This document shows positions 1 to 64,000 of a stretch of 64,000 bases of DNA, piece after piece. The position numbers and the translations under genes were made by a program. Numbering within the stretch: the first letter of the stretch is position 1; the number at the start of each line of letters is the position of its first letter. Source of the DNA: Polaribacter sp. Z022 (GTDB lineage Bacteria > Bacteroidota > Bacteroidia > Flavobacteriales > Flavobacteriaceae); NCBI RefSeq assembly GCF_023555495.1, contig NZ_JALCZO010000001.1:558001-622000 (forward strand). Direction: 5' to 3'. The notes below the pieces were generated by a model that was given only the letters and a program-made list of their open reading frames with translations, ran no database searches and was not told where the DNA came from.

Positions 1-952
1 TCCAAATACAATTCCTTTTGATTCTTTAGATGTAGAAAGTAAACTTGTTTTTTATCATAGAGATTATAAGCATCAAGATAAACCAATAATTGCGGTTAAA
101 AAGGATAAACATCCATTGGTTAATACATATATTGATAGTTTAGGAAATGCATTTTTAATTGGTAAAAAAGATGGAAAAATTCATGCTTTAACTCCTCAAG
201 GAGATGTTTGTTCTAGAGACAATGCCCATAAAAATGTAAGTTGTGCTTCTTGCCATTCTTCATGGACTTCACGTTGTATAGGTTGCCATAATGCTTTTGA
301 TAAAGATGAAAAAAATGCTTTTGATTTATTAGACAAAGAATTTACAAAAGGTCAATGGAAAGAATATGTTGCAGAGTTTTCTTCTTCACAACCTACAATG
401 GGAGTTAGGGAGCATAAAAATGAAAAAATAATTGAACCAGCAATTCCAGGAATGATTATGACAATTGATTTAGCAAGTTTTAATGATGATGTTAAAAAAG
501 AATCACAATTGTTTCATAGGTTATATGCACCTAATTCTCCACATACCACAACAAAAGAAGTGAGAGATTGTAAATCATGTCATTCAAATTCTGCTACTCT
601 AGGATATGGAAAAGGTGCTCTAGTTTATGAAATTAAAGAAAATGTTGGTAAATGGAAATTTATACCAGAATACGAATTGAATAAAAATGATAATTTACCA
701 GAAGATGCTTGGGTTCCTTTTTTAATAAAGACTGATAAAAAAACAGTAAACTCTACAAGGTCAGATTTTAGACCTTTTACTGTAAAAGAACAACAAAAAC
801 TGTTGTTGGTTGGTGCTTGTTTGCAATGCCATAAAGATGATTCTAAAGTAATGAATGAAACTATAGCATTTGGATTAAAGCCCATCATAAAAAAAGTAAA
901 ACCAACTTGTATTTTGCCTAAAGACTTTGTGATTTCAGCAATTCTAGATTAA
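1..952 (+). CDS. Multihaem cytochrome c, C-terminal part (5' end outside window)
   Basis: The reading frame is open from the left edge (frame beginning at base 2) with no stop, so the true start lies outside the window; a TTG at 116 is only an internal codon. Four CxxCH haem-attachment motifs are visible: CASCH (242-256), CIGCH (275-289), CKSCH (569-583) and CLQCH (818-832). Such a protein would be periplasmic and carry electrons to or from a reductase or the quinone pool. There is no recognisable enzyme signature beyond the haem sites, so the electron partner is unknown. The FNR-like regulator and nitrate-type transporter downstream suggest respiratory or nitrogen metabolism, but this is inference. 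The C-terminal tail of about 40 residues after the last haem site has no recognised domain. Confidence 0.75.
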   Translation, partial: PNTIPFDSLDVESKLVFYHRDYKHQDKPIIAVKKDKHPLVNTYIDSLGNAFLIGKKDGKIHALTPQGDVCSRDNAHKNVSCASCHSSWTSRCIGCHNAFDKDEKNAFDLLDKEFTKGQWKEYVAEFSSSQPTMGVREHKNEKIIEPAIPGMIMTIDLASFNDDVKKESQLFHRLYAPNSPHTTTKEVRDCKSCHSNSATLGYGKGALVYEIKENVGKWKFIPEYELNKNDNLPEDAWVPFLIKTDKKTVNSTRSDFRPFTVKEQQKLLLVGACLQCHKDDSKVMNETIAFGLKPIIKKVKPTCILPKDFVISAILD

Positions 953-1025
953 CTTTTTTTGGTTTTGATAATATTAGATACTAATTTTAAGATACTACTA
1001 AAAATAAGTATAAATTTTAAATATT

Positions 1026-1046
1026 AAGTATTATTACGTAGTTTTG
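1026..1046 (+). promoter_or_regulatory. Promoter of the FNR-like gene with 16-bp motif shared with the nitrate operon
   Basis: AAGTATTATTACGTAG at 1026-1041 matches 15 of 16 bases of a motif at 2084-2099 in front of the ABC-transporter operon. It runs into TAGTTTTG (1039-1046), a perfect TAnnTTTG -7 box, placing transcription start roughly 10-15 bases before the TTG start codon at 1067. A regulatory role is inferred from the sharing. Confidence 0.5.
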
Positions 1047-1066
1047 TTTGGTAAATTGTATTCAAG

Positions 1067-1819
1067 TTGATAAATTCATCAAACATATTATTAAAGAATT
1101 CTAGAAAATCTGTATTAGATTATTCTTGTAATACTTGTAGCAATCATAATTGTTTGATAAAAAAGAATTTAGGAAACTTAACAAACGAAACTTTTGTAGA
1201 GAATAAGAAAACGCTAAAATGTAAAAAAGGCCAACAGTTTATTATAGAAGGAGCACCCGTAAATGGATTGTTTTTTATTTTAAAAGGAACTGTAAAAGTT
1301 TTTAGAACAGGTATTAATGGTAGAGAACAAATTGTTCGTTTTGCAAAAGAAGGAGAAATTATAGGTCATAGAGGTTTTGGTACAGAAGAGTTTTATTCTA
1401 TAGGTGCAATTGCTTTAGAAGATGCAGTATTATGCTATTTTTCTAAAGATGATTTGCGAGAAGCTTTATTAGAAAACCCTAAGTTTGGGTATGATATGAT
1501 GCTTTTTTATGCAGATGAATTAAATAGAAGTGAATCTAAAGTAAAGTCTATTTCGCAAATGACAGTAAGAGAACGTGTTATAGATACATTATTATATATC
1601 AACAGAAAATTTGGAGATTTAAGAGGTTTTTTAAACCTACCTTTAAGTAGAAAAGAGTATGCAGATTATGCTGGTACAACAGAAGAACAAGTAATAAGAG
1701 TTTTTTCGAGTCTTAAAAAAGAAGGCTTAATTACTGCAAAAGGAAAAAAAATAGGGATTAATAATATACAATCTTTAAAAAATGAAATTAGTGAGCATAA
1801 TTATTATTTAGACTCTTAA
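1067..1819 (+). CDS. FNR/CRP-family regulator, probable oxygen-sensing FeS type
   Basis: A 250-residue cAMP-receptor-fold regulator: cyclic-nucleotide-binding-like beta barrel (about 50-140), dimerisation helix (about 145-175) and C-terminal winged HTH (about 180-235, recognition helix containing EEQVIRVF). The N terminus has cysteines 21, 24 and 29 and another at 123. This is nearly the placement of the four [4Fe-4S] ligands of E. coli FNR (20, 23, 29, 122), with C-x2-C-x4-C instead of C-x2-C-x5-C. It therefore probably senses oxygen or NO. The start is TTG at 1067; an in-frame stop lies at 1052 and no ATG occurs in the N-terminal half. It stands alone between the cytochrome gene and the transporter operon, which it may control. 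Confidence 0.8.
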   Translation: MINSSNILLKNSRKSVLDYSCNTCSNHNCLIKKNLGNLTNETFVENKKTLKCKKGQQFIIEGAPVNGLFFILKGTVKVFRTGINGREQIVRFAKEGEIIGHRGFGTEEFYSIGAIALEDAVLCYFSKDDLREALLENPKFGYDMMLFYADELNRSESKVKSISQMTVRERVIDTLLYINRKFGDLRGFLNLPLSRKEYADYAGTTEEQVIRVFSSLKKEGLITAKGKKIGINNIQSLKNEISEHNYYLDS

Positions 1820-1853
1820 ATTATAAACAATCTTTTTTATTATTTAAATCAAA

Positions 1854-1888
1854 AAAAGCCTTTCAAATTTATTTTGAGAGGCTTTTTT
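1854..1888 (+). terminator. Rho-independent terminator after the FNR-like gene
   Basis: A 12-bp stem (AAGCCTTTCAAA pairing with TTTTGAGAGGCTT, one G-U pair) followed by a T run. The rest of 1820-2120 holds only the promoter of the next operon. Confidence 0.8.
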
Positions 1889-2071
1889 ACGTAGTTAAAA
1901 ATTATAAAACTGTTTTTATCTAAATTTTACTTAGTTATCTTTTTGTTTGTTAATGTGTTTATTTATAGTTTTTTATGGTTAAAACATGTTTTTTGGCAGT
2001 TTATAATATGTTTTAAAAAGAGGTTTTTATATGTGTAATTCCATGAGTTGAAAGTTATTCTACTTATATAT

Positions 2072-2104
2072 TTGTCAAAAAATAAGTATTAATACGTAGA
2101 TTAC
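2072..2104 (+). promoter_or_regulatory. Promoter region of the nitrate-type ABC operon with shared 16-bp motif
   Basis: AAGTATTAATACGTAG at 2084-2099 is the second copy of the motif at 1026-1041 and contains the perfect palindrome GTATTAATAC. A TTG at 2072-2074 and a weak -7 box (TAGATTAC, 2097-2104) are about 22 bp apart. The ATG follows at 2121. It is likely regulated by the adjacent FNR-like protein; this is inferred, not shown. Confidence 0.45.
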
Positions 2105-2120
2105 TAAAACTCAATATAAA

Positions 2121-3506
2121 ATGAAATCTCTATTTAAAAAATCAACTTACATTTTACCAGTAGCAATGTTACTATTTGCTTGTGGTGGTAAAGAAACAAA
2201 AAAGGAAACAACAACTGTAGGTACAAAAGTGTCTAAAACAAAACAGTTAGAAATTGAAAAACCACAATTAACTTTTGGTTTTATCAAATTAACAGATATG
2301 GCTCCTTTGGCTATTGCTAAAGAAAAAGGATTCTTTGAAGATGAAGGATTATTTGTTTCTGTAGAAGCACAATCTAACTGGAAAAACGTGTTAGACAGAG
2401 TTATTGATGGTCAATTAGATGGATCTCACATGTTAGCAGGTCAACCAATTGCTGCTGGTGCAGGTTTTGGTCGTCAAGCAAAATTAGTAACTCCTTTCTC
2501 TATGGATTTAAACGGAAATGGAATTACAGTTTCTAACGATGTTTGGTCTAAAATGAAACCAAATGTACCAACAGATGGTAGTGGTAAACCTGTACATCCA
2601 ATTAAAGCAGATGCTTTAAAGCCAGTAATTACAGAATATAAAAATTCTGGAAAAGCATTTAAAATGGGAATGGTATTTCCTGTATCTACACACAACTACG
2701 AAATTAGATATTGGTTAGCTGCAGCAGGAATTCACCCAGGAATGTACACAAAAGAAAACGTACAAGGACAAATTGATGCTGAGGTATTATTATCAGTAAC
2801 GCCTCCACCACAAATGCCAGCAACTTTAGAGGCAGGTACTATTTTCGGATATTGTGTTGGTGAGCCTTGGAATCAGCAAGCAGTTTTTAAAGGAATTGGA
2901 GTTCCTGTAGTTACAAACTATGATATCTGGAAAAACAACCCAGAAAAGGTATTTGTAATGACAGAAAAGTTTATAGAAGAAAATCCTAATACAGCAGTTG
3001 CAGTTACAAAAGCATTAATTAGAGCTGGTAAATGGTTAGACAAACCAGAAAACAGACAAGAAGCTGTAAAAATATTATCAATGTCTCAATATGTTGGTGC
3101 TCCAGTAGAAGTATTAGCAAACTCAATGACAGGTACTTTTGAATTTGAAAAAGGTGATAAACGTAAAATGGAAGACTTTAACGTATTCTATAAATACAAT
3201 GCAACATATCCTTTTTATTCTGATGGAATCTGGTTTTTAACTCAAATGAGAAGATGGGGACAAATACCTGAAGCTAAATCTGCAGATTGGTATGCATCTA
3301 CTATTAAAGATATATACAGACCAGATATTTGGAAAAAAGCAGCTGCTCTTTTAGTAGAAGAAGGAAACATTCCTGCAACAGATATTCCAGCTACAGATGG
3401 TTATAAACCAGCAACTGCAGACTTTATTGATGGTACAACTTATGATGCAAAAGACCCAATAGGATACATCAATAGTTTTAAAATTGGTAACAAAGACAAA
3501 AAATAA
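2121..3506 (+). CDS. nrtA: Nitrate-type ABC transporter substrate-binding lipoprotein
   Basis: A 461-residue lipoprotein: signal peptide ending in LLFACGG (lipid cysteine near residue 21), then a periplasmic binding protein of the NrtA/CmpA/SsuA class. The stretch beginning [19 protein letters not shown] and the [10 protein letters not shown] segment resemble cyanobacterial NrtA. It would capture nitrate or nitrite and deliver it to the permease encoded next. Lipid anchoring is unusual compared with Gram-negative soluble binding proteins but fits NrtA, which is membrane-attached. Bicarbonate, cyanate or a sulfonate remain possible ligands, since the family is broad. First gene of a four-gene transporter operon. 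Confidence 0.75.
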
Positions 3507-3543
3507 ATTAAGAACTGCTTAAGTCATTATAAAAGAAGTATGA

Positions 3544-3574
3544 GGAGAAGTCTCATCACATTAGAGACTTCTCT
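3544..3574 (+). other. Stem-loop between binding-protein and permease genes
   Basis: GGAGAAGTCTC (3544-3554) pairs with GAGACTTCTC (3564-3573) but is followed by only three T residues. It is more likely an mRNA-stabilising or attenuating hairpin that keeps the binding protein at higher level than the permease than a full terminator. Confidence 0.5.
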
Positions 3575-3631
3575 TTAAAAAAATACGATCTAATTAAATG
3601 ACATAATAATATTAACACAAAAAATAAACAC

Positions 3632-4738
3632 ATGAAAGCAAGTTTAACTCTAGGAAAAGTATCTAATTTTTTTGGACTAAGAATCTTAACAACTTTAAAA
3701 GATTTATTTACAGGAAAGCTAGAAAAAGAAGAATTTAAAAGCTTCTTAAGAAAAGCAATAGTGCCACTTGCTTCCATTTTACTTTTTATAGGTTTATGGC
3801 ATTTAGGAGCAAAAACTTTATATAATATTGAAGCAGAATATAAAATAGAAAAAGCTTTAAAAGATCAAGGTCAAGCAGCAGCAGATGCATTAAAAGTGTG
3901 TATTGCATCTGGAGATAGTAGTTGTCAACCAAATACTTTGCCTTCTCCATCTCAAGTTTGGGAATCTTTTCAATCTTTATTAAGAGATCATAATATTATT
4001 AGTGCAGATAAGGCTGCTTTTGCAGAAAAAACAGCAGAGTTAAATGAAAAAAGAATAGCAGCAGGAAAAGATGCTATTGTGTACACAGGTAGACCATCAT
4101 TTGTAGATCAAATTTTTAGAAGTTTACAAACGGTATTTGCAGGTTTTTTATTAGCACTTGTAATAGCAGTTCCTTTAGGGATATTAATAGGATTAAGTCC
4201 TTCTTTAAAGAGTGCTTTTAACTGGTTTATTCAAATATTTAAACCTGTATCTCCAGTAGTTTGGTACTTATTAGTTTTTATGATTGTAAAAACATTATTA
4301 ATTGGTTCTGCAGACGATAGTTCTTTTACCATTTCATTTATAAGTGTTGGTTTATGTTCTATGTGGGCAACTTTAGTAAACACAGCAATGGGTGTTTCTT
4401 CTGTTGATAAAGACTACATTAATGTTGCAAAAGTTTTAAAATTAGGAACTTTTCAAAAGATATTTAAAGTAGTATTACCTTCTTCATTACCATTAATTTT
4501 TACAGGGTTAAAAATTACATTATCAGTTGCGTGGATGGTTTTAATTGCTATTGAACTTTTGGCACAGAGCCCAGGTTTAGGGTTGTTTGTTTGGGAAGAA
4601 TTCCAAAATGGAGCAAACGATTCTAATGCAAAAATAATCGTTGCAATGTTTGTAATTGGAATCATTGGTTTCTTATTAGATAGATTGATGTTAACAATTC
4701 AAAATTGGATTTCTTTCGATAAAACAGATGCTATTTAA
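3632..4738 (+). CDS. nrtB: Nitrate-type ABC transporter permease
   Basis: A 368-residue inner-membrane protein of the binding-protein-dependent transport permease family (NrtB/SsuC/TauC type). A first membrane segment lies near residues 46-66. It is followed by a hydrophilic periplasmic insertion of about 100 residues rich in Ala, Lys and Glu (about 67-165) with two cysteines. The conserved permease core then spans about 165-360 and includes the coupling-helix region around VDKDYINVAKVLK. The long periplasmic insertion makes it larger than typical NrtB (about 270-280 residues). It works with the binding protein before and the two ATPases after it. Confidence 0.75.
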   Translation: MKASLTLGKVSNFFGLRILTTLKDLFTGKLEKEEFKSFLRKAIVPLASILLFIGLWHLGAKTLYNIEAEYKIEKALKDQGQAAADALKVCIASGDSSCQPNTLPSPSQVWESFQSLLRDHNIISADKAAFAEKTAELNEKRIAAGKDAIVYTGRPSFVDQIFRSLQTVFAGFLLALVIAVPLGILIGLSPSLKSAFNWFIQIFKPVSPVVWYLLVFMIVKTLLIGSADDSSFTISFISVGLCSMWATLVNTAMGVSSVDKDYINVAKVLKLGTFQKIFKVVLPSSLPLIFTGLKITLSVAWMVLIAIELLAQSPGLGLFVWEEFQNGANDSNAKIIVAMFVIGIIGFLLDRLMLTIQNWISFDKTDAI

Positions 4739-4774
4739 TAGTGCATTTTGAGTAACAATTAAACACAAAAAGAA

Positions 4775-5629
4775 ATGGCATACTTAGAACTAAATAATAT
4801 TTATAAAACATATGGTCAAGGTGATAATGAAACAGAAGTGTTATCTAACATCAACTTGAAAATTGAAGAAGGAGAATTTGTTGCCATTGTAGGTTTTACA
4901 GGAAGTGGAAAAACAACTTTAGTAAATCTTATAAATGGATTATTACAACCTACAAGTGGAGAGGTTTTATTTAAAGGAGAACCTGTTGTTGATACCAGTC
5001 ATGAACGTGGTGTAATTTTTCAGAACTACTCTTTATTACCATGGTTAACTGTTGGTCAAAATGTTTTTATGGCTGTTAAAGAAGCTTTTCCAAAGAAAAG
5101 TAAATCAGAGTTAAATGAAATCGTAGCCAACTATGTAGAAATGGTAAGTTTAACACCTGCTATTAATAAAAGACCTAATGAATTATCTGGAGGAATGCGT
5201 CAAAGAGTTGCAGTAGCAAGAGCTTTGGCAATGAAACCAGAAATGATAATAATGGATGAACCTTTAGGAGCTCTAGATGCTTTAACACGTGGAAATTTAC
5301 AAGATGAAATCTTAAATATCTGGGGAAAAGATAAAAGAACAGCCTTATTAATTACCAACGATGTTGATGAAGGTATTTACATGGCAGATAGAATTATTCC
5401 TTTACGTCCAGGTCCAAATGCTACTTTAGGTCCAGAGTTTAAAATAGACATAGATCGTCCAAGAGATAAAACAGAAATGAACGATAATGCCAATTTTAAG
5501 AAAACTAGAAACGCCATTATTGAGTATTTAATGGATATAGGTAATGAAAGAAAGTCTGAAGCAAAAAAAGAATATGTACTTCCAGAATTAACGCCAAAAG
5601 ATTTTGTAAATCAATTTAAATTCGGATAA
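4775..5629 (+). CDS. nrtC: Nitrate-type ABC transporter ATPase 1 (H-loop His replaced by Asn)
   Basis: A 284-residue ABC ATPase. Walker [11 protein letters not shown]-loop in [11 protein letters not shown], signature [14 protein letters not shown] and Walker B MIIMDEP are all intact. The switch histidine is replaced by Asn195 (ITNDVDEG instead of ITHDVDEA). Its partner encoded next keeps the His, so the pair probably forms an asymmetric heterodimer with one degenerate ATP site. Cyanobacterial NrtC carries a C-terminal NrtA-like sensor domain; here only a short tail (about 240-284) is present, so that regulatory domain is missing. The next gene starts after a single base, indicating translational coupling. 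Confidence 0.75.
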
Positions 5630-5630
5630 G

Positions 5631-6461
5631 ATGAGCATTATAACAGAAAAAACAATCACAAAAAATGTGTTAGAAAATGGTCTTTTTCCTTCTAATGAGG
5701 TAATGTTAGATCTTAAAAAATTAAAGAAAGTTTACCCTACTCCAAAAGGAGATTATGTTGTATTAGAAGATTTAGATTTACAAATACGTAAAGAAGAATT
5801 TGTTACAATAATTGGGCATTCTGGTTGTGGTAAAACAACAATGCTTTCTATGATTGCTGGTTTAAATCCTATTTCTGGAGGTAATATTGCAGTTCTTGGA
5901 AAACATATTAAAGGTCCAGGTCCAGACAGAGGTGTAATTTTTCAATCTCCAAGTTTAATGCCTTGGATGACTTCTTTACAAAATGTAATGTTGGGTGTAA
6001 ATCAAGTTTTTCCACATGCATCAAAAAAGGAAAGAGAAGATGTTGCTAAATACTATTTACAAAAGGTAGGTTTAGAAGATGCTTTTCATAAAAAAGCGAG
6101 CGAATTATCTCAAGGAATGCAACAAAGAGTTGGTATTGCAAGAGCATTTGCTATTAAACCAAAAGTATTATTACTTGATGAACCTTTTGGAATGTTAGAT
6201 TCTTTAACAAGAGGAGAATTACAAGACATCTTAATTGAAATTTGGAATAAAGAAAAAATTACAGCAGTTATGATTACTCATGATGTTGATGAGGCTATCT
6301 TTTTAGCAGACAGAGTAGTGATGATGACAAGTGGTCCTAGAGCAAAAATTGGAGATATTTTAGATATCAATTTTGAAAGACCGAGAACAAGAAAATCAGT
6401 ATTAGAACACAATGATTACTATACATATAGAAAACACTTAATAGATTTCTTAGAACATTAA
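5631..6461 (+). CDS. nrtD: Nitrate-type ABC transporter ATPase 2
   Basis: A 276-residue ABC ATPase of the NrtD/SsuB/TauB type. Walker [11 protein letters not shown]-loop [11 protein letters not shown], signature [14 protein letters not shown], Walker B VLLLDEP and switch His217 (ITHDVDEA) are all present, so this subunit should have a fully catalytic site. The N-terminal 25 residues before the ABC core have no known function. It is paralogous to the preceding ATPase and ends the transporter cistrons, followed by a hairpin. Nitrate is the favoured substrate because of the NrtA-like binding protein. Confidence 0.75.
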
Positions 6462-6462
6462 A

Positions 6463-6484
6463 AAAAGACTTTTTAGTCTTTTAA
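6463..6484 (+). terminator. Hairpin after ATPase 2
   Basis: AAAAGACT-TTTT-AGTCTTTT stem-loop with a T-rich 3' side directly after the stop codon. It may be leaky, letting some transcription reach the porin gene. Confidence 0.6.
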
Positions 6485-6567
6485 ATATGAGATTTATCAT
6501 AAAAATAAAGTAAATGCAATTTTACTTTTACACAGTAAATAATTCAAAAAATAATAAAACAATAAAA

Positions 6568-7842
6568 ATGAAAAAACAATACATAATTTTAGCGCTGTTG
6601 CTAGCAAGTTTTCAATTTGCAAATGCACAATTTACATTAGATGGAGAATTTAGACCAAGAACAGAATACAGAAATGGTTTTGGTAATTTAATTGCAGATG
6701 GTGCAGATGCAGGGTTTGGAGTTTCAACCAGAGTAAGACTAAATACAAGTTATATGACAGATAACTATTGGGTATATGTTAGTTTACAAGATATAATGGT
6801 TTGGGGAGAAAACAGACAAATTTTACCTTATGATCAAAATAATTCTTTTGCAGTTTTTCAAGCTTGGGCAGAAATTAAATTAGGAGAAAATACTTCTACA
6901 AGAGTTGGTCGTCAAGTTTTATCTTATGATGATCAAAGAATTTTAGGAGGTTTAGATTGGGCACAACAAGGTCGTAATCATGATGCAGCATTAATTAAAT
7001 ATAAAAAAGATAATTTTATGTTAGATTTTGCTTTAGCATTCAATCAAGATTATTCTCACCCAACAGGATTTGTTTCTACAGGAACAGCTTATAATACCTC
7101 AGGTTTTTTCTCATATAAAACTATGCAAATGCTATATATGAAACAAAAATGGGAGAAAATGACAGGTAGTTTATTGTTATTAAACAATGGGTTTCAAGAA
7201 TTTGATGCAACTAATGCAGCAGATGGTGTAAGTAATTTACAAACATTAGGTACTCATTTAACTTATAAAGATGGTGGTTTTGGAATTGCAGCAAATGCAT
7301 ATTTACAAACAGGAAAACGTCAAGGTGGTGTAGATGTAAAAGGAGCTTATTTATTAGGTTTAGATGCTACTTATAAAGCAACAGATAAAATTGGTTTAGG
7401 TTTAGGTATAGAGGCTATTAGTGGTAATGATGGAGCTGCAGGAGAAACAGGAGCATTTTTCCCTTTATATGGTACAAATCATAAATTTAACGGATTTATG
7501 GACTATTTCTATGTTGGTAACCATGCAAACTCAATTGGTTTAGTAGATATACATGCAAGTGCAAATATTACATTAAGTAAAACTTCTAGTTTAATGGTAA
7601 AAGCTTTAAACTTTAGAGGAGAGCAAGCATTAGCAAGTGGAGAAAAATCTTTAGGAACAGAGATAGACTTAGTTTACAAAAAGAAATTTAAAGGATATGC
7701 TTTAGTATTAGGGTACTCTCAAATGTTTGCTAATGATGGTATGTATGAGTTAAAAGGTATTACAGAAGCTGCTGCAGCAGGTACTCAAAATTGGGCTTGG
7801 GCAATGTTAGTAATTAAACCAAAGTTTTTAACTGGAAAATAA
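6568..7842 (+). CDS. Outer-membrane porin, alginate-export (AlgE-like) family
   Basis: A 424-residue beta-barrel protein. The start is set at ATG 6568 because it gives a standard signal peptide (MKKQYIILALLLASFQFANA); the longer in-frame start at 6514 would put 18 polar residues in front. The mature protein begins with the alginate-export-type pattern (DGEFRPRTEYRNGF, then GRQVLSYDDQRILGG) and continues as alternating amphipathic strands. In flavobacteria such porins lie next to nitrate uptake or respiration genes and probably let nitrate across the outer membrane. Its position right behind the ABC importer supports that; alginate export is unlikely. Confidence 0.7.
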   Translation: MKKQYIILALLLASFQFANAQFTLDGEFRPRTEYRNGFGNLIADGADAGFGVSTRVRLNTSYMTDNYWVYVSLQDIMVWGENRQILPYDQNNSFAVFQAWAEIKLGENTSTRVGRQVLSYDDQRILGGLDWAQQGRNHDAALIKYKKDNFMLDFALAFNQDYSHPTGFVSTGTAYNTSGFFSYKTMQMLYMKQKWEKMTGSLLLLNNGFQEFDATNAADGVSNLQTLGTHLTYKDGGFGIAANAYLQTGKRQGGVDVKGAYLLGLDATYKATDKIGLGLGIEAISGNDGAAGETGAFFPLYGTNHKFNGFMDYFYVGNHANSIGLVDIHASANITLSKTSSLMVKALNFRGEQALASGEKSLGTEIDLVYKKKFKGYALVLGYSQMFANDGMYELKGITEAAAAGTQNWAWAMLVIKPKFLTGK

Positions 7843-7911
7843 ATAATTGAATAAAATTTTTAGCTTATAATTAATTTTTGTGTTAATAAATTATAAATGT
7901 CAAAGATTTTT

Positions 7912-7937
7912 AAATCCCTCATTAGAGGGATTTTTTT
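7912..7937 (+). terminator. Terminator closing the nitrate block
   Basis: AAATCCCTC-ATTA-GAGGGATTT followed by eight T residues. It separates the nitrogen block from the polysaccharide locus. Confidence 0.85.
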
Positions 7938-7982
7938 TGTGCAATACTTTTTTCTTCAGATTAAAAGAGTAAAAATGCTTAA

Positions 7983-8049
7983 GGGTAAATTTCAATTATA
8001 AGAGGGTAAATTATAAGAATGAAATAATATTGCTTTCTAATTAGCTTTG
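7983..8049 (+). promoter_or_regulatory. Operator/promoter 1: 21-bp spaced direct half-sites plus -7 box
   Basis: GGGTAAAT at 7983-7990 and again at 8004-8011 (exactly 21 bp apart) is followed by TAGCTTTG (8042-8049), a perfect TAnnTTTG -7 box 38 bp after the start of the second half-site. It controls the first GH16 operon. The same layout occurs at five more promoters in the window. Confidence 0.65.
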
Positions 8050-8097
8050 TAACTAAGGTTTTTATTTATTTAAATCATAGAATTATTTATTTTACTT

Positions 8098-9117
8098 ATG
8101 AAACAGTTTTTTAGTTTAAAATCAGTATTATTTTTAGTAACGGCTTCTTTATTTGTTTCTTGTGGAAACCAAAAAAGCACAACAAAAATTGATGCAAGTA
8201 AACTGGTAACAAATGTTTATCCTCATTCAGATAAAGAAAACAAAGGAAACTGGAAATTAAGAACAGATATTAGTGATGAGTTTGAAGCAGATAAAATAGA
8301 TGAAGATAAATGGTATATAGTTGGTAAGTTTAAAAACGGAAAACCATTTTATAAACATCCAGATTTTCCAAATAAAAAAGTATGGAAAGGTAGACAACCT
8401 TCTCAATTTTCTGGAAGAAATTATCGTTTAGAAGATGGAAAATTAATTTTAGAAACACGTTGGGAACCAGATTTTCCTTTTAGTGATGAATTAAGTAAAC
8501 CTTGGGGTCCTAATAAAGATATTAGAAATAAGTTTGAAAACATAACTACAGCTTGTTTTATTGGTCGTAAATTTTTTAAGTACGGTTACATGGAAATTAA
8601 AAGTAAAGCTGCAGATGCAGAAATTACTAGTGCATTTTGGGCAATTGGAGGTAAAACCGAGTTAGATATTTTTGAGCAATTTGGAGATCATAGACAACCT
8701 AATAAAGAAGCAAATGGAAAAGATAGAGAACTTTGGTGGTCTATACATGATTGGTCTAAAGAGGGTAAAGGAAAATCTGTTTATACAGAACACTTAGATT
8801 ATGGTTTTAGAGTTGCTGATGATTTTCATATTTATGGTATAGAGTGGGATGAAAATGGAGTAAAACTATATGTAGATGGAGTTTATAAAACAGGAGCTAC
8901 TAAAGAACAAGTAGATGCTTATGCTAAAGCAAAAAATTATCCAAATGGATGGGTATTGAAAAACCCTATATCAATATGGTTAGATCAAGAAACTTTTCCA
9001 TGGCATGGAGTTCCAGATAGTAAAGAAGACTTAGAATTAAATAGTCCAGAAGGTAAAAAAGAGGATGGTGTTGTAGATTTTGAGATAGAATATGTTAGAA
9101 TTTGGCAAAAACAATAA
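8098..9117 (+). CDS. GH16 endo-galactanase lipoprotein (carrageenase/agarase branch)
   Basis: A 339-residue surface or periplasmic lipoprotein: signal ending SLFVSCGN, then a single GH16 beta-jelly-roll. The GH16 catalytic signature ELDIFE gives nucleophile Glu188, helper Asp190 and acid/base Glu193. The fold ends with FEIEYVRIWQK, typical of marine GH16 enzymes. GH16 enzymes of this branch cut internal beta-1,4 bonds of agar, porphyran, carrageenan or furcellaran with retention. GH127 and GH167-like genes nearby make carrageenan or furcellaran the likelier substrate, but the subfamily cannot be fixed by eye. It heads an operon with a second GH16, a small secreted protein and a sulfatase. Confidence 0.85.
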   Translation: MKQFFSLKSVLFLVTASLFVSCGNQKSTTKIDASKLVTNVYPHSDKENKGNWKLRTDISDEFEADKIDEDKWYIVGKFKNGKPFYKHPDFPNKKVWKGRQPSQFSGRNYRLEDGKLILETRWEPDFPFSDELSKPWGPNKDIRNKFENITTACFIGRKFFKYGYMEIKSKAADAEITSAFWAIGGKTELDIFEQFGDHRQPNKEANGKDRELWWSIHDWSKEGKGKSVYTEHLDYGFRVADDFHIYGIEWDENGVKLYVDGVYKTGATKEQVDAYAKAKNYPNGWVLKNPISIWLDQETFPWHGVPDSKEDLELNSPEGKKEDGVVDFEIEYVRIWQKQ

Positions 9118-9122
9118 TTATT

Positions 9123-10112
9123 ATGAGTTTTAAAAAAAGTTTTATATACCTTTTTTCTTTTTTTCTAATAGCTTCTTGTGGTACAAGTGTAACAATAGAA
9201 GATGAAATAATTGATGAAGTAGAAGTAGATGAAGGAGATAATGGAACAGGAAACACTGGTTCTACAGGTCCAAATTCAGATTATCCATTATCAGACCAAT
9301 CAAATACAGGTAAATGGGTATTAAATAAAGAAGTAAGTGATGAGTTTGATACTGGTACTTTAGATGAAGATAAATGGCATATTCAAGGAAAAAATGGCGT
9401 GTATCAATCTAATTTTATTGGTAGAGCACCCTCTCAATTTTCTATAAATAATGCTATTGTAGAAGATGAAAAGCTAAAAATTATAACAAAATGGGAACCA
9501 GATTTCGATTTTCATCCAACAAAAACTCAAACCGTAAATGGTAAAGTTTATAAATATGAAAATATAACTACTGCAGCTGTAATTAGTAAAAAACAGTTTA
9601 GGTATGGTTATATGGAAATTAAATGTAAATCAGCAAATGCACCAATAACTAGTTCTTTTTGGACAACAGGAAAAGGAACATCAGAATTAGATATGTTTGA
9701 AATGTTTGGTGGTCATAAATCTAATGCAGCTTGGAAAAAAAGATTAAAATTTAATATAATTAGCTGGGATAAAGACAATCCTTTTTACCAACCAGTTTAT
9801 AAAGGTCCAGTGCATACAAGAAATATACAAGCTAAAGAAAATACTGCAGATGATTTTCATGTATATGGTTTTGATTGGACACCAGAATATATTAAAGTTT
9901 ATATAGATGGTGTTTTACATGAAAATGGAACAATATTAAAATCTGAATTAACAAAAAACGGAACAGAACCAGATAGATGGGTTACAGATTCTGATTATTG
10001 GATTTGGTTTGATTCTGAAACTTTTCCTTGGTTAGGTTTACCAACAGCATCAGATTTAGTAGAACCTGCAGAATATCAAATTGAGTATATAAGAGTTTGG
10101 CAAAAAAGCTAG
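9123..10112 (+). CDS. GH16 endo-galactanase lipoprotein, second copy
   Basis: A 330-residue lipoprotein. The ATG at 9123 is chosen over the upstream TTG at 9102, because it follows the previous stop by 5 bp and gives the signal peptide ending LIASCGT. An acidic linker (about 25-55, rich in Glu, Asp, Gly and Thr) precedes the GH16 domain. The catalytic signature ELDMFE gives Glu188, Asp190 and Glu193. It is far closer to the GH16 domain of the fusion protein at 16166-20002 (shared runs such as YQSNFIGR, KKQFxYGYMEIK, FDSETFPWLGLP) than to its upstream neighbour. A duplication within the locus is therefore likely. It probably cuts the same galactan at the cell surface. Confidence 0.85.
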   Translation: MSFKKSFIYLFSFFLIASCGTSVTIEDEIIDEVEVDEGDNGTGNTGSTGPNSDYPLSDQSNTGKWVLNKEVSDEFDTGTLDEDKWHIQGKNGVYQSNFIGRAPSQFSINNAIVEDEKLKIITKWEPDFDFHPTKTQTVNGKVYKYENITTAAVISKKQFRYGYMEIKCKSANAPITSSFWTTGKGTSELDMFEMFGGHKSNAAWKKRLKFNIISWDKDNPFYQPVYKGPVHTRNIQAKENTADDFHVYGFDWTPEYIKVYIDGVLHENGTILKSELTKNGTEPDRWVTDSDYWIWFDSETFPWLGLPTASDLVEPAEYQIEYIRVWQKS

Positions 10113-10159
10113 AAAAGAAAGAAATAAACAATTAATTAAAATTTTTAAATTTAAGTATT

Positions 10160-10513
10160 ATGAAAAAAATCTTTTTAACATTATTATTGGTAGTTGCATT
10201 TACTACAACTTATGGTCAAAACAAATGGCAAGAAAAACAAATTAATCATTTCGTTAAAGCTGCTCAAACTGAGTATAATTTAAATGATGACCAAGTTAAA
10301 GAATTAACTAAATTTAGAACAGAAATGGTATTATCATACAGTTCTTTACAAAAAAAGGTAAAATCTGGAGAAATTACAGGTGATCAAAGAAAACAAAAGG
10401 GAAAAGAAATTAGTAAAACTTTTAATAGAAAGTTTATTAAATTAACAGGAAAATCATACAAAGATTTAGCTCCCTTTATGAATAAATTACGAAAAGAAAT
10501 TAAAAATCTATAG
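10160..10513 (+). CDS. Small secreted helical protein, unknown function
   Basis: 117 residues: a clear signal peptide (MKKIFLTLLLVVAFTTTYGQ) and a mature part of about 97 residues. The mature part is predicted all-helical and strongly basic (many Lys), with the pattern NLNDDQVKELTKFRTEM. This loosely recalls the LTxxQ-type Spy/CpxP periplasmic helical proteins. I do not recognise a specific family. It sits 47 bp after the second GH16 gene and just before a terminator, so it is co-transcribed with the GH16 pair. A chaperone-like or envelope-stress role is conceivable but unsupported. Confidence 0.6.
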   Translation: MKKIFLTLLLVVAFTTTYGQNKWQEKQINHFVKAAQTEYNLNDDQVKELTKFRTEMVLSYSSLQKKVKSGEITGDQRKQKGKEISKTFNRKFIKLTGKSYKDLAPFMNKLRKEIKNL

Positions 10514-10537
10514 TAATAAATAATTATTACACTTACA

Positions 10538-10567
10538 TAAGGTTGTTTTTTTAAAAACAACCTTTTT
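10538..10567 (+). terminator. Hairpin between small protein and sulfatase
   Basis: AAGGTTGTTTTT and AAAAACAACCTT pair around a short loop, followed by six T residues. It probably lowers expression of the downstream sulfatase relative to the GH16 genes. Confidence 0.75.
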
Positions 10568-10592
10568 TGTAGGTTGTTTCTAAATAAATAAG

Positions 10593-12092
10593 ATGAAGCA
10601 AATTAATTTATTAAAAGCTTTTTTACTGCTAGTTTTTGTAGGTTTAGTTTTAGGGTGTACTTCTACAAAAGACAAAACTGCTGTAAAAAACCCTAAAAAG
10701 GAGCATAAAAATATTATTACTCCAAGTAAACCAAATATATTGGTGATTCTGTGTGATGATTTAGGGTATTCAGATGTAGGTTTTAATGGTTCTAAAGATA
10801 TTCCTACTCCTGCTTTAGATGGTCTAGCAAAAGACGGAACAATTTTTACATCTGCCTATGTAACCCACCCTTTTTGTGGTCCTAGTAGAGCAGGTTTAAT
10901 GACAGGTGTTTATCCACATAGAATAGGTGCTCAATTTAATTTACCTCCAAATAGTGGAGAAACAATTAAAAAAGGTATTTCTCTTAAAGAAACTTTTATT
11001 AGTAAAGTTTTAGATAAAGAAGGTTATAATACAGGTTTAATAGGTAAGTGGCACTTAGGTTCTAATGCAGAATTTCATCCAAATGTTAGAGGTTTTGATG
11101 ATTTCTATGGTTTTTTAGGAGGAGGACATAATTATTTTCCAGAACAATATAGAGCTGCTTATAAAAGACAATCTGAAAGTGGAAGAAAAATTATTTGGGA
11201 TTATTTACATCCTTTAGAGCATAATGGAAAACAAATTAAAGAAACAGAGTATTTAACAGATGCTTTTTCTAGAGAAGCAGTACGTTTTATTACAGATGCA
11301 GGTAAAACTAAAGATCCGTTCTTTTTATATCTTTCATACAATGCACCTCACACACCTTTAGAAGCAAAAGAAGAAGATCTTAAGTTGTTTTCTCATATAA
11401 AAGATAAAAAGAGAAGAACTTATGCTGCTATGGTTTATGCTGTTGATAGGGGTGTTAAAAAGATTAAACAATCTTTAATAGATTCTGGTCAATTAGATAA
11501 TACTTTAATTGTTTTCTTTAGTGATAATGGTGGTAAAACAAAAGCAGGTGCAACTAATTATCCTTTAAAAGATGGAAAAGGAAGTGCTTATGAAGGTGGT
11601 TATAGAGTACCAATGTTTTTTCATTGGCCAAAAGTTGTACCAGCAGGAGAAAAATTTGATTTCCCAGTATCTGCATTAGATTTTTATCCAACTTTTGCAA
11701 AATTAGCAGGAGCAAAAATTCCTGCAACTAAAAAGTTAGATGGAAAAGATATTTGGAATAATTTTATAACTAAAACAGATTCTTATAAAGACGATAACAT
11801 CTTTGTATTGCGTCACAGAAATGGTTTTAGTGATGTTGGGGTTAGAAAAAACGAATGGAAAGCTGTTAAAGCTTACAATCAAAAATGGAAGCTATTTAAT
11901 ATTGAAAATGATATGGCAGAAAGCAATGATGTAAGTAGTAAATATCCAGAAATTTTAAAAGACTTAGTTAAAGATGCAGCAGAATGGAGTGTTACTCATA
12001 AACAACCAGAATGGTGGCATAATGTAAAAACGGGTAAAGAATGGAAAGCTCTTGAGATGCCAAAATTTGATAAAACTTTTAAAATAGAGTAA
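10593..12092 (+). CDS. S1-family (formylglycine) sulfatase, lipoprotein
   Basis: A 499-residue lipoprotein (signal ending LVLGCTS). Core motifs: metal ligands Asp55-Asp56 (CDDLGYSD), the formylglycine site C95-G-P-S-R, GKWHLG, and the metal pair Asp311-Asn312 (SDNGG). Cys95 would be converted to formylglycine, and calcium positions the sulfate ester for hydrolysis. It closely resembles the sulfatase at 46758-48239 and the N-terminal half of the fusion at 16166-20002: all contain a GFxxFFGFLGGGxNYF-like loop. It is therefore one of a set of duplicated galactan sulfatases. Position specificity (C4 or C2 of galactose, or C2 of anhydro-galactose) cannot be read from sequence. It closes the first GH16 operon. 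Confidence 0.85.
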   Translation: MKQINLLKAFLLLVFVGLVLGCTSTKDKTAVKNPKKEHKNIITPSKPNILVILCDDLGYSDVGFNGSKDIPTPALDGLAKDGTIFTSAYVTHPFCGPSRAGLMTGVYPHRIGAQFNLPPNSGETIKKGISLKETFISKVLDKEGYNTGLIGKWHLGSNAEFHPNVRGFDDFYGFLGGGHNYFPEQYRAAYKRQSESGRKIIWDYLHPLEHNGKQIKETEYLTDAFSREAVRFITDAGKTKDPFFLYLSYNAPHTPLEAKEEDLKLFSHIKDKKRRTYAAMVYAVDRGVKKIKQSLIDSGQLDNTLIVFFSDNGGKTKAGATNYPLKDGKGSAYEGGYRVPMFFHWPKVVPAGEKFDFPVSALDFYPTFAKLAGAKIPATKKLDGKDIWNNFITKTDSYKDDNIFVLRHRNGFSDVGVRKNEWKAVKAYNQKWKLFNIENDMAESNDVSSKYPEILKDLVKDAAEWSVTHKQPEWWHNVKTGKEWKALEMPKFDKTFKIE

Positions 12093-12114
12093 TAAAAAAC
12101 TAAATATTTTTAAG

Positions 12115-12156
12115 GCATCATATAAAAAACTTAGTTTTTGTATGATGCTTTTTTTT
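12115..12156 (+). terminator. Terminator after the first GH16/sulfatase operon
   Basis: GCATCATA ... TATGATGC with an inner AAAAAACT/AGTTTTT pairing, then eight T residues. The remaining 12157-12402 is AT-rich leader with several TAAACAA words and the palindrome TTGTTTA-AG-TAAACAA at 12239-12254; nothing else was seen there. Confidence 0.85.
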
Positions 12157-12402
12157 GTTTCAATTATATAAAAAACTAAACATATTTTTAATTTTTTAAA
12201 CTATTTAATTGAAAAATAATTTAGCTAAAAAATGTTATTTGTTTAAGTAAACAATGATATTAGTCTTAAAAATCACTTTAAAAAACTAAACAAAAACATA
12301 ACAAAGGGTTATTAAGTGTTTAAAATTCGTTTAACTTTTATAGTATTTATATATTGTAAACAAAGGATTTAGCTTCTTTTTCTTTAAAATATAAAAATAA
12401 AC

Positions 12403-14031
12403 ATGTATAAACTGAATAACTTGTATTTTGCAAATACCTTAACAAGTAATTGTTTTGTGATTTTTATATGTTGTTTTCTAATGTTTGGTTCTTTAAGTTC
12501 TCAAGAGAACATAATATTAGAAGAAAAAAAACTTGAACATTATTCTCAAGATTCTACACAAGAGTTAAAATTATTATACAATTCATTAATAAAAAAAGCA
12601 GATACATTAGGAGCTATAATTACGCTCCAAGAAATAGCTTTAACCTATAGTCATTTAGGAAGTCATAAAGATTCTTATGATAATTTATGGTTAGCATTAT
12701 TGCTTGCAGATGCTTCCAATAATGATGATAGAAAAGCCTTAATTTATAGAGATATAGGAAGGCACTACAGTTATTATAAAAGAAAAGAAAAAGCGCTTCA
12801 ATTTTTAAATCAATCTTTAAGTTTAAGAAAAAAATTAGTAGCACTTAAAAAGTTAGATAAAGAAGAGTTAGCAAATGCTTATTTAGCATTTGTAGCAACA
12901 TTTAGAGAACTTAAAGATTTAAAATCTGCCAAAAAATATTTAGATAGTAGTGCTATTTATTTAAAAAAATCGCCAAATCACAGAGACAAAGCATTTTATA
13001 GTTTTGAAAACGGAGTTATTTTAAATAGTCAAGGAAAATATAAGGAATCTTTAAAAGAATTTACTACTAGCTCAAAATGGTTTGATGAAAAAGTGCCAGG
13101 GTATAAAGTTTTAATAAACACGTATATAGGAGATTGTTATAAGAACTTAAAAGAATACTCTAAAAGCGAAAGTTATTATTTAAACGCAATAGAAACATCT
13201 AATAAATACAAAGCCCATAAAAATTATACTCCTTTAATTTATGAGAGGCTTTCTGCTTTATATCTTATTATTGGAGAAAAAGACAAAGCTTTTAAAAGTT
13301 TAAAAATGGCAAAAGATTTAGATGCACTTTATTTTGATAGTAGAAGTAAAAACAATAGACCATTATTAGAGATACAAGATGAATTTTTAGAAGAGAAAAA
13401 AAGGCAAATAATTGCTTTAAAAGAACAAAGAATTAATCAACTTGAACAAGAAGAAAAAGTAGATTTTTTAGAAAGAATGCTACTGTTAGGTTTTATTGTT
13501 TTTTTAGTTCTTTTTAGCGCTTTTTTTATTAATAGTATAAGGTCTAAACATAAAGCAGAAAAAGAAATTTTAAGAAAAAAGAGAGAGCTAGAACTTCAAA
13601 AAAACTTAGAAATAATTGAGTTAAAGAATAAAGAATTAGCAGCATCTGTTATTAAATTAATTGAAAAAGATGCCTTTATAGAGCAATTAAAAAACAAACT
13701 ATCTAAAGGAGATGGAGAAATAAATAGAAGTGAAGCTAAACAAATATTAAACTCTATATCTGTTAATAGTTTAGAAAATTGGAATGAATTTGAAACAAAA
13801 TTTGTTTCTATTAATAAGAAGTTTTATACAAAACTTAATAAAAAGTTTCCAAACTTAACACATAATGATCAAAGACTTTGTGCCTTGGTTAAACTAAATT
13901 TTTCAAGTAAAGAAATAGCAAAGTTGTTAAACATGTCTAATGAAAGTGTACATACTACAAGAAGTAGGTTAAGAAAGAAATTAAACCTTTCTAGAGATGT
14001 AAATTTAAAGCAATTTATTGCTAGTATTTAA
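12403..14031 (+). CDS. TPR-transmembrane-HTH regulator 1
   Basis: A 542-residue membrane-bound regulator. It has an N-terminal membrane/signal segment (about 18-33) and a periplasmic helical-repeat region of TPR type (about 60-320). A transmembrane helix (about 360-376), a long charged coiled coil (about 380-440) and a C-terminal LuxR-like HTH (about 490-535, KEIAKLLNMSNESVHTTRSRLRKKL) follow. Such proteins in Bacteroidota are thought to sense a periplasmic signal through the TPR part and bind DNA through the HTH. It has a paralogue at 48275-49888. Its place before the two AraC genes suggests control of the locus; the signal is unknown. Confidence 0.75.
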   Translation: MYKLNNLYFANTLTSNCFVIFICCFLMFGSLSSQENIILEEKKLEHYSQDSTQELKLLYNSLIKKADTLGAIITLQEIALTYSHLGSHKDSYDNLWLALLLADASNNDDRKALIYRDIGRHYSYYKRKEKALQFLNQSLSLRKKLVALKKLDKEELANAYLAFVATFRELKDLKSAKKYLDSSAIYLKKSPNHRDKAFYSFENGVILNSQGKYKESLKEFTTSSKWFDEKVPGYKVLINTYIGDCYKNLKEYSKSESYYLNAIETSNKYKAHKNYTPLIYERLSALYLIIGEKDKAFKSLKMAKDLDALYFDSRSKNNRPLLEIQDEFLEEKKRQIIALKEQRINQLEQEEKVDFLERMLLLGFIVFLVLFSAFFINSIRSKHKAEKEILRKKRELELQKNLEIIELKNKELAASVIKLIEKDAFIEQLKNKLSKGDGEINRSEAKQILNSISVNSLENWNEFETKFVSINKKFYTKLNKKFPNLTHNDQRLCALVKLNFSSKEIAKLLNMSNESVHTTRSRLRKKLNLSRDVNLKQFIASI

Positions 14032-14069
14032 TAAAATAATTGAGTTTTTAAATAGAAATTTATAAAGTT

Positions 14070-14936
14070 ATGAGATTAGTTTTAAAGCAGTCAGATACAA
14101 TTGTAAATAAAAAATTAAACGTTTTTAAAAGGGTAGTACCGTCTTTTGATGTTGCATGGCATTATCATAAAGAATACGAACTTCTATATATTTCTAAAAG
14201 TAATGGAATTCGTTTTGTAGGAGATAATGTTTCTCCTTTTTTTCCTGGAGACTTGGTTTTGGTAGGTTCTCATTTACCTCATTTATGGAGAAGTGATCCT
14301 TCTTATTACGAATCTAACAGTACTCAACAAGTAAAAACTATTGTAATAAAATTTACAAAAGATTTTTTAGGGCTAGATTTTTTTAAAAATCAAAACTTTT
14401 TTAACATTCAAAAATTGTTAGATGCATCTAAATTTGGATTGTTTTTTAACAAAGAGGTTAGTAAAAAATTGCATAAAGATTTAATGAATTTACCAGACTT
14501 ATCTACAACAGAACAACATATAGAGCTTTTAAGTATTTTAAATAAATTATCTCAGGTAAACAATAATCAAAAGCAAGTTTTATCATCTTCAGATATGAGA
14601 CAATCTATTTCAGAAAGTTCAGAAAAAATAGATTTAGTATTAAGGTATATTTCAGATAATTATGCATCAAATATTAATTTAGAAAAAGTTGCAAATATAG
14701 CTTGTATGACTACCAATTCGTTTTGTCGTTTTTTTAAAAAAATGACGAATAAATCTTTTACTCAGTTTTTAAATGAAATTCGTATTAGAAACGCTTCAAG
14801 AATCTTAGTACAACAAAACTTACCAGTTTCAGAAGTTTGTTTTTTGGTTGGTTTTAATTCTATGACATATTTTAATAAACAGTTTAAATTAATAATGGGT
14901 ACAACACCCAAAACATTTAAAATTGCTGCCTTTTAA
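14070..14936 (+). CDS. AraC-family regulator 1 of the locus
   Basis: A 288-residue cytoplasmic regulator: an N-terminal cupin-like ligand-binding half (WHYHKEYELLYI ... FFPGDLVLVGSHLPHLW, about 25-75) and a C-terminal double-HTH AraC domain (about 185-285, with SFCRFFKKM and VGFNSMTYFNKQFK). It starts 39 bp after the TPR regulator, so it may be co-transcribed. Its AraC domain is almost identical to that of the next gene while the sensor halves differ more. AraC activators of carrageenan loci are known in Zobellia. It is the prime candidate to bind the 21-bp spaced direct repeats found at six promoters here. Confidence 0.85.
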   Translation: MRLVLKQSDTIVNKKLNVFKRVVPSFDVAWHYHKEYELLYISKSNGIRFVGDNVSPFFPGDLVLVGSHLPHLWRSDPSYYESNSTQQVKTIVIKFTKDFLGLDFFKNQNFFNIQKLLDASKFGLFFNKEVSKKLHKDLMNLPDLSTTEQHIELLSILNKLSQVNNNQKQVLSSSDMRQSISESSEKIDLVLRYISDNYASNINLEKVANIACMTTNSFCRFFKKMTNKSFTQFLNEIRIRNASRILVQQNLPVSEVCFLVGFNSMTYFNKQFKLIMGTTPKTFKIAAF

Positions 14937-15077
14937 CTAAAATATTAATGTTTTCTGAGTTAAAAACATTAATTTATCTTAAAATGAGGGTATTTTAGAA
15001 TAATTTCGGATAATATTTGTTAAAAAATTGTCACTTATTATGCTTAAATGAATATTTTGTTATATTTGTTAGTAATG

Positions 15078-15938
15078 AAGTTAGTTTTAAAGAAATCAGA
15101 CACACACACAAATGAAAAACTAAACATTTACACTAGAGATGTTCCTTGTTTAGACGCTGCATGGCATTATCATAAAGAATTTGAGTTGTTATACATATCT
15201 CAAAGTAATGGTATTCGTTTTGTTGGAGATAGTGTGGCTCCTTTTTTACCTGGAGATTTAGTTTTAGTAGGTTCTTATTTACCTCATCTTTGGAGAAACG
15301 ACCCTTCATACTACAAAGAAGAAAGTACGCAAGAAGTTAAAACAATAGTTACAAAATTTACTGATGATTTTTTAGGGAATGATATTTTGCAATTACCCGA
15401 TTTTTTTGAAGTTAAAAAATTACTTGAAGAATGTAAGTTAGGTATATTTTTTGGTAAGCAAATTAGTAAAGCTCTTCATAATGATTTAATGTTACTACCT
15501 ACTTTGTCATCAACAGAAAAACACATTAAACTTTTAAGTATTTTACATAAATTATCTTTAGTAGATAAAAAAGAAAGAACTATTTTGTCTTCTTCAGACA
15601 TGAGACAAACCACTACAGAAAGTTCTGAAAGGATAGATACTGTGTTAAAATACATTTCAGATAATTATGCTTCTAGTATTAGTTTAGATGATATTTCTAA
15701 TGTAGCTTGTATGACTACAAATTCTTTTTGTCGTTTTTTTAAGAAAATGACCAACAAGTCTTTTACACAGTTTTTAAACGAAATTCGTATTAGAAATGCA
15801 TCAAGAATACTTGTGCAGCAAACACTTCCTGTATCAGAAGTTTGTTATATAGTTGGTTTTAATTCTATAACTAACTTTAATAAACAGTTTAAACAAATTA
15901 TGGGGTCTACACCTAAAAAGTTTAGAGAAGCAATCTAG
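15078..15938 (+). CDS. AraC-family regulator 2 of the locus (tandem paralogue)
   Basis: 286 residues from ATG 15078. This start is preferred over the in-frame ATG at 15048 because MKLVLKKSDT aligns with the start of its paralogue (MRLVLKQSDT), and a TATATTTG box (15061-15068) overlaps the extra codons. It has a cupin-like sensor (WHYHKEFELLYIS ... FLPGDLVLVGSYLPHLW) and a C-terminal AraC double HTH. The AraC half differs only slightly from regulator 1 (SFCRFFKKMTNKSFTQFLNE and IRIRNASRILVQQ are identical). The middle of the sensor (about 100-180) has diverged. The two probably read the same DNA sites but different ligands or ligand concentrations. Confidence 0.85.
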   Translation, partial: KLVLKKSDTHTNEKLNIYTRDVPCLDAAWHYHKEFELLYISQSNGIRFVGDSVAPFLPGDLVLVGSYLPHLWRNDPSYYKEESTQEVKTIVTKFTDDFLGNDILQLPDFFEVKKLLEECKLGIFFGKQISKALHNDLMLLPTLSSTEKHIKLLSILHKLSLVDKKERTILSSSDMRQTTTESSERIDTVLKYISDNYASSISLDDISNVACMTTNSFCRFFKKMTNKSFTQFLNEIRIRNASRILVQQTLPVSEVCYIVGFNSITNFNKQFKQIMGSTPKKFREAI

Positions 15939-15971
15939 GAAATAAGATTACTATTTTAGAGATATAGTATA

Positions 15972-16012
15972 TAATGCCCAAATTCATTTGAAATTTGGGC
16001 ATTATTTCTTTT
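15972..16012 (+). terminator. Terminator after the AraC pair
   Basis: TAATGCCCAAATT and AAATTTGGGCATTA form a 13-bp stem with a short loop, followed by TTTCTTTT. Confidence 0.85.
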
Positions 16013-16060
16013 AGTAAATAATTTTTTTAATTCTTTGTATTTAATTTGTAAGCTAATTTG

Positions 16061-16126
16061 TGATAAGAGTTTACTATTTGTGGTTAATATTAGCTTAATT
16101 CTTTGCTAGATTAACCTTTAATTTTG
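16061..16126 (+). promoter_or_regulatory. Operator/promoter 2 (degenerate half-sites) before the fusion enzyme
   Basis: TGATAAGA (16061-16068) and TGGTTAAT (16081-16088) are 20 bp apart. A perfect -7 box TAATTTTG follows at 16119-16126, 38 bp after the second half-site starts. It fits the common architecture less exactly than the others. Confidence 0.4.
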
Positions 16127-16165
16127 TCATTCAAACAAATTTAAAACCCTCATCCATTAAAAATT

Positions 16166-19100
16166 ATGAAAACTCACTTTTTAAAATATTGTGTATTTCT
16201 TTTTATAATAGTGCTATCTGTAAGCAATTACGCTCAAACTAAAGGAACAAGACCTAATGTAATTTTAATCCTTGCAGATGATTTAGGATATGCAGATGTT
16301 GGTTTTAATAGAGATGCTAGTTTTCCATCAGAAAGAGGTGTTATTCCAACACCTAATATAGATGCTTTGGCAAACAATGGTATAATTTTAAAAAATTCGC
16401 ATGTTGTTCATCCTTTTTGTGGTCCAAGTAGAGTAGCACTTTTAACAGGTATTTATCCTCACAGAATTGGAGCTCAGTACAATTTACCTAACAATATAAC
16501 ATCTACTTTAGGTGTTCCTCAAAACGAAACTTATTTTTCTAAAGTTTTACAAGATTCAGGATACAATACTTCTGCAATTGGTAAATGGCATTTAGGTTTC
16601 GAAGATGGTAAATACCAACCATTAGACAGAGGTTTTGATCATTTCTTCGGATTTTTAGGAGGAGGTAAAAATTATTTCGAAAGTATTTATGAAGATTCGT
16701 TTTACAACAGATTAGGTGGTTCTAACCCTGTAACTAATGAGTATCAAGATCCATTACAAAGAAATAGATCTTATGTAAATAGAAATGAATACAGCAATGC
16801 TACAGATGAAGATTATTTAACAGATGTACTTACAGATAATGCAATTCAATATATTAATGAAAACAAAGGGAAATCAGACCCTTTCTTTATGTATTTAGCT
16901 TATAATGCACCACACACACCATTACAAGCAACCCAAGCAGAAATTGCGCAATTTAAAATTGATAATCCTAATTTTGAGAGTAATTTAAGAGCAAGTAGTT
17001 ATTTACAAAACTCAGATCCTGTAAATAAATTAACAACTCAGGCAGAAAAAGATGCAAAAATAGAAGAGTTTGTACAAGCTCGTTTAATTTATGCAACAAT
17101 GACTGTTAATATGGATAAAAATATTGGTAGAGTTGTAGATGAACTTAAAAAAGATATCAATGTATTTAATAATACAGTTATAATATTTTTAAGTGATAAT
17201 GGCGGTTATAGATGGAGTAAAGGAGCAGATAATTTTCCATTACAACAACAAAAAGGAAGTGTTTTAGAAGGTGGTCATAAAGTACCAATGTTTGTAAGTT
17301 GGCCAAATAAAATTACATCTCCAAGTACATACAACTATCAAGTTAGTTCGTTAGATATTTATCCAACTCTTGCAAATTTGGCAGGAGCTACAATTCCAGC
17401 AAATAAAACAATAGATGGTAAAGACTTTATGGATAAAATTATTGCTGGTCAAAAAGTAAGACAAGATGATGAACCTTTGTATGCTATAAGACCGCAAAAC
17501 GGATTTCATAATGGAGGTCTTGCTTCTTACCCTTGGAAAATTGTTAAAACTGCAAATAATGGAAAATGGAGATTGTATAATATTTTAACAGATCCAGGAG
17601 AAACTACAGATTTAAGAAGCACAGAACCAAATGCAGAACAAATAATAAATAATCTTTTAGATAAAGCAGAAACTTTATTTTCAGAATTTAAAAATGTAAA
17701 ACCAGCTTGGTATGATAATAGTAATTATGATAGTAATGGTGATGGAGTAGGAGATATTCATGTTCATGGTCCATTGTGGAATAATGGAACATTACCAGGT
17801 TATGACAGACTTTTTGAAAGACCTTTTGATGATTCAACTAAAGATAATTACCCATTATCAGATCAAAACAATGAAGGTAATTGGGTTTTAAACACAGAAA
17901 TTTCAGATGAATTTGAAGCAAGTTCTTTAAATGAAGATCAATGGTTAATACAAGGTAGAAATGGAGAATACCAATCTAATTTTATTGGAAGATCTCCTGC
18001 TCAATTTTCAACAGAAAATGCAATTTTAGAAGATGGGAAACTTAAAATTTTAACCAAATGGGATCCAACTTATAATTTTACAAACGATTCTGGTGGAAAT
18101 ATGTTAGGAGTTTATAATGGAGTAAGTACACCAATAACAACAGCAGCTGTAATTAGTAAAAAACAATTTCAATATGGTTATATGGAAATTAAATCTAAAG
18201 CAGCTAATGCAGAAATAACAAGCTCATTTTGGACGACTGGTCCTGGTCCTGGTAAACCAGGTGGAGCATCAGAATTAGATATGTTTGAAATGTTTGGAGG
18301 ACATAAAACAAATGATGCTTGGAAAAAAAGATTAAAATTTAATATGATTAGTTGGGACCCTAACAATTCTATTAAGCAAGCTGCAACAGCAGCAGGACAA
18401 TCTGTAGGAACAACACATACTAGAAATATACAAGCAGATAATAACACAGCAGATGATTTTCATGTATATGGTTTTGAGTGGACTGCAGATTATATTAAAG
18501 TTTATATAGATGGTGTATTACATCCAGAAGGAACCATTTTAAAATCTGAATTGACTAATAATGGAGCAGATCCTGATAGATGGGTAACAGACGTTCCTTA
18601 TTGGGTTTGGTTCGATTCAGAAACATTTCCTTGGTTAGGTTTACCAGATGCTTCAGATTTACAAACCCCTGCAGAATATCAAATAGAGTATATTAGAGTT
18701 TGGCAAAAAAAACCAGATGAAATTACTATAAAAGGAACTGCAGATGCTATAGAAGGAACTAAAGATGGTGTTTTTACAATTGCGTTATCTAATGGAGAAG
18801 TTGCAACAGAAAATATTAATGTAACTTATACTGTTGGCGGAACTGCTACTGAAGGTACAGATTATACTACTATACAAAGAACAGCCACAATTGCTAGCGG
18901 AACAAATTCTGTGCAAATAACTATTGATGCTACAGAAGACAATGTAGATGAAAACTCAGAAACAGTTATCATTACCTTGCAATCATCTAGCACTAAAACA
19001 ATAAATACAACTCCAGCAAGCATTAATATATCAGATGTTATTGAATCTACAACTTTAATAGCAGGAGACATTGCCATTCTTGGTTGGAGAGCAAATAGAG

Positions 19101-20002
19101 GTAAGTTAGCATTTATGTTGTTAAAAGATATTACAGCAGCAACTCAAATTTCAATTTCTAATAGAACCTGGAATAATTCTCTAAATACTTTTACAGGAGA
19201 TTATACTGTAGATGATATATGGACTTGGACAGCTGGTGCAGCTTTTAGTACTGGAGACATATTAATATTAGATACAGATGGAAAAGTAAAAAAAGTTGAA
19301 GGAGATGCAACTGTTGTTGTTGGTACTACTTCTCATGATTATACAGGAAAAGTATCTCAAACAAGTGATGGTGATTTTGATATTTCAACCAATGGAGAAG
19401 GTATTTTAATATTTCAATCAACTAGTCCTTTTCAGTTGCCAACAAATGCAAATTCTACCTCTTGGATAACAGGTTTAAATACTGCTTTAGGATGGGGTTC
19501 AGGTGGAGGTAATTCTGCATGTGCATTACCAACAGCTTTAACTAATGGTGTAAATGCTAATGATGTTGGTGAAAAACATGATTTTGGAGTTTATAAAGGA
19601 GCTTTATCTGGTACACCAGCTCAATTAAGGGCAAGTATTAACAATACTAATAATTGGGTTTTTTCTGAAGATACAGAATATAATTTATGGAGTTTTAATG
19701 AAACATATTCAGGTATTTCTGGAGACATTGGTGTTTCTGGTACTTTAAATGTTTCTAATCAAACTTCCTTAAAATTTAACGTTTTTCCAAATCCAGTAAA
19801 AGACTACTTTTCGCTTAATTTTGGAGATTTTAAAAACAAAATAGAAATAGATGTTTTTTCTTCTACAGGACAATTAATTAAAACCGTAGAAACCAAAAAC
19901 ACAAACACTAAAATTAATGTATCTAATTTACCATCAGGTATATATGTATTAAAAATAAAATCAGATAAAGATTTTACAATGAAAAAAATTATCAAGTTAT
20001 AA
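16166..20002 (+). CDS. Bifunctional S1 sulfatase-GH16 hydrolase with Calx-beta and T9SS domains
   Basis: A 1278-residue secreted fusion. Order: signal peptide (1-23); S1 sulfatase (about 28-545; DD in LADDLGYAD, formylglycine site C85-G-P-S-R, SDNGG); GH16 (about 560-850; ELDMFE with Glu703, Asp705, Glu708). Then come a Calx-beta domain (about 855-950), an unidentified lamin-tail-like beta domain (about 955-1190) and a C-terminal T9SS sorting domain (about 1205-1278, FPNP and GIYVLKI). It should be exported by type IX secretion and fixed at or released from the surface. There it would desulfate and cut the same galactan chain. The GH16 half closely resembles the enzyme at 9123, and the sulfatase half those at 10593 and 46758. 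The frame is unbroken, so this is a genuine fusion. Confidence 0.9.
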   Translation: MKTHFLKYCVFLFIIVLSVSNYAQTKGTRPNVILILADDLGYADVGFNRDASFPSERGVIPTPNIDALANNGIILKNSHVVHPFCGPSRVALLTGIYPHRIGAQYNLPNNITSTLGVPQNETYFSKVLQDSGYNTSAIGKWHLGFEDGKYQPLDRGFDHFFGFLGGGKNYFESIYEDSFYNRLGGSNPVTNEYQDPLQRNRSYVNRNEYSNATDEDYLTDVLTDNAIQYINENKGKSDPFFMYLAYNAPHTPLQATQAEIAQFKIDNPNFESNLRASSYLQNSDPVNKLTTQAEKDAKIEEFVQARLIYATMTVNMDKNIGRVVDELKKDINVFNNTVIIFLSDNGGYRWSKGADNFPLQQQKGSVLEGGHKVPMFVSWPNKITSPSTYNYQVSSLDIYPTLANLAGATIPANKTIDGKDFMDKIIAGQKVRQDDEPLYAIRPQNGFHNGGLASYPWKIVKTANNGKWRLYNILTDPGETTDLRSTEPNAEQIINNLLDKAETLFSEFKNVKPAWYDNSNYDSNGDGVGDIHVHGPLWNNGTLPGYDRLFERPFDDSTKDNYPLSDQNNEGNWVLNTEISDEFEASSLNEDQWLIQGRNGEYQSNFIGRSPAQFSTENAILEDGKLKILTKWDPTYNFTNDSGGNMLGVYNGVSTPITTAAVISKKQFQYGYMEIKSKAANAEITSSFWTTGPGPGKPGGASELDMFEMFGGHKTNDAWKKRLKFNMISWDPNNSIKQAATAAGQSVGTTHTRNIQADNNTADDFHVYGFEWTADYIKVYIDGVLHPEGTILKSELTNNGADPDRWVTDVPYWVWFDSETFPWLGLPDASDLQTPAEYQIEYIRVWQKKPDEITIKGTADAIEGTKDGVFTIALSNGEVATENINVTYTVGGTATEGTDYTTIQRTATIASGTNSVQITIDATEDNVDENSETVIITLQSSSTKTINTTPASINISDVIESTTLIAGDIAILGWRANRGKLAFMLLKDITAATQISISNRTWNNSLNTFTGDYTVDDIWTWTAGAAFSTGDILILDTDGKVKKVEGDATVVVGTTSHDYTGKVSQTSDGDFDISTNGEGILIFQSTSPFQLPTNANSTSWITGLNTALGWGSGGGNSACALPTALTNGVNANDVGEKHDFGVYKGALSGTPAQLRASINNTNNWVFSEDTEYNLWSFNETYSGISGDIGVSGTLNVSNQTSLKFNVFPNPVKDYFSLNFGDFKNKIEIDVFSSTGQLIKTVETKNTNTKINVSNLPSGIYVLKIKSDKDFTMKKIIKL

Positions 20003-20028
20003 AACGTAACTTTTTTAAATAAGAATTA

Positions 20029-20058
20029 AAACTCGCAACAACTGTTGCGAGTTTTTTT
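20029..20058 (+). terminator. Terminator after the fusion enzyme
   Basis: AAAACTCGCAACA-A-CTGTTGCGAGTTTT stem followed by T residues; strong. Confidence 0.9.
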
Positions 20059-20104
20059 GTTAAATAAAATAATCTATATCTAGAGTTAATTTAGAAAAGA
20101 ATAA

Positions 20105-20169
20105 AGGTAAAATAGTGTTAATTAGAGGTAAAGTTCTTAAAAATATAAGGCTCTTTTTGCTGAATTTTG
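20105..20169 (+). promoter_or_regulatory. Operator/promoter 3 before susC
   Basis: AGGTAAAA (20105-20112) and AGGTAAAG (20126-20133), exactly 21 bp apart, are followed by GAATTTTG (20162-20169), one mismatch from TAnnTTTG, 36 bp after the second half-site starts. The susC ATG is at 20231. Confidence 0.65.
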
Positions 20170-20230
20170 AAGTGTGAATTCATTTTTTATCGAATTCATA
20201 ATTTTTAATAATTAATTAAACCCAATAATT

Positions 20231-23200
20231 ATGAGTAAAAAACTATTTTTTAATAGTAGTTCTTATTTATCCTTAATTAAAAAAAATAGGATTTTAGGAC
20301 TATTACTAATTTGTTTAATCGCCTTTCCAATGTTTGCAAATGCAAATTCATTAGATAATAGCGATAATAATGAAACTTTATTTCAGCAAACTATTTCTGG
20401 AACAGTTTCAGACGAAGGTGGCCCTATACCAGGGGTAAGTGTTCAGGTAAAAGGAAGCACAACAGGAACAGTTACAGATTTTGATGGTAAATATTCTTTA
20501 TCAACAAAAGATGCTAATGCTATTTTAATATTTTCATATATAGGTTATAAAACTAAAGAAGTTCCAGCTAATGGAAAGACAACTTTAGATGTTACTTTAG
20601 TAGCAGATGTTGCAAGTTTAGACGAGGTAGTTATTGTAGGATATACTTCTAAAAAACGTGGTGAAACTACAGGTTCTGTAAGTACTTTAAAAGCAGAAGA
20701 AATAGAAAACACTTCTAATAGAGAAGTTGCTAAATCACTTTCAGGAAGAGTTACAGGTTTAATTGTTTCAGATAGAGGTGGTTATCCTGGTTCTAATAAC
20801 GATGTTACCTTATTAATTAGAGGTCAATCTACTTTAAACAATAATGCTCCTTTAATTTTAATTGATGGAGTACAAACAGGTATTGGTACTTTTAACCAAT
20901 TAGCGCCACAAGACATTGCAAATTTAAGTATTCTTAAAGATGGAGCTGCTGCTGTTTATGGTAATAGAGCTGCAAATGGTGTAATTATAGTTACAACAAA
21001 AAGAGGTAAAACAGGTAAAGCAAAAATTAATGTTTCTTCTTCTTACAGTATTTCTTCATTTTCTGCAACTCCTAAACTTATGAATTCAGAACAATTTTCT
21101 ATTTACGAAAATGAAATATTGTTAAGAAACGGAGGGTCTACTTCAGATGTAGCTTACCATACTCCAGATGAAATTAGTAAGTATACAACTACAGATTGGT
21201 CTGCATTAACATTCGCAAAAACAGCTCCAGAATCTAGAAATTCTATTTCAATTTCTGGTGGAACTGATAAAACAAAATACTTTGTTAGTGGAGATATGAT
21301 GGACAGAAAAGGAATGTTCGCATCAGGAGATTTAGGTTTTAAACAAAGTCAAATAAGATCTAATTTAGATGTTAAAATTACTGACGATGTAAAATTAAGT
21401 ATAGATTTATCTGGAAGATTTGCAGAAAACAAAGAACCAGGTGTTAATGCTAATTTTATTTATAAGCACATTTATACAAATTTACCAACAGAAGTAGGTT
21501 TACACCCAAATGGTTTACCTGCTTGGGGTGGAGAAAATGGAGCAAATCCTTATATAATGTCTAGTAATGATTCTGGTTTTAATGAAGTTACTACAAATGA
21601 TTTAAGAGGTAGATTTGCAATAGACTGGAAATTAGATAAAGTTCTTAAAGGATTAAGTTTTAATAGTTATTTAGGTATTAGAAGAATGAATAACAATCAA
21701 AAATCTTTTTATACTCCTTGGACTTATTATAATTATGATGAAACTACCAAAGAATATAGTCCTCAAACAGGATTCTCTCAAAGTGGACAAGAAAATATTT
21801 TAAGAGAAACTTTTTGGAGATTTGACGAAGCATTAGTAAACGCTTCTTTTAGATATAACAATACATTTAATGATGTACATTCTATTAGTGCTTTAGCTGC
21901 TATTGAGCAACAAACAACTACAACAAGTACTTTTTATGCTCAAGCAACTAGTTTACCTTCTACAGATTTACCATATTTATTTGCAGGTGACCCAGAAACA
22001 GCTACTAATGCAGGTACAGCAGGAGAAGATGCACTTTTAAGTTATTTTGGTACTTTATCTTATGATTACAATAAAAAATACTTTGTAGATCTTACTTTAC
22101 GTAGAGATGGATCTAGTAGATTTGGTCCAGGAAAACAGTTTGGTAATTTTTATAGTGTTGGTGGTAACTGGGCAATTGGTAAAGAAAGTTTCTTAGAAGA
22201 TGTTTCTTGGTTAGATGCTCTTACAATTAGAGGTTCTCATGCAGTTATGGGTAATGATAGAATACCAGGTTTTCAACACTTAGCACAATTTTCTTACGGA
22301 AATACAAATCCAAATAATGCTAGACCAAATTATTATGTATTTGGTGAGTCTGGTGCAGTTTTTAACGGTTATAGAACAGGTGTTGCTCCAAACCCTAATG
22401 TAACTTGGGAAACAGCTACAATGCAAAACGTTGCAGTAGCTTTTGAAATGTTTGATAGAAGATTTACTGGTGAGGTAAACTTTTACAAACAAAAAAGAGA
22501 AGATATCTTAGTAGATAATAGTGGTGTTGTTCCAGATTTTACAGGAGTAGTTTTACCAGATGAAAACTTAGGAAGAGTAGATAGTCATGGTGTAGAAATT
22601 ACATTAGGATGGGCAGATCAAATTGGTGAAGTTTCTTATAACCTTGGGTTTAACTTAACTCAAGCAAAAAACGAAGTAATATACTTACCACAACCAGCTA
22701 ATACTCCAGTTGCATTAAGACAAGAAGGTTCACAAATTGGATCAATTGTAGTTGCACCAACAGATGGTATTTTTAGAGATCAAGCACAGGTAGATGCAAC
22801 TGCTGTTAAATTAGCAGGTACTGTAGAGGGAGAGCCTATTTATAGAGATACAAATGGAGATTTAAAAATAGATGATAAAGATTTTATAAGAATTAATTCT
22901 TCTAATATACCAGAAATACAATATGGTTTTACAGGAGGATTAAATTATAAAAACTTCAATTTTAATTTCTTATTACAAGGTCAAGCTAAAGCAGATATGT
23001 TAGTGTTTTTTGATCAAAATGGAGCAAAACCAGAACACGTATTTACACAAAGATGGACACCAGAAAATAGAAATTCTAGATACCCAAGAGCATTTGGGTT
23101 AAATGATAGTTACAGTGGAATTCAAAACGGAGACCCTGATAATTTTGTAGGAGCAGATTTATGGTTACATGATGCATCTTTCTTAAGATTAAAAGAAATT

Positions 23201-23401
23201 GAAGTTGGATATACTTTATCTAAAGAGAAAACAACATTTGCAGACATTAAGTTTTTTGCAAGAGGGTTTAACTTGTTAACAATGTTTTCAGATATTCAAA
23301 AGTTAGGTTTAGATCCAGAAGCAACTGGTTATAATAACTTTAGAGGAGCAACATATCCATCTTTAAAGATGTATACGTTTGGTTTAAACTTTACTTTTTA
23401 A
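20231..23401 (+). CDS. susC: SusC-like TonB-dependent oligosaccharide importer
   Basis: A 1056-residue outer-membrane receptor. It has a long N-terminal leader with the hydrophobic signal at about 22-41, then a carboxypeptidase-regulatory-like domain (about 50-130, ISGTVSDEGGPIPGVSV). A DEVVIVGYTS motif near 138, a plug domain (about 145-255, with LLIRGQSTL and LKDGAAAVYGNRAANGVIIVTT) and a 22-strand barrel ending in phenylalanine (FGLNFTF) complete it. It forms the import pore with the SusD-like lipoprotein encoded 18 bp downstream and would bring sulfated galactan oligosaccharides into the periplasm. It is the only SusC in the window. Confidence 0.9.
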   Translation: MSKKLFFNSSSYLSLIKKNRILGLLLICLIAFPMFANANSLDNSDNNETLFQQTISGTVSDEGGPIPGVSVQVKGSTTGTVTDFDGKYSLSTKDANAILIFSYIGYKTKEVPANGKTTLDVTLVADVASLDEVVIVGYTSKKRGETTGSVSTLKAEEIENTSNREVAKSLSGRVTGLIVSDRGGYPGSNNDVTLLIRGQSTLNNNAPLILIDGVQTGIGTFNQLAPQDIANLSILKDGAAAVYGNRAANGVIIVTTKRGKTGKAKINVSSSYSISSFSATPKLMNSEQFSIYENEILLRNGGSTSDVAYHTPDEISKYTTTDWSALTFAKTAPESRNSISISGGTDKTKYFVSGDMMDRKGMFASGDLGFKQSQIRSNLDVKITDDVKLSIDLSGRFAENKEPGVNANFIYKHIYTNLPTEVGLHPNGLPAWGGENGANPYIMSSNDSGFNEVTTNDLRGRFAIDWKLDKVLKGLSFNSYLGIRRMNNNQKSFYTPWTYYNYDETTKEYSPQTGFSQSGQENILRETFWRFDEALVNASFRYNNTFNDVHSISALAAIEQQTTTTSTFYAQATSLPSTDLPYLFAGDPETATNAGTAGEDALLSYFGTLSYDYNKKYFVDLTLRRDGSSRFGPGKQFGNFYSVGGNWAIGKESFLEDVSWLDALTIRGSHAVMGNDRIPGFQHLAQFSYGNTNPNNARPNYYVFGESGAVFNGYRTGVAPNPNVTWETATMQNVAVAFEMFDRRFTGEVNFYKQKREDILVDNSGVVPDFTGVVLPDENLGRVDSHGVEITLGWADQIGEVSYNLGFNLTQAKNEVIYLPQPANTPVALRQEGSQIGSIVVAPTDGIFRDQAQVDATAVKLAGTVEGEPIYRDTNGDLKIDDKDFIRINSSNIPEIQYGFTGGLNYKNFNFNFLLQGQAKADMLVFFDQNGAKPEHVFTQRWTPENRNSRYPRAFGLNDSYSGIQNGDPDNFVGADLWLHDASFLRLKEIEVGYTLSKEKTTFADIKFFARGFNLLTMFSDIQKLGLDPEATGYNNFRGATYPSLKMYTFGLNFTF

Positions 23402-23419
23402 TAAAAAAATATAGAAATA

Positions 23420-25144
23420 ATGAAAAAAATAAAACAGATATATTTAATAATAGCCATTGGTTTTTTAACCATGACTAGTTGTGAAGATGTGTTGGATACT
23501 ACCAATTTAGGTGCATATCCAGAAGATATTGTATTCAGTGATCCTGATCAGTTAGAAAGAGTAGTGTTTTCAGCATATAACAGTACAGAAGGTTGGGCAC
23601 TTAACAAAACAATATGGTGGGCAAGAAGATTTAACGTAGAAGTAGGTTCTTTTGAAGCTAAATTTAATTTTAGAGACCTAGATAGAATGCGTTTAAGAGG
23701 TAATGGTTGGAACGCCTTAAATATGGGAGATTTTAGAAATAAATGGAGAGATTATTTCAGATTTGTTAATGAAATTAACCAATTTTTAGACAAAGTAGAT
23801 ACTAGTGAAGCAATGAATGTAGATGCTGATAAAGTGAATAGCTTAAAAGCAGAAATGAAGTTCTTACGTGCTAATATCTACACAAAGCTAATTAAAATGC
23901 ATGGAGGTGTACCTATTTTTAATACTGCTTTTGGTTTAGACTCAGAGTTTAATCTTCCAAGAAATTCTTACGAAGAATGTGTTGCTTTTATTGTAAAAGA
24001 TTTAGATGAAGCTGCTGCTGTATTACCTGTAACAAGACCAGCTGCAGAATTTGGTAGAGCAACAAAATTAGCTGCTTTAGCTGTAAAATCTAGAACATTA
24101 TTGTTTGCTGCTAGTAAATTACACGATCCTGCAACTGCTCCAAATGGACCAATGTATGATTATAATGTAGCTACAAAGTGGCAAGATGCTGCAGATGCTG
24201 CAAAAGCTGTAATAGATTTAGTAGGCGCTAGAGATTTAATTGCTACTCCAGATGCAGAAGCATATCAAAAATTATTTTTATCAGCAAATCAAGATATCCT
24301 TTTTGCTAGACCTTATGGAAGTGATTTATATGAATTTGGTTTAGATGTAAATTCATTACCAGATCAAACACAATCACCTAGTGGTTATGGTGGTTGGGCT
24401 TTATCATCTCCAACTCATAATTTTGCTTTAGAATTCAATATGGCAGATGGAACAACAACATCAGGAGCAACTTTTGATGCTGCAAATCCAAATGCAAATA
24501 GAGAAATGAGATATTATGCAGACTTAAATTTTCAAGGTGCTAATTTTAGAGGTCGTCTTGTAGATTATGCATTAGCTACAGATCCTTCTCAAACAGATGG
24601 TTTTGATTCACCAAATGGATCAAAAGTAGGAGGTTCAGGAAATGATTTACACTCTTCTAAAACAGGGTATAATATTAGAAAATTTCAAAATGAAAACCTT
24701 GCTACTTTAACAGAAACTACACAAGGGCGTCCATATATTTTATATCGTTTAGCAGAAATTTATTTAAACTATGCAGAAGCTTTATATAACGTTGGTGGTA
24801 AAGAAACAGAAGCAAAACTTTACTTAAATAAAGTTTCTACAAGAGCTTTACAACCTGCTATTACTTTAAGTGGTAGTGCGTTATTAGAAGCAATTAAAAG
24901 AGAAAGACGTATAGAATTAGCTTTTGAAGGTCATAACTTTTGGGATGAAAGAAGATGGATGAATCCAGCTAATTTAGGATTTGATGTAAAAGGTTTAAAA
25001 TGGGAAAAAGGTGCTGGTGGAGTATTATCTAATACAGAGTATACAGTTGTAACTAGACCTTGGTTTGATAAACATTATTATTTACCAATTCCTGATCAAG
25101 AAATACAAAAAGCTCCAGCATTAATTCAGAATGATGGATATTAA
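23420..25144 (+). CDS. susD: SusD-like glycan-binding lipoprotein
   Basis: A 574-residue surface lipoprotein with signal ending LTMTSCED. A helical TPR-rich N-terminal SusD half (about 25-330) and a C-terminal RagB/SusD half follow, containing RPYILYRLAEIYLNYAEAL and IKRERRIELAFEGHNFWDERRW (read as two separate motifs), both classic for the family. It acts as the lid of the SusC pore and binds the oligosaccharide. It is co-transcribed with susC and is followed by a terminator hairpin. The identity of the bound glycan is inferred from the neighbouring hydrolases and sulfatases. Confidence 0.9.
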   Translation: MKKIKQIYLIIAIGFLTMTSCEDVLDTTNLGAYPEDIVFSDPDQLERVVFSAYNSTEGWALNKTIWWARRFNVEVGSFEAKFNFRDLDRMRLRGNGWNALNMGDFRNKWRDYFRFVNEINQFLDKVDTSEAMNVDADKVNSLKAEMKFLRANIYTKLIKMHGGVPIFNTAFGLDSEFNLPRNSYEECVAFIVKDLDEAAAVLPVTRPAAEFGRATKLAALAVKSRTLLFAASKLHDPATAPNGPMYDYNVATKWQDAADAAKAVIDLVGARDLIATPDAEAYQKLFLSANQDILFARPYGSDLYEFGLDVNSLPDQTQSPSGYGGWALSSPTHNFALEFNMADGTTTSGATFDAANPNANREMRYYADLNFQGANFRGRLVDYALATDPSQTDGFDSPNGSKVGGSGNDLHSSKTGYNIRKFQNENLATLTETTQGRPYILYRLAEIYLNYAEALYNVGGKETEAKLYLNKVSTRALQPAITLSGSALLEAIKRERRIELAFEGHNFWDERRWMNPANLGFDVKGLKWEKGAGGVLSNTEYTVVTRPWFDKHYYLPIPDQEIQKAPALIQNDGY

Positions 25145-25186
25145 GATATATTTATTTTCAAAGTAAGTTGTTTGTATTTGAATTTT

Positions 25187-25221
25187 AAAAAATGCTGGAG
25201 ATATTTCTTCAGCATTTTTGT
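25187..25221 (+). terminator. Terminator after susCD
   Basis: AAAAATGCTGGAGA and TCTTCAGCATTTTT form a stem with a few mismatched bases, followed by TGTG; moderate strength. Confidence 0.65.
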
Positions 25222-25259
25222 GTTAAATAATTAAAAGTTAGAAAAAAACTACCCAAATA

Positions 25260-26549
25260 ATGAAAACCACAAAAAAAAGATATAACATACTTGCCTTAAT
25301 TTTTGGTACAGTAGTTATCAATTATTTAGACAGAACAAACATTTCTGTAGCTGCTGCTGCTATTAGTGAATCTTTAGAATTAACAACAGTACAAATGGGA
25401 CTCATTTTTTCTGTATTTGGTATTGCTTATGCAGCATTACAAATACCAGGAGGAATTATTGTAGATAAAGTGAGACTTCGTTTTCTATATGCATTTATGT
25501 TGTTAATGTGGTCTGTAGCCACATTATTTCAAGGATTTGTAAACTCATTCAAATTATTATTAGGTTTAAGAGCAAGTATTGGTGCTTTTGAAGCGCCTTC
25601 TTATCCAGCCAATAACGCAATAGTTACAAAATGGTTTCCAGAAACAGAAAGAGCATCTGCTATTGCAATTTATACTTCAGGGCAGTTTATAGGTTTAGCA
25701 TTTTTATTTCCAGTATTAACATTAATTCAAGATAGTGTTGGTTGGAGAGGTTTGTTAATCATTTCTGGAGTTATCGGAATAGTTTGGGCTGGAGTTTGGT
25801 ATATTTTTTATAGAGATCCAGATCAACATAAAACAGTTAGTGAATCTGAATTAAAATTGATTCAAGATGGAGGTGGTTTTTCTAAGAAAACAGAAAAAAA
25901 AGCAAAAGAAAAATTTAATTGGAACGATTTCTTTGAAGCTTTTAAACATAAAAAATTATGGGGAATTTACATTGGTCAGTTTTGTATGGGATCAATGTCA
26001 ATATTCTTTTTAACTTGGTTTCCAACGTATTTGGTAGAATACAGAGGGTTAGATTTTATCAAATCAGGGTTTTTAGCATCCATTCCTTTTTTAGCTGCTT
26101 TTTGTGGAGTTTTGTTGGCAGGTTTCTCTTCAGATTATTTTGTAAAAAAAGGGAAATCTCCAGAATTTGCAAGAAAAATCCCAGTTTTGGTAGGTTTATC
26201 CTTATCAACTTTAATTATTGGTGCAAACTTTACAGACAGTACTTTTTTCATCATCTTATTTTTAACAATCGCTTTTTTTGGCAATGGATTAGCGTCTATA
26301 ACTTGGGTATTTGTATCTTTAATTGCACCTAAAAGAATTATAGGTTTGGTAGGTGGTGTGTTTAATTTAATTGGAGGTTTATCTGCAGTAATTGTACCAT
26401 CAGCAATCGGGTTTTTAGTGCAAGATGGAGATTTTAGTCCAGCTTTATTTTTTATTGGTGGATTAACGTTAGTTGGGTTTTTATCCTTCTTATTTGTTGT
26501 AGGAAAAGTAAAAAGAATTGAATTAGACGAACCAGAAATAATTGAATAA
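25260..26549 (+). CDS. MFS transporter, anion:cation symporter (sugar acid) family
   Basis: A 429-residue inner-membrane protein with twelve hydrophobic helices. NYLDRTNISVAAAAI in the first helix and a charged central loop (about 195-225) are typical of the ACS family (ExuT, GudP, DgoT: hexuronate, glucarate, galactonate). It would import a sugar acid by proton or cation symport. It overlaps the enolase-superfamily dehydratase gene by one base (TAATG), so the transporter and enzyme are translationally coupled, as in galactonate-type catabolic modules. The natural substrate could be D-galactonate or a 3,6-anhydro-galactonate derivative. Confidence 0.8.
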   Translation: MKTTKKRYNILALIFGTVVINYLDRTNISVAAAAISESLELTTVQMGLIFSVFGIAYAALQIPGGIIVDKVRLRFLYAFMLLMWSVATLFQGFVNSFKLLLGLRASIGAFEAPSYPANNAIVTKWFPETERASAIAIYTSGQFIGLAFLFPVLTLIQDSVGWRGLLIISGVIGIVWAGVWYIFYRDPDQHKTVSESELKLIQDGGGFSKKTEKKAKEKFNWNDFFEAFKHKKLWGIYIGQFCMGSMSIFFLTWFPTYLVEYRGLDFIKSGFLASIPFLAAFCGVLLAGFSSDYFVKKGKSPEFARKIPVLVGLSLSTLIIGANFTDSTFFIILFLTIAFFGNGLASITWVFVSLIAPKRIIGLVGGVFNLIGGLSAVIVPSAIGFLVQDGDFSPALFFIGGLTLVGFLSFLFVVGKVKRIELDEPEIIE

Positions 26550-27709
26550 TGAAAATAACAGCAATCAAAACATATCCTGTAAATATTGCAGGCAGAAGTC
26601 AGTTAAATGTAAAAGTAGAAACTGAATCTGGAATTTATGGATGGGGAGCCTCAGGATTAACAGGTAGAGAATTAGCAGTTATTGGTGCTTTAGATCATTT
26701 TAGACCTTTGTTAATAGGTAAAGATGCTAGAAATATTGGTGCCATTTGGCAAGATTTGTATAGAGGTCAATATTTTGAAGGTGGTAGAGTGTTAACAGCA
26801 GCTATTTCTGCCATAGATATGGCTTTGTATGACATTAAAGGTAAAGCATTAGGCGTTCCAGTTTATGAATTGTTAGGAGGTAAACAACGCGACTATGTTG
26901 AGTGTTTTGCATCTTTAAGATTCAGTAGCAAAGAAGAATTAATCAACAGAGCAAAAATCCTAATAAAAGAAGGATGGAAAATGTTACGTTTGGCACCTGC
27001 AGAATATGAGGAAGGCAAATATGCATCTACTTTTGAACCAAGAGACTCTATTGCAATTATTGCAGAATGGTTAACAGATTTAAGAAAAGAAGTAGGTACA
27101 AAACCAGTAATTGGTATAGACTATCATCATAGATTAACAGTTGCAGAAACCATTTCTTTTTTACAAAGAATGCCTGTGGGAACAATAGATTTTATTGAAG
27201 AACCAATTCGTGATGAAACTCCAGAAACCTATGAAACATTGCGTAAAATGACAAACGTTCCGTTTGCAATTGGAGAAGAATTTGCAAGTAAATGGCAATT
27301 TTTGCCTTACATAGAAAGAGGAATTACACAATTTGCAAGAATTGATGTTTGTAATGTTGGCGGAATCACAGAAGCAATGAAAGTAGCTTCTATGGCAGAA
27401 GCACATTATATAGATTTAATGCCACACAATCCTATAGGGCCCATTTGTACAGCAGCAACTTTGCACGTAGCAGCAGCAAGCCCTAATTTTAGTTGGTTAG
27501 AAGAGATGAATACACACGTTGAAAATCCAGGATTAGATGATGCAAATTATTATCCTATTCAACCACAAATTGATGGAACTCGTTACAAATTATCTGATAC
27601 TCCAGGTTTAGGAGTTGATTTTAATGAGGAATTAGCATTAAAAGAAGGTTTTAAAATGGTTGAAGCACCTCGTTTGAAAAAAGAGGATGGTTCATTTACA
27701 AATTGGTAG
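26549..27709 (+). CDS. Enolase-superfamily sugar-acid dehydratase/cycloisomerase
   Basis: 386 residues of the mandelate-racemase/enolase superfamily: N-terminal capping domain (about 1-125) and TIM barrel (about 130-370). Metal ligands Asp191, Glu217 and Glu243, and bases His193 (DYHH) and His293 (PHNPIGP), are all present. To my recollection they are each shifted by +8 from E. coli galactonate dehydratase DgoD (183, 209, 235, 185, 285). It may dehydrate D-galactonate. In this context it may instead be the 3,6-anhydro-galactonate cycloisomerase of red-algal galactan catabolism, which belongs to the same superfamily. It is cytoplasmic and coupled to the sugar-acid transporter gene. Confidence 0.75.
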   Translation: MKITAIKTYPVNIAGRSQLNVKVETESGIYGWGASGLTGRELAVIGALDHFRPLLIGKDARNIGAIWQDLYRGQYFEGGRVLTAAISAIDMALYDIKGKALGVPVYELLGGKQRDYVECFASLRFSSKEELINRAKILIKEGWKMLRLAPAEYEEGKYASTFEPRDSIAIIAEWLTDLRKEVGTKPVIGIDYHHRLTVAETISFLQRMPVGTIDFIEEPIRDETPETYETLRKMTNVPFAIGEEFASKWQFLPYIERGITQFARIDVCNVGGITEAMKVASMAEAHYIDLMPHNPIGPICTAATLHVAAASPNFSWLEEMNTHVENPGLDDANYYPIQPQIDGTRYKLSDTPGLGVDFNEELALKEGFKMVEAPRLKKEDGSFTNW

Positions 27710-27756
27710 ATGTCTATTAAGAATTCAAAATTTTTGTAGATGTTAAATTCCTTTCA

Positions 27757-27926
27757 AGTGGCATAGTGATATTTTATTGTAAAAATTGAAGTGAAGTTTA
27801 CGAAAAATTTCAGACTGTTTGAGCGAAAGCGAGTTTCTGAAATTTAGTTAACGAACAAAAATTTTAAATAAAATATCATAAGCCTAGACTTTTTTGTTTC
27901 TTTTTTGGTCAATGCAAAAAAGAAAA
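27757..27926 (+). repeat. Long palindromic intergenic element
   Basis: Nested inverted repeats: outer GATATTTTATT (27768-27778) with AATAAAATATC (27867-27877); inner AAATTTCAGA (27805-27814) with TCTGAAATTT (27836-27845) enclosing GAGCGAAAGCGAG. A separate hairpin, TTTCTTTTTTG (27897-27907) with CAAAAAAGAAA (27915-27925), follows. The inner block resembles an intergenic repeat I associate with flavobacterial genomes. It fills most of the gap between the dehydratase and the next sulfatase and may act as terminator or mRNA stabiliser. Confidence 0.6.
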
Positions 27927-27951
27927 GATAAAACATTAAAAACGAGTCATA

Positions 27952-29727
27952 ATGATTAGAAATTTTTTTTTAGTAGTATTTATAACCAGTCTATTTTCTA
28001 TCAATAAAACCACAGCCCAAAAACAACCAAACATCATTATTATGATGAGTGATGATCAAGGTTATGGAGATATTGGCGCTCATGGAAATCCGTATTTAAA
28101 GACCCCAAATATGGAAAAGATTGGTGATCAGGGAATAGAAATGACGCATTTTTTCAGTTATCCAAACTGTTCTGCTTCTAGAGCAGCATTATTAACAGGA
28201 AGATATCCTTATAGAACAGGAGTTACAGCAGTTACACAAGTAGATCATTTTATGCATACAGATGAAACTACAATTGCTGAAGTCTTATCAAAAAATGGGT
28301 ACAAAACAGGAATTTTTGGTAAATGGCATTTAGGTGATAATGCACCTATGAGACCTACAGATCAAGGTTTTCAAGAAGCTCTAGTGCATAAAGGTGGTGG
28401 AATTGGGCAGGCTGCAGGACCTGCAGGAAACACTTATTTTGATCCAGTTTTAGAGCACAATAATGTATCAAAAAAATATAAAGGTTACTGTGATGATATC
28501 TTTACAGACGCAGCTTTAAACTTTATGAGTAAAAAAGATGGAAAACCATTTTTTACTTATTTAGCTACAAATTTGCCTCACTTTCCTTTACAAGTTCCAG
28601 ATAAAAGAGCTGAACGTTTTCGTAAAATGGGTTTACACGAAGACAATGCTTTAACTTATGGAATGATTGACAATATAGACTATAATGTGGGTAGAGTTTT
28701 AAATAAATTAAAAGAATTAGGGATTGCAGATAATACGATTGTTATCTTTTTATCAGACAATGGACCAAGAACCAGAAGAACCAAAAACGATCATTATCCT
28801 GGTAGATGGGTTGCCAATTTAAGGGGAACAAAAACAAGTGTGTATGATGCAGGAATTCGTGTGCCTTTTTATGTAAAATGGCCAAAGAAGATCAAACCCC
28901 AAAATGCAACAGCAACCATGGGTACAATTATAGATTTGTTTCCAACTTTGTTGGATGCTGCTAAAGTTCCATCTCCAAAAAATATTAAAATTGATGGCAC
29001 CTCTTTGTTATCACTTTGGACAAAGAATAAATCAGACAATTTAATAGAACGAGACTATTTTGTGCAAATGCATTATGGGCCAACACCTTTTAAATATATG
29101 CATTTTGGTTTAAGAACGCCAAAATATAAATTGGTAAGTCCTCATAATTTTCCTCACGGAATTGTACATCAACCTACAGATTTTGAACTGAAAAATGTAG
29201 TTAAAAACTTAGAATTATATGATGTAGTGAATGACCCAAGTGAACGCATCAATATTGCAAAAAAACATCCAGAAATTGTAAATGCAATGTTAGAACGTTA
29301 TGAAAATTGGTTTGATGAGGTTACAGAAGAACGTGATGCAAGAGGAATACAGCGTATTTATTTAGGTACTAAAATGCAACCTCATGTGAACTTATCGCGA
29401 TTTGATTGGGGAGGTCCAAGAGTAATTTCTCGTTTCGATTATGGAGGTCCAAGAGTAATTGAAGACAATCAATTAGGATATTGGCAAGTGGTAACAGAAA
29501 AAGGAACTTATGATGTTTCTTATGATTTACCAGAATTAGAAAATGGAGGAATTGCACATTTAAAATATGGAGATGTTCATTTGACAATAAATTTAGAGAA
29601 AAATCAAAAAAAGGTATTGTTTAAAAATGTAAAATTACCAGCAGGAAAAGGAAATTTTCATGCTTATATTAAAGCAGATAGATTGCCTGTTGGTCCTCAT
29701 TTTGTAGATGTTTATAGAGTAGATTAA
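27952..29727 (+). CDS. S1 sulfatase with C-S-A-S-R active-site motif
   Basis: 591 residues, periplasmic (signal ending KTTAQ, no lipobox). Sulfatase core: SDDQGYGD, formylglycine site C73-S-A-S-R (the CxAxR form also accepted by maturation enzymes), GKWHLGDN and FLSDNGP. A C-terminal beta domain (about 505-591) follows the catalytic part. It differs clearly from the other sulfatases here, all of which use CxPSR, so it probably attacks a different sulfate position, perhaps the 2-sulfate of anhydro-galactose; this is a guess. An 11-residue tandem repeat (SRFDWGGPRVI then SRFDYGGPRVI, residues 482-503) precedes the C-terminal domain. Confidence 0.85.
   Translation: MIRNFFLVVFITSLFSINKTTAQKQPNIIIMMSDDQGYGDIGAHGNPYLKTPNMEKIGDQGIEMTHFFSYPNCSASRAALLTGRYPYRTGVTAVTQVDHFMHTDETTIAEVLSKNGYKTGIFGKWHLGDNAPMRPTDQGFQEALVHKGGGIGQAAGPAGNTYFDPVLEHNNVSKKYKGYCDDIFTDAALNFMSKKDGKPFFTYLATNLPHFPLQVPDKRAERFRKMGLHEDNALTYGMIDNIDYNVGRVLNKLKELGIADNTIVIFLSDNGPRTRRTKNDHYPGRWVANLRGTKTSVYDAGIRVPFYVKWPKKIKPQNATATMGTIIDLFPTLLDAAKVPSPKNIKIDGTSLLSLWTKNKSDNLIERDYFVQMHYGPTPFKYMHFGLRTPKYKLVSPHNFPHGIVHQPTDFELKNVVKNLELYDVVNDPSERINIAKKHPEIVNAMLERYENWFDEVTEERDARGIQRIYLGTKMQPHVNLSRFDWGGPRVISRFDYGGPRVIEDNQLGYWQVVTEKGTYDVSYDLPELENGGIAHLKYGDVHLTINLEKNQKKVLFKNVKLPAGKGNFHAYIKADRLPVGPHFVDVYRVD
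29395..29460 (+). repeat. 33-bp tandem duplication inside the CSASR sulfatase gene
   Basis: Bases 29395-29427 and 29428-29460 encode SRFDWGGPRVI and SRFDYGGPRVI. The two copies differ at several silent positions and one Trp/Tyr change, so the duplication is not very recent. Confidence 0.85.
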
Positions 29728-29757
29728 GAAATATCTATTTTTTTATAATATTCTGTA

Positions 29758-29823
29758 AGGTAAAATAGGTTTAAGAGTTGGTAAATTTAATCAACAGAAT
29801 AATTCTAAATTACACTTACTTTG
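29758..29823 (+). promoter_or_regulatory. Operator/promoter 4 before the sugar porter operon
   Basis: AGGTAAAA (29758-29765) and TGGTAAAT (29779-29786), exactly 21 bp apart, are followed by TTACTTTG (29816-29823) 37 bp after the second half-site starts. The downstream ATG is at 29913. Confidence 0.65.
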
Positions 29824-29912
29824 TTTGCCAACAAATTTATAGTCTATATTAACTAATAGATAATAAAAGAAAAGGTGTTAATAATTAACTAAAATAGTAT
29901 AACTAAAATATT

Positions 29913-31478
29913 ATGAGTTCATATAAAAAGAATGCGTTTAAATACTCAATTATTGTTGCTTTAGGTAGTTTTGTATTTGGTTTAGATGCTGTGTTAATTT
30001 CTGGAGGTTTTAAATTTATTACTCAAGAATTTAATTTAACAGCTTCACAAGTTGGTCTTATTGGTTCAGCACCAGGTATTGGAGTGTTAATTGCTTTACC
30101 GCTAACAGCATTTTCTGCAAATAAATTTGGTAGAAAACTAACTTTACAAATCATAGCTACTTTTTATGTTGTATCTGCAATTGGTTCTGCTTTAGCTCCT
30201 TCATTTTTATCGCTATTTTGGTTTCGATTTTTAGGAGGTTTAGCTTTTAGCTCAGTTACTTTAGCATCAATGTATATTGGTGAAATTGCTCCAGTAGAAC
30301 AAAGAGGTAAATTAGTTTCTATGTTGCAAATAAATATGGGAGTTGGTTTTACAGCTGCTTATTTAATTAATTATTGGATATTACAACAAATGGGATCTGA
30401 TGCTCAATGGGTTCAAGATATTAATCTTGCAGATACAGGATGGCGTTGGATGTTGGGTATTGAGATAATTCCTGCTTTAATATGGTTATTATTACTATTT
30501 ATTATTCCTAAAAGTCCTGCTTGGTTAATTTATAAAGGTAGAATTGAGGAAGCTAAAAAATCGTTATCTACAGTATATCCAGAAAATGAAGTTGAAGGTC
30601 AAATTCAACAAATGGTAGAAAGTGTAGAGGATGCAGAAGGTACAAGATCTACTTTAGGTCAGTTAAAAGAGATTTTTAGTAGTAAAATGAGAATTGTTTT
30701 AATTTTAGCTTTAACATTAGCTGTAGTACAACAATTTACAGGTATGAATGCAGTAATGATATATGCACCAACTATGTTTGAACAACTAGGTTTAGGAACA
30801 GATGCTGCATTTTCTAGTACAATTTGGATTGGTGTAATTGGTTTAATATCAACTTTAATATCATTATCTCTAATAGATAAATTTGGACGTAGACCTTTAG
30901 TTATTGGAGGTTTAATTTTAATTATTATTAGTATATCAACAGTGTCTTATGGGTTTAAACAAGCTACTTATACAGTAACACAAGATGCTATTGTTAAAAT
31001 GAATGACATACCTGAGATTGAAAAATTAAATGTAATTGTTGGTAAAGAATTTACAAGTGATATTGAGTTTAAAAATTCTTTAAGTGAAATTCTTGGAGTT
31101 GAATCTGCACGTGACAACTCTGGATTAATTTTTAAAGAAACTGCTCATATGAATTCAATATTAATTCTATTAAGTATTTTAACATTTATAGCAGCATTTA
31201 ACTTTTCAATTGGGCCAATAATGTGGGTGTTACTTTCAGAGATATTTCCAATTTCTAATCGTGGAGTGGCTATACCTTTATTTGCTTTAATTTCAAGTTC
31301 AGTAAGTGCATTAGTTCAATATTTATTCCCTCTAGAAATGGAAAGTTTCGGAGCTGCAACTACATTTATAATTTACGCAGGTATTGTTCTTGTAGGTCTT
31401 ATAATTTTGTATAAATATCTTTTAGAAACTAAAGGACTTTCTTTAGAAGAAATACAAACAAAATTGCAAAGAAAATAA
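29913..31478 (+). CDS. MFS sugar porter (XylE/GLUT-like)
   Basis: A 521-residue inner-membrane protein of the sugar porter family with 12 predicted helices. Family signatures are FGRK in the first cytoplasmic loop, [12 protein letters not shown] after helix 6, [14 protein letters not shown] in helix 7, [11 protein letters not shown] in the loop after helix 8 and a final ETKG motif. An extra periplasmic stretch (about 350-410) is longer than in XylE. It would take free galactose or a small neutral sugar into the cytoplasm by proton symport. It heads a unit with a sulfatase, a GH16 and a GH127 gene. Confidence 0.85.
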
Positions 31479-31512
31479 TAGAAAATCGATTAAAAATTTT
31501 ATAAAAAACAAA

Positions 31513-32931
31513 ATGAAAAAAATAATTATTTTACTTGTTTTAAGCTTTTCTTTAACAAGTTGCGCTCAAAAAAAACCTAATATTATTTTCTTGTTTTCTG
31601 ATGATGCAGGATATGAAGATTTTGGTTTTCAGGGTAGTGATATAATGATTACACCTAATTTAGATAAACTAGCAAAAGACGGAATTAAATTTACACAAGG
31701 TTATGTAACAGACGCTACTTGTGGTCCTTCTAGAGCAGGTTTAATTACAGGAAAATATCAACAAAAATTTGGATATCAAGAAATTAATGTTCCTAATTAT
31801 ATGAGTAAAAACTCTAAATTTTTAGGAGATGATATGGGGTTGCCTACAGATCAAAAAACAATTGCAGATTATCTTAAAAAATTAGGATATAAAAGTGCTG
31901 TTTATGGAAAATGGCATTTAGGTAATGCAGATCGTTTTCATCCATTAAAAAGAGGTTTTGATGAGTTTTATGGTTTTAGAGGAGGAGCAAGAAGTTATTT
32001 CCCTTACAAAAACTTTAAAGGAATACACCATGATAATAAAATGGAAAGAAACTTTGGAAACTTTGAAGAGCCTAATGGATATGTAACTGATGTTTTAGCT
32101 GATGAAGCAATTTCTTTTATCGAAAAAAATAAAAAGAATCCTTTCTTTATTTACTTAGCATTTAACGCAGTTCACACTCCTATGCATGCAACTAAAGAAG
32201 ATTTAGCAAAATTTCCTAATCTTACAGGAAAAAGACAACAAGTTGCTGCTATGACTTTAGCTTTAGATAGAGCTTGTGGTAAAGTTTTAGACAAACTAAA
32301 AGAGTTAGGTTTAGATGAAAATACAATAATTGTTTTTTCTAATGATAATGGAGGACCAACAGATAAAAATGCTTCAGTAAATTTACCATTAAGTGGTACA
32401 AAATCTAATCACTTAGAAGGAGGAATTAGAGTACCGTATTTAATAAAATGGCCTAAGAAATTTAAAGCAGGTCAAGAATACAATTACCCTGTAAGTACTT
32501 TTGATTTGTTGCCAACTTTTTATGCTGCTGGAGGAGGAGATGTAAAAGACTTAGATAAGGTAGATGGTGTAAACTTAATTCCTTTTGTTGATGGATCTAA
32601 CAAAGCAAGACCACATAAATATTTATTTTGGAAAAAAGAAGCACGTGCAGTTTGTAGAGATAACGATTGGAAATTAATTCGTTTTGCAGATAGACCAGCA
32701 GAATTATACGATTTATCTAAAGATATTACAGAACAAAACAATTTAGCATCTAAAGAACCAGAACGTTTAAAAACGATGTTTAAAAAATTGTTTGAATGGG
32801 AACTAACTCAAGAACGCCCATTATGGATGTTACAACAACGTTTTGAAAAATATGACATTAATAGAATGGATCGTTATAGAACACCAGAGTTGGTTAAAAA
32901 AGAAATGAAAAAATACAATAAAAAGAAGTAA
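31513..32931 (+). CDS. S1 sulfatase lipoprotein
   Basis: 472 residues; the lipobox is TSCAQ at about residue 18. Core motifs: FSDDAGYED, formylglycine site C70-[24 protein letters not shown] and SNDNGG. The [10 protein letters not shown] loop and [14 protein letters not shown] segment differ from the GFLGGGHNYF group (10593, 46758, 60802), so it belongs to another S1 subfamily and probably has another regiospecificity. It is located in the periplasm or on the surface, 34 bp after the sugar porter gene. The substrate is inferred to be sulfated galactan oligosaccharide. Confidence 0.85.
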
Positions 32932-32994
32932 TAAATTCTTCATTTTAATTTACCTAAAAATAAACGAACACAACAACAATTAAAAACCAACACA

Positions 32995-34476
32995 TTGAAA
33001 ATAATTTATAAAATATTAATTGTAATAATTTTCTTCTTAGGATATAGTTGTACAAATTCTACATCACAAAATAAAGAAGAAAGTAAAATTGAAATACCTG
33101 TTTCTAAATTTTATCCAGCATCAGACTTAGAAAATAAAGAAGGTTGGGTATTAAATGAAGAGGTTTCTGATGAATTTGAAGGAACAGAAATAGACAAAGA
33201 AAAATGGTTTGTAGAAGGTCAAGATGGAGATTATTATATCTGGAAAGGTAGAGCTCCTTCTCAATATGCACCACATAATGTTGTTGTAAAAGATGGTAAA
33301 TTAATTTTAAAAACCCAATGGGAGCCAGATTTTGCGTTTGCAAAAGAAGCATATGCAGATGGTGCAAATAAAGACACTTATGGTGTTCATGAAGGGAAAC
33401 CTTTACCTGTTACTACTGCAGCAATTGTTAGTAAAAAACGATTTTTAAATGGATATATGGAAATCAAATCTAAGTCTCCACATGCAGCAATGACAGCAGC
33501 TTTTTGGGCAATAGGTTTTGAGCAAGAATTAGACATGTATGAGCAAATGGGGGTTCCAAAAATTGCTAAAGAAGGTTCTATAGATAAATATACAAACAGA
33601 ACAGCAGTGCACGATTGGAGTCCACCATCTACAAGACCAACTAAAGCATTTGGGTATGATGAAATATTACCATATGTTACTTCAGAAGAATTTCATGTTT
33701 ATGGTGTAGAATGGGGAGAAGATTATTTAAAAATTTTTAGAGATGGTAAATTTGTACACGGATTTACGCAAGATGAGTTAGGTATAGATTGGGTATTAAA
33801 CAACCCAATGGAAATTTGGGTAGACTCAGAAATATTTAAATGGATAGGAGTTCCTCATAAGGAAGAATTGCCAGCAACTTTTGAGGCAGAATATGTAAGA
33901 GTATGGCAAAAACCTTCTGATAATTTATTGGTAAAAGATAGAGCTTTTTATGGTTTTGAAGGACCAATTTTATTTGAAGAAAACCCTAGACCTTTAAAAA
34001 TGGTACCAGAAGATGCAGTAGCTAACGATTATCAAAAGTTTTGGTTGTTTAGTGAAGGATCTGAAAAATATTTAAAAATTACTGAAGGTCATTATAATAG
34101 TGGTGTAGAAGCTTTACAGTTTTTTGGATATGGCAAAAATGAGCACTTAGAAGTAGATAAAGTACAAGCAAAAACACCAGAAGGTTCTTTAAATCTTCCT
34201 GCAGGAGAATATAATTTATCAATGAAACTTTGGTTAGACCAAGGAAGAACTACAGATTCTATACATGTTACTTTAATGAACCCTAAAACAGAATTAGTAT
34301 TATCTGGATTAAAAAAATTACCTAGAAAAGAATGGGTAACTATTAAAACAAAAGTTTCAAGAAAAGAAGCATCAGCAGTTAATGATGGTATGATTATAGA
34401 AATAAGAAAAGAAGATTTACCAGAAACAAAAGCGGTAAAATTGTTTATAGACGATATCGTTATCAAGAAGAATTAA
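32995..34476 (+). CDS. GH16 endo-galactanase with C-terminal accessory domain, lipoprotein
   Basis: 493 residues starting at TTG 32995. No ATG occurs before residue 150, and the TTG gives a perfect lipoprotein signal (KILIVIIFFLGYSC). The GH16 domain spans about 40-305 with catalytic ELDMYE (Glu178, Asp180, Glu183). A C-terminal beta-sandwich (about 320-493) follows, ending VKLFIDDIVIKKN, which looks like a carbohydrate-binding domain of unassigned family. This is the only stand-alone GH16 here with an accessory domain. It diverges from the other three around the active site (QELDMYEQMG), suggesting preference for a different sulfation pattern. Confidence 0.85.
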   Translation: MKIIYKILIVIIFFLGYSCTNSTSQNKEESKIEIPVSKFYPASDLENKEGWVLNEEVSDEFEGTEIDKEKWFVEGQDGDYYIWKGRAPSQYAPHNVVVKDGKLILKTQWEPDFAFAKEAYADGANKDTYGVHEGKPLPVTTAAIVSKKRFLNGYMEIKSKSPHAAMTAAFWAIGFEQELDMYEQMGVPKIAKEGSIDKYTNRTAVHDWSPPSTRPTKAFGYDEILPYVTSEEFHVYGVEWGEDYLKIFRDGKFVHGFTQDELGIDWVLNNPMEIWVDSEIFKWIGVPHKEELPATFEAEYVRVWQKPSDNLLVKDRAFYGFEGPILFEENPRPLKMVPEDAVANDYQKFWLFSEGSEKYLKITEGHYNSGVEALQFFGYGKNEHLEVDKVQAKTPEGSLNLPAGEYNLSMKLWLDQGRTTDSIHVTLMNPKTELVLSGLKKLPRKEWVTIKTKVSRKEASAVNDGMIIEIRKEDLPETKAVKLFIDDIVIKKN

Positions 34477-34524
34477 ATAAATACAACAGTAAGAAAACTT
34501 ACTTTTAAAAAAATAGAATATTTT

Positions 34525-36510
34525 ATGAGTACTAATACAAACATTCATAATAAAGCAATTACAAACACTTCAGAAAGTCCGTTTGTAAAGTTAAAAAGCA
34601 TCAATTTTGGTGACTGTAAATGGAATTCTGGTTTTTGGTCAGAAAAAGTAAAAAATGCAGAAGAAAAAATGCTTCCTTATATGGGAGATGTTTTATGTGG
34701 AGATATTGGTCATGGACTTAATAACTTTAAAATTGCTGCAGGTTTAAAAGAAGGTGAACACAAAGGATTTTACTGGCATGATGGTGATTTCTTTAAGTTT
34801 ATGGAAGCCAAAATGTACATTTATGCCCAAACTAAAGATGAATCTTTACTAAAAGAATTAGATGAATATATAGATATAATTGGGCAAGCTCAAGAAGAAG
34901 ATGGTTATATTCATACTCATGTACAAATTACAGAAGGTGCAGAACGCTTTTCGAACAGAAAGTACCATGAAATGTATAATTATGGGCATTTATTTATTGC
35001 AGCCTCAGTTCACTTTAAACTAACTGGTCAACGTAACTTTTTAGACATTGCAATAAAACAAGCAGACTTATTGTATGTTTATTTTATGCCAGATACAACA
35101 CACTATCAGCGTTTTGGATTTAATCAAACTCAAATTATGGGATTGGTTGAATTGTATAGAACAGTTGGAGATAAAAAATACTTAAAACTTGCTGAAAAGT
35201 TTATAAATAGAAGAGGTACTTTTAAAATAGAACACCATTCTACTACAGAAGGTTATCCTATTGGAGATATGGTGCAAGAAAGAACACCTTTTAGAGAATC
35301 TAAAGAAGCAGTTGGTCATGCAGTATTAGCATTATATTATTATGCAGGGGCTGCAGATGTTTATGCAGAAACAGGAGAAAAAGCCTTAATAGATACTTTA
35401 GATATCTTATGGGAAAATGTTACAGACAAAAAAATGTATGTAACAGGTGCTGTTGGTCAAGCTCATTATGGTGCTTCTACAAGTTTAGATATGATTGAAG
35501 AAGGTTTTATTGATGCTTATATGATGCCAAATATGACAGCATACAATGAAACTTGTGCAAACCTTTGTAATGCTATGTTTAGTAGTAGAATGATGGGTAT
35601 AAAAGAAGAATCTAGATATGCAGACATTATAGAGTTAGTTTTATACAATAGTGGTTTGTCAGGAATTAGTATAGAAGGAAAAGATTATTTCTATTCTAAT
35701 CCATTAAGAATGGTAAACAATTCTAGAGATTATGATTCTCATGCAGATGTTACAGAAAGCCCTGTAAGACAACCGTATTTAGAATGTTTCTGTTGTCCTC
35801 CAAACTTAGTAAGAACAATTTGTAAAACTTCTGGATGGGCATATAATTTATCAGAAAATGGTGTTGCTGTTGTATTATTTGGAGGTAACAATTTAGACAC
35901 TACTATGTTAGATGGTTCTCCTTTAAAATTATCTCAAGATTCAGATTATCCTTGGAAAGGTTTAGTAAAAATTACAGTAGATGAATGTAAAGATTCAGCT
36001 TTCGATATAAAACTTAGAATTCCAAAATGGGCTGTAGGAAGTACAATTAAAGTTAATGGAGAAGAAGTTGATGTTGCTGTTAATCCTGGAAACTTTGCAA
36101 CAATAAACAGAAACTGGAAAGCAGGAGATGTTATTGTTTTAGATATGCCAATGGAGGTTACTCTTGTAGAAGGTCATAATAGAATAGAAGAAGTTAGAAA
36201 CCAAATTGCAGTAAAAAGAGGGCCAATTGTTTATACAATTGAAACTCCAGATTTACCAGAAAACACATCAATATTAGATGTATATATTAAAGGTGATGCA
36301 CCTTTTAAAGCTGTACATAAACCAGATTTCTTAGGAGGTGTTACTGTTATTGAAACAGAACTTTTATTAAGAGAAGGTAAAACTGATGATATGTACCAAA
36401 CAGTTACAAAACCAGTATTTAGTACTTATAAAACACAATTAGTACCATATTTTGCATGGAGCAATAGAGGTCAAGCAGAAATGACGGTGTTTTTACCAGT
36501 TGTTTGGTAA
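34525..36510 (+). CDS. GH127 glycosidase without signal peptide (cytoplasmic)
   Basis: A 661-residue (alpha/alpha)6-barrel GH127 (DUF1680) enzyme. Residues match the family reference HypBA1 in order and spacing: acid/base Glu326, zinc ligands Glu342 and Cys344 (NETCANL), nucleophile Cys423 and Cys424 (CCPPN). GH127 includes beta-L-arabinofuranosidases and, in carrageenan loci, 3,6-anhydro-D-galactosidases; the latter fits this context. There is no hydrophobic N terminus, in contrast to the lipoprotein paralogue at 50052, so it should act on imported oligosaccharides in the cytoplasm. It follows the GH16 gene by 48 bp, with a weak hairpin (34488-34503) between. Confidence 0.8.
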   Translation: MSTNTNIHNKAITNTSESPFVKLKSINFGDCKWNSGFWSEKVKNAEEKMLPYMGDVLCGDIGHGLNNFKIAAGLKEGEHKGFYWHDGDFFKFMEAKMYIYAQTKDESLLKELDEYIDIIGQAQEEDGYIHTHVQITEGAERFSNRKYHEMYNYGHLFIAASVHFKLTGQRNFLDIAIKQADLLYVYFMPDTTHYQRFGFNQTQIMGLVELYRTVGDKKYLKLAEKFINRRGTFKIEHHSTTEGYPIGDMVQERTPFRESKEAVGHAVLALYYYAGAADVYAETGEKALIDTLDILWENVTDKKMYVTGAVGQAHYGASTSLDMIEEGFIDAYMMPNMTAYNETCANLCNAMFSSRMMGIKEESRYADIIELVLYNSGLSGISIEGKDYFYSNPLRMVNNSRDYDSHADVTESPVRQPYLECFCCPPNLVRTICKTSGWAYNLSENGVAVVLFGGNNLDTTMLDGSPLKLSQDSDYPWKGLVKITVDECKDSAFDIKLRIPKWAVGSTIKVNGEEVDVAVNPGNFATINRNWKAGDVIVLDMPMEVTLVEGHNRIEEVRNQIAVKRGPIVYTIETPDLPENTSILDVYIKGDAPFKAVHKPDFLGGVTVIETELLLREGKTDDMYQTVTKPVFSTYKTQLVPYFAWSNRGQAEMTVFLPVVW

Positions 36511-36530
36511 CTAAAAATGTATGTTATTTT

Positions 36531-36571
36531 AAAAAGTTCAATTATTAGAAATAGTAATTGGACTTTTTTAT
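36531..36571 (+). terminator. Terminator after the cytoplasmic GH127
   Basis: AAAAAGTTCAATTA and TAATTGGACTTTTT form a 14-bp stem with one G-T pair, followed by T residues. Confidence 0.85.
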
Positions 36572-36676
36572 TTAAAAAAGGTAGCACAATAAAACTTAAT
36601 AAAAACTCATAAAATTATAGGTTTATAATAACAAAACCAGTAAAAGTGTTAAATTATGAAAAATTAAAATTTAGTT

Positions 36677-38008
36677 ATGGTTGTTAATTTATTTCTACTA
36701 CTTGTTTTTCTGTTGGTTCTAATTTTATGTATCTCTAAATGGAAAATTCATCCATTTATAGCGTTAATTATAACAGCAATTGCTTTAGGTGTAACTCTAG
36801 GTTTAGGTGGAGAAAATACAATTTCAGTTGTTTTAGAAGGATTTAGTAAAACTTTAAAATGGATTGCAGTAATAATTATTATTGGAGCATTTATTGGTGA
36901 AGTATTAAGAGAAACTGGAGGTGCTTTTCGTATTTCAGATCGTATTGTAAAGTGGGTGGGTCAAAAGAAATTACCTTGGGCTATGGGTTTTACAGGTTAT
37001 ATAGTTTCTATACCTGTTTTTGTAGACGTTGCTTACATTTTATTACAACCAGTTGTAGAATCTTTGTCATATAAAAGTAAAAAACCAGTCCTATATTTAG
37101 GTCTTTCGTTAGCTGCAGGTTTAACAGTTGCACACACATTAATACCACCAACTCCAGGGCCTTTAGCAGTGGCATCATTACTAGGTGTAGAAATGGGTAG
37201 GCTTTTAATGATTAATCTTATAGTTGCTTCATTTGCAATGGTTGGCGGTATTTTGTGGGTTGTACTTTTCTTAAAAAAAGCGTGGTTAGAATATGATAAA
37301 AAACTTACTAAAACGTACCAAGAAAAATCTACTGAAACAAAAAATAATATTCAAAAAGGGAATTGGATTTTAGATGTTTTACCAATAATTGTACCTATTG
37401 TATTAATATCTATAGGTTCTTTTGAGTTTGAAAGTTTAACAGGTTATACTGCCGATATTATCAATTTTATTTCTATTCCTTTAGTTGCTGTATTTATAGG
37501 CGCTTTTATAGCAGTTTTTCAGATACCAAAAAAAAATAAAAAAAGAACAATTAATAAATTAGTAGAACAAGCAATTGTAAAATCTGCATTAGTTATTATG
37601 ATTACTGGAGCAGGAGGCGCTTTAGGTTTTGTAATTAAAGAAACTGGAGTTCAAAATGAAATTGTTCAAATTTTTAGTGATTTTCCTTTTTTAGGTATGT
37701 TACTACCATTTTTAGTAGCAGCAATGTTAACAACAGCAACAGGTTCTATAACTGTTTCTTTAGTTGGTACTGCTTCTATGTTGGGGCCTATAATTAATAC
37801 ATTTCCAATGTCTCCAGAAATAGTTGCTGCATTAATTGGTTGTGGATCTTTTTGTGTTTTTCATGTAAATTCTAGCTTTTTTTGGTTGTTAAATAGATTG
37901 CATGAAGCACCACCTAAAGTATTGTATAAAACTTTTACAGTTCAATCTTTAATAATGGGATTATCGGGTTTGGTAGGTGTTTTAATTTTACTTGCATTAG
38001 GGTTTTAA
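36677..38008 (+). CDS. GntP-family sugar-acid permease
   Basis: A 443-residue inner-membrane protein with about twelve hydrophobic segments, resembling the gluconate:H+ symporter family: PTPGPLAVASLLG in the middle and ATGSITVSLVGTASMLGP near the C terminus. It would import gluconate-like sugar acids or related hydroxy acids. It lies alone between a terminator and the next operator. It is the second sugar-acid carrier of the locus after the ACS-type transporter; perhaps the two serve galactonate and anhydro-galactonate. Substrate is not determinable from sequence. Confidence 0.8.
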   Translation: MVVNLFLLLVFLLVLILCISKWKIHPFIALIITAIALGVTLGLGGENTISVVLEGFSKTLKWIAVIIIIGAFIGEVLRETGGAFRISDRIVKWVGQKKLPWAMGFTGYIVSIPVFVDVAYILLQPVVESLSYKSKKPVLYLGLSLAAGLTVAHTLIPPTPGPLAVASLLGVEMGRLLMINLIVASFAMVGGILWVVLFLKKAWLEYDKKLTKTYQEKSTETKNNIQKGNWILDVLPIIVPIVLISIGSFEFESLTGYTADIINFISIPLVAVFIGAFIAVFQIPKKNKKRTINKLVEQAIVKSALVIMITGAGGALGFVIKETGVQNEIVQIFSDFPFLGMLLPFLVAAMLTTATGSITVSLVGTASMLGPIINTFPMSPEIVAALIGCGSFCVFHVNSSFFWLLNRLHEAPPKVLYKTFTVQSLIMGLSGLVGVLILLALGF

Positions 38009-38035
38009 CTAATTTCCCAAAATACTATCTATCTA

Positions 38036-38101
38036 AGGTAAGATAAGGTAAATAACAGTTAATATTTACACACAAACAAATTTTAAATTTATTTTTCTTT
38101 G
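38036..38101 (+). promoter_or_regulatory. Operator/promoter 5 before the ASPIC/GH167-like operon
   Basis: AGGTAAGA (38036-38043) and a weaker AGTTAATA (38057-38064) are 21 bp apart. TTTCTTTG (38094-38101) begins exactly 37 bp after the second half-site starts. An additional perfect AGGTAAAT (38046-38053) lies between them, 10 bp (one helical turn) after the first. Confidence 0.55.
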
Positions 38102-38169
38102 TATAGTTCTTTTATTGTATTTAATACAATTTGATAACATTTATTATTAAACCTCATAAAATTATTTTA

Positions 38170-40023
38170 ATGAAAAATCATAAGATTAATTTCATATTTA
38201 CTATTTGTTTTATTTTTTGCATAGCGCCTTCAATCAATTCACAAACAATTTTTAAAGAAGTTTTTAAAGAATTTCCAAGACAAGAAAAAAATCTAAGAAA
38301 ATGGGATGCTCCTGTTGTGGCAGATTTAGATAAAGATGGTTATCCAGATTTATTAATAAATGATCACGGATTTGGAATTCAAGTTCAGTGGAATAACAAA
38401 GGAAAATTTGCAAAACCTTTTGATATTATTATGGGTGATTTACACGGACTTTCTGTGGGAGATTTTGATAATGATGGTCATTTAGAAGTAATAATGTCTA
38501 GAGGTGGAGGTTCTGGTAGTAATGCTAGAAATTCTAAAATCTATAAAGTTAAAGGGCGTAAATTTATTCCAATGGCAGATTTTAAAGACCCATTAGCATT
38601 AATGCGTGGTAGAACTGTAAAATTTGTAGACTTAGATAATGATGGAGATTTAGATTTATTAAATTTTGCATTTCCTGATGGAGCAAAAAAAGGAGCAAGT
38701 GAAAACTACATTTATGAAAATAATGGAGCAGGAGAGTTAATTTTACATGGAACAATTCCTGCAAGTAGAGTTAATGGTCAAAAAGTTTTAAACACAGATA
38801 TTAATAATGACAATATTATTGATATGATTGTTTATGGTTATGGAAACGTAATTGTTTACAAAGGAAATGGAGATTTAACTTTTACAGATATTACCAAAAA
38901 AGTTTTTCCTTATGATATTGATGAAGTAACAGGAATTGCAGAAATAGATTATGATAATGATGGTGATATGGACTTGTTTTTTACAAGAGGTCAAGAATTT
39001 AAAAAAGGAGAAACATTCTATAATAAAGAAACTAAAGATTTAGGTTTTTTCTCAAAAAGAGGCGTTTTAGAATTGGATGATTTTGTTTCTGGAGAAATCT
39101 TAGAGTTAGAAAACTTCCAATCTCAATGGCCAAATAACGATACCTATTTTATTGGTGAAGCTTCTTATGACTATACTTTTGATGGTGAAACGCATTCTGG
39201 AAAAGACATCAGTTTAAATATGAGTGATGCTTTAGGCTTTCCAGATAATCCAGATTATAAAGCTAAAAAAGGATGGTATATTGGTTATGTTGGAAATCAA
39301 AAATGGAGAATTTCTGGTTTTCTTTGGGCTCCAGTTACAGGAGTTATTCATAACGTAAAAAATTATAAAGAGTCTGCACATCCAAAAGCTAAAAATGATA
39401 TCCTATTAGAAAATAAAGGTTCTAAATTTATTGATGTTACTAAAAAAGCTAATGTGTTTTCAGAAGGTCATAATATGGCAGTAACAGTAGCAGATTACGA
39501 TAATAATGGATACAAAGATTTATTAGTAGTTAGAAGAGGAAAGTTAGTGTATGAAAATGAATCTATTCTGTATTTAAATAATGGTAAATCTTCATTTAAA
39601 GCACAAGAAGGTCATAATATTATTACTAAAGATTTAGGCGGAATTGGTATGGCTGTAGAAAGTATCGATTACAATAAAGACGGAAAAGTAGATGTTGTTA
39701 TTGGTGATGAAAGAGCAAAATGGCATTTGTTTAAAAATGGATTAACAAACAATAACAAGTCTTTAACTGTAGAAGTTAAAAACTCTAAAAAAGGAAATAT
39801 AAATCCTTTGGGAGCTTTAGTAACTATTAAATATTGTGGTACTACACAAATTCAAAGAGTAGGAACTTCTGCATCACAATACTCCTTAAATCACAATACT
39901 TTTGTGCACTTTGGTTTAGGTAATTGCAGTAAAACAATTAAAGTAAAAGTTACGTATTCTAATGGAGAAGTAATTGAAAAATCAGTAAAAAGTACTGCAA
40001 AAACAATAACAATAGGTAAGTAG
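38170..40023 (+). CDS. FG-GAP/VCBS repeat protein with ASPIC/UnbV C terminus
   Basis: 617 residues from ATG 38170, chosen over 38131 because it gives a proper signal peptide (MKNHKINFIFTICFIFCIAP). Several FG-GAP repeats with calcium-binding loops (DLDKDGYPDLL, DFDNDGHLEV, DLDNDGDLDLL, DYDNDGDMDLF, DYDNNGYKDLL, DYNKDGKVDVV) form a likely beta-propeller. A C-terminal ASPIC/UnbV domain (about 540-617) is present. It is probably a surface or periplasmic glycan-binding protein; no catalytic motif was seen. It is the first gene of the operon with two GH167-like genes, so it may help bind their substrate. Confidence 0.75.
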   Translation: MKNHKINFIFTICFIFCIAPSINSQTIFKEVFKEFPRQEKNLRKWDAPVVADLDKDGYPDLLINDHGFGIQVQWNNKGKFAKPFDIIMGDLHGLSVGDFDNDGHLEVIMSRGGGSGSNARNSKIYKVKGRKFIPMADFKDPLALMRGRTVKFVDLDNDGDLDLLNFAFPDGAKKGASENYIYENNGAGELILHGTIPASRVNGQKVLNTDINNDNIIDMIVYGYGNVIVYKGNGDLTFTDITKKVFPYDIDEVTGIAEIDYDNDGDMDLFFTRGQEFKKGETFYNKETKDLGFFSKRGVLELDDFVSGEILELENFQSQWPNNDTYFIGEASYDYTFDGETHSGKDISLNMSDALGFPDNPDYKAKKGWYIGYVGNQKWRISGFLWAPVTGVIHNVKNYKESAHPKAKNDILLENKGSKFIDVTKKANVFSEGHNMAVTVADYDNNGYKDLLVVRRGKLVYENESILYLNNGKSSFKAQEGHNIITKDLGGIGMAVESIDYNKDGKVDVVIGDERAKWHLFKNGLTNNNKSLTVEVKNSKKGNINPLGALVTIKYCGTTQIQRVGTSASQYSLNHNTFVHFGLGNCSKTIKVKVTYSNGEVIEKSVKSTAKTITIGK

Positions 40024-40057
40024 TATTAAAAAAACAATTAACTAAAAATCTTATAAA

Positions 40058-42439
40058 ATGATTCAAAAAAAGAAGTTTAATCTTGTAAAAAGCCTACTTT
40101 TTGTTTTTACAATTGTGTTTTTTATGTCTTGTGGTGAAGAAAATCCGCTTACAGCTGAAGCATTAAATAAAATAGACAAACTAGAAAGTTTAATGGATAA
40201 AGCTCAGTCTAATTCTATTGATGTAACTAGAGAAGAAACCACACTTTGGTTTGCTAAAGAGTTTTTAAAATTTGCAGATTATGATGAAGCTCACAAAGAA
40301 GATGTAGAAAAATTATTTGGTTATTATGCTCCATTATCGGCAGATAAAAAGAAAACCGCAGAAGAATTACCAGATTTTGAAAGAGGAAAAGTCATTGAGA
40401 TTTTAGATAAATCTATCAACGATTTAGAACAATTAATTGCTGGTAAAAGAACAAGAAGACCTGTTTCTAAAGTAGATTGGGAAAACATCGAAGTTGCAAA
40501 AGACATGTTTTTAAGTCATGGTAAACCTGTTTTCTTATACGATTATTTTTCTAAAACTGTAGGTAAACAACTTACAAACAAGAGCGTTTATAACGATCAT
40601 TTGGGTAATATTTATCATGGAGGTCAAAGACTGTATGATACAAATATGGATAGAGCAATCAATCCATATATTTTAAATGAAGATGGTACTTTTAATGAAA
40701 AAATAGACCTTATTACTGAGATTCCAGATACTAATGTTGGTTTTTTAATTCTTTGGAATATGGGTATGCCAGATTGGGTACACAAACAAGATCCAGACAT
40801 TGCAAAAGGACGTTCTTTGTTTACAGGTTTTGATATTGATAATCCTTTAGCCAGAAAAGTTTGGAGTGATGTTATTCAAAAAGCTGGAGCGCTTACAAAA
40901 GGTAAAAAAGTAACACAAATGGGGTATATTCTATCAAACGAACCTCACTGGTATTCAGAAAAAAATCATTGGACAGCTCGTTTTCATGAAATGACACAGC
41001 TTTCTTCTCATACCATTAACAAATTAAAAAAATGGTTAGAAGTTAAATATAATGGAAACATTAATAGCCTAAATAAAAACTGGAATACCTCTTTTAAAGA
41101 TTTTGCTTCGGTAGAAATTGAAGTGCCAATTGATAGAGCAAAAAGAGGAACACCAATTTGGTATGACTGGTGTAGATATAACATGGACAGAAGTATAGAT
41201 TGGTTTACATATTTACAAGGAGAATTGCATAAAACCAATCCAGATGCAGATACAAGTATCAAAATTATGCCAAATATGTTTACAGAAAATGCACGTTCTC
41301 ATGGTATAGATACAGAAGCGTTAACGGATTTAACATCTATGATTGGTAATGATGCAAAAATGAGAGAGCGTGATATTAGAAGTAAAAAACCAGAAGAATG
41401 GGAAGAAAGATATTCTTATTTCTGGGAAGAAATGAGTGTTGCTTATGATTTTATGGAATCTGTTTCTCCAGAAAAGATTCATTTTAATTCAGAATCACAC
41501 TTTTTATCTGCTTCTTGGTGGCGTAAATTAGATACCTCTGCAGATTATGTAAGAAGCACAACTTGGTTGGCAACTTTACATGGTATGGATGCACAATTAG
41601 CATGGTTTTGGGCTAGAGATCCAGATGGTTCTCCAGAAGATAGATTAGAAGGAGAATTAAATTTTTTCGATCCTGCATTAGCGGGTTCTATAGCTGGTTC
41701 TGTAAATCAACAGCCACAAGTTGCTAATGAATATACGCAGGTTATGATGGATTTAAATTCATATTCTGAAGAAATTTTTGCGTTAAGAAAACAAAGAAGA
41801 CCTATAAGATTATTCCACTCAGAAGCTTCAGCAATTAATAAGAAATTCCATATGAAACAACAATTTCATATGTATGAATCTTTATATTTTGAAGGATTTC
41901 CTGTAGGTTATGCAACTGAAAACATCATCAAAAAACAAGACAATTCATCTTGGGATGCTATTGTAGTTTACAAAACACCTTATGTAACTGAAGGAGAGTT
42001 TAACGCTTTACAAAGTTATTTAAACCAAGGAGGAACTGTAATTGTAGATAATAAAAACAGTTTGTCTTTAAATGAATATGGTCAAAAAAGAAGAGCATCT
42101 TTATCTAAAGGAAAAGGTAACTTAATTATTATTGGAGGAAAAGCATCTGTTGAAGACATTCAAAAAATAGCTTTAGAAAATATTAAAGAACATTTACCTG
42201 CAATTGCTTTAAAAGAAGATAATGGAACACATCATAAAGGTTGTGTTTGGAGGGTAGCAAAAAACCCTAAAGGAGGTTACGTTGTAAACATTTTAAATGT
42301 TGGAAAAAACAATGCTAAATTAAACCTAACTCTTAAAAATGGTGAAAAAGCAACTGTTACTAATATGATGAATGGTCAGAATTTAGGAAATGATTTTGAG
42401 CTGAAATCTAATGGTGTAATTTTAGTGGAAGTAAAATAA
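40058..42439 (+). CDS. GH167-like clan-A exo-glycosidase, lipoprotein (copy 1)
   Basis: 793 residues; signal ending FFMSCGEE. A helical N-terminal domain (about 25-150) precedes a TIM barrel (about 160-560). Putative acid/base Glu295 (SNEPHW, the Asn-Glu pair of clan GH-A) and nucleophile Glu479 (FNSESHF) follow. Next come a GH42-like trimerisation/flavodoxin-type domain (about 590-710, SYLNQGGTVIVD) and a small beta domain (about 730-793). Distant likeness to GH42 beta-galactosidase plus the setting suggests GH167, which releases neocarrabiose units from beta-carrageenan-type chains. The family assignment is tentative. It is tandem with a close paralogue 10 bp downstream. Confidence 0.65.
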   Translation: MIQKKKFNLVKSLLFVFTIVFFMSCGEENPLTAEALNKIDKLESLMDKAQSNSIDVTREETTLWFAKEFLKFADYDEAHKEDVEKLFGYYAPLSADKKKTAEELPDFERGKVIEILDKSINDLEQLIAGKRTRRPVSKVDWENIEVAKDMFLSHGKPVFLYDYFSKTVGKQLTNKSVYNDHLGNIYHGGQRLYDTNMDRAINPYILNEDGTFNEKIDLITEIPDTNVGFLILWNMGMPDWVHKQDPDIAKGRSLFTGFDIDNPLARKVWSDVIQKAGALTKGKKVTQMGYILSNEPHWYSEKNHWTARFHEMTQLSSHTINKLKKWLEVKYNGNINSLNKNWNTSFKDFASVEIEVPIDRAKRGTPIWYDWCRYNMDRSIDWFTYLQGELHKTNPDADTSIKIMPNMFTENARSHGIDTEALTDLTSMIGNDAKMRERDIRSKKPEEWEERYSYFWEEMSVAYDFMESVSPEKIHFNSESHFLSASWWRKLDTSADYVRSTTWLATLHGMDAQLAWFWARDPDGSPEDRLEGELNFFDPALAGSIAGSVNQQPQVANEYTQVMMDLNSYSEEIFALRKQRRPIRLFHSEASAINKKFHMKQQFHMYESLYFEGFPVGYATENIIKKQDNSSWDAIVVYKTPYVTEGEFNALQSYLNQGGTVIVDNKNSLSLNEYGQKRRASLSKGKGNLIIIGGKASVEDIQKIALENIKEHLPAIALKEDNGTHHKGCVWRVAKNPKGGYVVNILNVGKNNAKLNLTLKNGEKATVTNMMNGQNLGNDFELKSNGVILVEVK

Positions 42440-42449
42440 GAATAAAAAA

Positions 42450-44825
42450 ATGAAGAATTTAAAAGTATTGAAATATCTGTTAGTATTTATTGCTGTTTTT
42501 GTATTTGACTCATGCAAAAAAGTTAATCCTTTAGAAGAGGTTGCTTTAACTAAAATAAGCAAATTAGAGAGTTTAATGGAAACAGCAAAATCTAAATCCA
42601 TTGACGTAACTAGAGAAGAAACCACACTTTGGTTTGCAAATGAGTTTATAAAATTTGCAAATTGGGATGAAGCGCATAAAGAAGATATTGAAAGGTTATT
42701 TAGTTATTATTGGATTTATAAAAAAGACAAAAAAAAGTTAGCTGAAGAACTTCCAGATTTTGAAAGAAACAAAGTCATCGAAATCTTAGATAAATCTATA
42801 AACGATTTAGAACAATTAATTGCAGGTAACATAAAAAGAAGACCTGTTAATAAAGTAGATTGGGAAAATATTGAGGTGGTAAAAAACCAGTTTCTTAGCA
42901 ATGGAAAACCAGTATTTCTTTACGATTATTTTTCTAAAACTGTAGGACAACCGTTAACAAACAAGAGTATTTATAACGATCATTTAGGTGCAATTCATCA
43001 TGGAGGAAGTACTTTGTATGAAGTAAATCAAGATAGAGCTATAAACCCTTACCTACTTAAAGAAGATGGTACTTTTGATCAAGAAAAATTAAAACTGGTT
43101 ACAGATATTCCAGATACCAATGTTGGTTTTATGATTCTTTGGAATATGGGAATGCCAGATTGGGTACATAAAAAAGAACCTCAATTAGCAGACGGACGTT
43201 CATTATTTACAGGTTTTGATATTGATAACCCTCTAGCAAGAAAAGTTTGGAGTGATGTTATTCAAAAATCAGCTTCGTTACTTAAAGGGAAAAAAGTAAC
43301 GCAAATGGGTTATATTTTATCAAATGAACCTCACTGGTTTTCTGTAACAAAACATTGGACAGATCGTTATAATGAAATGGCTAAATTATCTACTTATACA
43401 ATAGATAAACTAAAAAAATGGCTAGATGTTAAGTATAATGGAAACATCAAAAATTTAAATAAAAATTGGAATACTTCATTCAAAGACTTTGCTTCTGTAG
43501 AAATTCAAATTCCTATGGATAGAGCATTGCGTGGAACACCAATTTGGTATGATTGGTGCAGATACAATATGGATAGAAGTATAGATTGGTTTACTTTTTT
43601 ACAAGGAGAACTTCATAAAGCTGATCCAAGTGCAGCTACAAATATTAAATTAATACCAAATCACCTTACTGAAGATTCACGTTCTCATGGTATAGATGTT
43701 GAAGCTTTAACAGATTTAACATCAATGATTGGTAGTGATGCAAAAATGAGAGAACGTAGCACAAGGAGTAAAGGTCCTGAAGAATGGGAAGAACGTTATT
43801 CGTATTTCTGGGAAGAAATGAGTGTTGCTTATGACTTTATGGAATCAGTATCGCCTAATAAAATTAATTTTAACTCAGAATCTCACTTTTTGTCAGGTTC
43901 ACATTGGAGAAAATTGGATACTTCAATAGATTTTGTAAGAAGTACTACTTGGTTGGCAACTTTACATGGTATGGATGCACAATTAGCATGGTTTTGGGCA
44001 AGAGATCCAGATGGTTCCCCAGAAGATAGGTTAGAAGGTGAGTTGAGCTTTTTTGACCAAGCCTTGGCAGGATCTTATGCGGGTTCTGCAAACATGCAAC
44101 CTCATGTTGCTAATGAATATGCTCAAATTATGATGGATTTAAATTCTTTTTCAGAAGAAGTATATGCAGTTCGTGATCAAAGAAGACCAATTCGTTTATT
44201 TTATTCAGAAACTTCTGCTATTGTTAAAAAGCATCATATGAAACAAATGTTTCCTTTGTATGAATCATTGTATTTTGAAGGATTTCCTGTAGGATATGCA
44301 ACTGAAAACATCATCAAAAAACAAGATAATAGCAATTGGGATGTAGTTGTGGTTTACAAAACACCTTATGTAACAGATGGAGAGTTTAATGCTTTACAAA
44401 GTTATTTAAACCAAGGAGGAACCATAATTGTAGATAATAAAAACAGTTTGTCTTTAAATGAATATGGTCAAAAAAGAAGAAAATTTTTATCTAAAGGAAA
44501 AGGGAATATAATTATAGTTGGTGGTGAAGCTTCAGTAGCAGATATTCAAAAAATTGCACTAGAAAATGTTAAAGAAAGTTTACCAGCTGTAACATTACAA
44601 GAAGATAATGGAACACACCATAAAGGATGTGTTTGGAGAGTTGCTAAAAATCCAAAAGGAGGATTTATTGTTAATGTATTAAACATTGGTAAAAACAGCG
44701 CAAAATTAAATTTTACGCTTAAAAATGGTAAAAAAGCAACAATTACCAATATGATGAATGGTCAAAATATTGGTAGTGATTTTGAATTAAAATCTAATGG
44801 AATATTGCTTTTAGAAGTAAAATGA
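42450..44825 (+). CDS. GH167-like clan-A exo-glycosidase, lipoprotein (copy 2)
   Basis: 791 residues, closely similar to copy 1 along its whole length (shared IPDTNVGF, GRSLFTGFDIDNPLARKVWS, SYLNQGGT and others). Signal ending VFDSCKK. Putative acid/base Glu293 (SNEPHW) and nucleophile Glu477 (FNSESHF). Differences cluster near the substrate-facing loops: SASWWRK in copy 1 becomes SGSHWRK, and MPNMFTENA becomes IPNHLTEDS. The copies may therefore accept different sulfation or chain ends. The preceding gene ends 10 bp upstream, so they are co-expressed. Confidence 0.65.
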   Translation: MKNLKVLKYLLVFIAVFVFDSCKKVNPLEEVALTKISKLESLMETAKSKSIDVTREETTLWFANEFIKFANWDEAHKEDIERLFSYYWIYKKDKKKLAEELPDFERNKVIEILDKSINDLEQLIAGNIKRRPVNKVDWENIEVVKNQFLSNGKPVFLYDYFSKTVGQPLTNKSIYNDHLGAIHHGGSTLYEVNQDRAINPYLLKEDGTFDQEKLKLVTDIPDTNVGFMILWNMGMPDWVHKKEPQLADGRSLFTGFDIDNPLARKVWSDVIQKSASLLKGKKVTQMGYILSNEPHWFSVTKHWTDRYNEMAKLSTYTIDKLKKWLDVKYNGNIKNLNKNWNTSFKDFASVEIQIPMDRALRGTPIWYDWCRYNMDRSIDWFTFLQGELHKADPSAATNIKLIPNHLTEDSRSHGIDVEALTDLTSMIGSDAKMRERSTRSKGPEEWEERYSYFWEEMSVAYDFMESVSPNKINFNSESHFLSGSHWRKLDTSIDFVRSTTWLATLHGMDAQLAWFWARDPDGSPEDRLEGELSFFDQALAGSYAGSANMQPHVANEYAQIMMDLNSFSEEVYAVRDQRRPIRLFYSETSAIVKKHHMKQMFPLYESLYFEGFPVGYATENIIKKQDNSNWDVVVVYKTPYVTDGEFNALQSYLNQGGTIIVDNKNSLSLNEYGQKRRKFLSKGKGNIIIVGGEASVADIQKIALENVKESLPAVTLQEDNGTHHKGCVWRVAKNPKGGFIVNVLNIGKNSAKLNFTLKNGKKATITNMMNGQNIGSDFELKSNGILLLEVK

Positions 44826-44847
44826 TAATTAAATAAAATACATGTAA

Positions 44848-44892
44848 AATGAACTTATAGAGTAAATTAACTCCATAAGTTCATTTTTTTTT
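44848..44892 (+). terminator. Terminator after GH167-like copy 2
   Basis: AATGAACTTAT and ATAAGTTCATT (with inner GAGT/ACTC) form a stem followed by about ten T residues; strong. Confidence 0.9.
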
Positions 44893-44938
44893 TGCAGTTT
44901 AAAATTTAGTATAACTAGTTTAATACAGTCATTACATT

Positions 44939-46753
44939 ATGAGAATTAAAACAACTCTAATCCTATGCTTTTTTACAATTTCATTTTTGCAAGCTCAACA
45001 TTTAGATTTGCCAAAAAATATAACACCAAAAGATAGAATTGCTTTTGCATTATATACAGTTCATGAAAACACTGTAAAATTAACAGCACAATTTCATCCT
45101 ATAAAAAACTTTGAACCTTTTGAAGCAACTTTAGAGATTCAAAAAAATGGAAAATGGGTAGAAAAAGCTAAAACAGCAATTCAATATCCAGGTTATACTG
45201 CTCATTTCAGGTTAGAAAATTGGGATGACACCAAAGAAGCTAAATATAGGGTAGTGCATAACAACAAAGCTTTTTATGATGGAATTATTCGTAAAAATCC
45301 AATTTATAAAGATAATTTTATTTTAGCGGCCTTAACATGTAATTCTATTTACCCAAAACACGGAGGAGATATCCCTAAAACAGATATTGTAGAAAATCTT
45401 AAAAAATTACAACCAGATTTATTATTCTTTTCTGGAGACCAGGTTTATGACCATAGTCAGCATTATTTGTATTGGTTAAAATTTGGTAGAGATTTTGGAG
45501 AGATTATTAGAAACACTCCTACCATTTGTATTGTTGATGATCATGATGTTGGTCAAGGAAACATTTGGGGAAATGGTGGTATAAAAAGTAAAGATAGAAG
45601 AGGTGTTAATGGTGGATATTATATGCCTGTAGAATATGTAAAAGAAGTAGAAAGAGCCCAAACAAGTCACTTGCCAGATCCTTATGATGCAACTCCAATA
45701 GCACAAGGAATTGGCGTGTATTATACTGATTTAAATTGGGGAGGAATCAGTTTTGCAATCTTAGAAGATAGGAAATTTAAATCAGGTCCAGGTAGAGTTT
45801 TTAAGCACAAAGGAAAAGCAATCGATGCAATTTTTGACCCAACTGTTGATACTAAAAAGTTTGACAATCCAGAAGCGAAACTACTTGGAGACAGACAACT
45901 AAAATTTTTAGAAGATTGGACTACAGATTGGGAAAATGCAGAAATGAAAACAGTTTTATCTCAAACCGTTTTTGCTATGGTAAATAATTATACAGGTAAA
46001 CACGATAGAGAAATTATTGCAGATTTTGATACTAATGGATGGCCTCAAACAGGTAGAAATAAAGCTTTGTCTGTTATTAGAAAAAGTTTTTCACCTATGA
46101 TAGGCGGGGATCAACATTTGGCAACTTTTGTAAAACACGGTGTAGATGATTGGGGAGATGCTGGTTATTCATTTGTAACTCCTGCAATTGCAAATTATTG
46201 GATGCGTTGGTGGGATCCAAAAAAACCTGGAGCAAATAGAGATAAAAAAGCACCTTATTATACGGGTGATTTCTTAGATGGTTTTCAAAATAAAATAACC
46301 GTTAAAGCTGTTGCAAACCCTTCATCAGAAGAAATAAAACAAGGAGGAAAATTATCTACTAGAGTTGCTGGTTTTGGAGTGATTACGTATAACAAACCAA
46401 ACAGAACGATCACTTTTGATTGCTGGGGAAGAAATATTGATATAACAAACCCAAAGAGCAAACAATACAAAGGGTGGCCAATTACAATTTCTCAGTTTGA
46501 TAATTTTAATCCTAAAAAAGCATTCTTTTTACCAAAACTTGAGGTTTCTAAAGAAAATCAAGTAGTAACTGTTAGAAAAAGTAGTTCAAAAGAAGTGATT
46601 TCATCTGTTAGAATTAAAGGGAAAAAATATCAACCTAAAGTATTAGAAGAAGGAATTTATGATATTGAAATTGGAGAAGGAAAGAACCAAAAGCAGTTCT
46701 TTAAAATTCTAGCTTCTCAAAAGAATCGAAAAAAGTTAAAAATCAAAATATAA
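44939..46753 (+). CDS. PhoD-like metallophosphatase, secreted
   Basis: 604 residues with a Sec signal (ILCFFTISFLQAQ). An N-terminal Ig-like beta domain (about 25-125) precedes the metallophosphatase domain, with metal-binding motifs LTCNS, SGDQVYDH, VDDHDVGQGN and GGDQHL of the PhoD superfamily. A C-terminal beta region follows to residue 604. PhoD enzymes are phosphomono/diesterases using Ca/Fe; why one sits between galactanases and sulfatases is unclear. It could remove phosphate from algal material or have shifted to sulfate esters. The next sulfatase gene begins 4 bp after its stop, so the two are co-translated. Confidence 0.75.
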   Translation: MRIKTTLILCFFTISFLQAQHLDLPKNITPKDRIAFALYTVHENTVKLTAQFHPIKNFEPFEATLEIQKNGKWVEKAKTAIQYPGYTAHFRLENWDDTKEAKYRVVHNNKAFYDGIIRKNPIYKDNFILAALTCNSIYPKHGGDIPKTDIVENLKKLQPDLLFFSGDQVYDHSQHYLYWLKFGRDFGEIIRNTPTICIVDDHDVGQGNIWGNGGIKSKDRRGVNGGYYMPVEYVKEVERAQTSHLPDPYDATPIAQGIGVYYTDLNWGGISFAILEDRKFKSGPGRVFKHKGKAIDAIFDPTVDTKKFDNPEAKLLGDRQLKFLEDWTTDWENAEMKTVLSQTVFAMVNNYTGKHDREIIADFDTNGWPQTGRNKALSVIRKSFSPMIGGDQHLATFVKHGVDDWGDAGYSFVTPAIANYWMRWWDPKKPGANRDKKAPYYTGDFLDGFQNKITVKAVANPSSEEIKQGGKLSTRVAGFGVITYNKPNRTITFDCWGRNIDITNPKSKQYKGWPITISQFDNFNPKKAFFLPKLEVSKENQVVTVRKSSSKEVISSVRIKGKKYQPKVLEEGIYDIEIGEGKNQKQFFKILASQKNRKKLKIKI

Positions 46754-46757
46754 AGTT

Positions 46758-48239
46758 ATGAATATAAACATTTCAAAAGTATGTAAAACTTTAATTTGCA
46801 TCACTTTTTTTAGCCTAACAAGTTGTAAAGCACAAACAAATAGTCCTAATATTCTTTTAGTTCTATGTGATGATTTAGGGTATGCAGATGTCGGTTTTAA
46901 TGGTTCTGTAGATATTAACACACCAGAATTAGATAAATTAGCAACTAATGGTGCCAAATTTACATCTGCTTATGTTGCACATCCATTTTGTGGCCCAAGT
47001 AGAGCAGCTTTATTAACAGGTAGGTATTCTCAAGAAATAGGCGCACCATTTAATCTGCATAGTAATTCTAGTCAAAATGATGCTGATAATATGGGGGTTC
47101 CATTAAAAGAAACCTTTATGTCTAAAGCATTACAAGATGCAGGATATTATACAAGTGCTATTGGAAAATGGCATGTTGGTGCAGCTCCAAAATATCATCC
47201 AAATAAAAGAGGATTTGATAATTTTTATGGATTTTTAGGAGGAGGTCATAATTATTTTCCTGAAAAATATAGAAAGCAATATGAAGCACAAAAGAAAGCT
47301 GGAGTTAAAGAAATTAGAGATTATATTCTGCCTTTAGAACACAATAATAAAGAAGTTAGAGAAACAGAATATATAACTGATGCTTTGTCTAGAGAAGCAA
47401 TTAACGATATTAAAAAAGCGGCTTCAAAAAAGGCTCCTTTTTTTATGTATTTAGCTTATAATGCACCTCATGTACCTTTAGAAGCTAAAGAAGAAGATTT
47501 AAAGCTATTTTCTCATATTAAAGATAAAGATAGAAGAACTTATGCAGCTATGGTTTATGCTGTTGATAGAGGAATGGGTAATATTGTTAAAGCTTTAAAA
47601 GAAACCAATCAATATGAAAATACTTTAATTGTTTTTTTAAGTGATAATGGTGGAAACACAGATAAGGGCGCTAATAATTTTCCGTTAAAAGGAAGAAAAG
47701 GAGATGCTTGGGAAGGTGGTTATAGATCGCCAATGTTTTTTCACTGGCCTAATAAAATAGCAAAAGGAATTACATTTAATTATCCGGTTTCTGCACTCGA
47801 TCTTTACCCAACTTTTGTAGCCTTAGCAAATACTCAAGTTCCAAAAGGAAAGAAATTAAGTGGTAAAAACATACTAAATCATGTTGTAAATAATACAGAA
47901 CCTTATAAAGATGAAATGATTTATTGTTTACGCTATAGACATGGTTTTGCAGATGTAGGCGCAAGAAAAGGTGATTGGAAAATTACAAGAATGGGTAATG
48001 AACCTTGGAGAATAACCAATATTAACAAAGATATTGGTGAAAAGAAAAATTTAAGCGGAAGATATCCTGAAAAACTTAAAGAGATGGTTTTAGAAACTGA
48101 AAAATGGACAGAAAATTTTATATATCCCTTATGGTTTTATTCTGCAAAAGATGAAGAATTATGGAGCGATGGAAGAATGCCTCAATTTTCAGAAACATTT
48201 GTAATTGATAAGCTAGTACAACCTGCCTCAAAAAAATAA
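46758..48239 (+). CDS. S1 sulfatase, exported, GFLGGGHNYF group
   Basis: 493 residues, with a signal ending SLTSCKAQ (lipobox-like). Motifs: LCDDLGYAD, formylglycine site C78-G-P-S-R, GKWHVG, GFYGFLGGGHNYF-type loop, FLSDNGG. It is highly similar to the sulfatase at 10593 (shared LEAKEEDLKLFSHIKDK and RRTYAAMVYAVDRG) and to the sulfatase half of the fusion protein, so it arose by duplication within the locus. It probably removes the same sulfate class from differently sized oligosaccharides. It is coupled to the PhoD-like gene upstream and faces the convergent regulator. Confidence 0.85.
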   Translation: MNINISKVCKTLICITFFSLTSCKAQTNSPNILLVLCDDLGYADVGFNGSVDINTPELDKLATNGAKFTSAYVAHPFCGPSRAALLTGRYSQEIGAPFNLHSNSSQNDADNMGVPLKETFMSKALQDAGYYTSAIGKWHVGAAPKYHPNKRGFDNFYGFLGGGHNYFPEKYRKQYEAQKKAGVKEIRDYILPLEHNNKEVRETEYITDALSREAINDIKKAASKKAPFFMYLAYNAPHVPLEAKEEDLKLFSHIKDKDRRTYAAMVYAVDRGMGNIVKALKETNQYENTLIVFLSDNGGNTDKGANNFPLKGRKGDAWEGGYRSPMFFHWPNKIAKGITFNYPVSALDLYPTFVALANTQVPKGKKLSGKNILNHVVNNTEPYKDEMIYCLRYRHGFADVGARKGDWKITRMGNEPWRITNINKDIGEKKNLSGRYPEKLKEMVLETEKWTENFIYPLWFYSAKDEELWSDGRMPQFSETFVIDKLVQPASKK

Positions 48240-48248
48240 ATAAACCTT

Positions 48249-48281
48249 ATTTAAAAAAAGGACTTACTTCCTTTTTAAATA
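48249..48281. terminator. Bidirectional terminator between convergent genes
   Basis: TTTAAAAAAAGGA and TTCCTTTTTAAA pair around CTTAC, giving T runs on both strands. Its right end overlaps the stop codon of the minus-strand regulator. Confidence 0.75.
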
Positions 48282-49888
48282 GAATTGATGAACTTAGTCA
48301 GATTTTGATTTCTGTCTAAGTTCATTTTTTTTCTAAGTCTATGTCTTGCTACGTGTACACTTCCTAAAGAAATTCCTAATAAATACGCCATTTCTTTTCC
48401 TGAAAAATTCAATTTAATCAAAGCACAGAGTTTTCTATCTCCTCTGCTTAAATCTGGCACTTTTATTTGTAAACGTTCGTAAAAACCTTTGTTTAACTGA
48501 TTAAAACGTCTGTTAAAAGAATCCCATAAACTCACGGAATTTCGTTCAATAGACTTTAATAAAACTTTAGATTTACTATCAGATGATGTTTCCTCAATAT
48601 AATTTCTTAGTTTTTTTATCAGTTGTTCTTTTTCTATTAACTGTAAAGTATTTGTTGTTAATTCTTTGTTTTTTAAATCTAATAACTCTTTAGAATCTTT
48701 TTGTTTTTGTTTAAAACGTAAGTTTTTAATTCGCTGTCTAAAGATTAAAGCAATTATCACAATAAAAAAGATGATAATAAACAAAACAATTCTAAAACGT
48801 AAAATGTCTTCCGTCTTTTTTGCCAACTCAAGATTTTTAAGAGTCAGCTGCTCTTTTTTTCTAATGAGCTCTTCTTTATATCTATTTTTAATGGTTAAAA
48901 AACCTTTATTTTTCTCGTTTCTCGGATTTAAATAAGCGTTTCCAATAGTGTTCGATTTTTGCTCAAATTCATAGGCTTTGGCATAAGAACCTTCTTCTTT
49001 TAACACTTCTGCATAACGTGAGTATAAAAAAGATCTATAAAAAGTAGTTTCTCCTATGACTCCGTCAATTTTAGAAAATTTCTCAAAATAATATTTAGCT
49101 TGTTCTAGATTTCCTAGGTTTTTATAAATACTTGCAATCCTTCCATATAAAATCAATAAGAATTTTTGATCTATTTCTACTAAGCCACTATCAGGTTGAA
49201 TATTTTCTAATTGAATAGTGGCGTCTTTAAGTAGCTTTAAAGCTGTATTTGGTTGGTTGTTCCAGTCATCAAAACTTGCCTTTTTTTCTTTTAAAAAGAT
49301 TTCATAAATTGGTTTAGGCTTAAACTTTTTAGCTAATATTTCGCAAGTATCTATAGACTTCTCTAGATTAATTTTATCAGAAACTCTTTGATAGTGTAAC
49401 ACTAAATTATAGTGAGATTTAAATAAGTCAGAAATAGAAATCTTCTTTTTATTATATAAATCTTTATAAAGTTGATGGGCTTTAAAAAAGTAACTACCAG
49501 ATTCTTCATCTTGTTTGTATAGATAAGTGAGCGCACCTAATTCTTCATTTGATTTTGCAATCAGTAACGTGTTATTATATTCTTCAGCAATAAAAAGAGC
49601 TTCACCAGCAGCACTAAAAGCTTCATAATATTTTAAGTTAGCTCTATTAAAACGACTCTGCGTTATTAAAGTTTTAATTAACAGAGTAGTATCTTTTCTT
49701 AAAAGAGCTTCATTTTTTGTTTTCTTTAAAAAAGAAAGTATAGAATCTTTTGGTAAGTTATAAGGAATTAATTTTTCATCATAATGTGTTTTTAATTGTT
49801 GACTATGTAAACTTTCAAAAACAAAAATGTTAAGTATAATTAATGGTAATAAATTTTTAATTAATTTATTTATAGTGTTGAAAACCAA
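48275..49888 (-). CDS. TPR-transmembrane-HTH regulator 2
   Basis: 537 residues, the only minus-strand gene. The start codon is TTG (49886-49888); the signal-like segment (LIKNLLPLIILNIFVFES) has no ATG before it. Layout equals the paralogue at 12403: N-terminal membrane segment, TPR-like helical repeats (about 50-330), transmembrane helix (about 362-382), coiled coil (about 385-440) and C-terminal LuxR-like HTH (about 490-530, KEMAYLLGISLGSVHVARHRLRKKM). It is transcribed divergently from the GH127/GH167-like/sulfatase operon at 50052, which it may regulate through the 163-bp shared intergenic region. Confidence 0.75.
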   Translation of the reverse strand: MVFNTINKLIKNLLPLIILNIFVFESLHSQQLKTHYDEKLIPYNLPKDSILSFLKKTKNEALLRKDTTLLIKTLITQSRFNRANLKYYEAFSAAGEALFIAEEYNNTLLIAKSNEELGALTYLYKQDEESGSYFFKAHQLYKDLYNKKKISISDLFKSHYNLVLHYQRVSDKINLEKSIDTCEILAKKFKPKPIYEIFLKEKKASFDDWNNQPNTALKLLKDATIQLENIQPDSGLVEIDQKFLLILYGRIASIYKNLGNLEQAKYYFEKFSKIDGVIGETTFYRSFLYSRYAEVLKEEGSYAKAYEFEQKSNTIGNAYLNPRNEKNKGFLTIKNRYKEELIRKKEQLTLKNLELAKKTEDILRFRIVLFIIIFFIVIIALIFRQRIKNLRFKQKQKDSKELLDLKNKELTTNTLQLIEKEQLIKKLRNYIEETSSDSKSKVLLKSIERNSVSLWDSFNRRFNQLNKGFYERLQIKVPDLSRGDRKLCALIKLNFSGKEMAYLLGISLGSVHVARHRLRKKMNLDRNQNLTKFINSI

Positions 49889-50051
49889 ATTATTAATAGT
49901 TAAATATTAAGATTTATAAATTTAACAATATTAATACTATAAAACAACAAATTTTCATAATGTTAAGTTTATGTAATGCTATAAAGTGTCTTTTAAAAAG
50001 AAAAGTGTTCTATATTTATAGAGATTAAGCACAAATATTAAAATTTAAACA

Positions 50052-52130
50052 ATGAAAAAATTATCAATCTTCCTTTGTAGTTTTTTACTAATACTTTCTT
50101 GTAAAAAAAATACAACACCTAAAGAGGAGAACAATTTAGCATATAACAATTCGCAAAAAGTTGTTGTAAACTTAGATCCTAGTAAAGGAGTTGTTAATTA
50201 CACAAATAGTCCTCATGTAAAACTGAAAAGTCTAAATATTGGAGATTGTAAATGGACAGATGGCTTTTGGGCAGATAAATTAAAAGTTGCTCAAGATGTT
50301 ATGGTACCATATATGGGAGAAGTGTTAAAAGGAGATGAAGGTCATGCTTTAAATAATTTTAAAATTGCGGCTGGATTAATAGAAGGTAAACACAAAGGAA
50401 TGCATTGGCATGATGGAGACTTTTATAAATGGATTGAAGCATCAACTTACATTTATGCACTTAATAAGGATAATAAAATCTTAAAAGAACTTGATGATTT
50501 AATTGAAATTATAGGTAAAGCACAACAAGAAAATGGGTATCTACAAACTCAAATTACAACCAATAAAAATAGAAAACCTTTTTCTGAAAGACGCTATCAT
50601 GAAATGTATAATAGTGGGCATTTATATATAGCTGCCTGTATTTATTATAGAGTTACTGGCCATACTAACTTTTTAGATATTGCTATAAAACACGCCAATA
50701 ATTTATACGATACTTTTCAGCCTCAGCCAAAAGAATTGGCTCGTTTTGGTTTTAATCAAGTGCAAATTATGGGTTTAGTAGAGTTGTATAGAACTACTAA
50801 AGACAAAAGATATTTAGAATTAGCAGAGATTTTTATCAATATGAGAGGGAAATCTAAACCAAAACCACACACAACAGTGAGAAATTTTCATATTGGAGAT
50901 ATGACTCAAGAAAGAACTCCTTTAAGAAAAGAAGATGAAGCTGTTGGACATGCAGTATTGGCATTATATTACTATGCAGGTGCTGCTGATGTGTATGCAG
51001 AAACTGGAGAAAAAGCTTTAATTGATGCTTTAGACAGAATTTGGGGAAATATTGTTGATAAGAAAATGTTTGTTACTGGTGCTTGTGGACAAAAACATGA
51101 TGGTGGCTCATCTAATAGAGATTTTGTACACGAAGCTTTTACTATAGATTATGAAATGCACAATGCACACGCTTATAATGAAACTTGTGCCAACCTTTGT
51201 AATGCAATGTTTAACTATAGAATGTTGAGTGTTAAGGGAGAGTCTAAACACGCAGATGTTATGGAATTGGTTTTATATAATAGTGCACTTTCAGGAATTA
51301 ATTTAGAAGGGAATAAATACTTTTATACAAATCCTTTAAGAAGAACTAAAGGCCATAAAATGGGTGTTACAGATTATCCCAATAGAGTAGGTTACATTCC
51401 ATGTTTTTGTTGTCCTCCAAATTTGGTAAGAACCATTGCTAAATCTTCTGCTTGGGCATATAGTTTGTCTCAAAACGGAATAGCAGTAAATTTATATGGA
51501 GGTAATCAATTAGATACAAAGCTTTTAGATGATTCTAACATCAAACTAAAACAAGAAACCAATTATCCTTGGGATGGAAACATAAAAATTACGTTTGAAG
51601 AATGTAAAAGTGATGCTTTTGATGTATTATTAAGAATTCCTGATTGGGCAACCAAATACAGTTTAGCTGTAAACGGAAAAACACAAAAAACTACAGCCAA
51701 AACAGGAACATTTGCTACCCTAAATCGTCAGTGGAAAAAAGGAGATGTAATTACCTTAAATCTTCCTATGGATATTAAATTGTTAGAGGGAAATCCTTTA
51801 ATAGAAGAGGTTAGAAATCAAGCTGCAGTTAAAAGAGGACCTGTTGTGTATTGTGTAGAATCACCAGATTTACCAAAAAATACGAGCATTTTAGATGTGT
51901 ATTTACCTTTAAAATCGAAATTAAAAGCAACGTATAAAAAAGATTTATTAGGTGGTGTAACTGCTATTTCTGGAAATTTTAAACTGCGTGAAAACAAGAA
52001 GAAAGGAATGTATACAGAACTTACTGATGTAAAACTTAAAAACACAGAAGTTCAACTTGTACCTTATTTTGCTTGGTCAAACAGAGGAGAATCAGAAATG
52101 AGTGTATGGTTGCCAGTTATTCTAGATTAA
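50052..52130 (+). CDS. GH127 glycosidase, lipoprotein
   Basis: 692 residues with a lipoprotein signal (LLILSCKKN), otherwise collinear with the GH127 at 34525. Catalytic residues match: acid/base Glu361 (HEAFTIDYE), zinc ligands Glu377 and Cys379 (NETCANL), nucleophile Cys453 and Cys454 (CCPPN). It probably cleaves terminal 3,6-anhydro-D-galactose (or a related residue) in the periplasm or at the surface, while its signal-less paralogue acts inside the cell. It heads an operon with a GH167-like enzyme, a sulfatase and an FAD oxidoreductase. A beta-L-arabinofuranosidase is the alternative. Confidence 0.8.
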   Translation: MKKLSIFLCSFLLILSCKKNTTPKEENNLAYNNSQKVVVNLDPSKGVVNYTNSPHVKLKSLNIGDCKWTDGFWADKLKVAQDVMVPYMGEVLKGDEGHALNNFKIAAGLIEGKHKGMHWHDGDFYKWIEASTYIYALNKDNKILKELDDLIEIIGKAQQENGYLQTQITTNKNRKPFSERRYHEMYNSGHLYIAACIYYRVTGHTNFLDIAIKHANNLYDTFQPQPKELARFGFNQVQIMGLVELYRTTKDKRYLELAEIFINMRGKSKPKPHTTVRNFHIGDMTQERTPLRKEDEAVGHAVLALYYYAGAADVYAETGEKALIDALDRIWGNIVDKKMFVTGACGQKHDGGSSNRDFVHEAFTIDYEMHNAHAYNETCANLCNAMFNYRMLSVKGESKHADVMELVLYNSALSGINLEGNKYFYTNPLRRTKGHKMGVTDYPNRVGYIPCFCCPPNLVRTIAKSSAWAYSLSQNGIAVNLYGGNQLDTKLLDDSNIKLKQETNYPWDGNIKITFEECKSDAFDVLLRIPDWATKYSLAVNGKTQKTTAKTGTFATLNRQWKKGDVITLNLPMDIKLLEGNPLIEEVRNQAAVKRGPVVYCVESPDLPKNTSILDVYLPLKSKLKATYKKDLLGGVTAISGNFKLRENKKKGMYTELTDVKLKNTEVQLVPYFAWSNRGESEMSVWLPVILD

Positions 52131-52148
52131 AAAATAATTTTTCAAACC

Positions 52149-54521
52149 ATGAATTACAAACAATTAACTTTTCTAAGCCTGTTTTTTCTTATAATCCTTT
52201 CTTGTGGAAAAGAAAGAAATCAGTATGAAGTTGAAGCACTCAATAAAATAGAAAAACTAGAATCTTTAATGGCAACAGCTAAAGCAAAAAACTTAGATGT
52301 AACCAGAGAAGAAACCTTACTTTGGTTTTCTAATGAGTTTATAAAATTTGCCAATTGGGATGAAAATAATAAAGATCAAGTTGAAAAAGCTTTTGGTTAC
52401 GACCGTTTTTACAAGAAAGATCCTGCAAAATATGCAAATGAATTACCAAATCACGAAAGAAAAAAAGTCATTGAAATTCTTGATAAAGGAATCGCACAAT
52501 TACAAAAAGTAATAGATGGTTCTATCGTTAGAAGACCAGCACAAAAAGTAGATTGGGGCAATATAGAAGTAACAGACAAAGCTTTAATTAATAAAGGAAA
52601 ACCAGTGTTTTTACACGATTATTTTTCAAAAACAGTGGGTATTCCTTTAACCAATAAAGATGTCTACAATGATCATTTAGGAAATATGCATCATGGAGGT
52701 GAAAACTTATACGATGTGCATCAAGATAGAGCTATAAATCCTTGGTTATTGAATCAAGATGGAACTTTTGATCAAGAAAGATTAAAACTATTAACTAATA
52801 TTCCAGATACAAACGTTGGTTTTTTGTACTTATGGAATTCTGGACTTCCAGATTGGTTAAAAGAAAAAGATTCTACTGTGCAAGTTGGTCGTTCGCTTTT
52901 TATGGGGATGGATATTGATAATCCTAATGTGAGAAAACATTGGGGAAAAATAGCTAATAAAGCAGGTGAATTAACCAAAGGAAAAAAAGTAACGCAATTA
53001 GGTTTTGTTCTAGCAAATGAACCTCATTGGTTTGCAGAAAAAGGCTATTGGACGCAAAAGTTTGGTGAAATGAATAGCATCTCTATTCATACTTTAAACA
53101 AATTTAGAACTTGGTTGTCAAAACAATATAACAACAATATTAAAGAGTTAAATAAAAATTGGGAAAGCTCTTTTAAAGACTTCAATTCAGTAGAAATAGC
53201 AATTCCAATTGATAAGAAATTTAGAGGTAAACCAATGTGGTATGATTGGTGCAGATTTGCTATGGCAAGAAGTTTAGATTGGTTTACATATATTCAAAAT
53301 GAACTCCGAGTTTCCTATCCAAATGCGCCAACAAGTGTTAAAATGCAGCCTCGTTATTTTGCTACAGATTATCGTTCTCACGGATTAGATTTTGAAGCAC
53401 TAACTGAACTTACTTCTATTATTGGAGATGATGCAAAAGCGCAAGCAAGTCGTTCTTTTGGAGCAAAAAAACCAGAACCTTGGGAAGAGAAATATGCCTA
53501 TTCTTGGGAAGAAATTCCATTTTCTTATGATTTTATGGAGTCAGTTGCACCTGACAAAATCCATTTTAATTCTGAAACACATTTTTTATCACTAACCAAA
53601 TGGAAGGACTTAAACACACCTACAGACTATGTAAGAAGTGTGTTTTGGTTGGCAACACTTCATGGAATGGATGCAAGTACATCTTGGTTTTGGGCACGTG
53701 ATCCAGATGGTTCTCCAGAAAACAGATTAGAAGGAGATTTAGATTTTTGGGATCCAGGTTTAGGAGGTGCTTATGCAGGTTCTGCAAATATGCAACCGCA
53801 AATGGTGAACGAAATTGCGCAGGTTTTTATGGATATGAATAGTTTTTCTGAAGAAATAATCGCTTTAAGAAATCAACGCAAACCCTTACGTTTCTTTTAT
53901 TCTGAAACCAGTGCCATCAATAAAAAACATCATATGACAGATTTTTTCGATTTGTATGAGTCTTTTTATTTTGAAGGATTACCAATGGCGTTTGCCACAG
54001 AAAAAATCATTAAAAAACAAGACAATTCTAATTGGGATGCTATTGTAGTATATCAAACAGAATATGTTACAGATAATGAGTTTAATGCTTTACAAAGTTA
54101 TATCAATCAAGGAGGAACTGTACTTGTAGACAGTCCAAAAAGTTTGTCTAAAAACGAATATGGTAAAACAAGAAAGCAGCGTTTAAAAAGCACAAAAGGA
54201 AAAGTTATTCAGTTAAATACTACTGATATTAAAGAAATTAAAAAAGAATCTTTAGCCATTGTTGCAGGTGATTTACCAAAAATTAAGTTAAAAGAATCTA
54301 ATGGAACAGAACATAAAGGTTGTACTTGGCGAGTTGTAAAAAATCCAAAAGGGGGTTATTGGGTAAATATTTTAAACATTGGTAAAAATGATGCAAAATT
54401 AAATTTGAGTTTTTCAGATAATAAAAAGCCAAACATTACAAATATGCTAACAGGAGAAAAATTGAATGCTGAATTTAATCTAAAACCAAGTGGTGTATTA
54501 CTAATAGAAATCACAGAATAA
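52149..54521 (+). CDS. GH167-like clan-A exo-glycosidase, lipoprotein (copy 3)
   Basis: 790 residues, signal ending IILSCGKE. Same architecture as the pair at 40058 and 42450 but clearly more diverged, with Glu291 (ANEPHW) as likely acid/base and Glu476 (FNSETHF) as likely nucleophile. The loop IDNPLARKVWSD of the others is IDNPNVRKHWGK here, and the aromatic residues around the active site differ (TSWFWARD versus LAWFWARD). It is paired with the lipoprotein GH127, so it may act in alternation with it: GH127 removes anhydro-galactose and this enzyme the next galactose. The GH167 assignment is tentative. Confidence 0.65.
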   Translation: MNYKQLTFLSLFFLIILSCGKERNQYEVEALNKIEKLESLMATAKAKNLDVTREETLLWFSNEFIKFANWDENNKDQVEKAFGYDRFYKKDPAKYANELPNHERKKVIEILDKGIAQLQKVIDGSIVRRPAQKVDWGNIEVTDKALINKGKPVFLHDYFSKTVGIPLTNKDVYNDHLGNMHHGGENLYDVHQDRAINPWLLNQDGTFDQERLKLLTNIPDTNVGFLYLWNSGLPDWLKEKDSTVQVGRSLFMGMDIDNPNVRKHWGKIANKAGELTKGKKVTQLGFVLANEPHWFAEKGYWTQKFGEMNSISIHTLNKFRTWLSKQYNNNIKELNKNWESSFKDFNSVEIAIPIDKKFRGKPMWYDWCRFAMARSLDWFTYIQNELRVSYPNAPTSVKMQPRYFATDYRSHGLDFEALTELTSIIGDDAKAQASRSFGAKKPEPWEEKYAYSWEEIPFSYDFMESVAPDKIHFNSETHFLSLTKWKDLNTPTDYVRSVFWLATLHGMDASTSWFWARDPDGSPENRLEGDLDFWDPGLGGAYAGSANMQPQMVNEIAQVFMDMNSFSEEIIALRNQRKPLRFFYSETSAINKKHHMTDFFDLYESFYFEGLPMAFATEKIIKKQDNSNWDAIVVYQTEYVTDNEFNALQSYINQGGTVLVDSPKSLSKNEYGKTRKQRLKSTKGKVIQLNTTDIKEIKKESLAIVAGDLPKIKLKESNGTEHKGCTWRVVKNPKGGYWVNILNIGKNDAKLNLSFSDNKKPNITNMLTGEKLNAEFNLKPSGVLLIEITE

Positions 54522-54523
54522 AA

Positions 54524-56167
54524 ATGAAATTTATAAAACAAATCTCTTATTCTCTTTTATTATTATTGATGATTAGCTGTCAAAAAGAAGTAAAAGAAGT
54601 ACAAAAAAAACCAAACATTTTGTTCATTGGTATTGATGATTTACGACCAGAATTAGGGTGTTATGGTTCTGATATTGCAGTAAGTCCTAATTTAGACAAA
54701 TTAGCAAGTCAAGGTTTATTGTTTGAAAATGCATATTGTCAACAAGCAATTTGTGGGCCTTCAAGAGCAAGTTTACTTACGGGAATTCGCCCAGAAACCA
54801 GTGGCGTTTTTCACAATTACATCAAATTTAGAGAAGTAAATCCAGATGTAGTTACATTGCCTCAGCATTTTAAAAATAACGGTTATGAAACTGTGTATAC
54901 AGGTAAAATTTTTCATCATGGAGATTTAGATGATGAAAAATCTTGGAGTAGGTTACCTGCTTTAGATAGCATGAAACATGTTAAAAAACCTGTGGGTTTT
55001 GCTTTAGAAAAAAATTTAAAAGAACGTGCTGCTACTAAAAAATCTATGATTAAAAAATATGGTAAAGTAGCAAAATATGGTTTGGCAATGGGGCAAGCAT
55101 ACGAATCTGCAGATGTTCCAGATAATACTTATAGAGATGGTTATCATACAGAATTAGCTATTGCTACCATGAAAGAAATGAATGCAAAAAGTGACAAACC
55201 TTTTTTCTTAGGATTAGGTTTTAACAAACCACATTTAAATTGGGTGGCTCCAAAAAAATATTGGGATTTGTATGATAGAGAAAAAATAAAATTATCAACC
55301 CAAACTGAAAGTCCAAAAAATGGTGCAACAATGGGCTTGCATCCTTCTTTTGAATTGCGAGTTAGAAGTAATATTCCTAAAAAGGGAGAAATTGATAAAG
55401 AGTTAGCCATTACTTTAAAACACGCATATTTAGCATGTGTAAGTTATGTAGATGCGCAAATTGGTAAAATGATTACAGCTCTTGAAAAAGAAGGGTTAAA
55501 AGAAAATACGATTATCATTGTTTGGTCAGATCATGGTTGGCATTTAGGTGATATGGGTATTTGGGGTAAAGCCACAAATTACGAAATTGCTACAAGAGTT
55601 CCACTATTAATTTGGACTCCAGATATGCCAAAAGGGAGTCAAGGAAAAACTACAGATGCTTTGGTAGAATTGGTAGATATGTATCCAACTTTGGCAGATT
55701 TAGCAGGTTTACAAACTCCAAAACATGTAGAAGGAACAAGTTTTACAAACTTGCTTTCAAATCCTAATGAAAAATGGAAATCAGCCGCTTTTAGTCAATT
55801 TCCTTCCCCAGCATTAAGAGAATGGGGTGCTTTTCCAATTAGACCAGCAATGAGAGAAACTTATTTTGGACCTCTATTAAAAGAAGTAGAAGCTAAAATA
55901 AAAAAACAACAAGGTGATAAATGGAACAGAGATTTGTTTGAAAATGACTTAATGGGTTATGCAATGCGTACCAAACAATACAGGTTTATTGTCTGGAAAG
56001 ATAGAACTAACAAAGATGCAAAACCAGTTTTTATAGAGTTGTATGATCACAAAATAGATCCATTAGAAACAAAAAATATTGCCAAGGAAAATCCTGATTT
56101 AGTTGGTAAATTAATGACACAATTTAATAAAGGTTGGCAAGGAAATATTCCTAATCCATCAATATAA
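54524..56167 (+). CDS. S1 sulfatase, iduronate-2-sulfatase-like (S1_7-type), lipoprotein
   Basis: 547 residues; it starts 2 bp after the previous stop (signal ending LLMISCQKE). Motifs differ from the other sulfatases: IDDLRPELGCYGS, formylglycine site C77-G-P-S-R preceded by QQAI, HTELAIATM-type helix, WSDHGWHLGDMGIWGK and ALVELVDMYPTL. These are hallmarks of the iduronate-2-sulfatase-like group, which in carrageenan loci (S1_7) includes exo-acting galactose sulfatases. It has a close homologue at 62586. Position in the GH127/GH167-like operon suggests exo-desulfation that exposes ends for those enzymes. Confidence 0.8.
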   Translation: MKFIKQISYSLLLLLMISCQKEVKEVQKKPNILFIGIDDLRPELGCYGSDIAVSPNLDKLASQGLLFENAYCQQAICGPSRASLLTGIRPETSGVFHNYIKFREVNPDVVTLPQHFKNNGYETVYTGKIFHHGDLDDEKSWSRLPALDSMKHVKKPVGFALEKNLKERAATKKSMIKKYGKVAKYGLAMGQAYESADVPDNTYRDGYHTELAIATMKEMNAKSDKPFFLGLGFNKPHLNWVAPKKYWDLYDREKIKLSTQTESPKNGATMGLHPSFELRVRSNIPKKGEIDKELAITLKHAYLACVSYVDAQIGKMITALEKEGLKENTIIIVWSDHGWHLGDMGIWGKATNYEIATRVPLLIWTPDMPKGSQGKTTDALVELVDMYPTLADLAGLQTPKHVEGTSFTNLLSNPNEKWKSAAFSQFPSPALREWGAFPIRPAMRETYFGPLLKEVEAKIKKQQGDKWNRDLFENDLMGYAMRTKQYRFIVWKDRTNKDAKPVFIELYDHKIDPLETKNIAKENPDLVGKLMTQFNKGWQGNIPNPSI

Positions 56168-56177
56168 AATATTTAAA

Positions 56178-58100
56178 ATGAAGAGAAGAGATTTTTTTAG
56201 AAAAGGAGCAACTGCAGCAGTAGCAGTTGGAGCAATTCCAATGATAGCAACTTCTTGTGCAACTACTAATGACATGGTTTATGATAGAGAAAATGATAAA
56301 TGGTATCATTTAGGAACTGGAAAAACCGGAACAAATTCAAGAAAGAAAACATCGGGTTTTGATGTTGCAGTAATTGGTGGTGGAGCAGCAGGAATTTGTG
56401 CAGCTGTAGCTGCCGCAAGAAATGGTTCTAAAACAGTTTTAATTCAAGATAGACCAGTTTTGGGTGGAAATGCATCTAGTGAAATGCGAGTTCATTTAAA
56501 TGGAGTAAATAACATAAAAGGAAAAGCAGAAAGAGAAACAGGTATTATTGAAGAGATTTTATTGCACAATCGTTTTGAAAATGAGCAAGAATCTTTTCCT
56601 GTTTTTGATCATGTTTTGTATGATTTTGTTGTGAGAGAACCAAACATCACATTAATGTTAAATACACAAGCTGTAGAAGCAGTTATGGATGGTAATAAAA
56701 TTAAATCTGCAATGTGTTGGCAAGCTACAACAGAAACAATGTTTACAATAAATGCGCCAATTTTTATTGATTGTTCTGGAGATGGTTTATTAGCAGCAAC
56801 TTCTGGAGCAGAGTATAGAACAGGTAGAGAAGGAAAAGCAGAATTTAATGAAAAATATGCTCCAGATGTAGCAGATGGTTGGCAAATGGGAGCTACTTTA
56901 TTAATGTCTTCTAAAGATATGGGTAAACCAATGAAATACAGTCCACCATCATATGCAATTAAATACACACATGAAGGAGGACATAAAAGAAGAAAATTTG
57001 CAGGTTTTCAAGATGGTATTTGGTGGATAGAGATTGGTTCTGATGATGATATTATTGCAGATGCTGAAAAAAACAGACATACATTAATGGCTTATTTACA
57101 TGGAGTTTGGGATTATATAAAAAATTCAGGTAAATTTCCAGAGGCAGAAAACCTAGCTTTAGATTGGGTAGGTTCTTTGCCTGCAAGAAGAGAGTCTAGA
57201 AGATTTATTGGAGATTATTTTCTTTCAGAAAGAGACTTAACAGAACACAAACATTTTGATGATGCAGTTGCTTTTGGTGGTTGGTCTTTAGATGAACATA
57301 ATCCTGGAGGAATTTTAGACATCAAAGAGCGTCCAAGTTTTTTTCATTATCATTTTAAAGAAGTGTATCAATTTCCTTTTAGAAGTTTATACTCTAAAAA
57401 TGTGTCTAATTTAATGTTTGCAGGTAGAAACGTAAGTCAAACTCATATTGCGCTTTCATCTAGTAGAATAATGGCAACTTGTGCATTGCAAGGACAAGCA
57501 GTTGGTACAGCAGCAACTTTGTGTAATAAATACAATATTTTTCCTAGAGATGTTTATAAAAAACATATTAAAGAGTTGCAACAACAGTTAATGAGAGATG
57601 ATGCTTTTATACCCAAACAAGTTGCAAATGATCCTAAAGATTTGGCTAAAAAAACAAGTACAATTTTTGGGTCTTCTACGTCTTCTGGTGATGCAATGAA
57701 TTTAATCAACGGAATTTCAAGAGATATTTATGGAGAAATAAATCACTGGAAATCTGATGGACTTTCTGCAGAAATTCAAGCTGAATGGGAATCTCCAGTA
57801 AATTTATCAACTATTGAAATTAAATGTGATACCAACGTTAAACGTAACATTATGATGCGTAAAGACAGTAGAAATAATGATTTGTATGGAAATCACGTGC
57901 CAAAAGAAATGCTAAAAGCATTAAGTTTTGAAGCAAGAATTAACGGACAATGGAAAAAACTAGGTGAAATTACCGACAATAGAACACGTTTGATAAAAAT
58001 GAAGTTTAATACTATAAAAACTACAGCAATAAGAGTGAAAATGACGGAAACGTATGGAGCTAAAGATGTAAAACTTTTTGAATTACGTTGTTATTCATAG
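56178..58100 (+). CDS. Tat-exported FAD-dependent oxidoreductase
   Basis: 640 residues. The twin-arginine signal MKRRDFFRKG plus an Ala-rich segment ends in IATSCAT, so it may be Tat-exported and lipid-anchored after folding with its cofactor. The Rossmann FAD motif is VIGGGAAGICAAVAAARNG (about 66-84), followed by a conserved GGNASSEMRVHL stretch and a second FAD contact near 410-450 (LMFAGRNVSQTHIA). A C-terminal beta domain (about 530-640) resembles a galactose-binding/discoidin fold. It belongs to the FAD_oxidored group, whose substrates are mostly unknown. It lies at the end of the GH127 operon; oxidation of a released sugar is a reasonable but untested idea. Confidence 0.75.
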   Translation: MKRRDFFRKGATAAVAVGAIPMIATSCATTNDMVYDRENDKWYHLGTGKTGTNSRKKTSGFDVAVIGGGAAGICAAVAAARNGSKTVLIQDRPVLGGNASSEMRVHLNGVNNIKGKAERETGIIEEILLHNRFENEQESFPVFDHVLYDFVVREPNITLMLNTQAVEAVMDGNKIKSAMCWQATTETMFTINAPIFIDCSGDGLLAATSGAEYRTGREGKAEFNEKYAPDVADGWQMGATLLMSSKDMGKPMKYSPPSYAIKYTHEGGHKRRKFAGFQDGIWWIEIGSDDDIIADAEKNRHTLMAYLHGVWDYIKNSGKFPEAENLALDWVGSLPARRESRRFIGDYFLSERDLTEHKHFDDAVAFGGWSLDEHNPGGILDIKERPSFFHYHFKEVYQFPFRSLYSKNVSNLMFAGRNVSQTHIALSSSRIMATCALQGQAVGTAATLCNKYNIFPRDVYKKHIKELQQQLMRDDAFIPKQVANDPKDLAKKTSTIFGSSTSSGDAMNLINGISRDIYGEINHWKSDGLSAEIQAEWESPVNLSTIEIKCDTNVKRNIMMRKDSRNNDLYGNHVPKEMLKALSFEARINGQWKKLGEITDNRTRLIKMKFNTIKTTAIRVKMTETYGAKDVKLFELRCYS

Positions 58101-58183
58101 TTAATTACTGATAACTACTTTTAATTTACAATAAATTACAAAAACATTGTTTTAAGCTTATATTTTAGATTTTTTAAAGTTAT

Positions 58184-59308
58184 ATGATTAGTATTTTAAA
58201 AACATACTGTTGGTTAATTATTCCACTATTTTTAATTAGTGGTTTAAACAATCATACTGCTTCTTTTAAAACAATTCAGCATAAAGTAGTTGTAAATCAT
58301 CCTGGAGAAAAAATGCCTTCAACAGTATTTTTAAACCAGGAGATTGATAAAAACGGACTGCCTGTAGAATATTTTATGGATGTGCAATCTGTAATTTGTT
58401 TAGAGCAGGTTTGTAAGGTTATTCCTGTTAGAATTTATTGGAATAATTTAGGAGAATATCTAAGGTATGAACTAGAAAAAGGGGCAACTTTAGAAAAATA
58501 TGAAGATGATTTTTTTGATACTGAAGATTATCCAAAATTACAAACCATTTTAGCAAATACAAATTCACCATTTAAAGATGTTTATATTGATGAAATTTTA
58601 ACTGTTGTAGATGAGCATGATGAAGAATCTGATGCTGTTTCTGGAGCAACTGCTCTAGAGTTAGATGAAAAAGATACAGTTCCAGGTGCTGCTTTAACTT
58701 GTTATACTTTATGGCATTGGGCAAATGGAGAAATTGTTCAGAAAATTAAAGAAATTACTGGTAGGTCTGTTTCTAATCTACAATTACAAGATTTTTTAGT
58801 TGATAAAAATAAAGCCTATTACCATGTAGCTTTAAAAGATTTAGAACGAAGAAATAATTATGATAAAATAGTTATTAATACAATTGTAAAAAGAACTTTA
58901 GAAGATGAAACATTATTAAAAGCTACGTTTTCTTATTTAGAAAATTCGCCATCAACAATATATTTTTCAACAGTAAAAGAAATTTTTATAAAAGGAAAAA
59001 CTAAGCAAAAACTTGCAGTAATTAGATCTTTAAAATCAATTAAACATAATATTGATATTACTTATTTAGAAAGTCTTAGTAATGAGGTTTCAAATTTAAG
59101 TTCTTACCAAGAAATTTCATTTTTTTTAGATTTACTAGAGCGTAAAAAGGCTATTTCTACAAAAGTAATTGAAAATATTTTTCCGGTTTTAAAATCAGAA
59201 TTCATAAGAGCAAGAAGAGTGTATTGGTTTTTAAAAAATCAAAAATTATCTCCTTCACAAAAGAAAATTTTAAACGACTTCTATAAAGAAAACAAAAATA
59301 AATTATGA
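58184..59308 (+). CDS. Exported putative FMN-binding protein with flavinylation motif
   Basis: 374 residues with an N-terminal signal or anchor (about 8-24). Residues 150-156 (DAVSGAT) match the DxxSGAT motif at which ApbE attaches FMN covalently in NqrC/RnfG-type domains. A degenerate echo, DTVPGAA, follows at 164-170, then ALTCYTLWHWANG. The C-terminal half (about 200-374) is alpha-helical and HEAT-like. It could be a periplasmic electron carrier. The gene overlaps the CstA-type transporter gene by 4 bases (ATGA), so the two products are made together. I do not recognise a named family, and an ApbE gene is not in the window. Confidence 0.55.
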   Translation: MISILKTYCWLIIPLFLISGLNNHTASFKTIQHKVVVNHPGEKMPSTVFLNQEIDKNGLPVEYFMDVQSVICLEQVCKVIPVRIYWNNLGEYLRYELEKGATLEKYEDDFFDTEDYPKLQTILANTNSPFKDVYIDEILTVVDEHDEESDAVSGATALELDEKDTVPGAALTCYTLWHWANGEIVQKIKEITGRSVSNLQLQDFLVDKNKAYYHVALKDLERRNNYDKIVINTIVKRTLEDETLLKATFSYLENSPSTIYFSTVKEIFIKGKTKQKLAVIRSLKSIKHNIDITYLESLSNEVSNLSSYQEISFFLDLLERKKAISTKVIENIFPVLKSEFIRARRVYWFLKNQKLSPSQKKILNDFYKENKNKL

Positions 59309-60717
59309 TTACTTTTTTAGTTAGTATTGCCATTTTAGTTTTAGGATATTTTATTTATGGAAATTATATTGAAAAGAAGTTTGCAATAGATGTAAATAGA
59401 AAAACACCAGCAATTACCAAACAAGATGGTGTAGATTATGTGCCACTTCCATTAGGAAAAATATTTTTAATTCAGTTTTTAAACATTGCAGGTTTGGGAC
59501 CAATTTTTGGAGCAATAGCAGGAGCACTTTGGGGTCCTGTTGCTTTTCTTTGGATTGTTTTTGGGTCTATTTTTGCAGGTGCAGTACACGATTATTTTTC
59601 TGGAATGTTATCTATTAGACATGGAGGAGACAGTATTCCTGAAATAGTTGGAGAGTATTTAGGAATAGGCGCAAAGTATTTTATGCGAGTTTTTTCTGTT
59701 GTTTTATTAGTTTTAGTTGGTGTTGTTTTTGTAAAAGGGCCAGCAACTATTTTACACGAATTAACAGGTACAAGTGTGCCTATATTAATAGCAATTATTT
59801 TTGGATATTACATTTTAGCAACTATGATTCCTATAGATAAATTAATAGGAAAAGTTTATCCATTATTTGGTGCTTCACTTTTAGTAATGGCTATTGGGTT
59901 ATTCTTTGCATTACTTTTTCAAGATTATACAATTCCAGAATTAACAATAGATAATTTACAAAACCTACATTCTACTCCAGATGAAAACCCAGTTTTTCCA
60001 TTACTTTTTATAACTATTGCTTGTGGTGCAATTTCTGGTTTTCATTCTACACAATCACCTTTAATGGCACGTTGTATATCTAATGAAAAACAAGGTAAAA
60101 AAGTGTTTTTTGGAGCAATGATTACAGAGGGAATTGTGGCGTTAATTTGGGCAGCAATTGCCATGGCTTTTTTTGGAGGTGTAAGGGAACTTGGAGAAAC
60201 AATGGCACAAGAAGGTCATAATGCAGCTTGGGTTGTTAATATTATTTGTAACACAACTTTAGGAAAAATTGGTGGTGTTTTAGCTATTTTTGGAGTAGTT
60301 GCAGCACCCATAACTTCTGGAGATACTGCTTTTAGAAGCACACGTTTAATTATTGCAGATGCATTTGATTTTGATCAAGGAAAATTGTTAAAACGTTTGT
60401 TAATTACCATACCAATCTTTGTTATTGCTTTTGCCTTAACAAAAATAGATTTTGCTATTATTTGGCGTTATTTTGGGTGGTCTAATCAAATGTTAGCTAC
60501 TATAGTTTTATGGACAATAGCAGTTTATGTAAAAATACAAGGTAAAAAATATTGGTTTATATTAATACCTGCTGCTTTTATGACAATAGTTGTAACTACT
60601 TATATTTTAGTTGCCCCTGAAGGTTTTAGTTTAGATTATATGCTTTCTTTAATTACGGGTATTGTTGTTGCTGTTGCATTGTCAATTTGGTTTGTTGTAT
60701 CAAAAACACATCAATAA
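59305..60717 (+). CDS. CstA-type carbon starvation/organic-acid transporter (short form)
   Basis: A 470-residue inner-membrane protein with about 12-13 hydrophobic helices. CstA signatures include the N-terminal GLGPIFGAIAGALWGP, AVHDYFSGMLSIRHGG, GFHSTQSPLMARCI and TSGDTAFRSTRLIIAD. It is much shorter than E. coli CstA (about 700 residues), matching the short forms found in other Bacteroidota. CstA proteins import peptides or pyruvate during carbon limitation. Here it follows the FMN-binding protein with a 4-base overlap. It might export or import pyruvate or lactate formed from galactan breakdown. Confidence 0.8.
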   Translation: MITFLVSIAILVLGYFIYGNYIEKKFAIDVNRKTPAITKQDGVDYVPLPLGKIFLIQFLNIAGLGPIFGAIAGALWGPVAFLWIVFGSIFAGAVHDYFSGMLSIRHGGDSIPEIVGEYLGIGAKYFMRVFSVVLLVLVGVVFVKGPATILHELTGTSVPILIAIIFGYYILATMIPIDKLIGKVYPLFGASLLVMAIGLFFALLFQDYTIPELTIDNLQNLHSTPDENPVFPLLFITIACGAISGFHSTQSPLMARCISNEKQGKKVFFGAMITEGIVALIWAAIAMAFFGGVRELGETMAQEGHNAAWVVNIICNTTLGKIGGVLAIFGVVAAPITSGDTAFRSTRLIIADAFDFDQGKLLKRLLITIPIFVIAFALTKIDFAIIWRYFGWSNQMLATIVLWTIAVYVKIQGKKYWFILIPAAFMTIVVTTYILVAPEGFSLDYMLSLITGIVVAVALSIWFVVSKTHQ

Positions 60718-60801
60718 GATAATTGTTAATCTGTTTGAGTTAATATTGATTTTAAAGTATTATAAAAATCTGTATAATATTGTACACACTCAATTTTTAA
60801 A

Positions 60802-62502
60802 ATGAGAAAGTTACTATTATTTACTACGTTATTTATTTTTACATCATTTGTTAATGCTCAAAATCCAAACATAGTTTTTGTTTTGGTAGATGATTTAGGC
60901 TATGGAGATTTAGGTTATACAGGAGCTAAAGATATTCCTACACCAAATATAGATCAATTAGCAAATCAAGGTACTAAATTTACATCTGCTTATGCAGTGC
61001 ATCCTTTTTGTGGTCCAAGTAGAATGGGGTTGATTACAGGTAGATATCCACACGAATTTGGAGCTCAGTTTAATTTAGCAGATAATTCATCAGTCACAAA
61101 AGGAATTCCTGCTAATCAAAGAATGATGAGTAACATGTTTCAAGATGCAGGTTATAGAACAGGTTTAGTAGGTAAATGGCATTTGGGAAGTGAATCTCAA
61201 TATCATCCTAATAACAGGGGTTTTGACGATTTTTATGGGTTTTTATATGGAGGTCATAGGTATTTTCCAGCAGAATATAAAGCAGCTTATAATGGACCAA
61301 ACAGTTGGGTTTATAATCATCCTTTAGAACATAATGGAACTATTGTTACAGATGATGATGAATACATAACTGATGAATTATCTCATCAGGGAGTTCGTTT
61401 TATCAACGAGTCAGTAGCAGCTAATAAACCATTCTTCCTGTTTATGTCTTATAATGCACCACATTCTCCTTTAGAGGCAAAGACAGAAGATATGAATGTT
61501 GATGTAATTAAAGATATTGCTAATCTTGATAGAAGAAAATATGCTGCTATGGTCTATGCTGTAGATAGAGGAATGAAAGAAATTGTAGATGCTTTAAAAG
61601 CAAAAAATGTATATAACAACACATTAATCATTTTTATGAGTGATAATGGAGGTAGTCTAAAATTTGCAGCAAATAATGGACCTCTTTCTGGTCAAAAAGG
61701 AGATACGTTAGAAGGAGGCTTTAGAGTGCCAACATTTTTTCATTGGCCAAACAATGTTCCTGCTGGTGTAAATTACGATTACCCAATAACTGCCTTAGAT
61801 TTCTATCCAACATTTGCGCATTTAGCAGGTGCTACAATTCAACCTAATAAAGATTTAGACGGATTAAATATTTGGAATCATGTTGTAGCTGGTACAAATG
61901 CCAGAAATGATAATGAAATAATTATGTCTGTAAGACATGACAATGCATCTAATAGGGTTGGAATTAGAAGAGGAGATTGGAAAGCATATAGATTAAATAA
62001 TAACCAAGATTGGAAACTCTATAATTTAAAAAATGATATAGGTGAGACTACTAATTTAAGCGCTACAAATCCAACAATTTTAAGTGAATTAAAATCAGCT
62101 GGAGCTTTTATTGTAAAAGATTTTGCAGAGCCTTTATGGTTCCATTCAACAAATGCTGAAAGTGCTTGGAATAATAACAATATGCCAAATTTTGAAGCTA
62201 CTTTTGGGGAAGCTTTAAGTATTGATGACGAAAATATGTTTGAAAACAGTCGGTTTTCTTTTTATCCAAACCCTGTAAAAAGTAAAATTAATTTCACCAT
62301 TAATAATGCAAACTCCAATATGTCTGATGTTATTCTCTATGATTTGCAAGGAAGAATAATACAAAGTATACAAAACCTTAAACAAGATAAAAACAATTCA
62401 TTTACATTACAATTGTTGCCTAATATTCCTAATGGAGTTTATATGGCTAAAGTAAAGAACAGTAAGAGTGTTTTTGCTTATAGAATTGTAGTGTCTAAAT
62501 AA
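60802..62502 (+). CDS. S1 sulfatase with T9SS sorting domain
   Basis: 566 residues: signal peptide (MRKLLLFTTLFIFTSFVNAQ) and S1 sulfatase core (about 22-470; VDDLGYGD, formylglycine site C70-G-P-S-R, GKWHLGSE, FMSDNGG). A C-terminal T9SS type A sorting domain (about 490-566; FYPNPVKSKINF ... GVYMAKV) follows. The loop GFLYGGHRYFP places it near the GFLGGGHNYF sulfatases. Unlike those, it should be secreted across the outer membrane, so it and the fusion enzyme are the two sulfatases expected to meet the intact polymer. Confidence 0.85.
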   Translation: MRKLLLFTTLFIFTSFVNAQNPNIVFVLVDDLGYGDLGYTGAKDIPTPNIDQLANQGTKFTSAYAVHPFCGPSRMGLITGRYPHEFGAQFNLADNSSVTKGIPANQRMMSNMFQDAGYRTGLVGKWHLGSESQYHPNNRGFDDFYGFLYGGHRYFPAEYKAAYNGPNSWVYNHPLEHNGTIVTDDDEYITDELSHQGVRFINESVAANKPFFLFMSYNAPHSPLEAKTEDMNVDVIKDIANLDRRKYAAMVYAVDRGMKEIVDALKAKNVYNNTLIIFMSDNGGSLKFAANNGPLSGQKGDTLEGGFRVPTFFHWPNNVPAGVNYDYPITALDFYPTFAHLAGATIQPNKDLDGLNIWNHVVAGTNARNDNEIIMSVRHDNASNRVGIRRGDWKAYRLNNNQDWKLYNLKNDIGETTNLSATNPTILSELKSAGAFIVKDFAEPLWFHSTNAESAWNNNNMPNFEATFGEALSIDDENMFENSRFSFYPNPVKSKINFTINNANSNMSDVILYDLQGRIIQSIQNLKQDKNNSFTLQLLPNIPNGVYMAKVKNSKSVFAYRIVVSK

Positions 62503-62507
62503 ATACA

Positions 62508-62572
62508 TGATAAATTAGTAACATTCTTAGGTAGTATTTACCCGAGTTTAACTAAATGATTTTTATAATTTG
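62508..62572 (+). promoter_or_regulatory. Operator/promoter 6 before the last sulfatase
   Basis: TGATAAAT (62508-62515) and AGGTAGTA (62529-62536) are exactly 21 bp apart. A TTTG-ending box (ATAATTTG, 62565-62572) follows 36 bp after the second half-site starts. The half-sites each have one or two mismatches. Confidence 0.45.
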
Positions 62573-62585
62573 TGATAAATAATTA

Positions 62586-64000
62586 ATGAAACAAAATTTT
62601 TTGAGTACAATGAGATTTTTACAACTATTTTTAATGATATCTCTTATGTTTGGGTGTAAAACTAAAACAGAAGAAAAAACAGCCGTAAAGAAAAAACCAA
62701 ATATTCTTTTTATAGCTATTGATGATTTACGACCAGAAATTGGGGCTTATGGTTCTGATATTGCTGTAACTCCAAATATAGATGCTTTAGCAAAAGATGG
62801 TTTGCAATTTAATAGAGCATATTGCCAACAAGCAATATGTAGTCCTTCTAGAGCAAGTTTAATGACAGGTGCAAGACCAGAAACTATTAAAGTAATTGAA
62901 AATTTTACATATTTCAGAGATGCAAATCCAGATATAATTACAATTCCACAACATTTTAAACAAAATGGATATGAGGCAACTCATACAGGTAAAATTTATC
63001 ATAAACCAGGTTTTGCAGATCCAGATTTATCTTGGAGTAGAAGACCTGCTTATGATAAAATGACTATAAAAAGAAGTAAAACTCCTGGTGGTTTTGCTAA
63101 CCCAGAAAATCAAGCAATGTTTAAAAAGAACAGAGCAGATATGATTGCTAAGTATGGACCAAATGCTCCTAGAAATGGATTAGGAAAAGGACCTGCTTAC
63201 GAAAATGCAGATGTACCAGATACGTTTTATGAAGATGGTTATAATGCAGAATTAGCAATTGTAACTATGAAAGATATGATTGAGAAAAACCCTGACAAGC
63301 CATTTTTCTTAGGAATGGGGATGAAAAAACCTCATTTAGATTGGTTAGCTCCTAAAAAATATTGGGATTTATACAATCCTGCAGATATTAAATTGGCAAC
63401 ACAAACTACTGCTCCAGAAGGAGGTGCAGCAATGGGTTTACATCCATCTTTTGAGCTACGTGCAAGATTTGGAATACCTAAAAAAGGACCAATAAAAGAT
63501 GATCAGGCAAGAATTTTAAAACATGCTTATTTAGCATCTGTAAGTTATATAGATGCTCAAATTGGTAAAATGATAAAAGCATTAGATGATGCTGGTTTAA
63601 GAGAAAATACAATTATTATGCTTTGGTCTGATCATGGTTGGCATTTAGGTGATATGGGTATTTGGGGTAAAGCAACCAACTATGAAATTGGTACAAGAGT
63701 TCCATTAATTGTTTGGACTCCAAACATGAAAAAAGAAGTAAGAGGTACTACTTCTGAAGCGTTGGTAGAATTGGTAGATATGTATCCTACTTTATCTGAA
63801 TTAGCAGGACTAGAAAAACCTTCTCATCTAGAAGGACAAAGTTTTGTGCCATTATTATCAAACCCTAAACAAGAATGGAAAACTGCAGTATTTAGTCAGT
63901 TTCCAAATCCTGCTTTAAGAGAATGGGCTGCAAACCCTTTATCTATTGGTATGAGAGAAACTTATTTTGGACCATTAATTAAAGAGCAAGAAGCAAAAAT
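62586..64000 (+). CDS. S1 sulfatase, iduronate-2-sulfatase-like, partial (3' end outside window)
   Basis: The frame is open from ATG 62586 to the right edge (471 codons visible). Another in-frame ATG at 62610 would also leave a lipoprotein signal (LMISLMFGCKT). It is a close homologue of the sulfatase at 54524: IDDLRPEIGAYGS, formylglycine site C85-S-P-S-R (here C-S-P-S-R, there C-G-P-S-R), KKPHLDWLAPKKYWDLY, WSDHGWHLGDMGIWGKA. About 40-60 residues at the C terminus are missing by comparison with that paralogue. It shows that the locus continues to the right. Confidence 0.85.
   Translation, partial: MKQNFLSTMRFLQLFLMISLMFGCKTKTEEKTAVKKKPNILFIAIDDLRPEIGAYGSDIAVTPNIDALAKDGLQFNRAYCQQAICSPSRASLMTGARPETIKVIENFTYFRDANPDIITIPQHFKQNGYEATHTGKIYHKPGFADPDLSWSRRPAYDKMTIKRSKTPGGFANPENQAMFKKNRADMIAKYGPNAPRNGLGKGPAYENADVPDTFYEDGYNAELAIVTMKDMIEKNPDKPFFLGMGMKKPHLDWLAPKKYWDLYNPADIKLATQTTAPEGGAAMGLHPSFELRARFGIPKKGPIKDDQARILKHAYLASVSYIDAQIGKMIKALDDAGLRENTIIMLWSDHGWHLGDMGIWGKATNYEIGTRVPLIVWTPNMKKEVRGTTSEALVELVDMYPTLSELAGLEKPSHLEGQSFVPLLSNPKQEWKTAVFSQFPNPALREWAANPLSIGMRETYFGPLIKEQEAK

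Follow-up and report, generated by a model that had tools for sequence, protein, structure and literature searches.

Secreted enzymes diffuse apart, which makes it worth asking why bacteria would join consecutive steps in one protein. The question is raised by one gene in the window, the whole stretch of 64,000 nucleotides analysed from Polaribacter sp. Z022, in which a sulfatase and a glycoside hydrolase of family 16 (GH16) are read as a single polypeptide (16166..20002, +; 1278 codons plus stop). From where did the two enzymes come, and would they act in turn on the same chain?

Architecture of the fused gene

Translation of the window gives one open frame across 16166-20002, with no internal stop in its 1278 codons, as the initial annotation had claimed. 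Both catalytic domains share this uninterrupted frame with their motifs intact, one of the features by which a bifunctional enzyme of the P36 type is recognized. Pfam places Sulfatase at residues 30-408 (1.2e-56), GH16 at 659-785 (4.9e-10), Calx-beta at 864-957 (1.5e-07; 18755..19036, +) and Por_Secre_tail at 1206-1276 (6.3e-16). Following a signal peptide placed by eye at about residues 1-24 (16166..16237, +), the S1_19 sulfatase module spans residues 25-554 (16238..17827, +), as delimited by Pfam, alignments, the tree and fold matches. A joint of six residues, 555-560 (17828..17845, +), leads into the GH16_13 domain at residues 561-852 (17846..18721, +). The domain search and structure prediction that had been proposed as a check recovered both catalytic domains, by Pfam, AlphaFold2 and PDB fold matches; in the AlphaFold2 model of residues 25-1203 the two halves are mostly confident, with low-confidence linkers between them.

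The extra beta domain described earlier lies between the Calx-beta domain and the tail, at residues 962-1190 (19049..19735, +). Pfam does not recognize it (best E 0.14), and Foldseek returned nothing at E<=0.001 for a model of mean pLDDT 61. Lamin Ig-like domains occur among the best ten VIA-align rows with Z scores of 5.3-6.1, below the trustworthy level, so a lamin-tail-like Ig fold is assigned only tentatively. The C-terminal tail (19781..19999, +) is a type A sorting domain of the type IX secretion system (T9SS), matching PF18962 at 6.3e-16 and TIGR04183 at 4.8e-13. The N-terminus is hydrophobic as judged by eye, GldK and GldJ are encoded in the same assembly, and the protein is presumably secreted. 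That it is a genuine sulfatase-GH16 fusion bearing a T9SS tail is confirmed.

Origin from a gene pair kept by genus-mates

Six of 166 genomes, the window's own included, were counted as having the fused-type sulfatase (E<=1e-120). In all five other genus members that have it, the counterpart of the fusion locus holds two genes 5-20 bp apart: gene 1, a separate GH16 with a T9SS tail, followed by gene 2, which encodes S1_19, a Calx-beta domain, the unassigned beta domain and a T9SS tail. An AraC-type regulator, named by resemblance (15048..15938, +), precedes the locus here and in all five genus-mates. A SusC-like transporter (20231..23401, +) follows it here and in three of the five (L106, L108 and L109), and is neighboured in the window by a SusD-like protein (23420..25144, +), both being named by eye. 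By sequence comparison, the fusion is shown to occupy the locus of the pair and to have replaced both genes. It is lineage-specific and known from one genome only, that is, from one of the six genus genomes having a gene-2-type sulfatase; the search for the same architecture elsewhere yielded no second sulfatase-GH16 fusion among the sampled genomes, within the matches listed.

Identity of the GH16 part is 83-87% with gene 1 from four genus-mates (G489, G519, G481 and G454) and 72-73% with the product of the separate GH16_13 gene of the window (9123..10112, +). For the sulfatase part it is 71-76% with gene 2 from all five genus-mates and about 40% with the separate S1_19 sulfatase (10593..12092, +). 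In the trees, the fused GH16 is nested in the gene-1 clade (100/98) and the sulfatase groups beside gene 2 of G505 (98/97) on a branch roughly double the length of its sister's (0.26 vs 0.12). The loop insertions of the fused GH16 agree with gene 1 and not with 9123. Alignment to these relatives places the joint between residues 554 and 561: gene 2 aligns as far as the sulfatase end GYDRLFE, and alignment to gene 1 starts near P-[FL]-S-D, with the joint lying between the sulfatase C-terminus and the mature N-terminus of the GH16 part. The signal peptide is gene-2-like by eye (...SNYAQTxGTxPN). These comparisons show that the fusion consists of the sulfatase module of gene 2 and the part of gene 1 that holds the GH16, Calx-beta and unassigned domains, without its signal peptide.

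The tail of the fusion groups with gene-1 tails (98/98), and an AU test rejects its grouping with gene-2 tails at p 0.0158, a group named post hoc with the tree already seen; Pfam, the tail tree and diagnostic sites likewise make the Calx-beta domain gene-1 type. Past residue 1200, two of three diagnostic sites are gene-2-like and one is neither, which tentatively suggests a late switch from gene-1 to gene-2 type in the final 20 or so residues. The domain order of the fusion, sulfatase then GH16, reverses the gene order of the genus-mates; one could imagine, as no more than an idea, that the pair was duplicated and that deletions then produced this order.

A scar of gene 1 directly 5' of the fusion start, suggested by a BLAST extension, was rejected: it was no better than controls in most of five comparisons, its score being reached by 3 to 27 of 28 other start regions and by 119 to 1811 of 2000 shuffles. 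Separate from this, and retained, is an element further upstream (16061..16126, +), which is homologous to the region 5' of gene 1 (86% over 66 bp, L106 8672-8737), is also found in L108 and L109, and is absent from L105 and L107.

The two halves and their possible order of action

The sulfatase half has a sulfatase fold and the motif C-x-P-S-R, with S1_19 members as its best matches; its C85 (codon 16418..16420, +), the residue that would become formylglycine, sits in HPFCGPSR, in keeping with the intact C-G-P-S-R first read there. Its best sequence and fold match is ZgCgsA (9hh2, S1_19). The PDB sequences that reach E<=1e-60, seven in number, and the top nine matches by fold all belong to ZgCgsA, PsS1_19B and Ps i-CgsB (6bia, 6b0j), the S1_19 assignment of the first two being that of their PDB titles. 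Ps i-CgsB we take to be S1_19A of Pseudoalteromonas PS47, to which the fused half is only distantly similar. The 10593 protein is much closer to 6bia, at 639 bits vs 349 for the fused half. Given an identity of 36-39% to the pair of PDB proteins that lead the fold search, and some 40 inserted residues around 264-306, this half is, on its sequence, a divergent S1_19, and galactose 4-sulfate as its target is therefore a guess from the subfamily.

The GH16 half is most similar in the PDB to the beta,kappa-carrageenase Cgbk16A (9ijc/9int; E 5.1e-123, about 67-72% identity). Its similarity and motifs are those of GH16_13: the catalytic ExDxxE (E703, D705, E708; 18272..18289, +) lies within SELDMFE, so the ELDMFE of the earlier reading is indeed intact, and ExxxW is present as E819-W823. 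The glutamate of ExxxW has been tied to an unsulfated galactose in the -1 subsite (PMC6952198), and the -1 subsite of the fused enzyme would be expected to accept unsulfated galactose. Cgbk16A cleaves between beta and kappa motifs (PMC8371452).

The reading that we favour, and consider probable, is a lineage-specific fusion of adjacent T9SS enzymes in which the S1_19 half 4-desulfates carrageenan and the GH16_13 half then cuts it. The sulfatase would strip galactose 4-sulfates from kappa-type carrageenan, turning kappa into beta motifs, and the GH16 half would next cleave the beta-1,4 bond that joins a beta to a kappa motif. Being fused, the consecutive activities would stay side by side at the algal wall, and the domain order, from sulfatase to GH16, would match the order of action. 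The separate S1_19A of Pseudoalteromonas PS47 makes carrageenan a substrate for an otherwise inactive GH16, which needs pretreatment or co-treatment with the sulfatase (PMC6923384). Counting against required cooperation, GH16_13 enzymes can also cleave native furcellaran with no help from a sulfatase (PMC8371452). Desulfation followed by cleavage within one protein, as first proposed for this gene, is thus plausible by analogy. A stronger version is possible, though doubtful: the protein would be a class-switching carrageenase, its sulfatase turning kappa-carrageenan, which the GH16_13 half could not cut on its own, into a beta,kappa hybrid that the GH16 would cleave locally, with linkage advantageous over two separate secreted enzymes and maturation proceeding without a canonical formylglycine-generating enzyme (FGE).

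We hold it unlikely that the halves are fused without cooperating, each acting separately on different motifs after a neutral rearrangement at a locus of repeated tails; the target of the sulfatase might then be oligosaccharides or another galactan. Such a rearrangement would agree with the presence of the fusion in only one of six genus genomes with the sulfatase and with the flexible linkers predicted by AlphaFold2. The tails of gene 1 and gene 2, made up of the Calx-beta, unassigned and T9SS domains, are homologous to each other in four of the five genus-mates, which could favour recombination, and in G505 fragments of a sulfatase and of a tail lie downstream of gene 2, pointing to duplication within the locus. 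Against neutrality, the catalytic motifs are intact in both halves and their dN/dS, about 0.09-0.23 across the compared parts, resembles the values from control pairs that are not fused (dS near 1 means that the comparison includes pre-fusion time). Adjacency of gene 1 and gene 2 also recurs in other genera, if not in all, and so both activities are likely used together.

Maturation of the sulfatase bears on both readings. In the draft assembly (48 contigs, estimated 99.44% complete), PF03781 matches are limited to GldK and GldJ, a query with the FGE-like protein of a genus-mate gives no closer match, and no anSME lies above the cut-off, leaving formylglycine formation unaccounted for; an FGE-like gene is present in the four single-contig genus-mates G489, G519, G481 and G454. 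On these grounds the sulfatase half could be unmatured, lacking formylglycine, and the protein a GH16 with a large N-terminal extension. This we find quite improbable, since the genome retains many sulfatases, those inspected in the window keep by eye a Cys-x-Pro/Ala-Ser-Arg-type motif, and dN/dS of the sulfatase half indicates no relaxation. Furthermore, G398, G399 and G400 have gene 2 and are likewise without a close FGE match, so that maturation may take a different route or the gene may have escaped assembly.

An assembly chimera linking gene 2 to a GH16 copy, a concern invited by the single draft assembly of 48 contigs, is very improbable. An error at about 17830 had been named as what could undo the fusion, and no sign of one was seen: the best other match in the assembly to 17600-18900, the GH16 stretch, is 75% identical, which makes a repeat-driven chimera unlikely. 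The frame is preserved across both joints, near which all matches listed are short or diverged, the longest exact one being 19 bp. The closest other GH16 of the genome is 72% identical and the closest sulfatase match 49%, which leaves neither a gene 1 nor a gene 2 on its own that could have been mis-joined. Finally, the initial annotation rightly saw neighbouring genes as the source and separate enzymes adjoining at 9123 and 10593, but derivation from copies of that pair, adjacent and of the same two families as they are, has a negligible chance given the identities, the trees and the gene-1-type loop insertions.

Comparison with known systems and significance

Sulfatase-glycosidase fusions are already known as a kind; the S1_19 and GH16 pairing is a new combination among the literature searched (titles and the starts of abstracts, outside subscription papers, CAZy and SulfAtlas), in which no such fusion is described, nor does one appear in the covered parts of PMC6952198, PMC13168452, PMC8511951, PMC6923384 and PMC5698469. 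P36 of Formosa agariphila (GH78/S1_25) likewise holds a sulfatase and a glycoside hydrolase with consecutive steps in one flavobacterial polypeptide, whereas it combines terminal rhamnose desulfation with a rhamnosidase on ulvan oligosaccharides and the present protein an S1_19 with an endo-GH16 for a galactan (P36 from PMC8511951). S1_19A and GH16B of PS47 are separate, with GH16B predicted to be a lipid-anchored periplasmic protein, in contrast to one T9SS-tailed polypeptide (PMC6923384). Cgbk16A of Wenyingzhuangia fucanilytica is a GH16_13 with the same catalytic triad, but stands alone with 321 residues and lacks the additional loops that the fused domain carries just ahead of the catalytic motif and after it. 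ZgCgsA of Zobellia galactanivorans is about 38-39% identical in the fold search, and relative to it the fused module carries insertions and is extended at its C-terminus. CelAly of Aquimarina sp. 2-A2, with a GH5 cellulase and a PL31 alginate lyase, is also flavobacterial and multimodular, with two activities for one algal wall, but its modules are two depolymerases for two polymers, without a sulfatase (PMC13235733).

Several look-alikes were set aside. A 1009-codon frame at 31513-34476 contains, in one phase, a sulfatase, TAATAA and a GH16; the GH16 begins 63 bp past the first of these stops, and two genes are present. In G072 and G036, frames of 927-929 codons that include a GH16 proved in L029 to be GH16 followed by Big_2 Ig-like and CBM_4_9 domains, with L028 alike by eye, and no sulfatase was present in the parts of these loci examined. 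A 1314-codon frame of Pontiella (L061) carries Ig-like repeats and then a sulfatase, with no glycosidase by Pfam. The window also holds an additional GH16 at 8098.

In Polaribacter, one locus displays the state before fusion, a pair of neighbouring genes with separate T9SS tails, and the state after it, a single gene whose parts are traceable. Provided that the product of the sulfatase half is passed on to the GH16 half, the protein could also serve by itself to produce defined oligosaccharides from kappa-carrageenan. Should the class-switching reading be true, the unfused genus-mates would offer a ready before-and-after comparison for the advantage of linkage.

Two enzymes in one reading frame

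The stop-free frame at 16166-20002 (+ strand) encodes 1278 residues and, as the initial annotation stated, joins a sulfatase and a GH16 hydrolase in a single polypeptide. Pfam and NCBIfam both matched the sulfatase, the GH16 domain and the T9SS tail, and the Calx-beta domain was matched by Pfam only. The sulfatase motif C-G-P-S-R holds C85, the GH16 triad is E703/D705/E708, and the ExxxW residues of the GH16 half are E819 and W823. A further domain without a Pfam family (19049-19735) is common to both genes of the unfused pair described below in several genera; a weak fold signal suggests a lamin-tail-like structure.

An AlphaFold2 model of residues 25-1203, built on a 35-row alignment, reached a mean pLDDT of 79 and a pTM of 0.57, with the sulfatase and GH16 halves mostly well predicted and low confidence around the linker and elsewhere. 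Its leading PDB matches were the S1_19 sulfatase ZgCgsA (9hh2, 9hh4, 9hh3), Ps i-CgsB (6bia, 6b0j), which we take to be S1_19A of Pseudoalteromonas PS47, and the beta,kappa-carrageenase Cgbk16A (9ijc, 9int).

A misjoined assembly was considered as the source of the fusion. The window lies within contig C10 of an assembly of 3.49 Mb in 48 contigs, estimated to be 99.44% complete. No near-identical counterpart of the stretch 17600-18900, in which both GH16 borders fall, exists across the whole assembly; its best other match, the separate GH16 gene at 9123, reaches 75% identity across 864 bases of the query. Around both borders, the matches listed are only short or diverged (e.g., 60 bp at 76%), the longest exact one being 19 bp, and the reading frame is intact through both. 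These features argue strongly for a real gene rather than an assembly artefact.

Distribution and the unfused pair in relatives

With the GH16 module as the query (E<=1e-20), matches were found in 18 of 397 family, 9 of 166 genus and 3 of 395 phylum genomes, own genome included in each. None of them showed another sulfatase fusion, going by the lengths of the frames and, in the two longest besides the window's own, also by what they encode. The sulfatase query (E<=1e-110) matched 12 of 397 family genomes, with a longest other frame of 1028 codons. For both queries, the genomes searched at family and phylum level were samples, the sets overlap, and the best 4 to 13 first-look candidates were scored per genome. 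The 41 loci from GTDB r220 contigs, a number of them truncated at a contig or flank end, never place the two domains in a single frame. Of 669 plasmid records with a match, none has one covering more than 80% of the query at a single site. The S1_19 and GH16_13 combination was not found in the literature searched.

Among 166 genomes of one GTDB genus, the sulfatase module was detected at E<=1e-120 in six; a 1285-codon frame occurs in the window's genome only, the other five frames measuring 985-1001 codons. In all five genus-mates, the site after an AraC-type regulator carries two adjacent, co-directional genes, separated by about 5-20 bp (counted by hand). Gene 1 encodes a GH16 enzyme with a T9SS tail, plus the Calx-beta and unassigned domains in four of the five (absent in genome G505), and gene 2 encodes S1_19, Calx-beta, the unassigned domain and a T9SS tail. 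SusC and SusD relatives lie downstream, as in the window, in three stretches (L106, L108 and L109) and are absent from L105 and L107. Flavivirga rizhaonensis and Hyunsoonleella aquatilis also have this pair, adjoining relatives of window genes 25260, 26549 and 27952, and locus L051 has a version of it that lacks the Calx-beta and unassigned domains. The arrangement is not universal: Tamlana has no GH16 directly upstream of gene 2, genome G383 has a GH16 about 0.7 kb from gene 2, and in L072 and L111 the sulfatase comes first, followed by a different GH16. Elsewhere in the window, a sulfatase (31513-32931) and a GH16 (32995-34476) share one frame and are kept apart by two stop codons only (TAATAA); counting from the first stop, the GH16 gene starts after 63 bp.

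Origin of the modules at the pair locus

Identity of the fused GH16 to gene 1 is 83-87% in L106-L109 (stretches of G489, G519, G481 and G454) and 69-74% in G505 (stretch L105); to 9123 it is 72-73%. A loop insertion ahead of the catalytic motif is common to the fused GH16 and gene 1 of L106, L108 and L109 (shorter in L107), and a second insertion to the fused GH16 and gene 1 of L106 and L107. For the fused sulfatase, identity is 71-76% to gene 2 across the five genus-mates and about 40% to 10593. In trees built from chosen rows (17, 19 and 16), the fused GH16 falls inside the gene-1 clade of L106-L109 (100/98), with G505 gene 1 outside it; the fused sulfatase is sister to G505 gene 2 (98/97), on an end branch about twice its sister's length; and the tail groups with gene-1 tails (98/98), a grouping with gene-2 tails, named after the tree was seen, being rejected (p-AU 0.0158). 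The proposed origin from neighbours such as 9123 and 10593 pointed in the right direction but is wrong: these identities and trees place the modules with genes 1 and 2 instead.

Alignment sets the joint between residue 554, the approximate end of similarity to the gene-2 sulfatase, and residue 561, the start of the mature gene-1 product. By eye, the putative signal peptide is gene-2-like. Ahead of the fusion, 16061-16126 has a counterpart upstream of gene 1 in L106 (86% over 66 bp), L108 and L109, three of the five genus-mates; on the downstream side, the fusion's flank corresponds to gene 2's in the same three. A 26-base core of this 66-bp element occurs once in the window. Taken together, module identities, trees, joint and flanks indicate that the pair was folded in place into one gene, in which the GH16 comes after the sulfatase. 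In G505, the unfused gene 2 is followed (L105 14152-14973) by a piece of sulfatase gene with 75.6% identity to a section of the fusion's sulfatase and, separately, by a fragment of a T9SS tail. Both probably remain from a tandem duplication, a hint that this locus undergoes duplications.

Pairwise dN/dS was 0.16-0.21 for the fused sulfatase against gene 2 (n=4; unfused control pair 0.165), 0.09-0.16 for the fused GH16 against gene 1 (n=3; control 0.125) and 0.20-0.23 for the tail (n=3, without a control). With synonymous sites almost saturated, and with time before the fusion also covered by the ratios, the one reading they allow is that neither half looks decayed.

Maturation and proposed action

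Cysteine-type sulfatases require formylglycine. PF03781 matched only GldK and GldJ in the assembly, both parts of gliding and T9SS, and an FGE-like protein of G489 used as a query found only the same two places; the radical-SAM maturase family TIGR03942 scored 20-21 bits where the cut-off is 349. Each of the single-contig genus-mates G489, G519, G481 and G454 has an FGE-like match of 230-246 bits (L149-L152), carrying in G489 and G519 the motif C-H-E-S-Y-C, presumably the FGE active site. A close FGE match is also absent in G505 (80% complete), G399, G400 and G398, the last of these covered by one search. The window's genome is sulfatase-rich, yet has no detectable FGE or anSME; either the FGE gene is unassembled here, or these bacteria use another maturation route.

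The fused sulfatase is divergent: it has inserts, and its identity is 36-39% with ZgCgsA as well as Ps i-CgsB. The 10593 protein is closer to Ps i-CgsB, and a different motif may therefore be favoured by the fused half. The regions 40058-44825 and 52149-54521 encode a trio of similar proteins about 790 residues long, two of them in tandem; by eye they resemble beta-galactosidase-type hydrolases and are possibly GH42-like enzymes of carrageenan clusters.

By analogy, the fused S1_19 and GH16_13 would both desulfate and cleave one chain, in two steps. Sulfatase-glycosidase fusions as a kind are already known from the ulvan protein P36 (PMC8511951). Two other reports place Cgbk16A cleavage between beta and kappa motifs (PMC8371452) and argue that furcellaranases require unsulfated galactose at -1, recognised by the glutamate of ExxxW (PMC6952198). 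For Pseudoalteromonas PS47, PMC6923384 reports that GH16B, which shares about 78% identity with an enzyme classified as beta-carrageenan-specific, was inactive on kappa- and iota-carrageenan unless S1_19A took off 4-sulfates. With the PS47 S1_19A/GH16B couple as its precedent, the desulfate-then-cleave role that the initial annotation proposed for the fusion protein is plausible.
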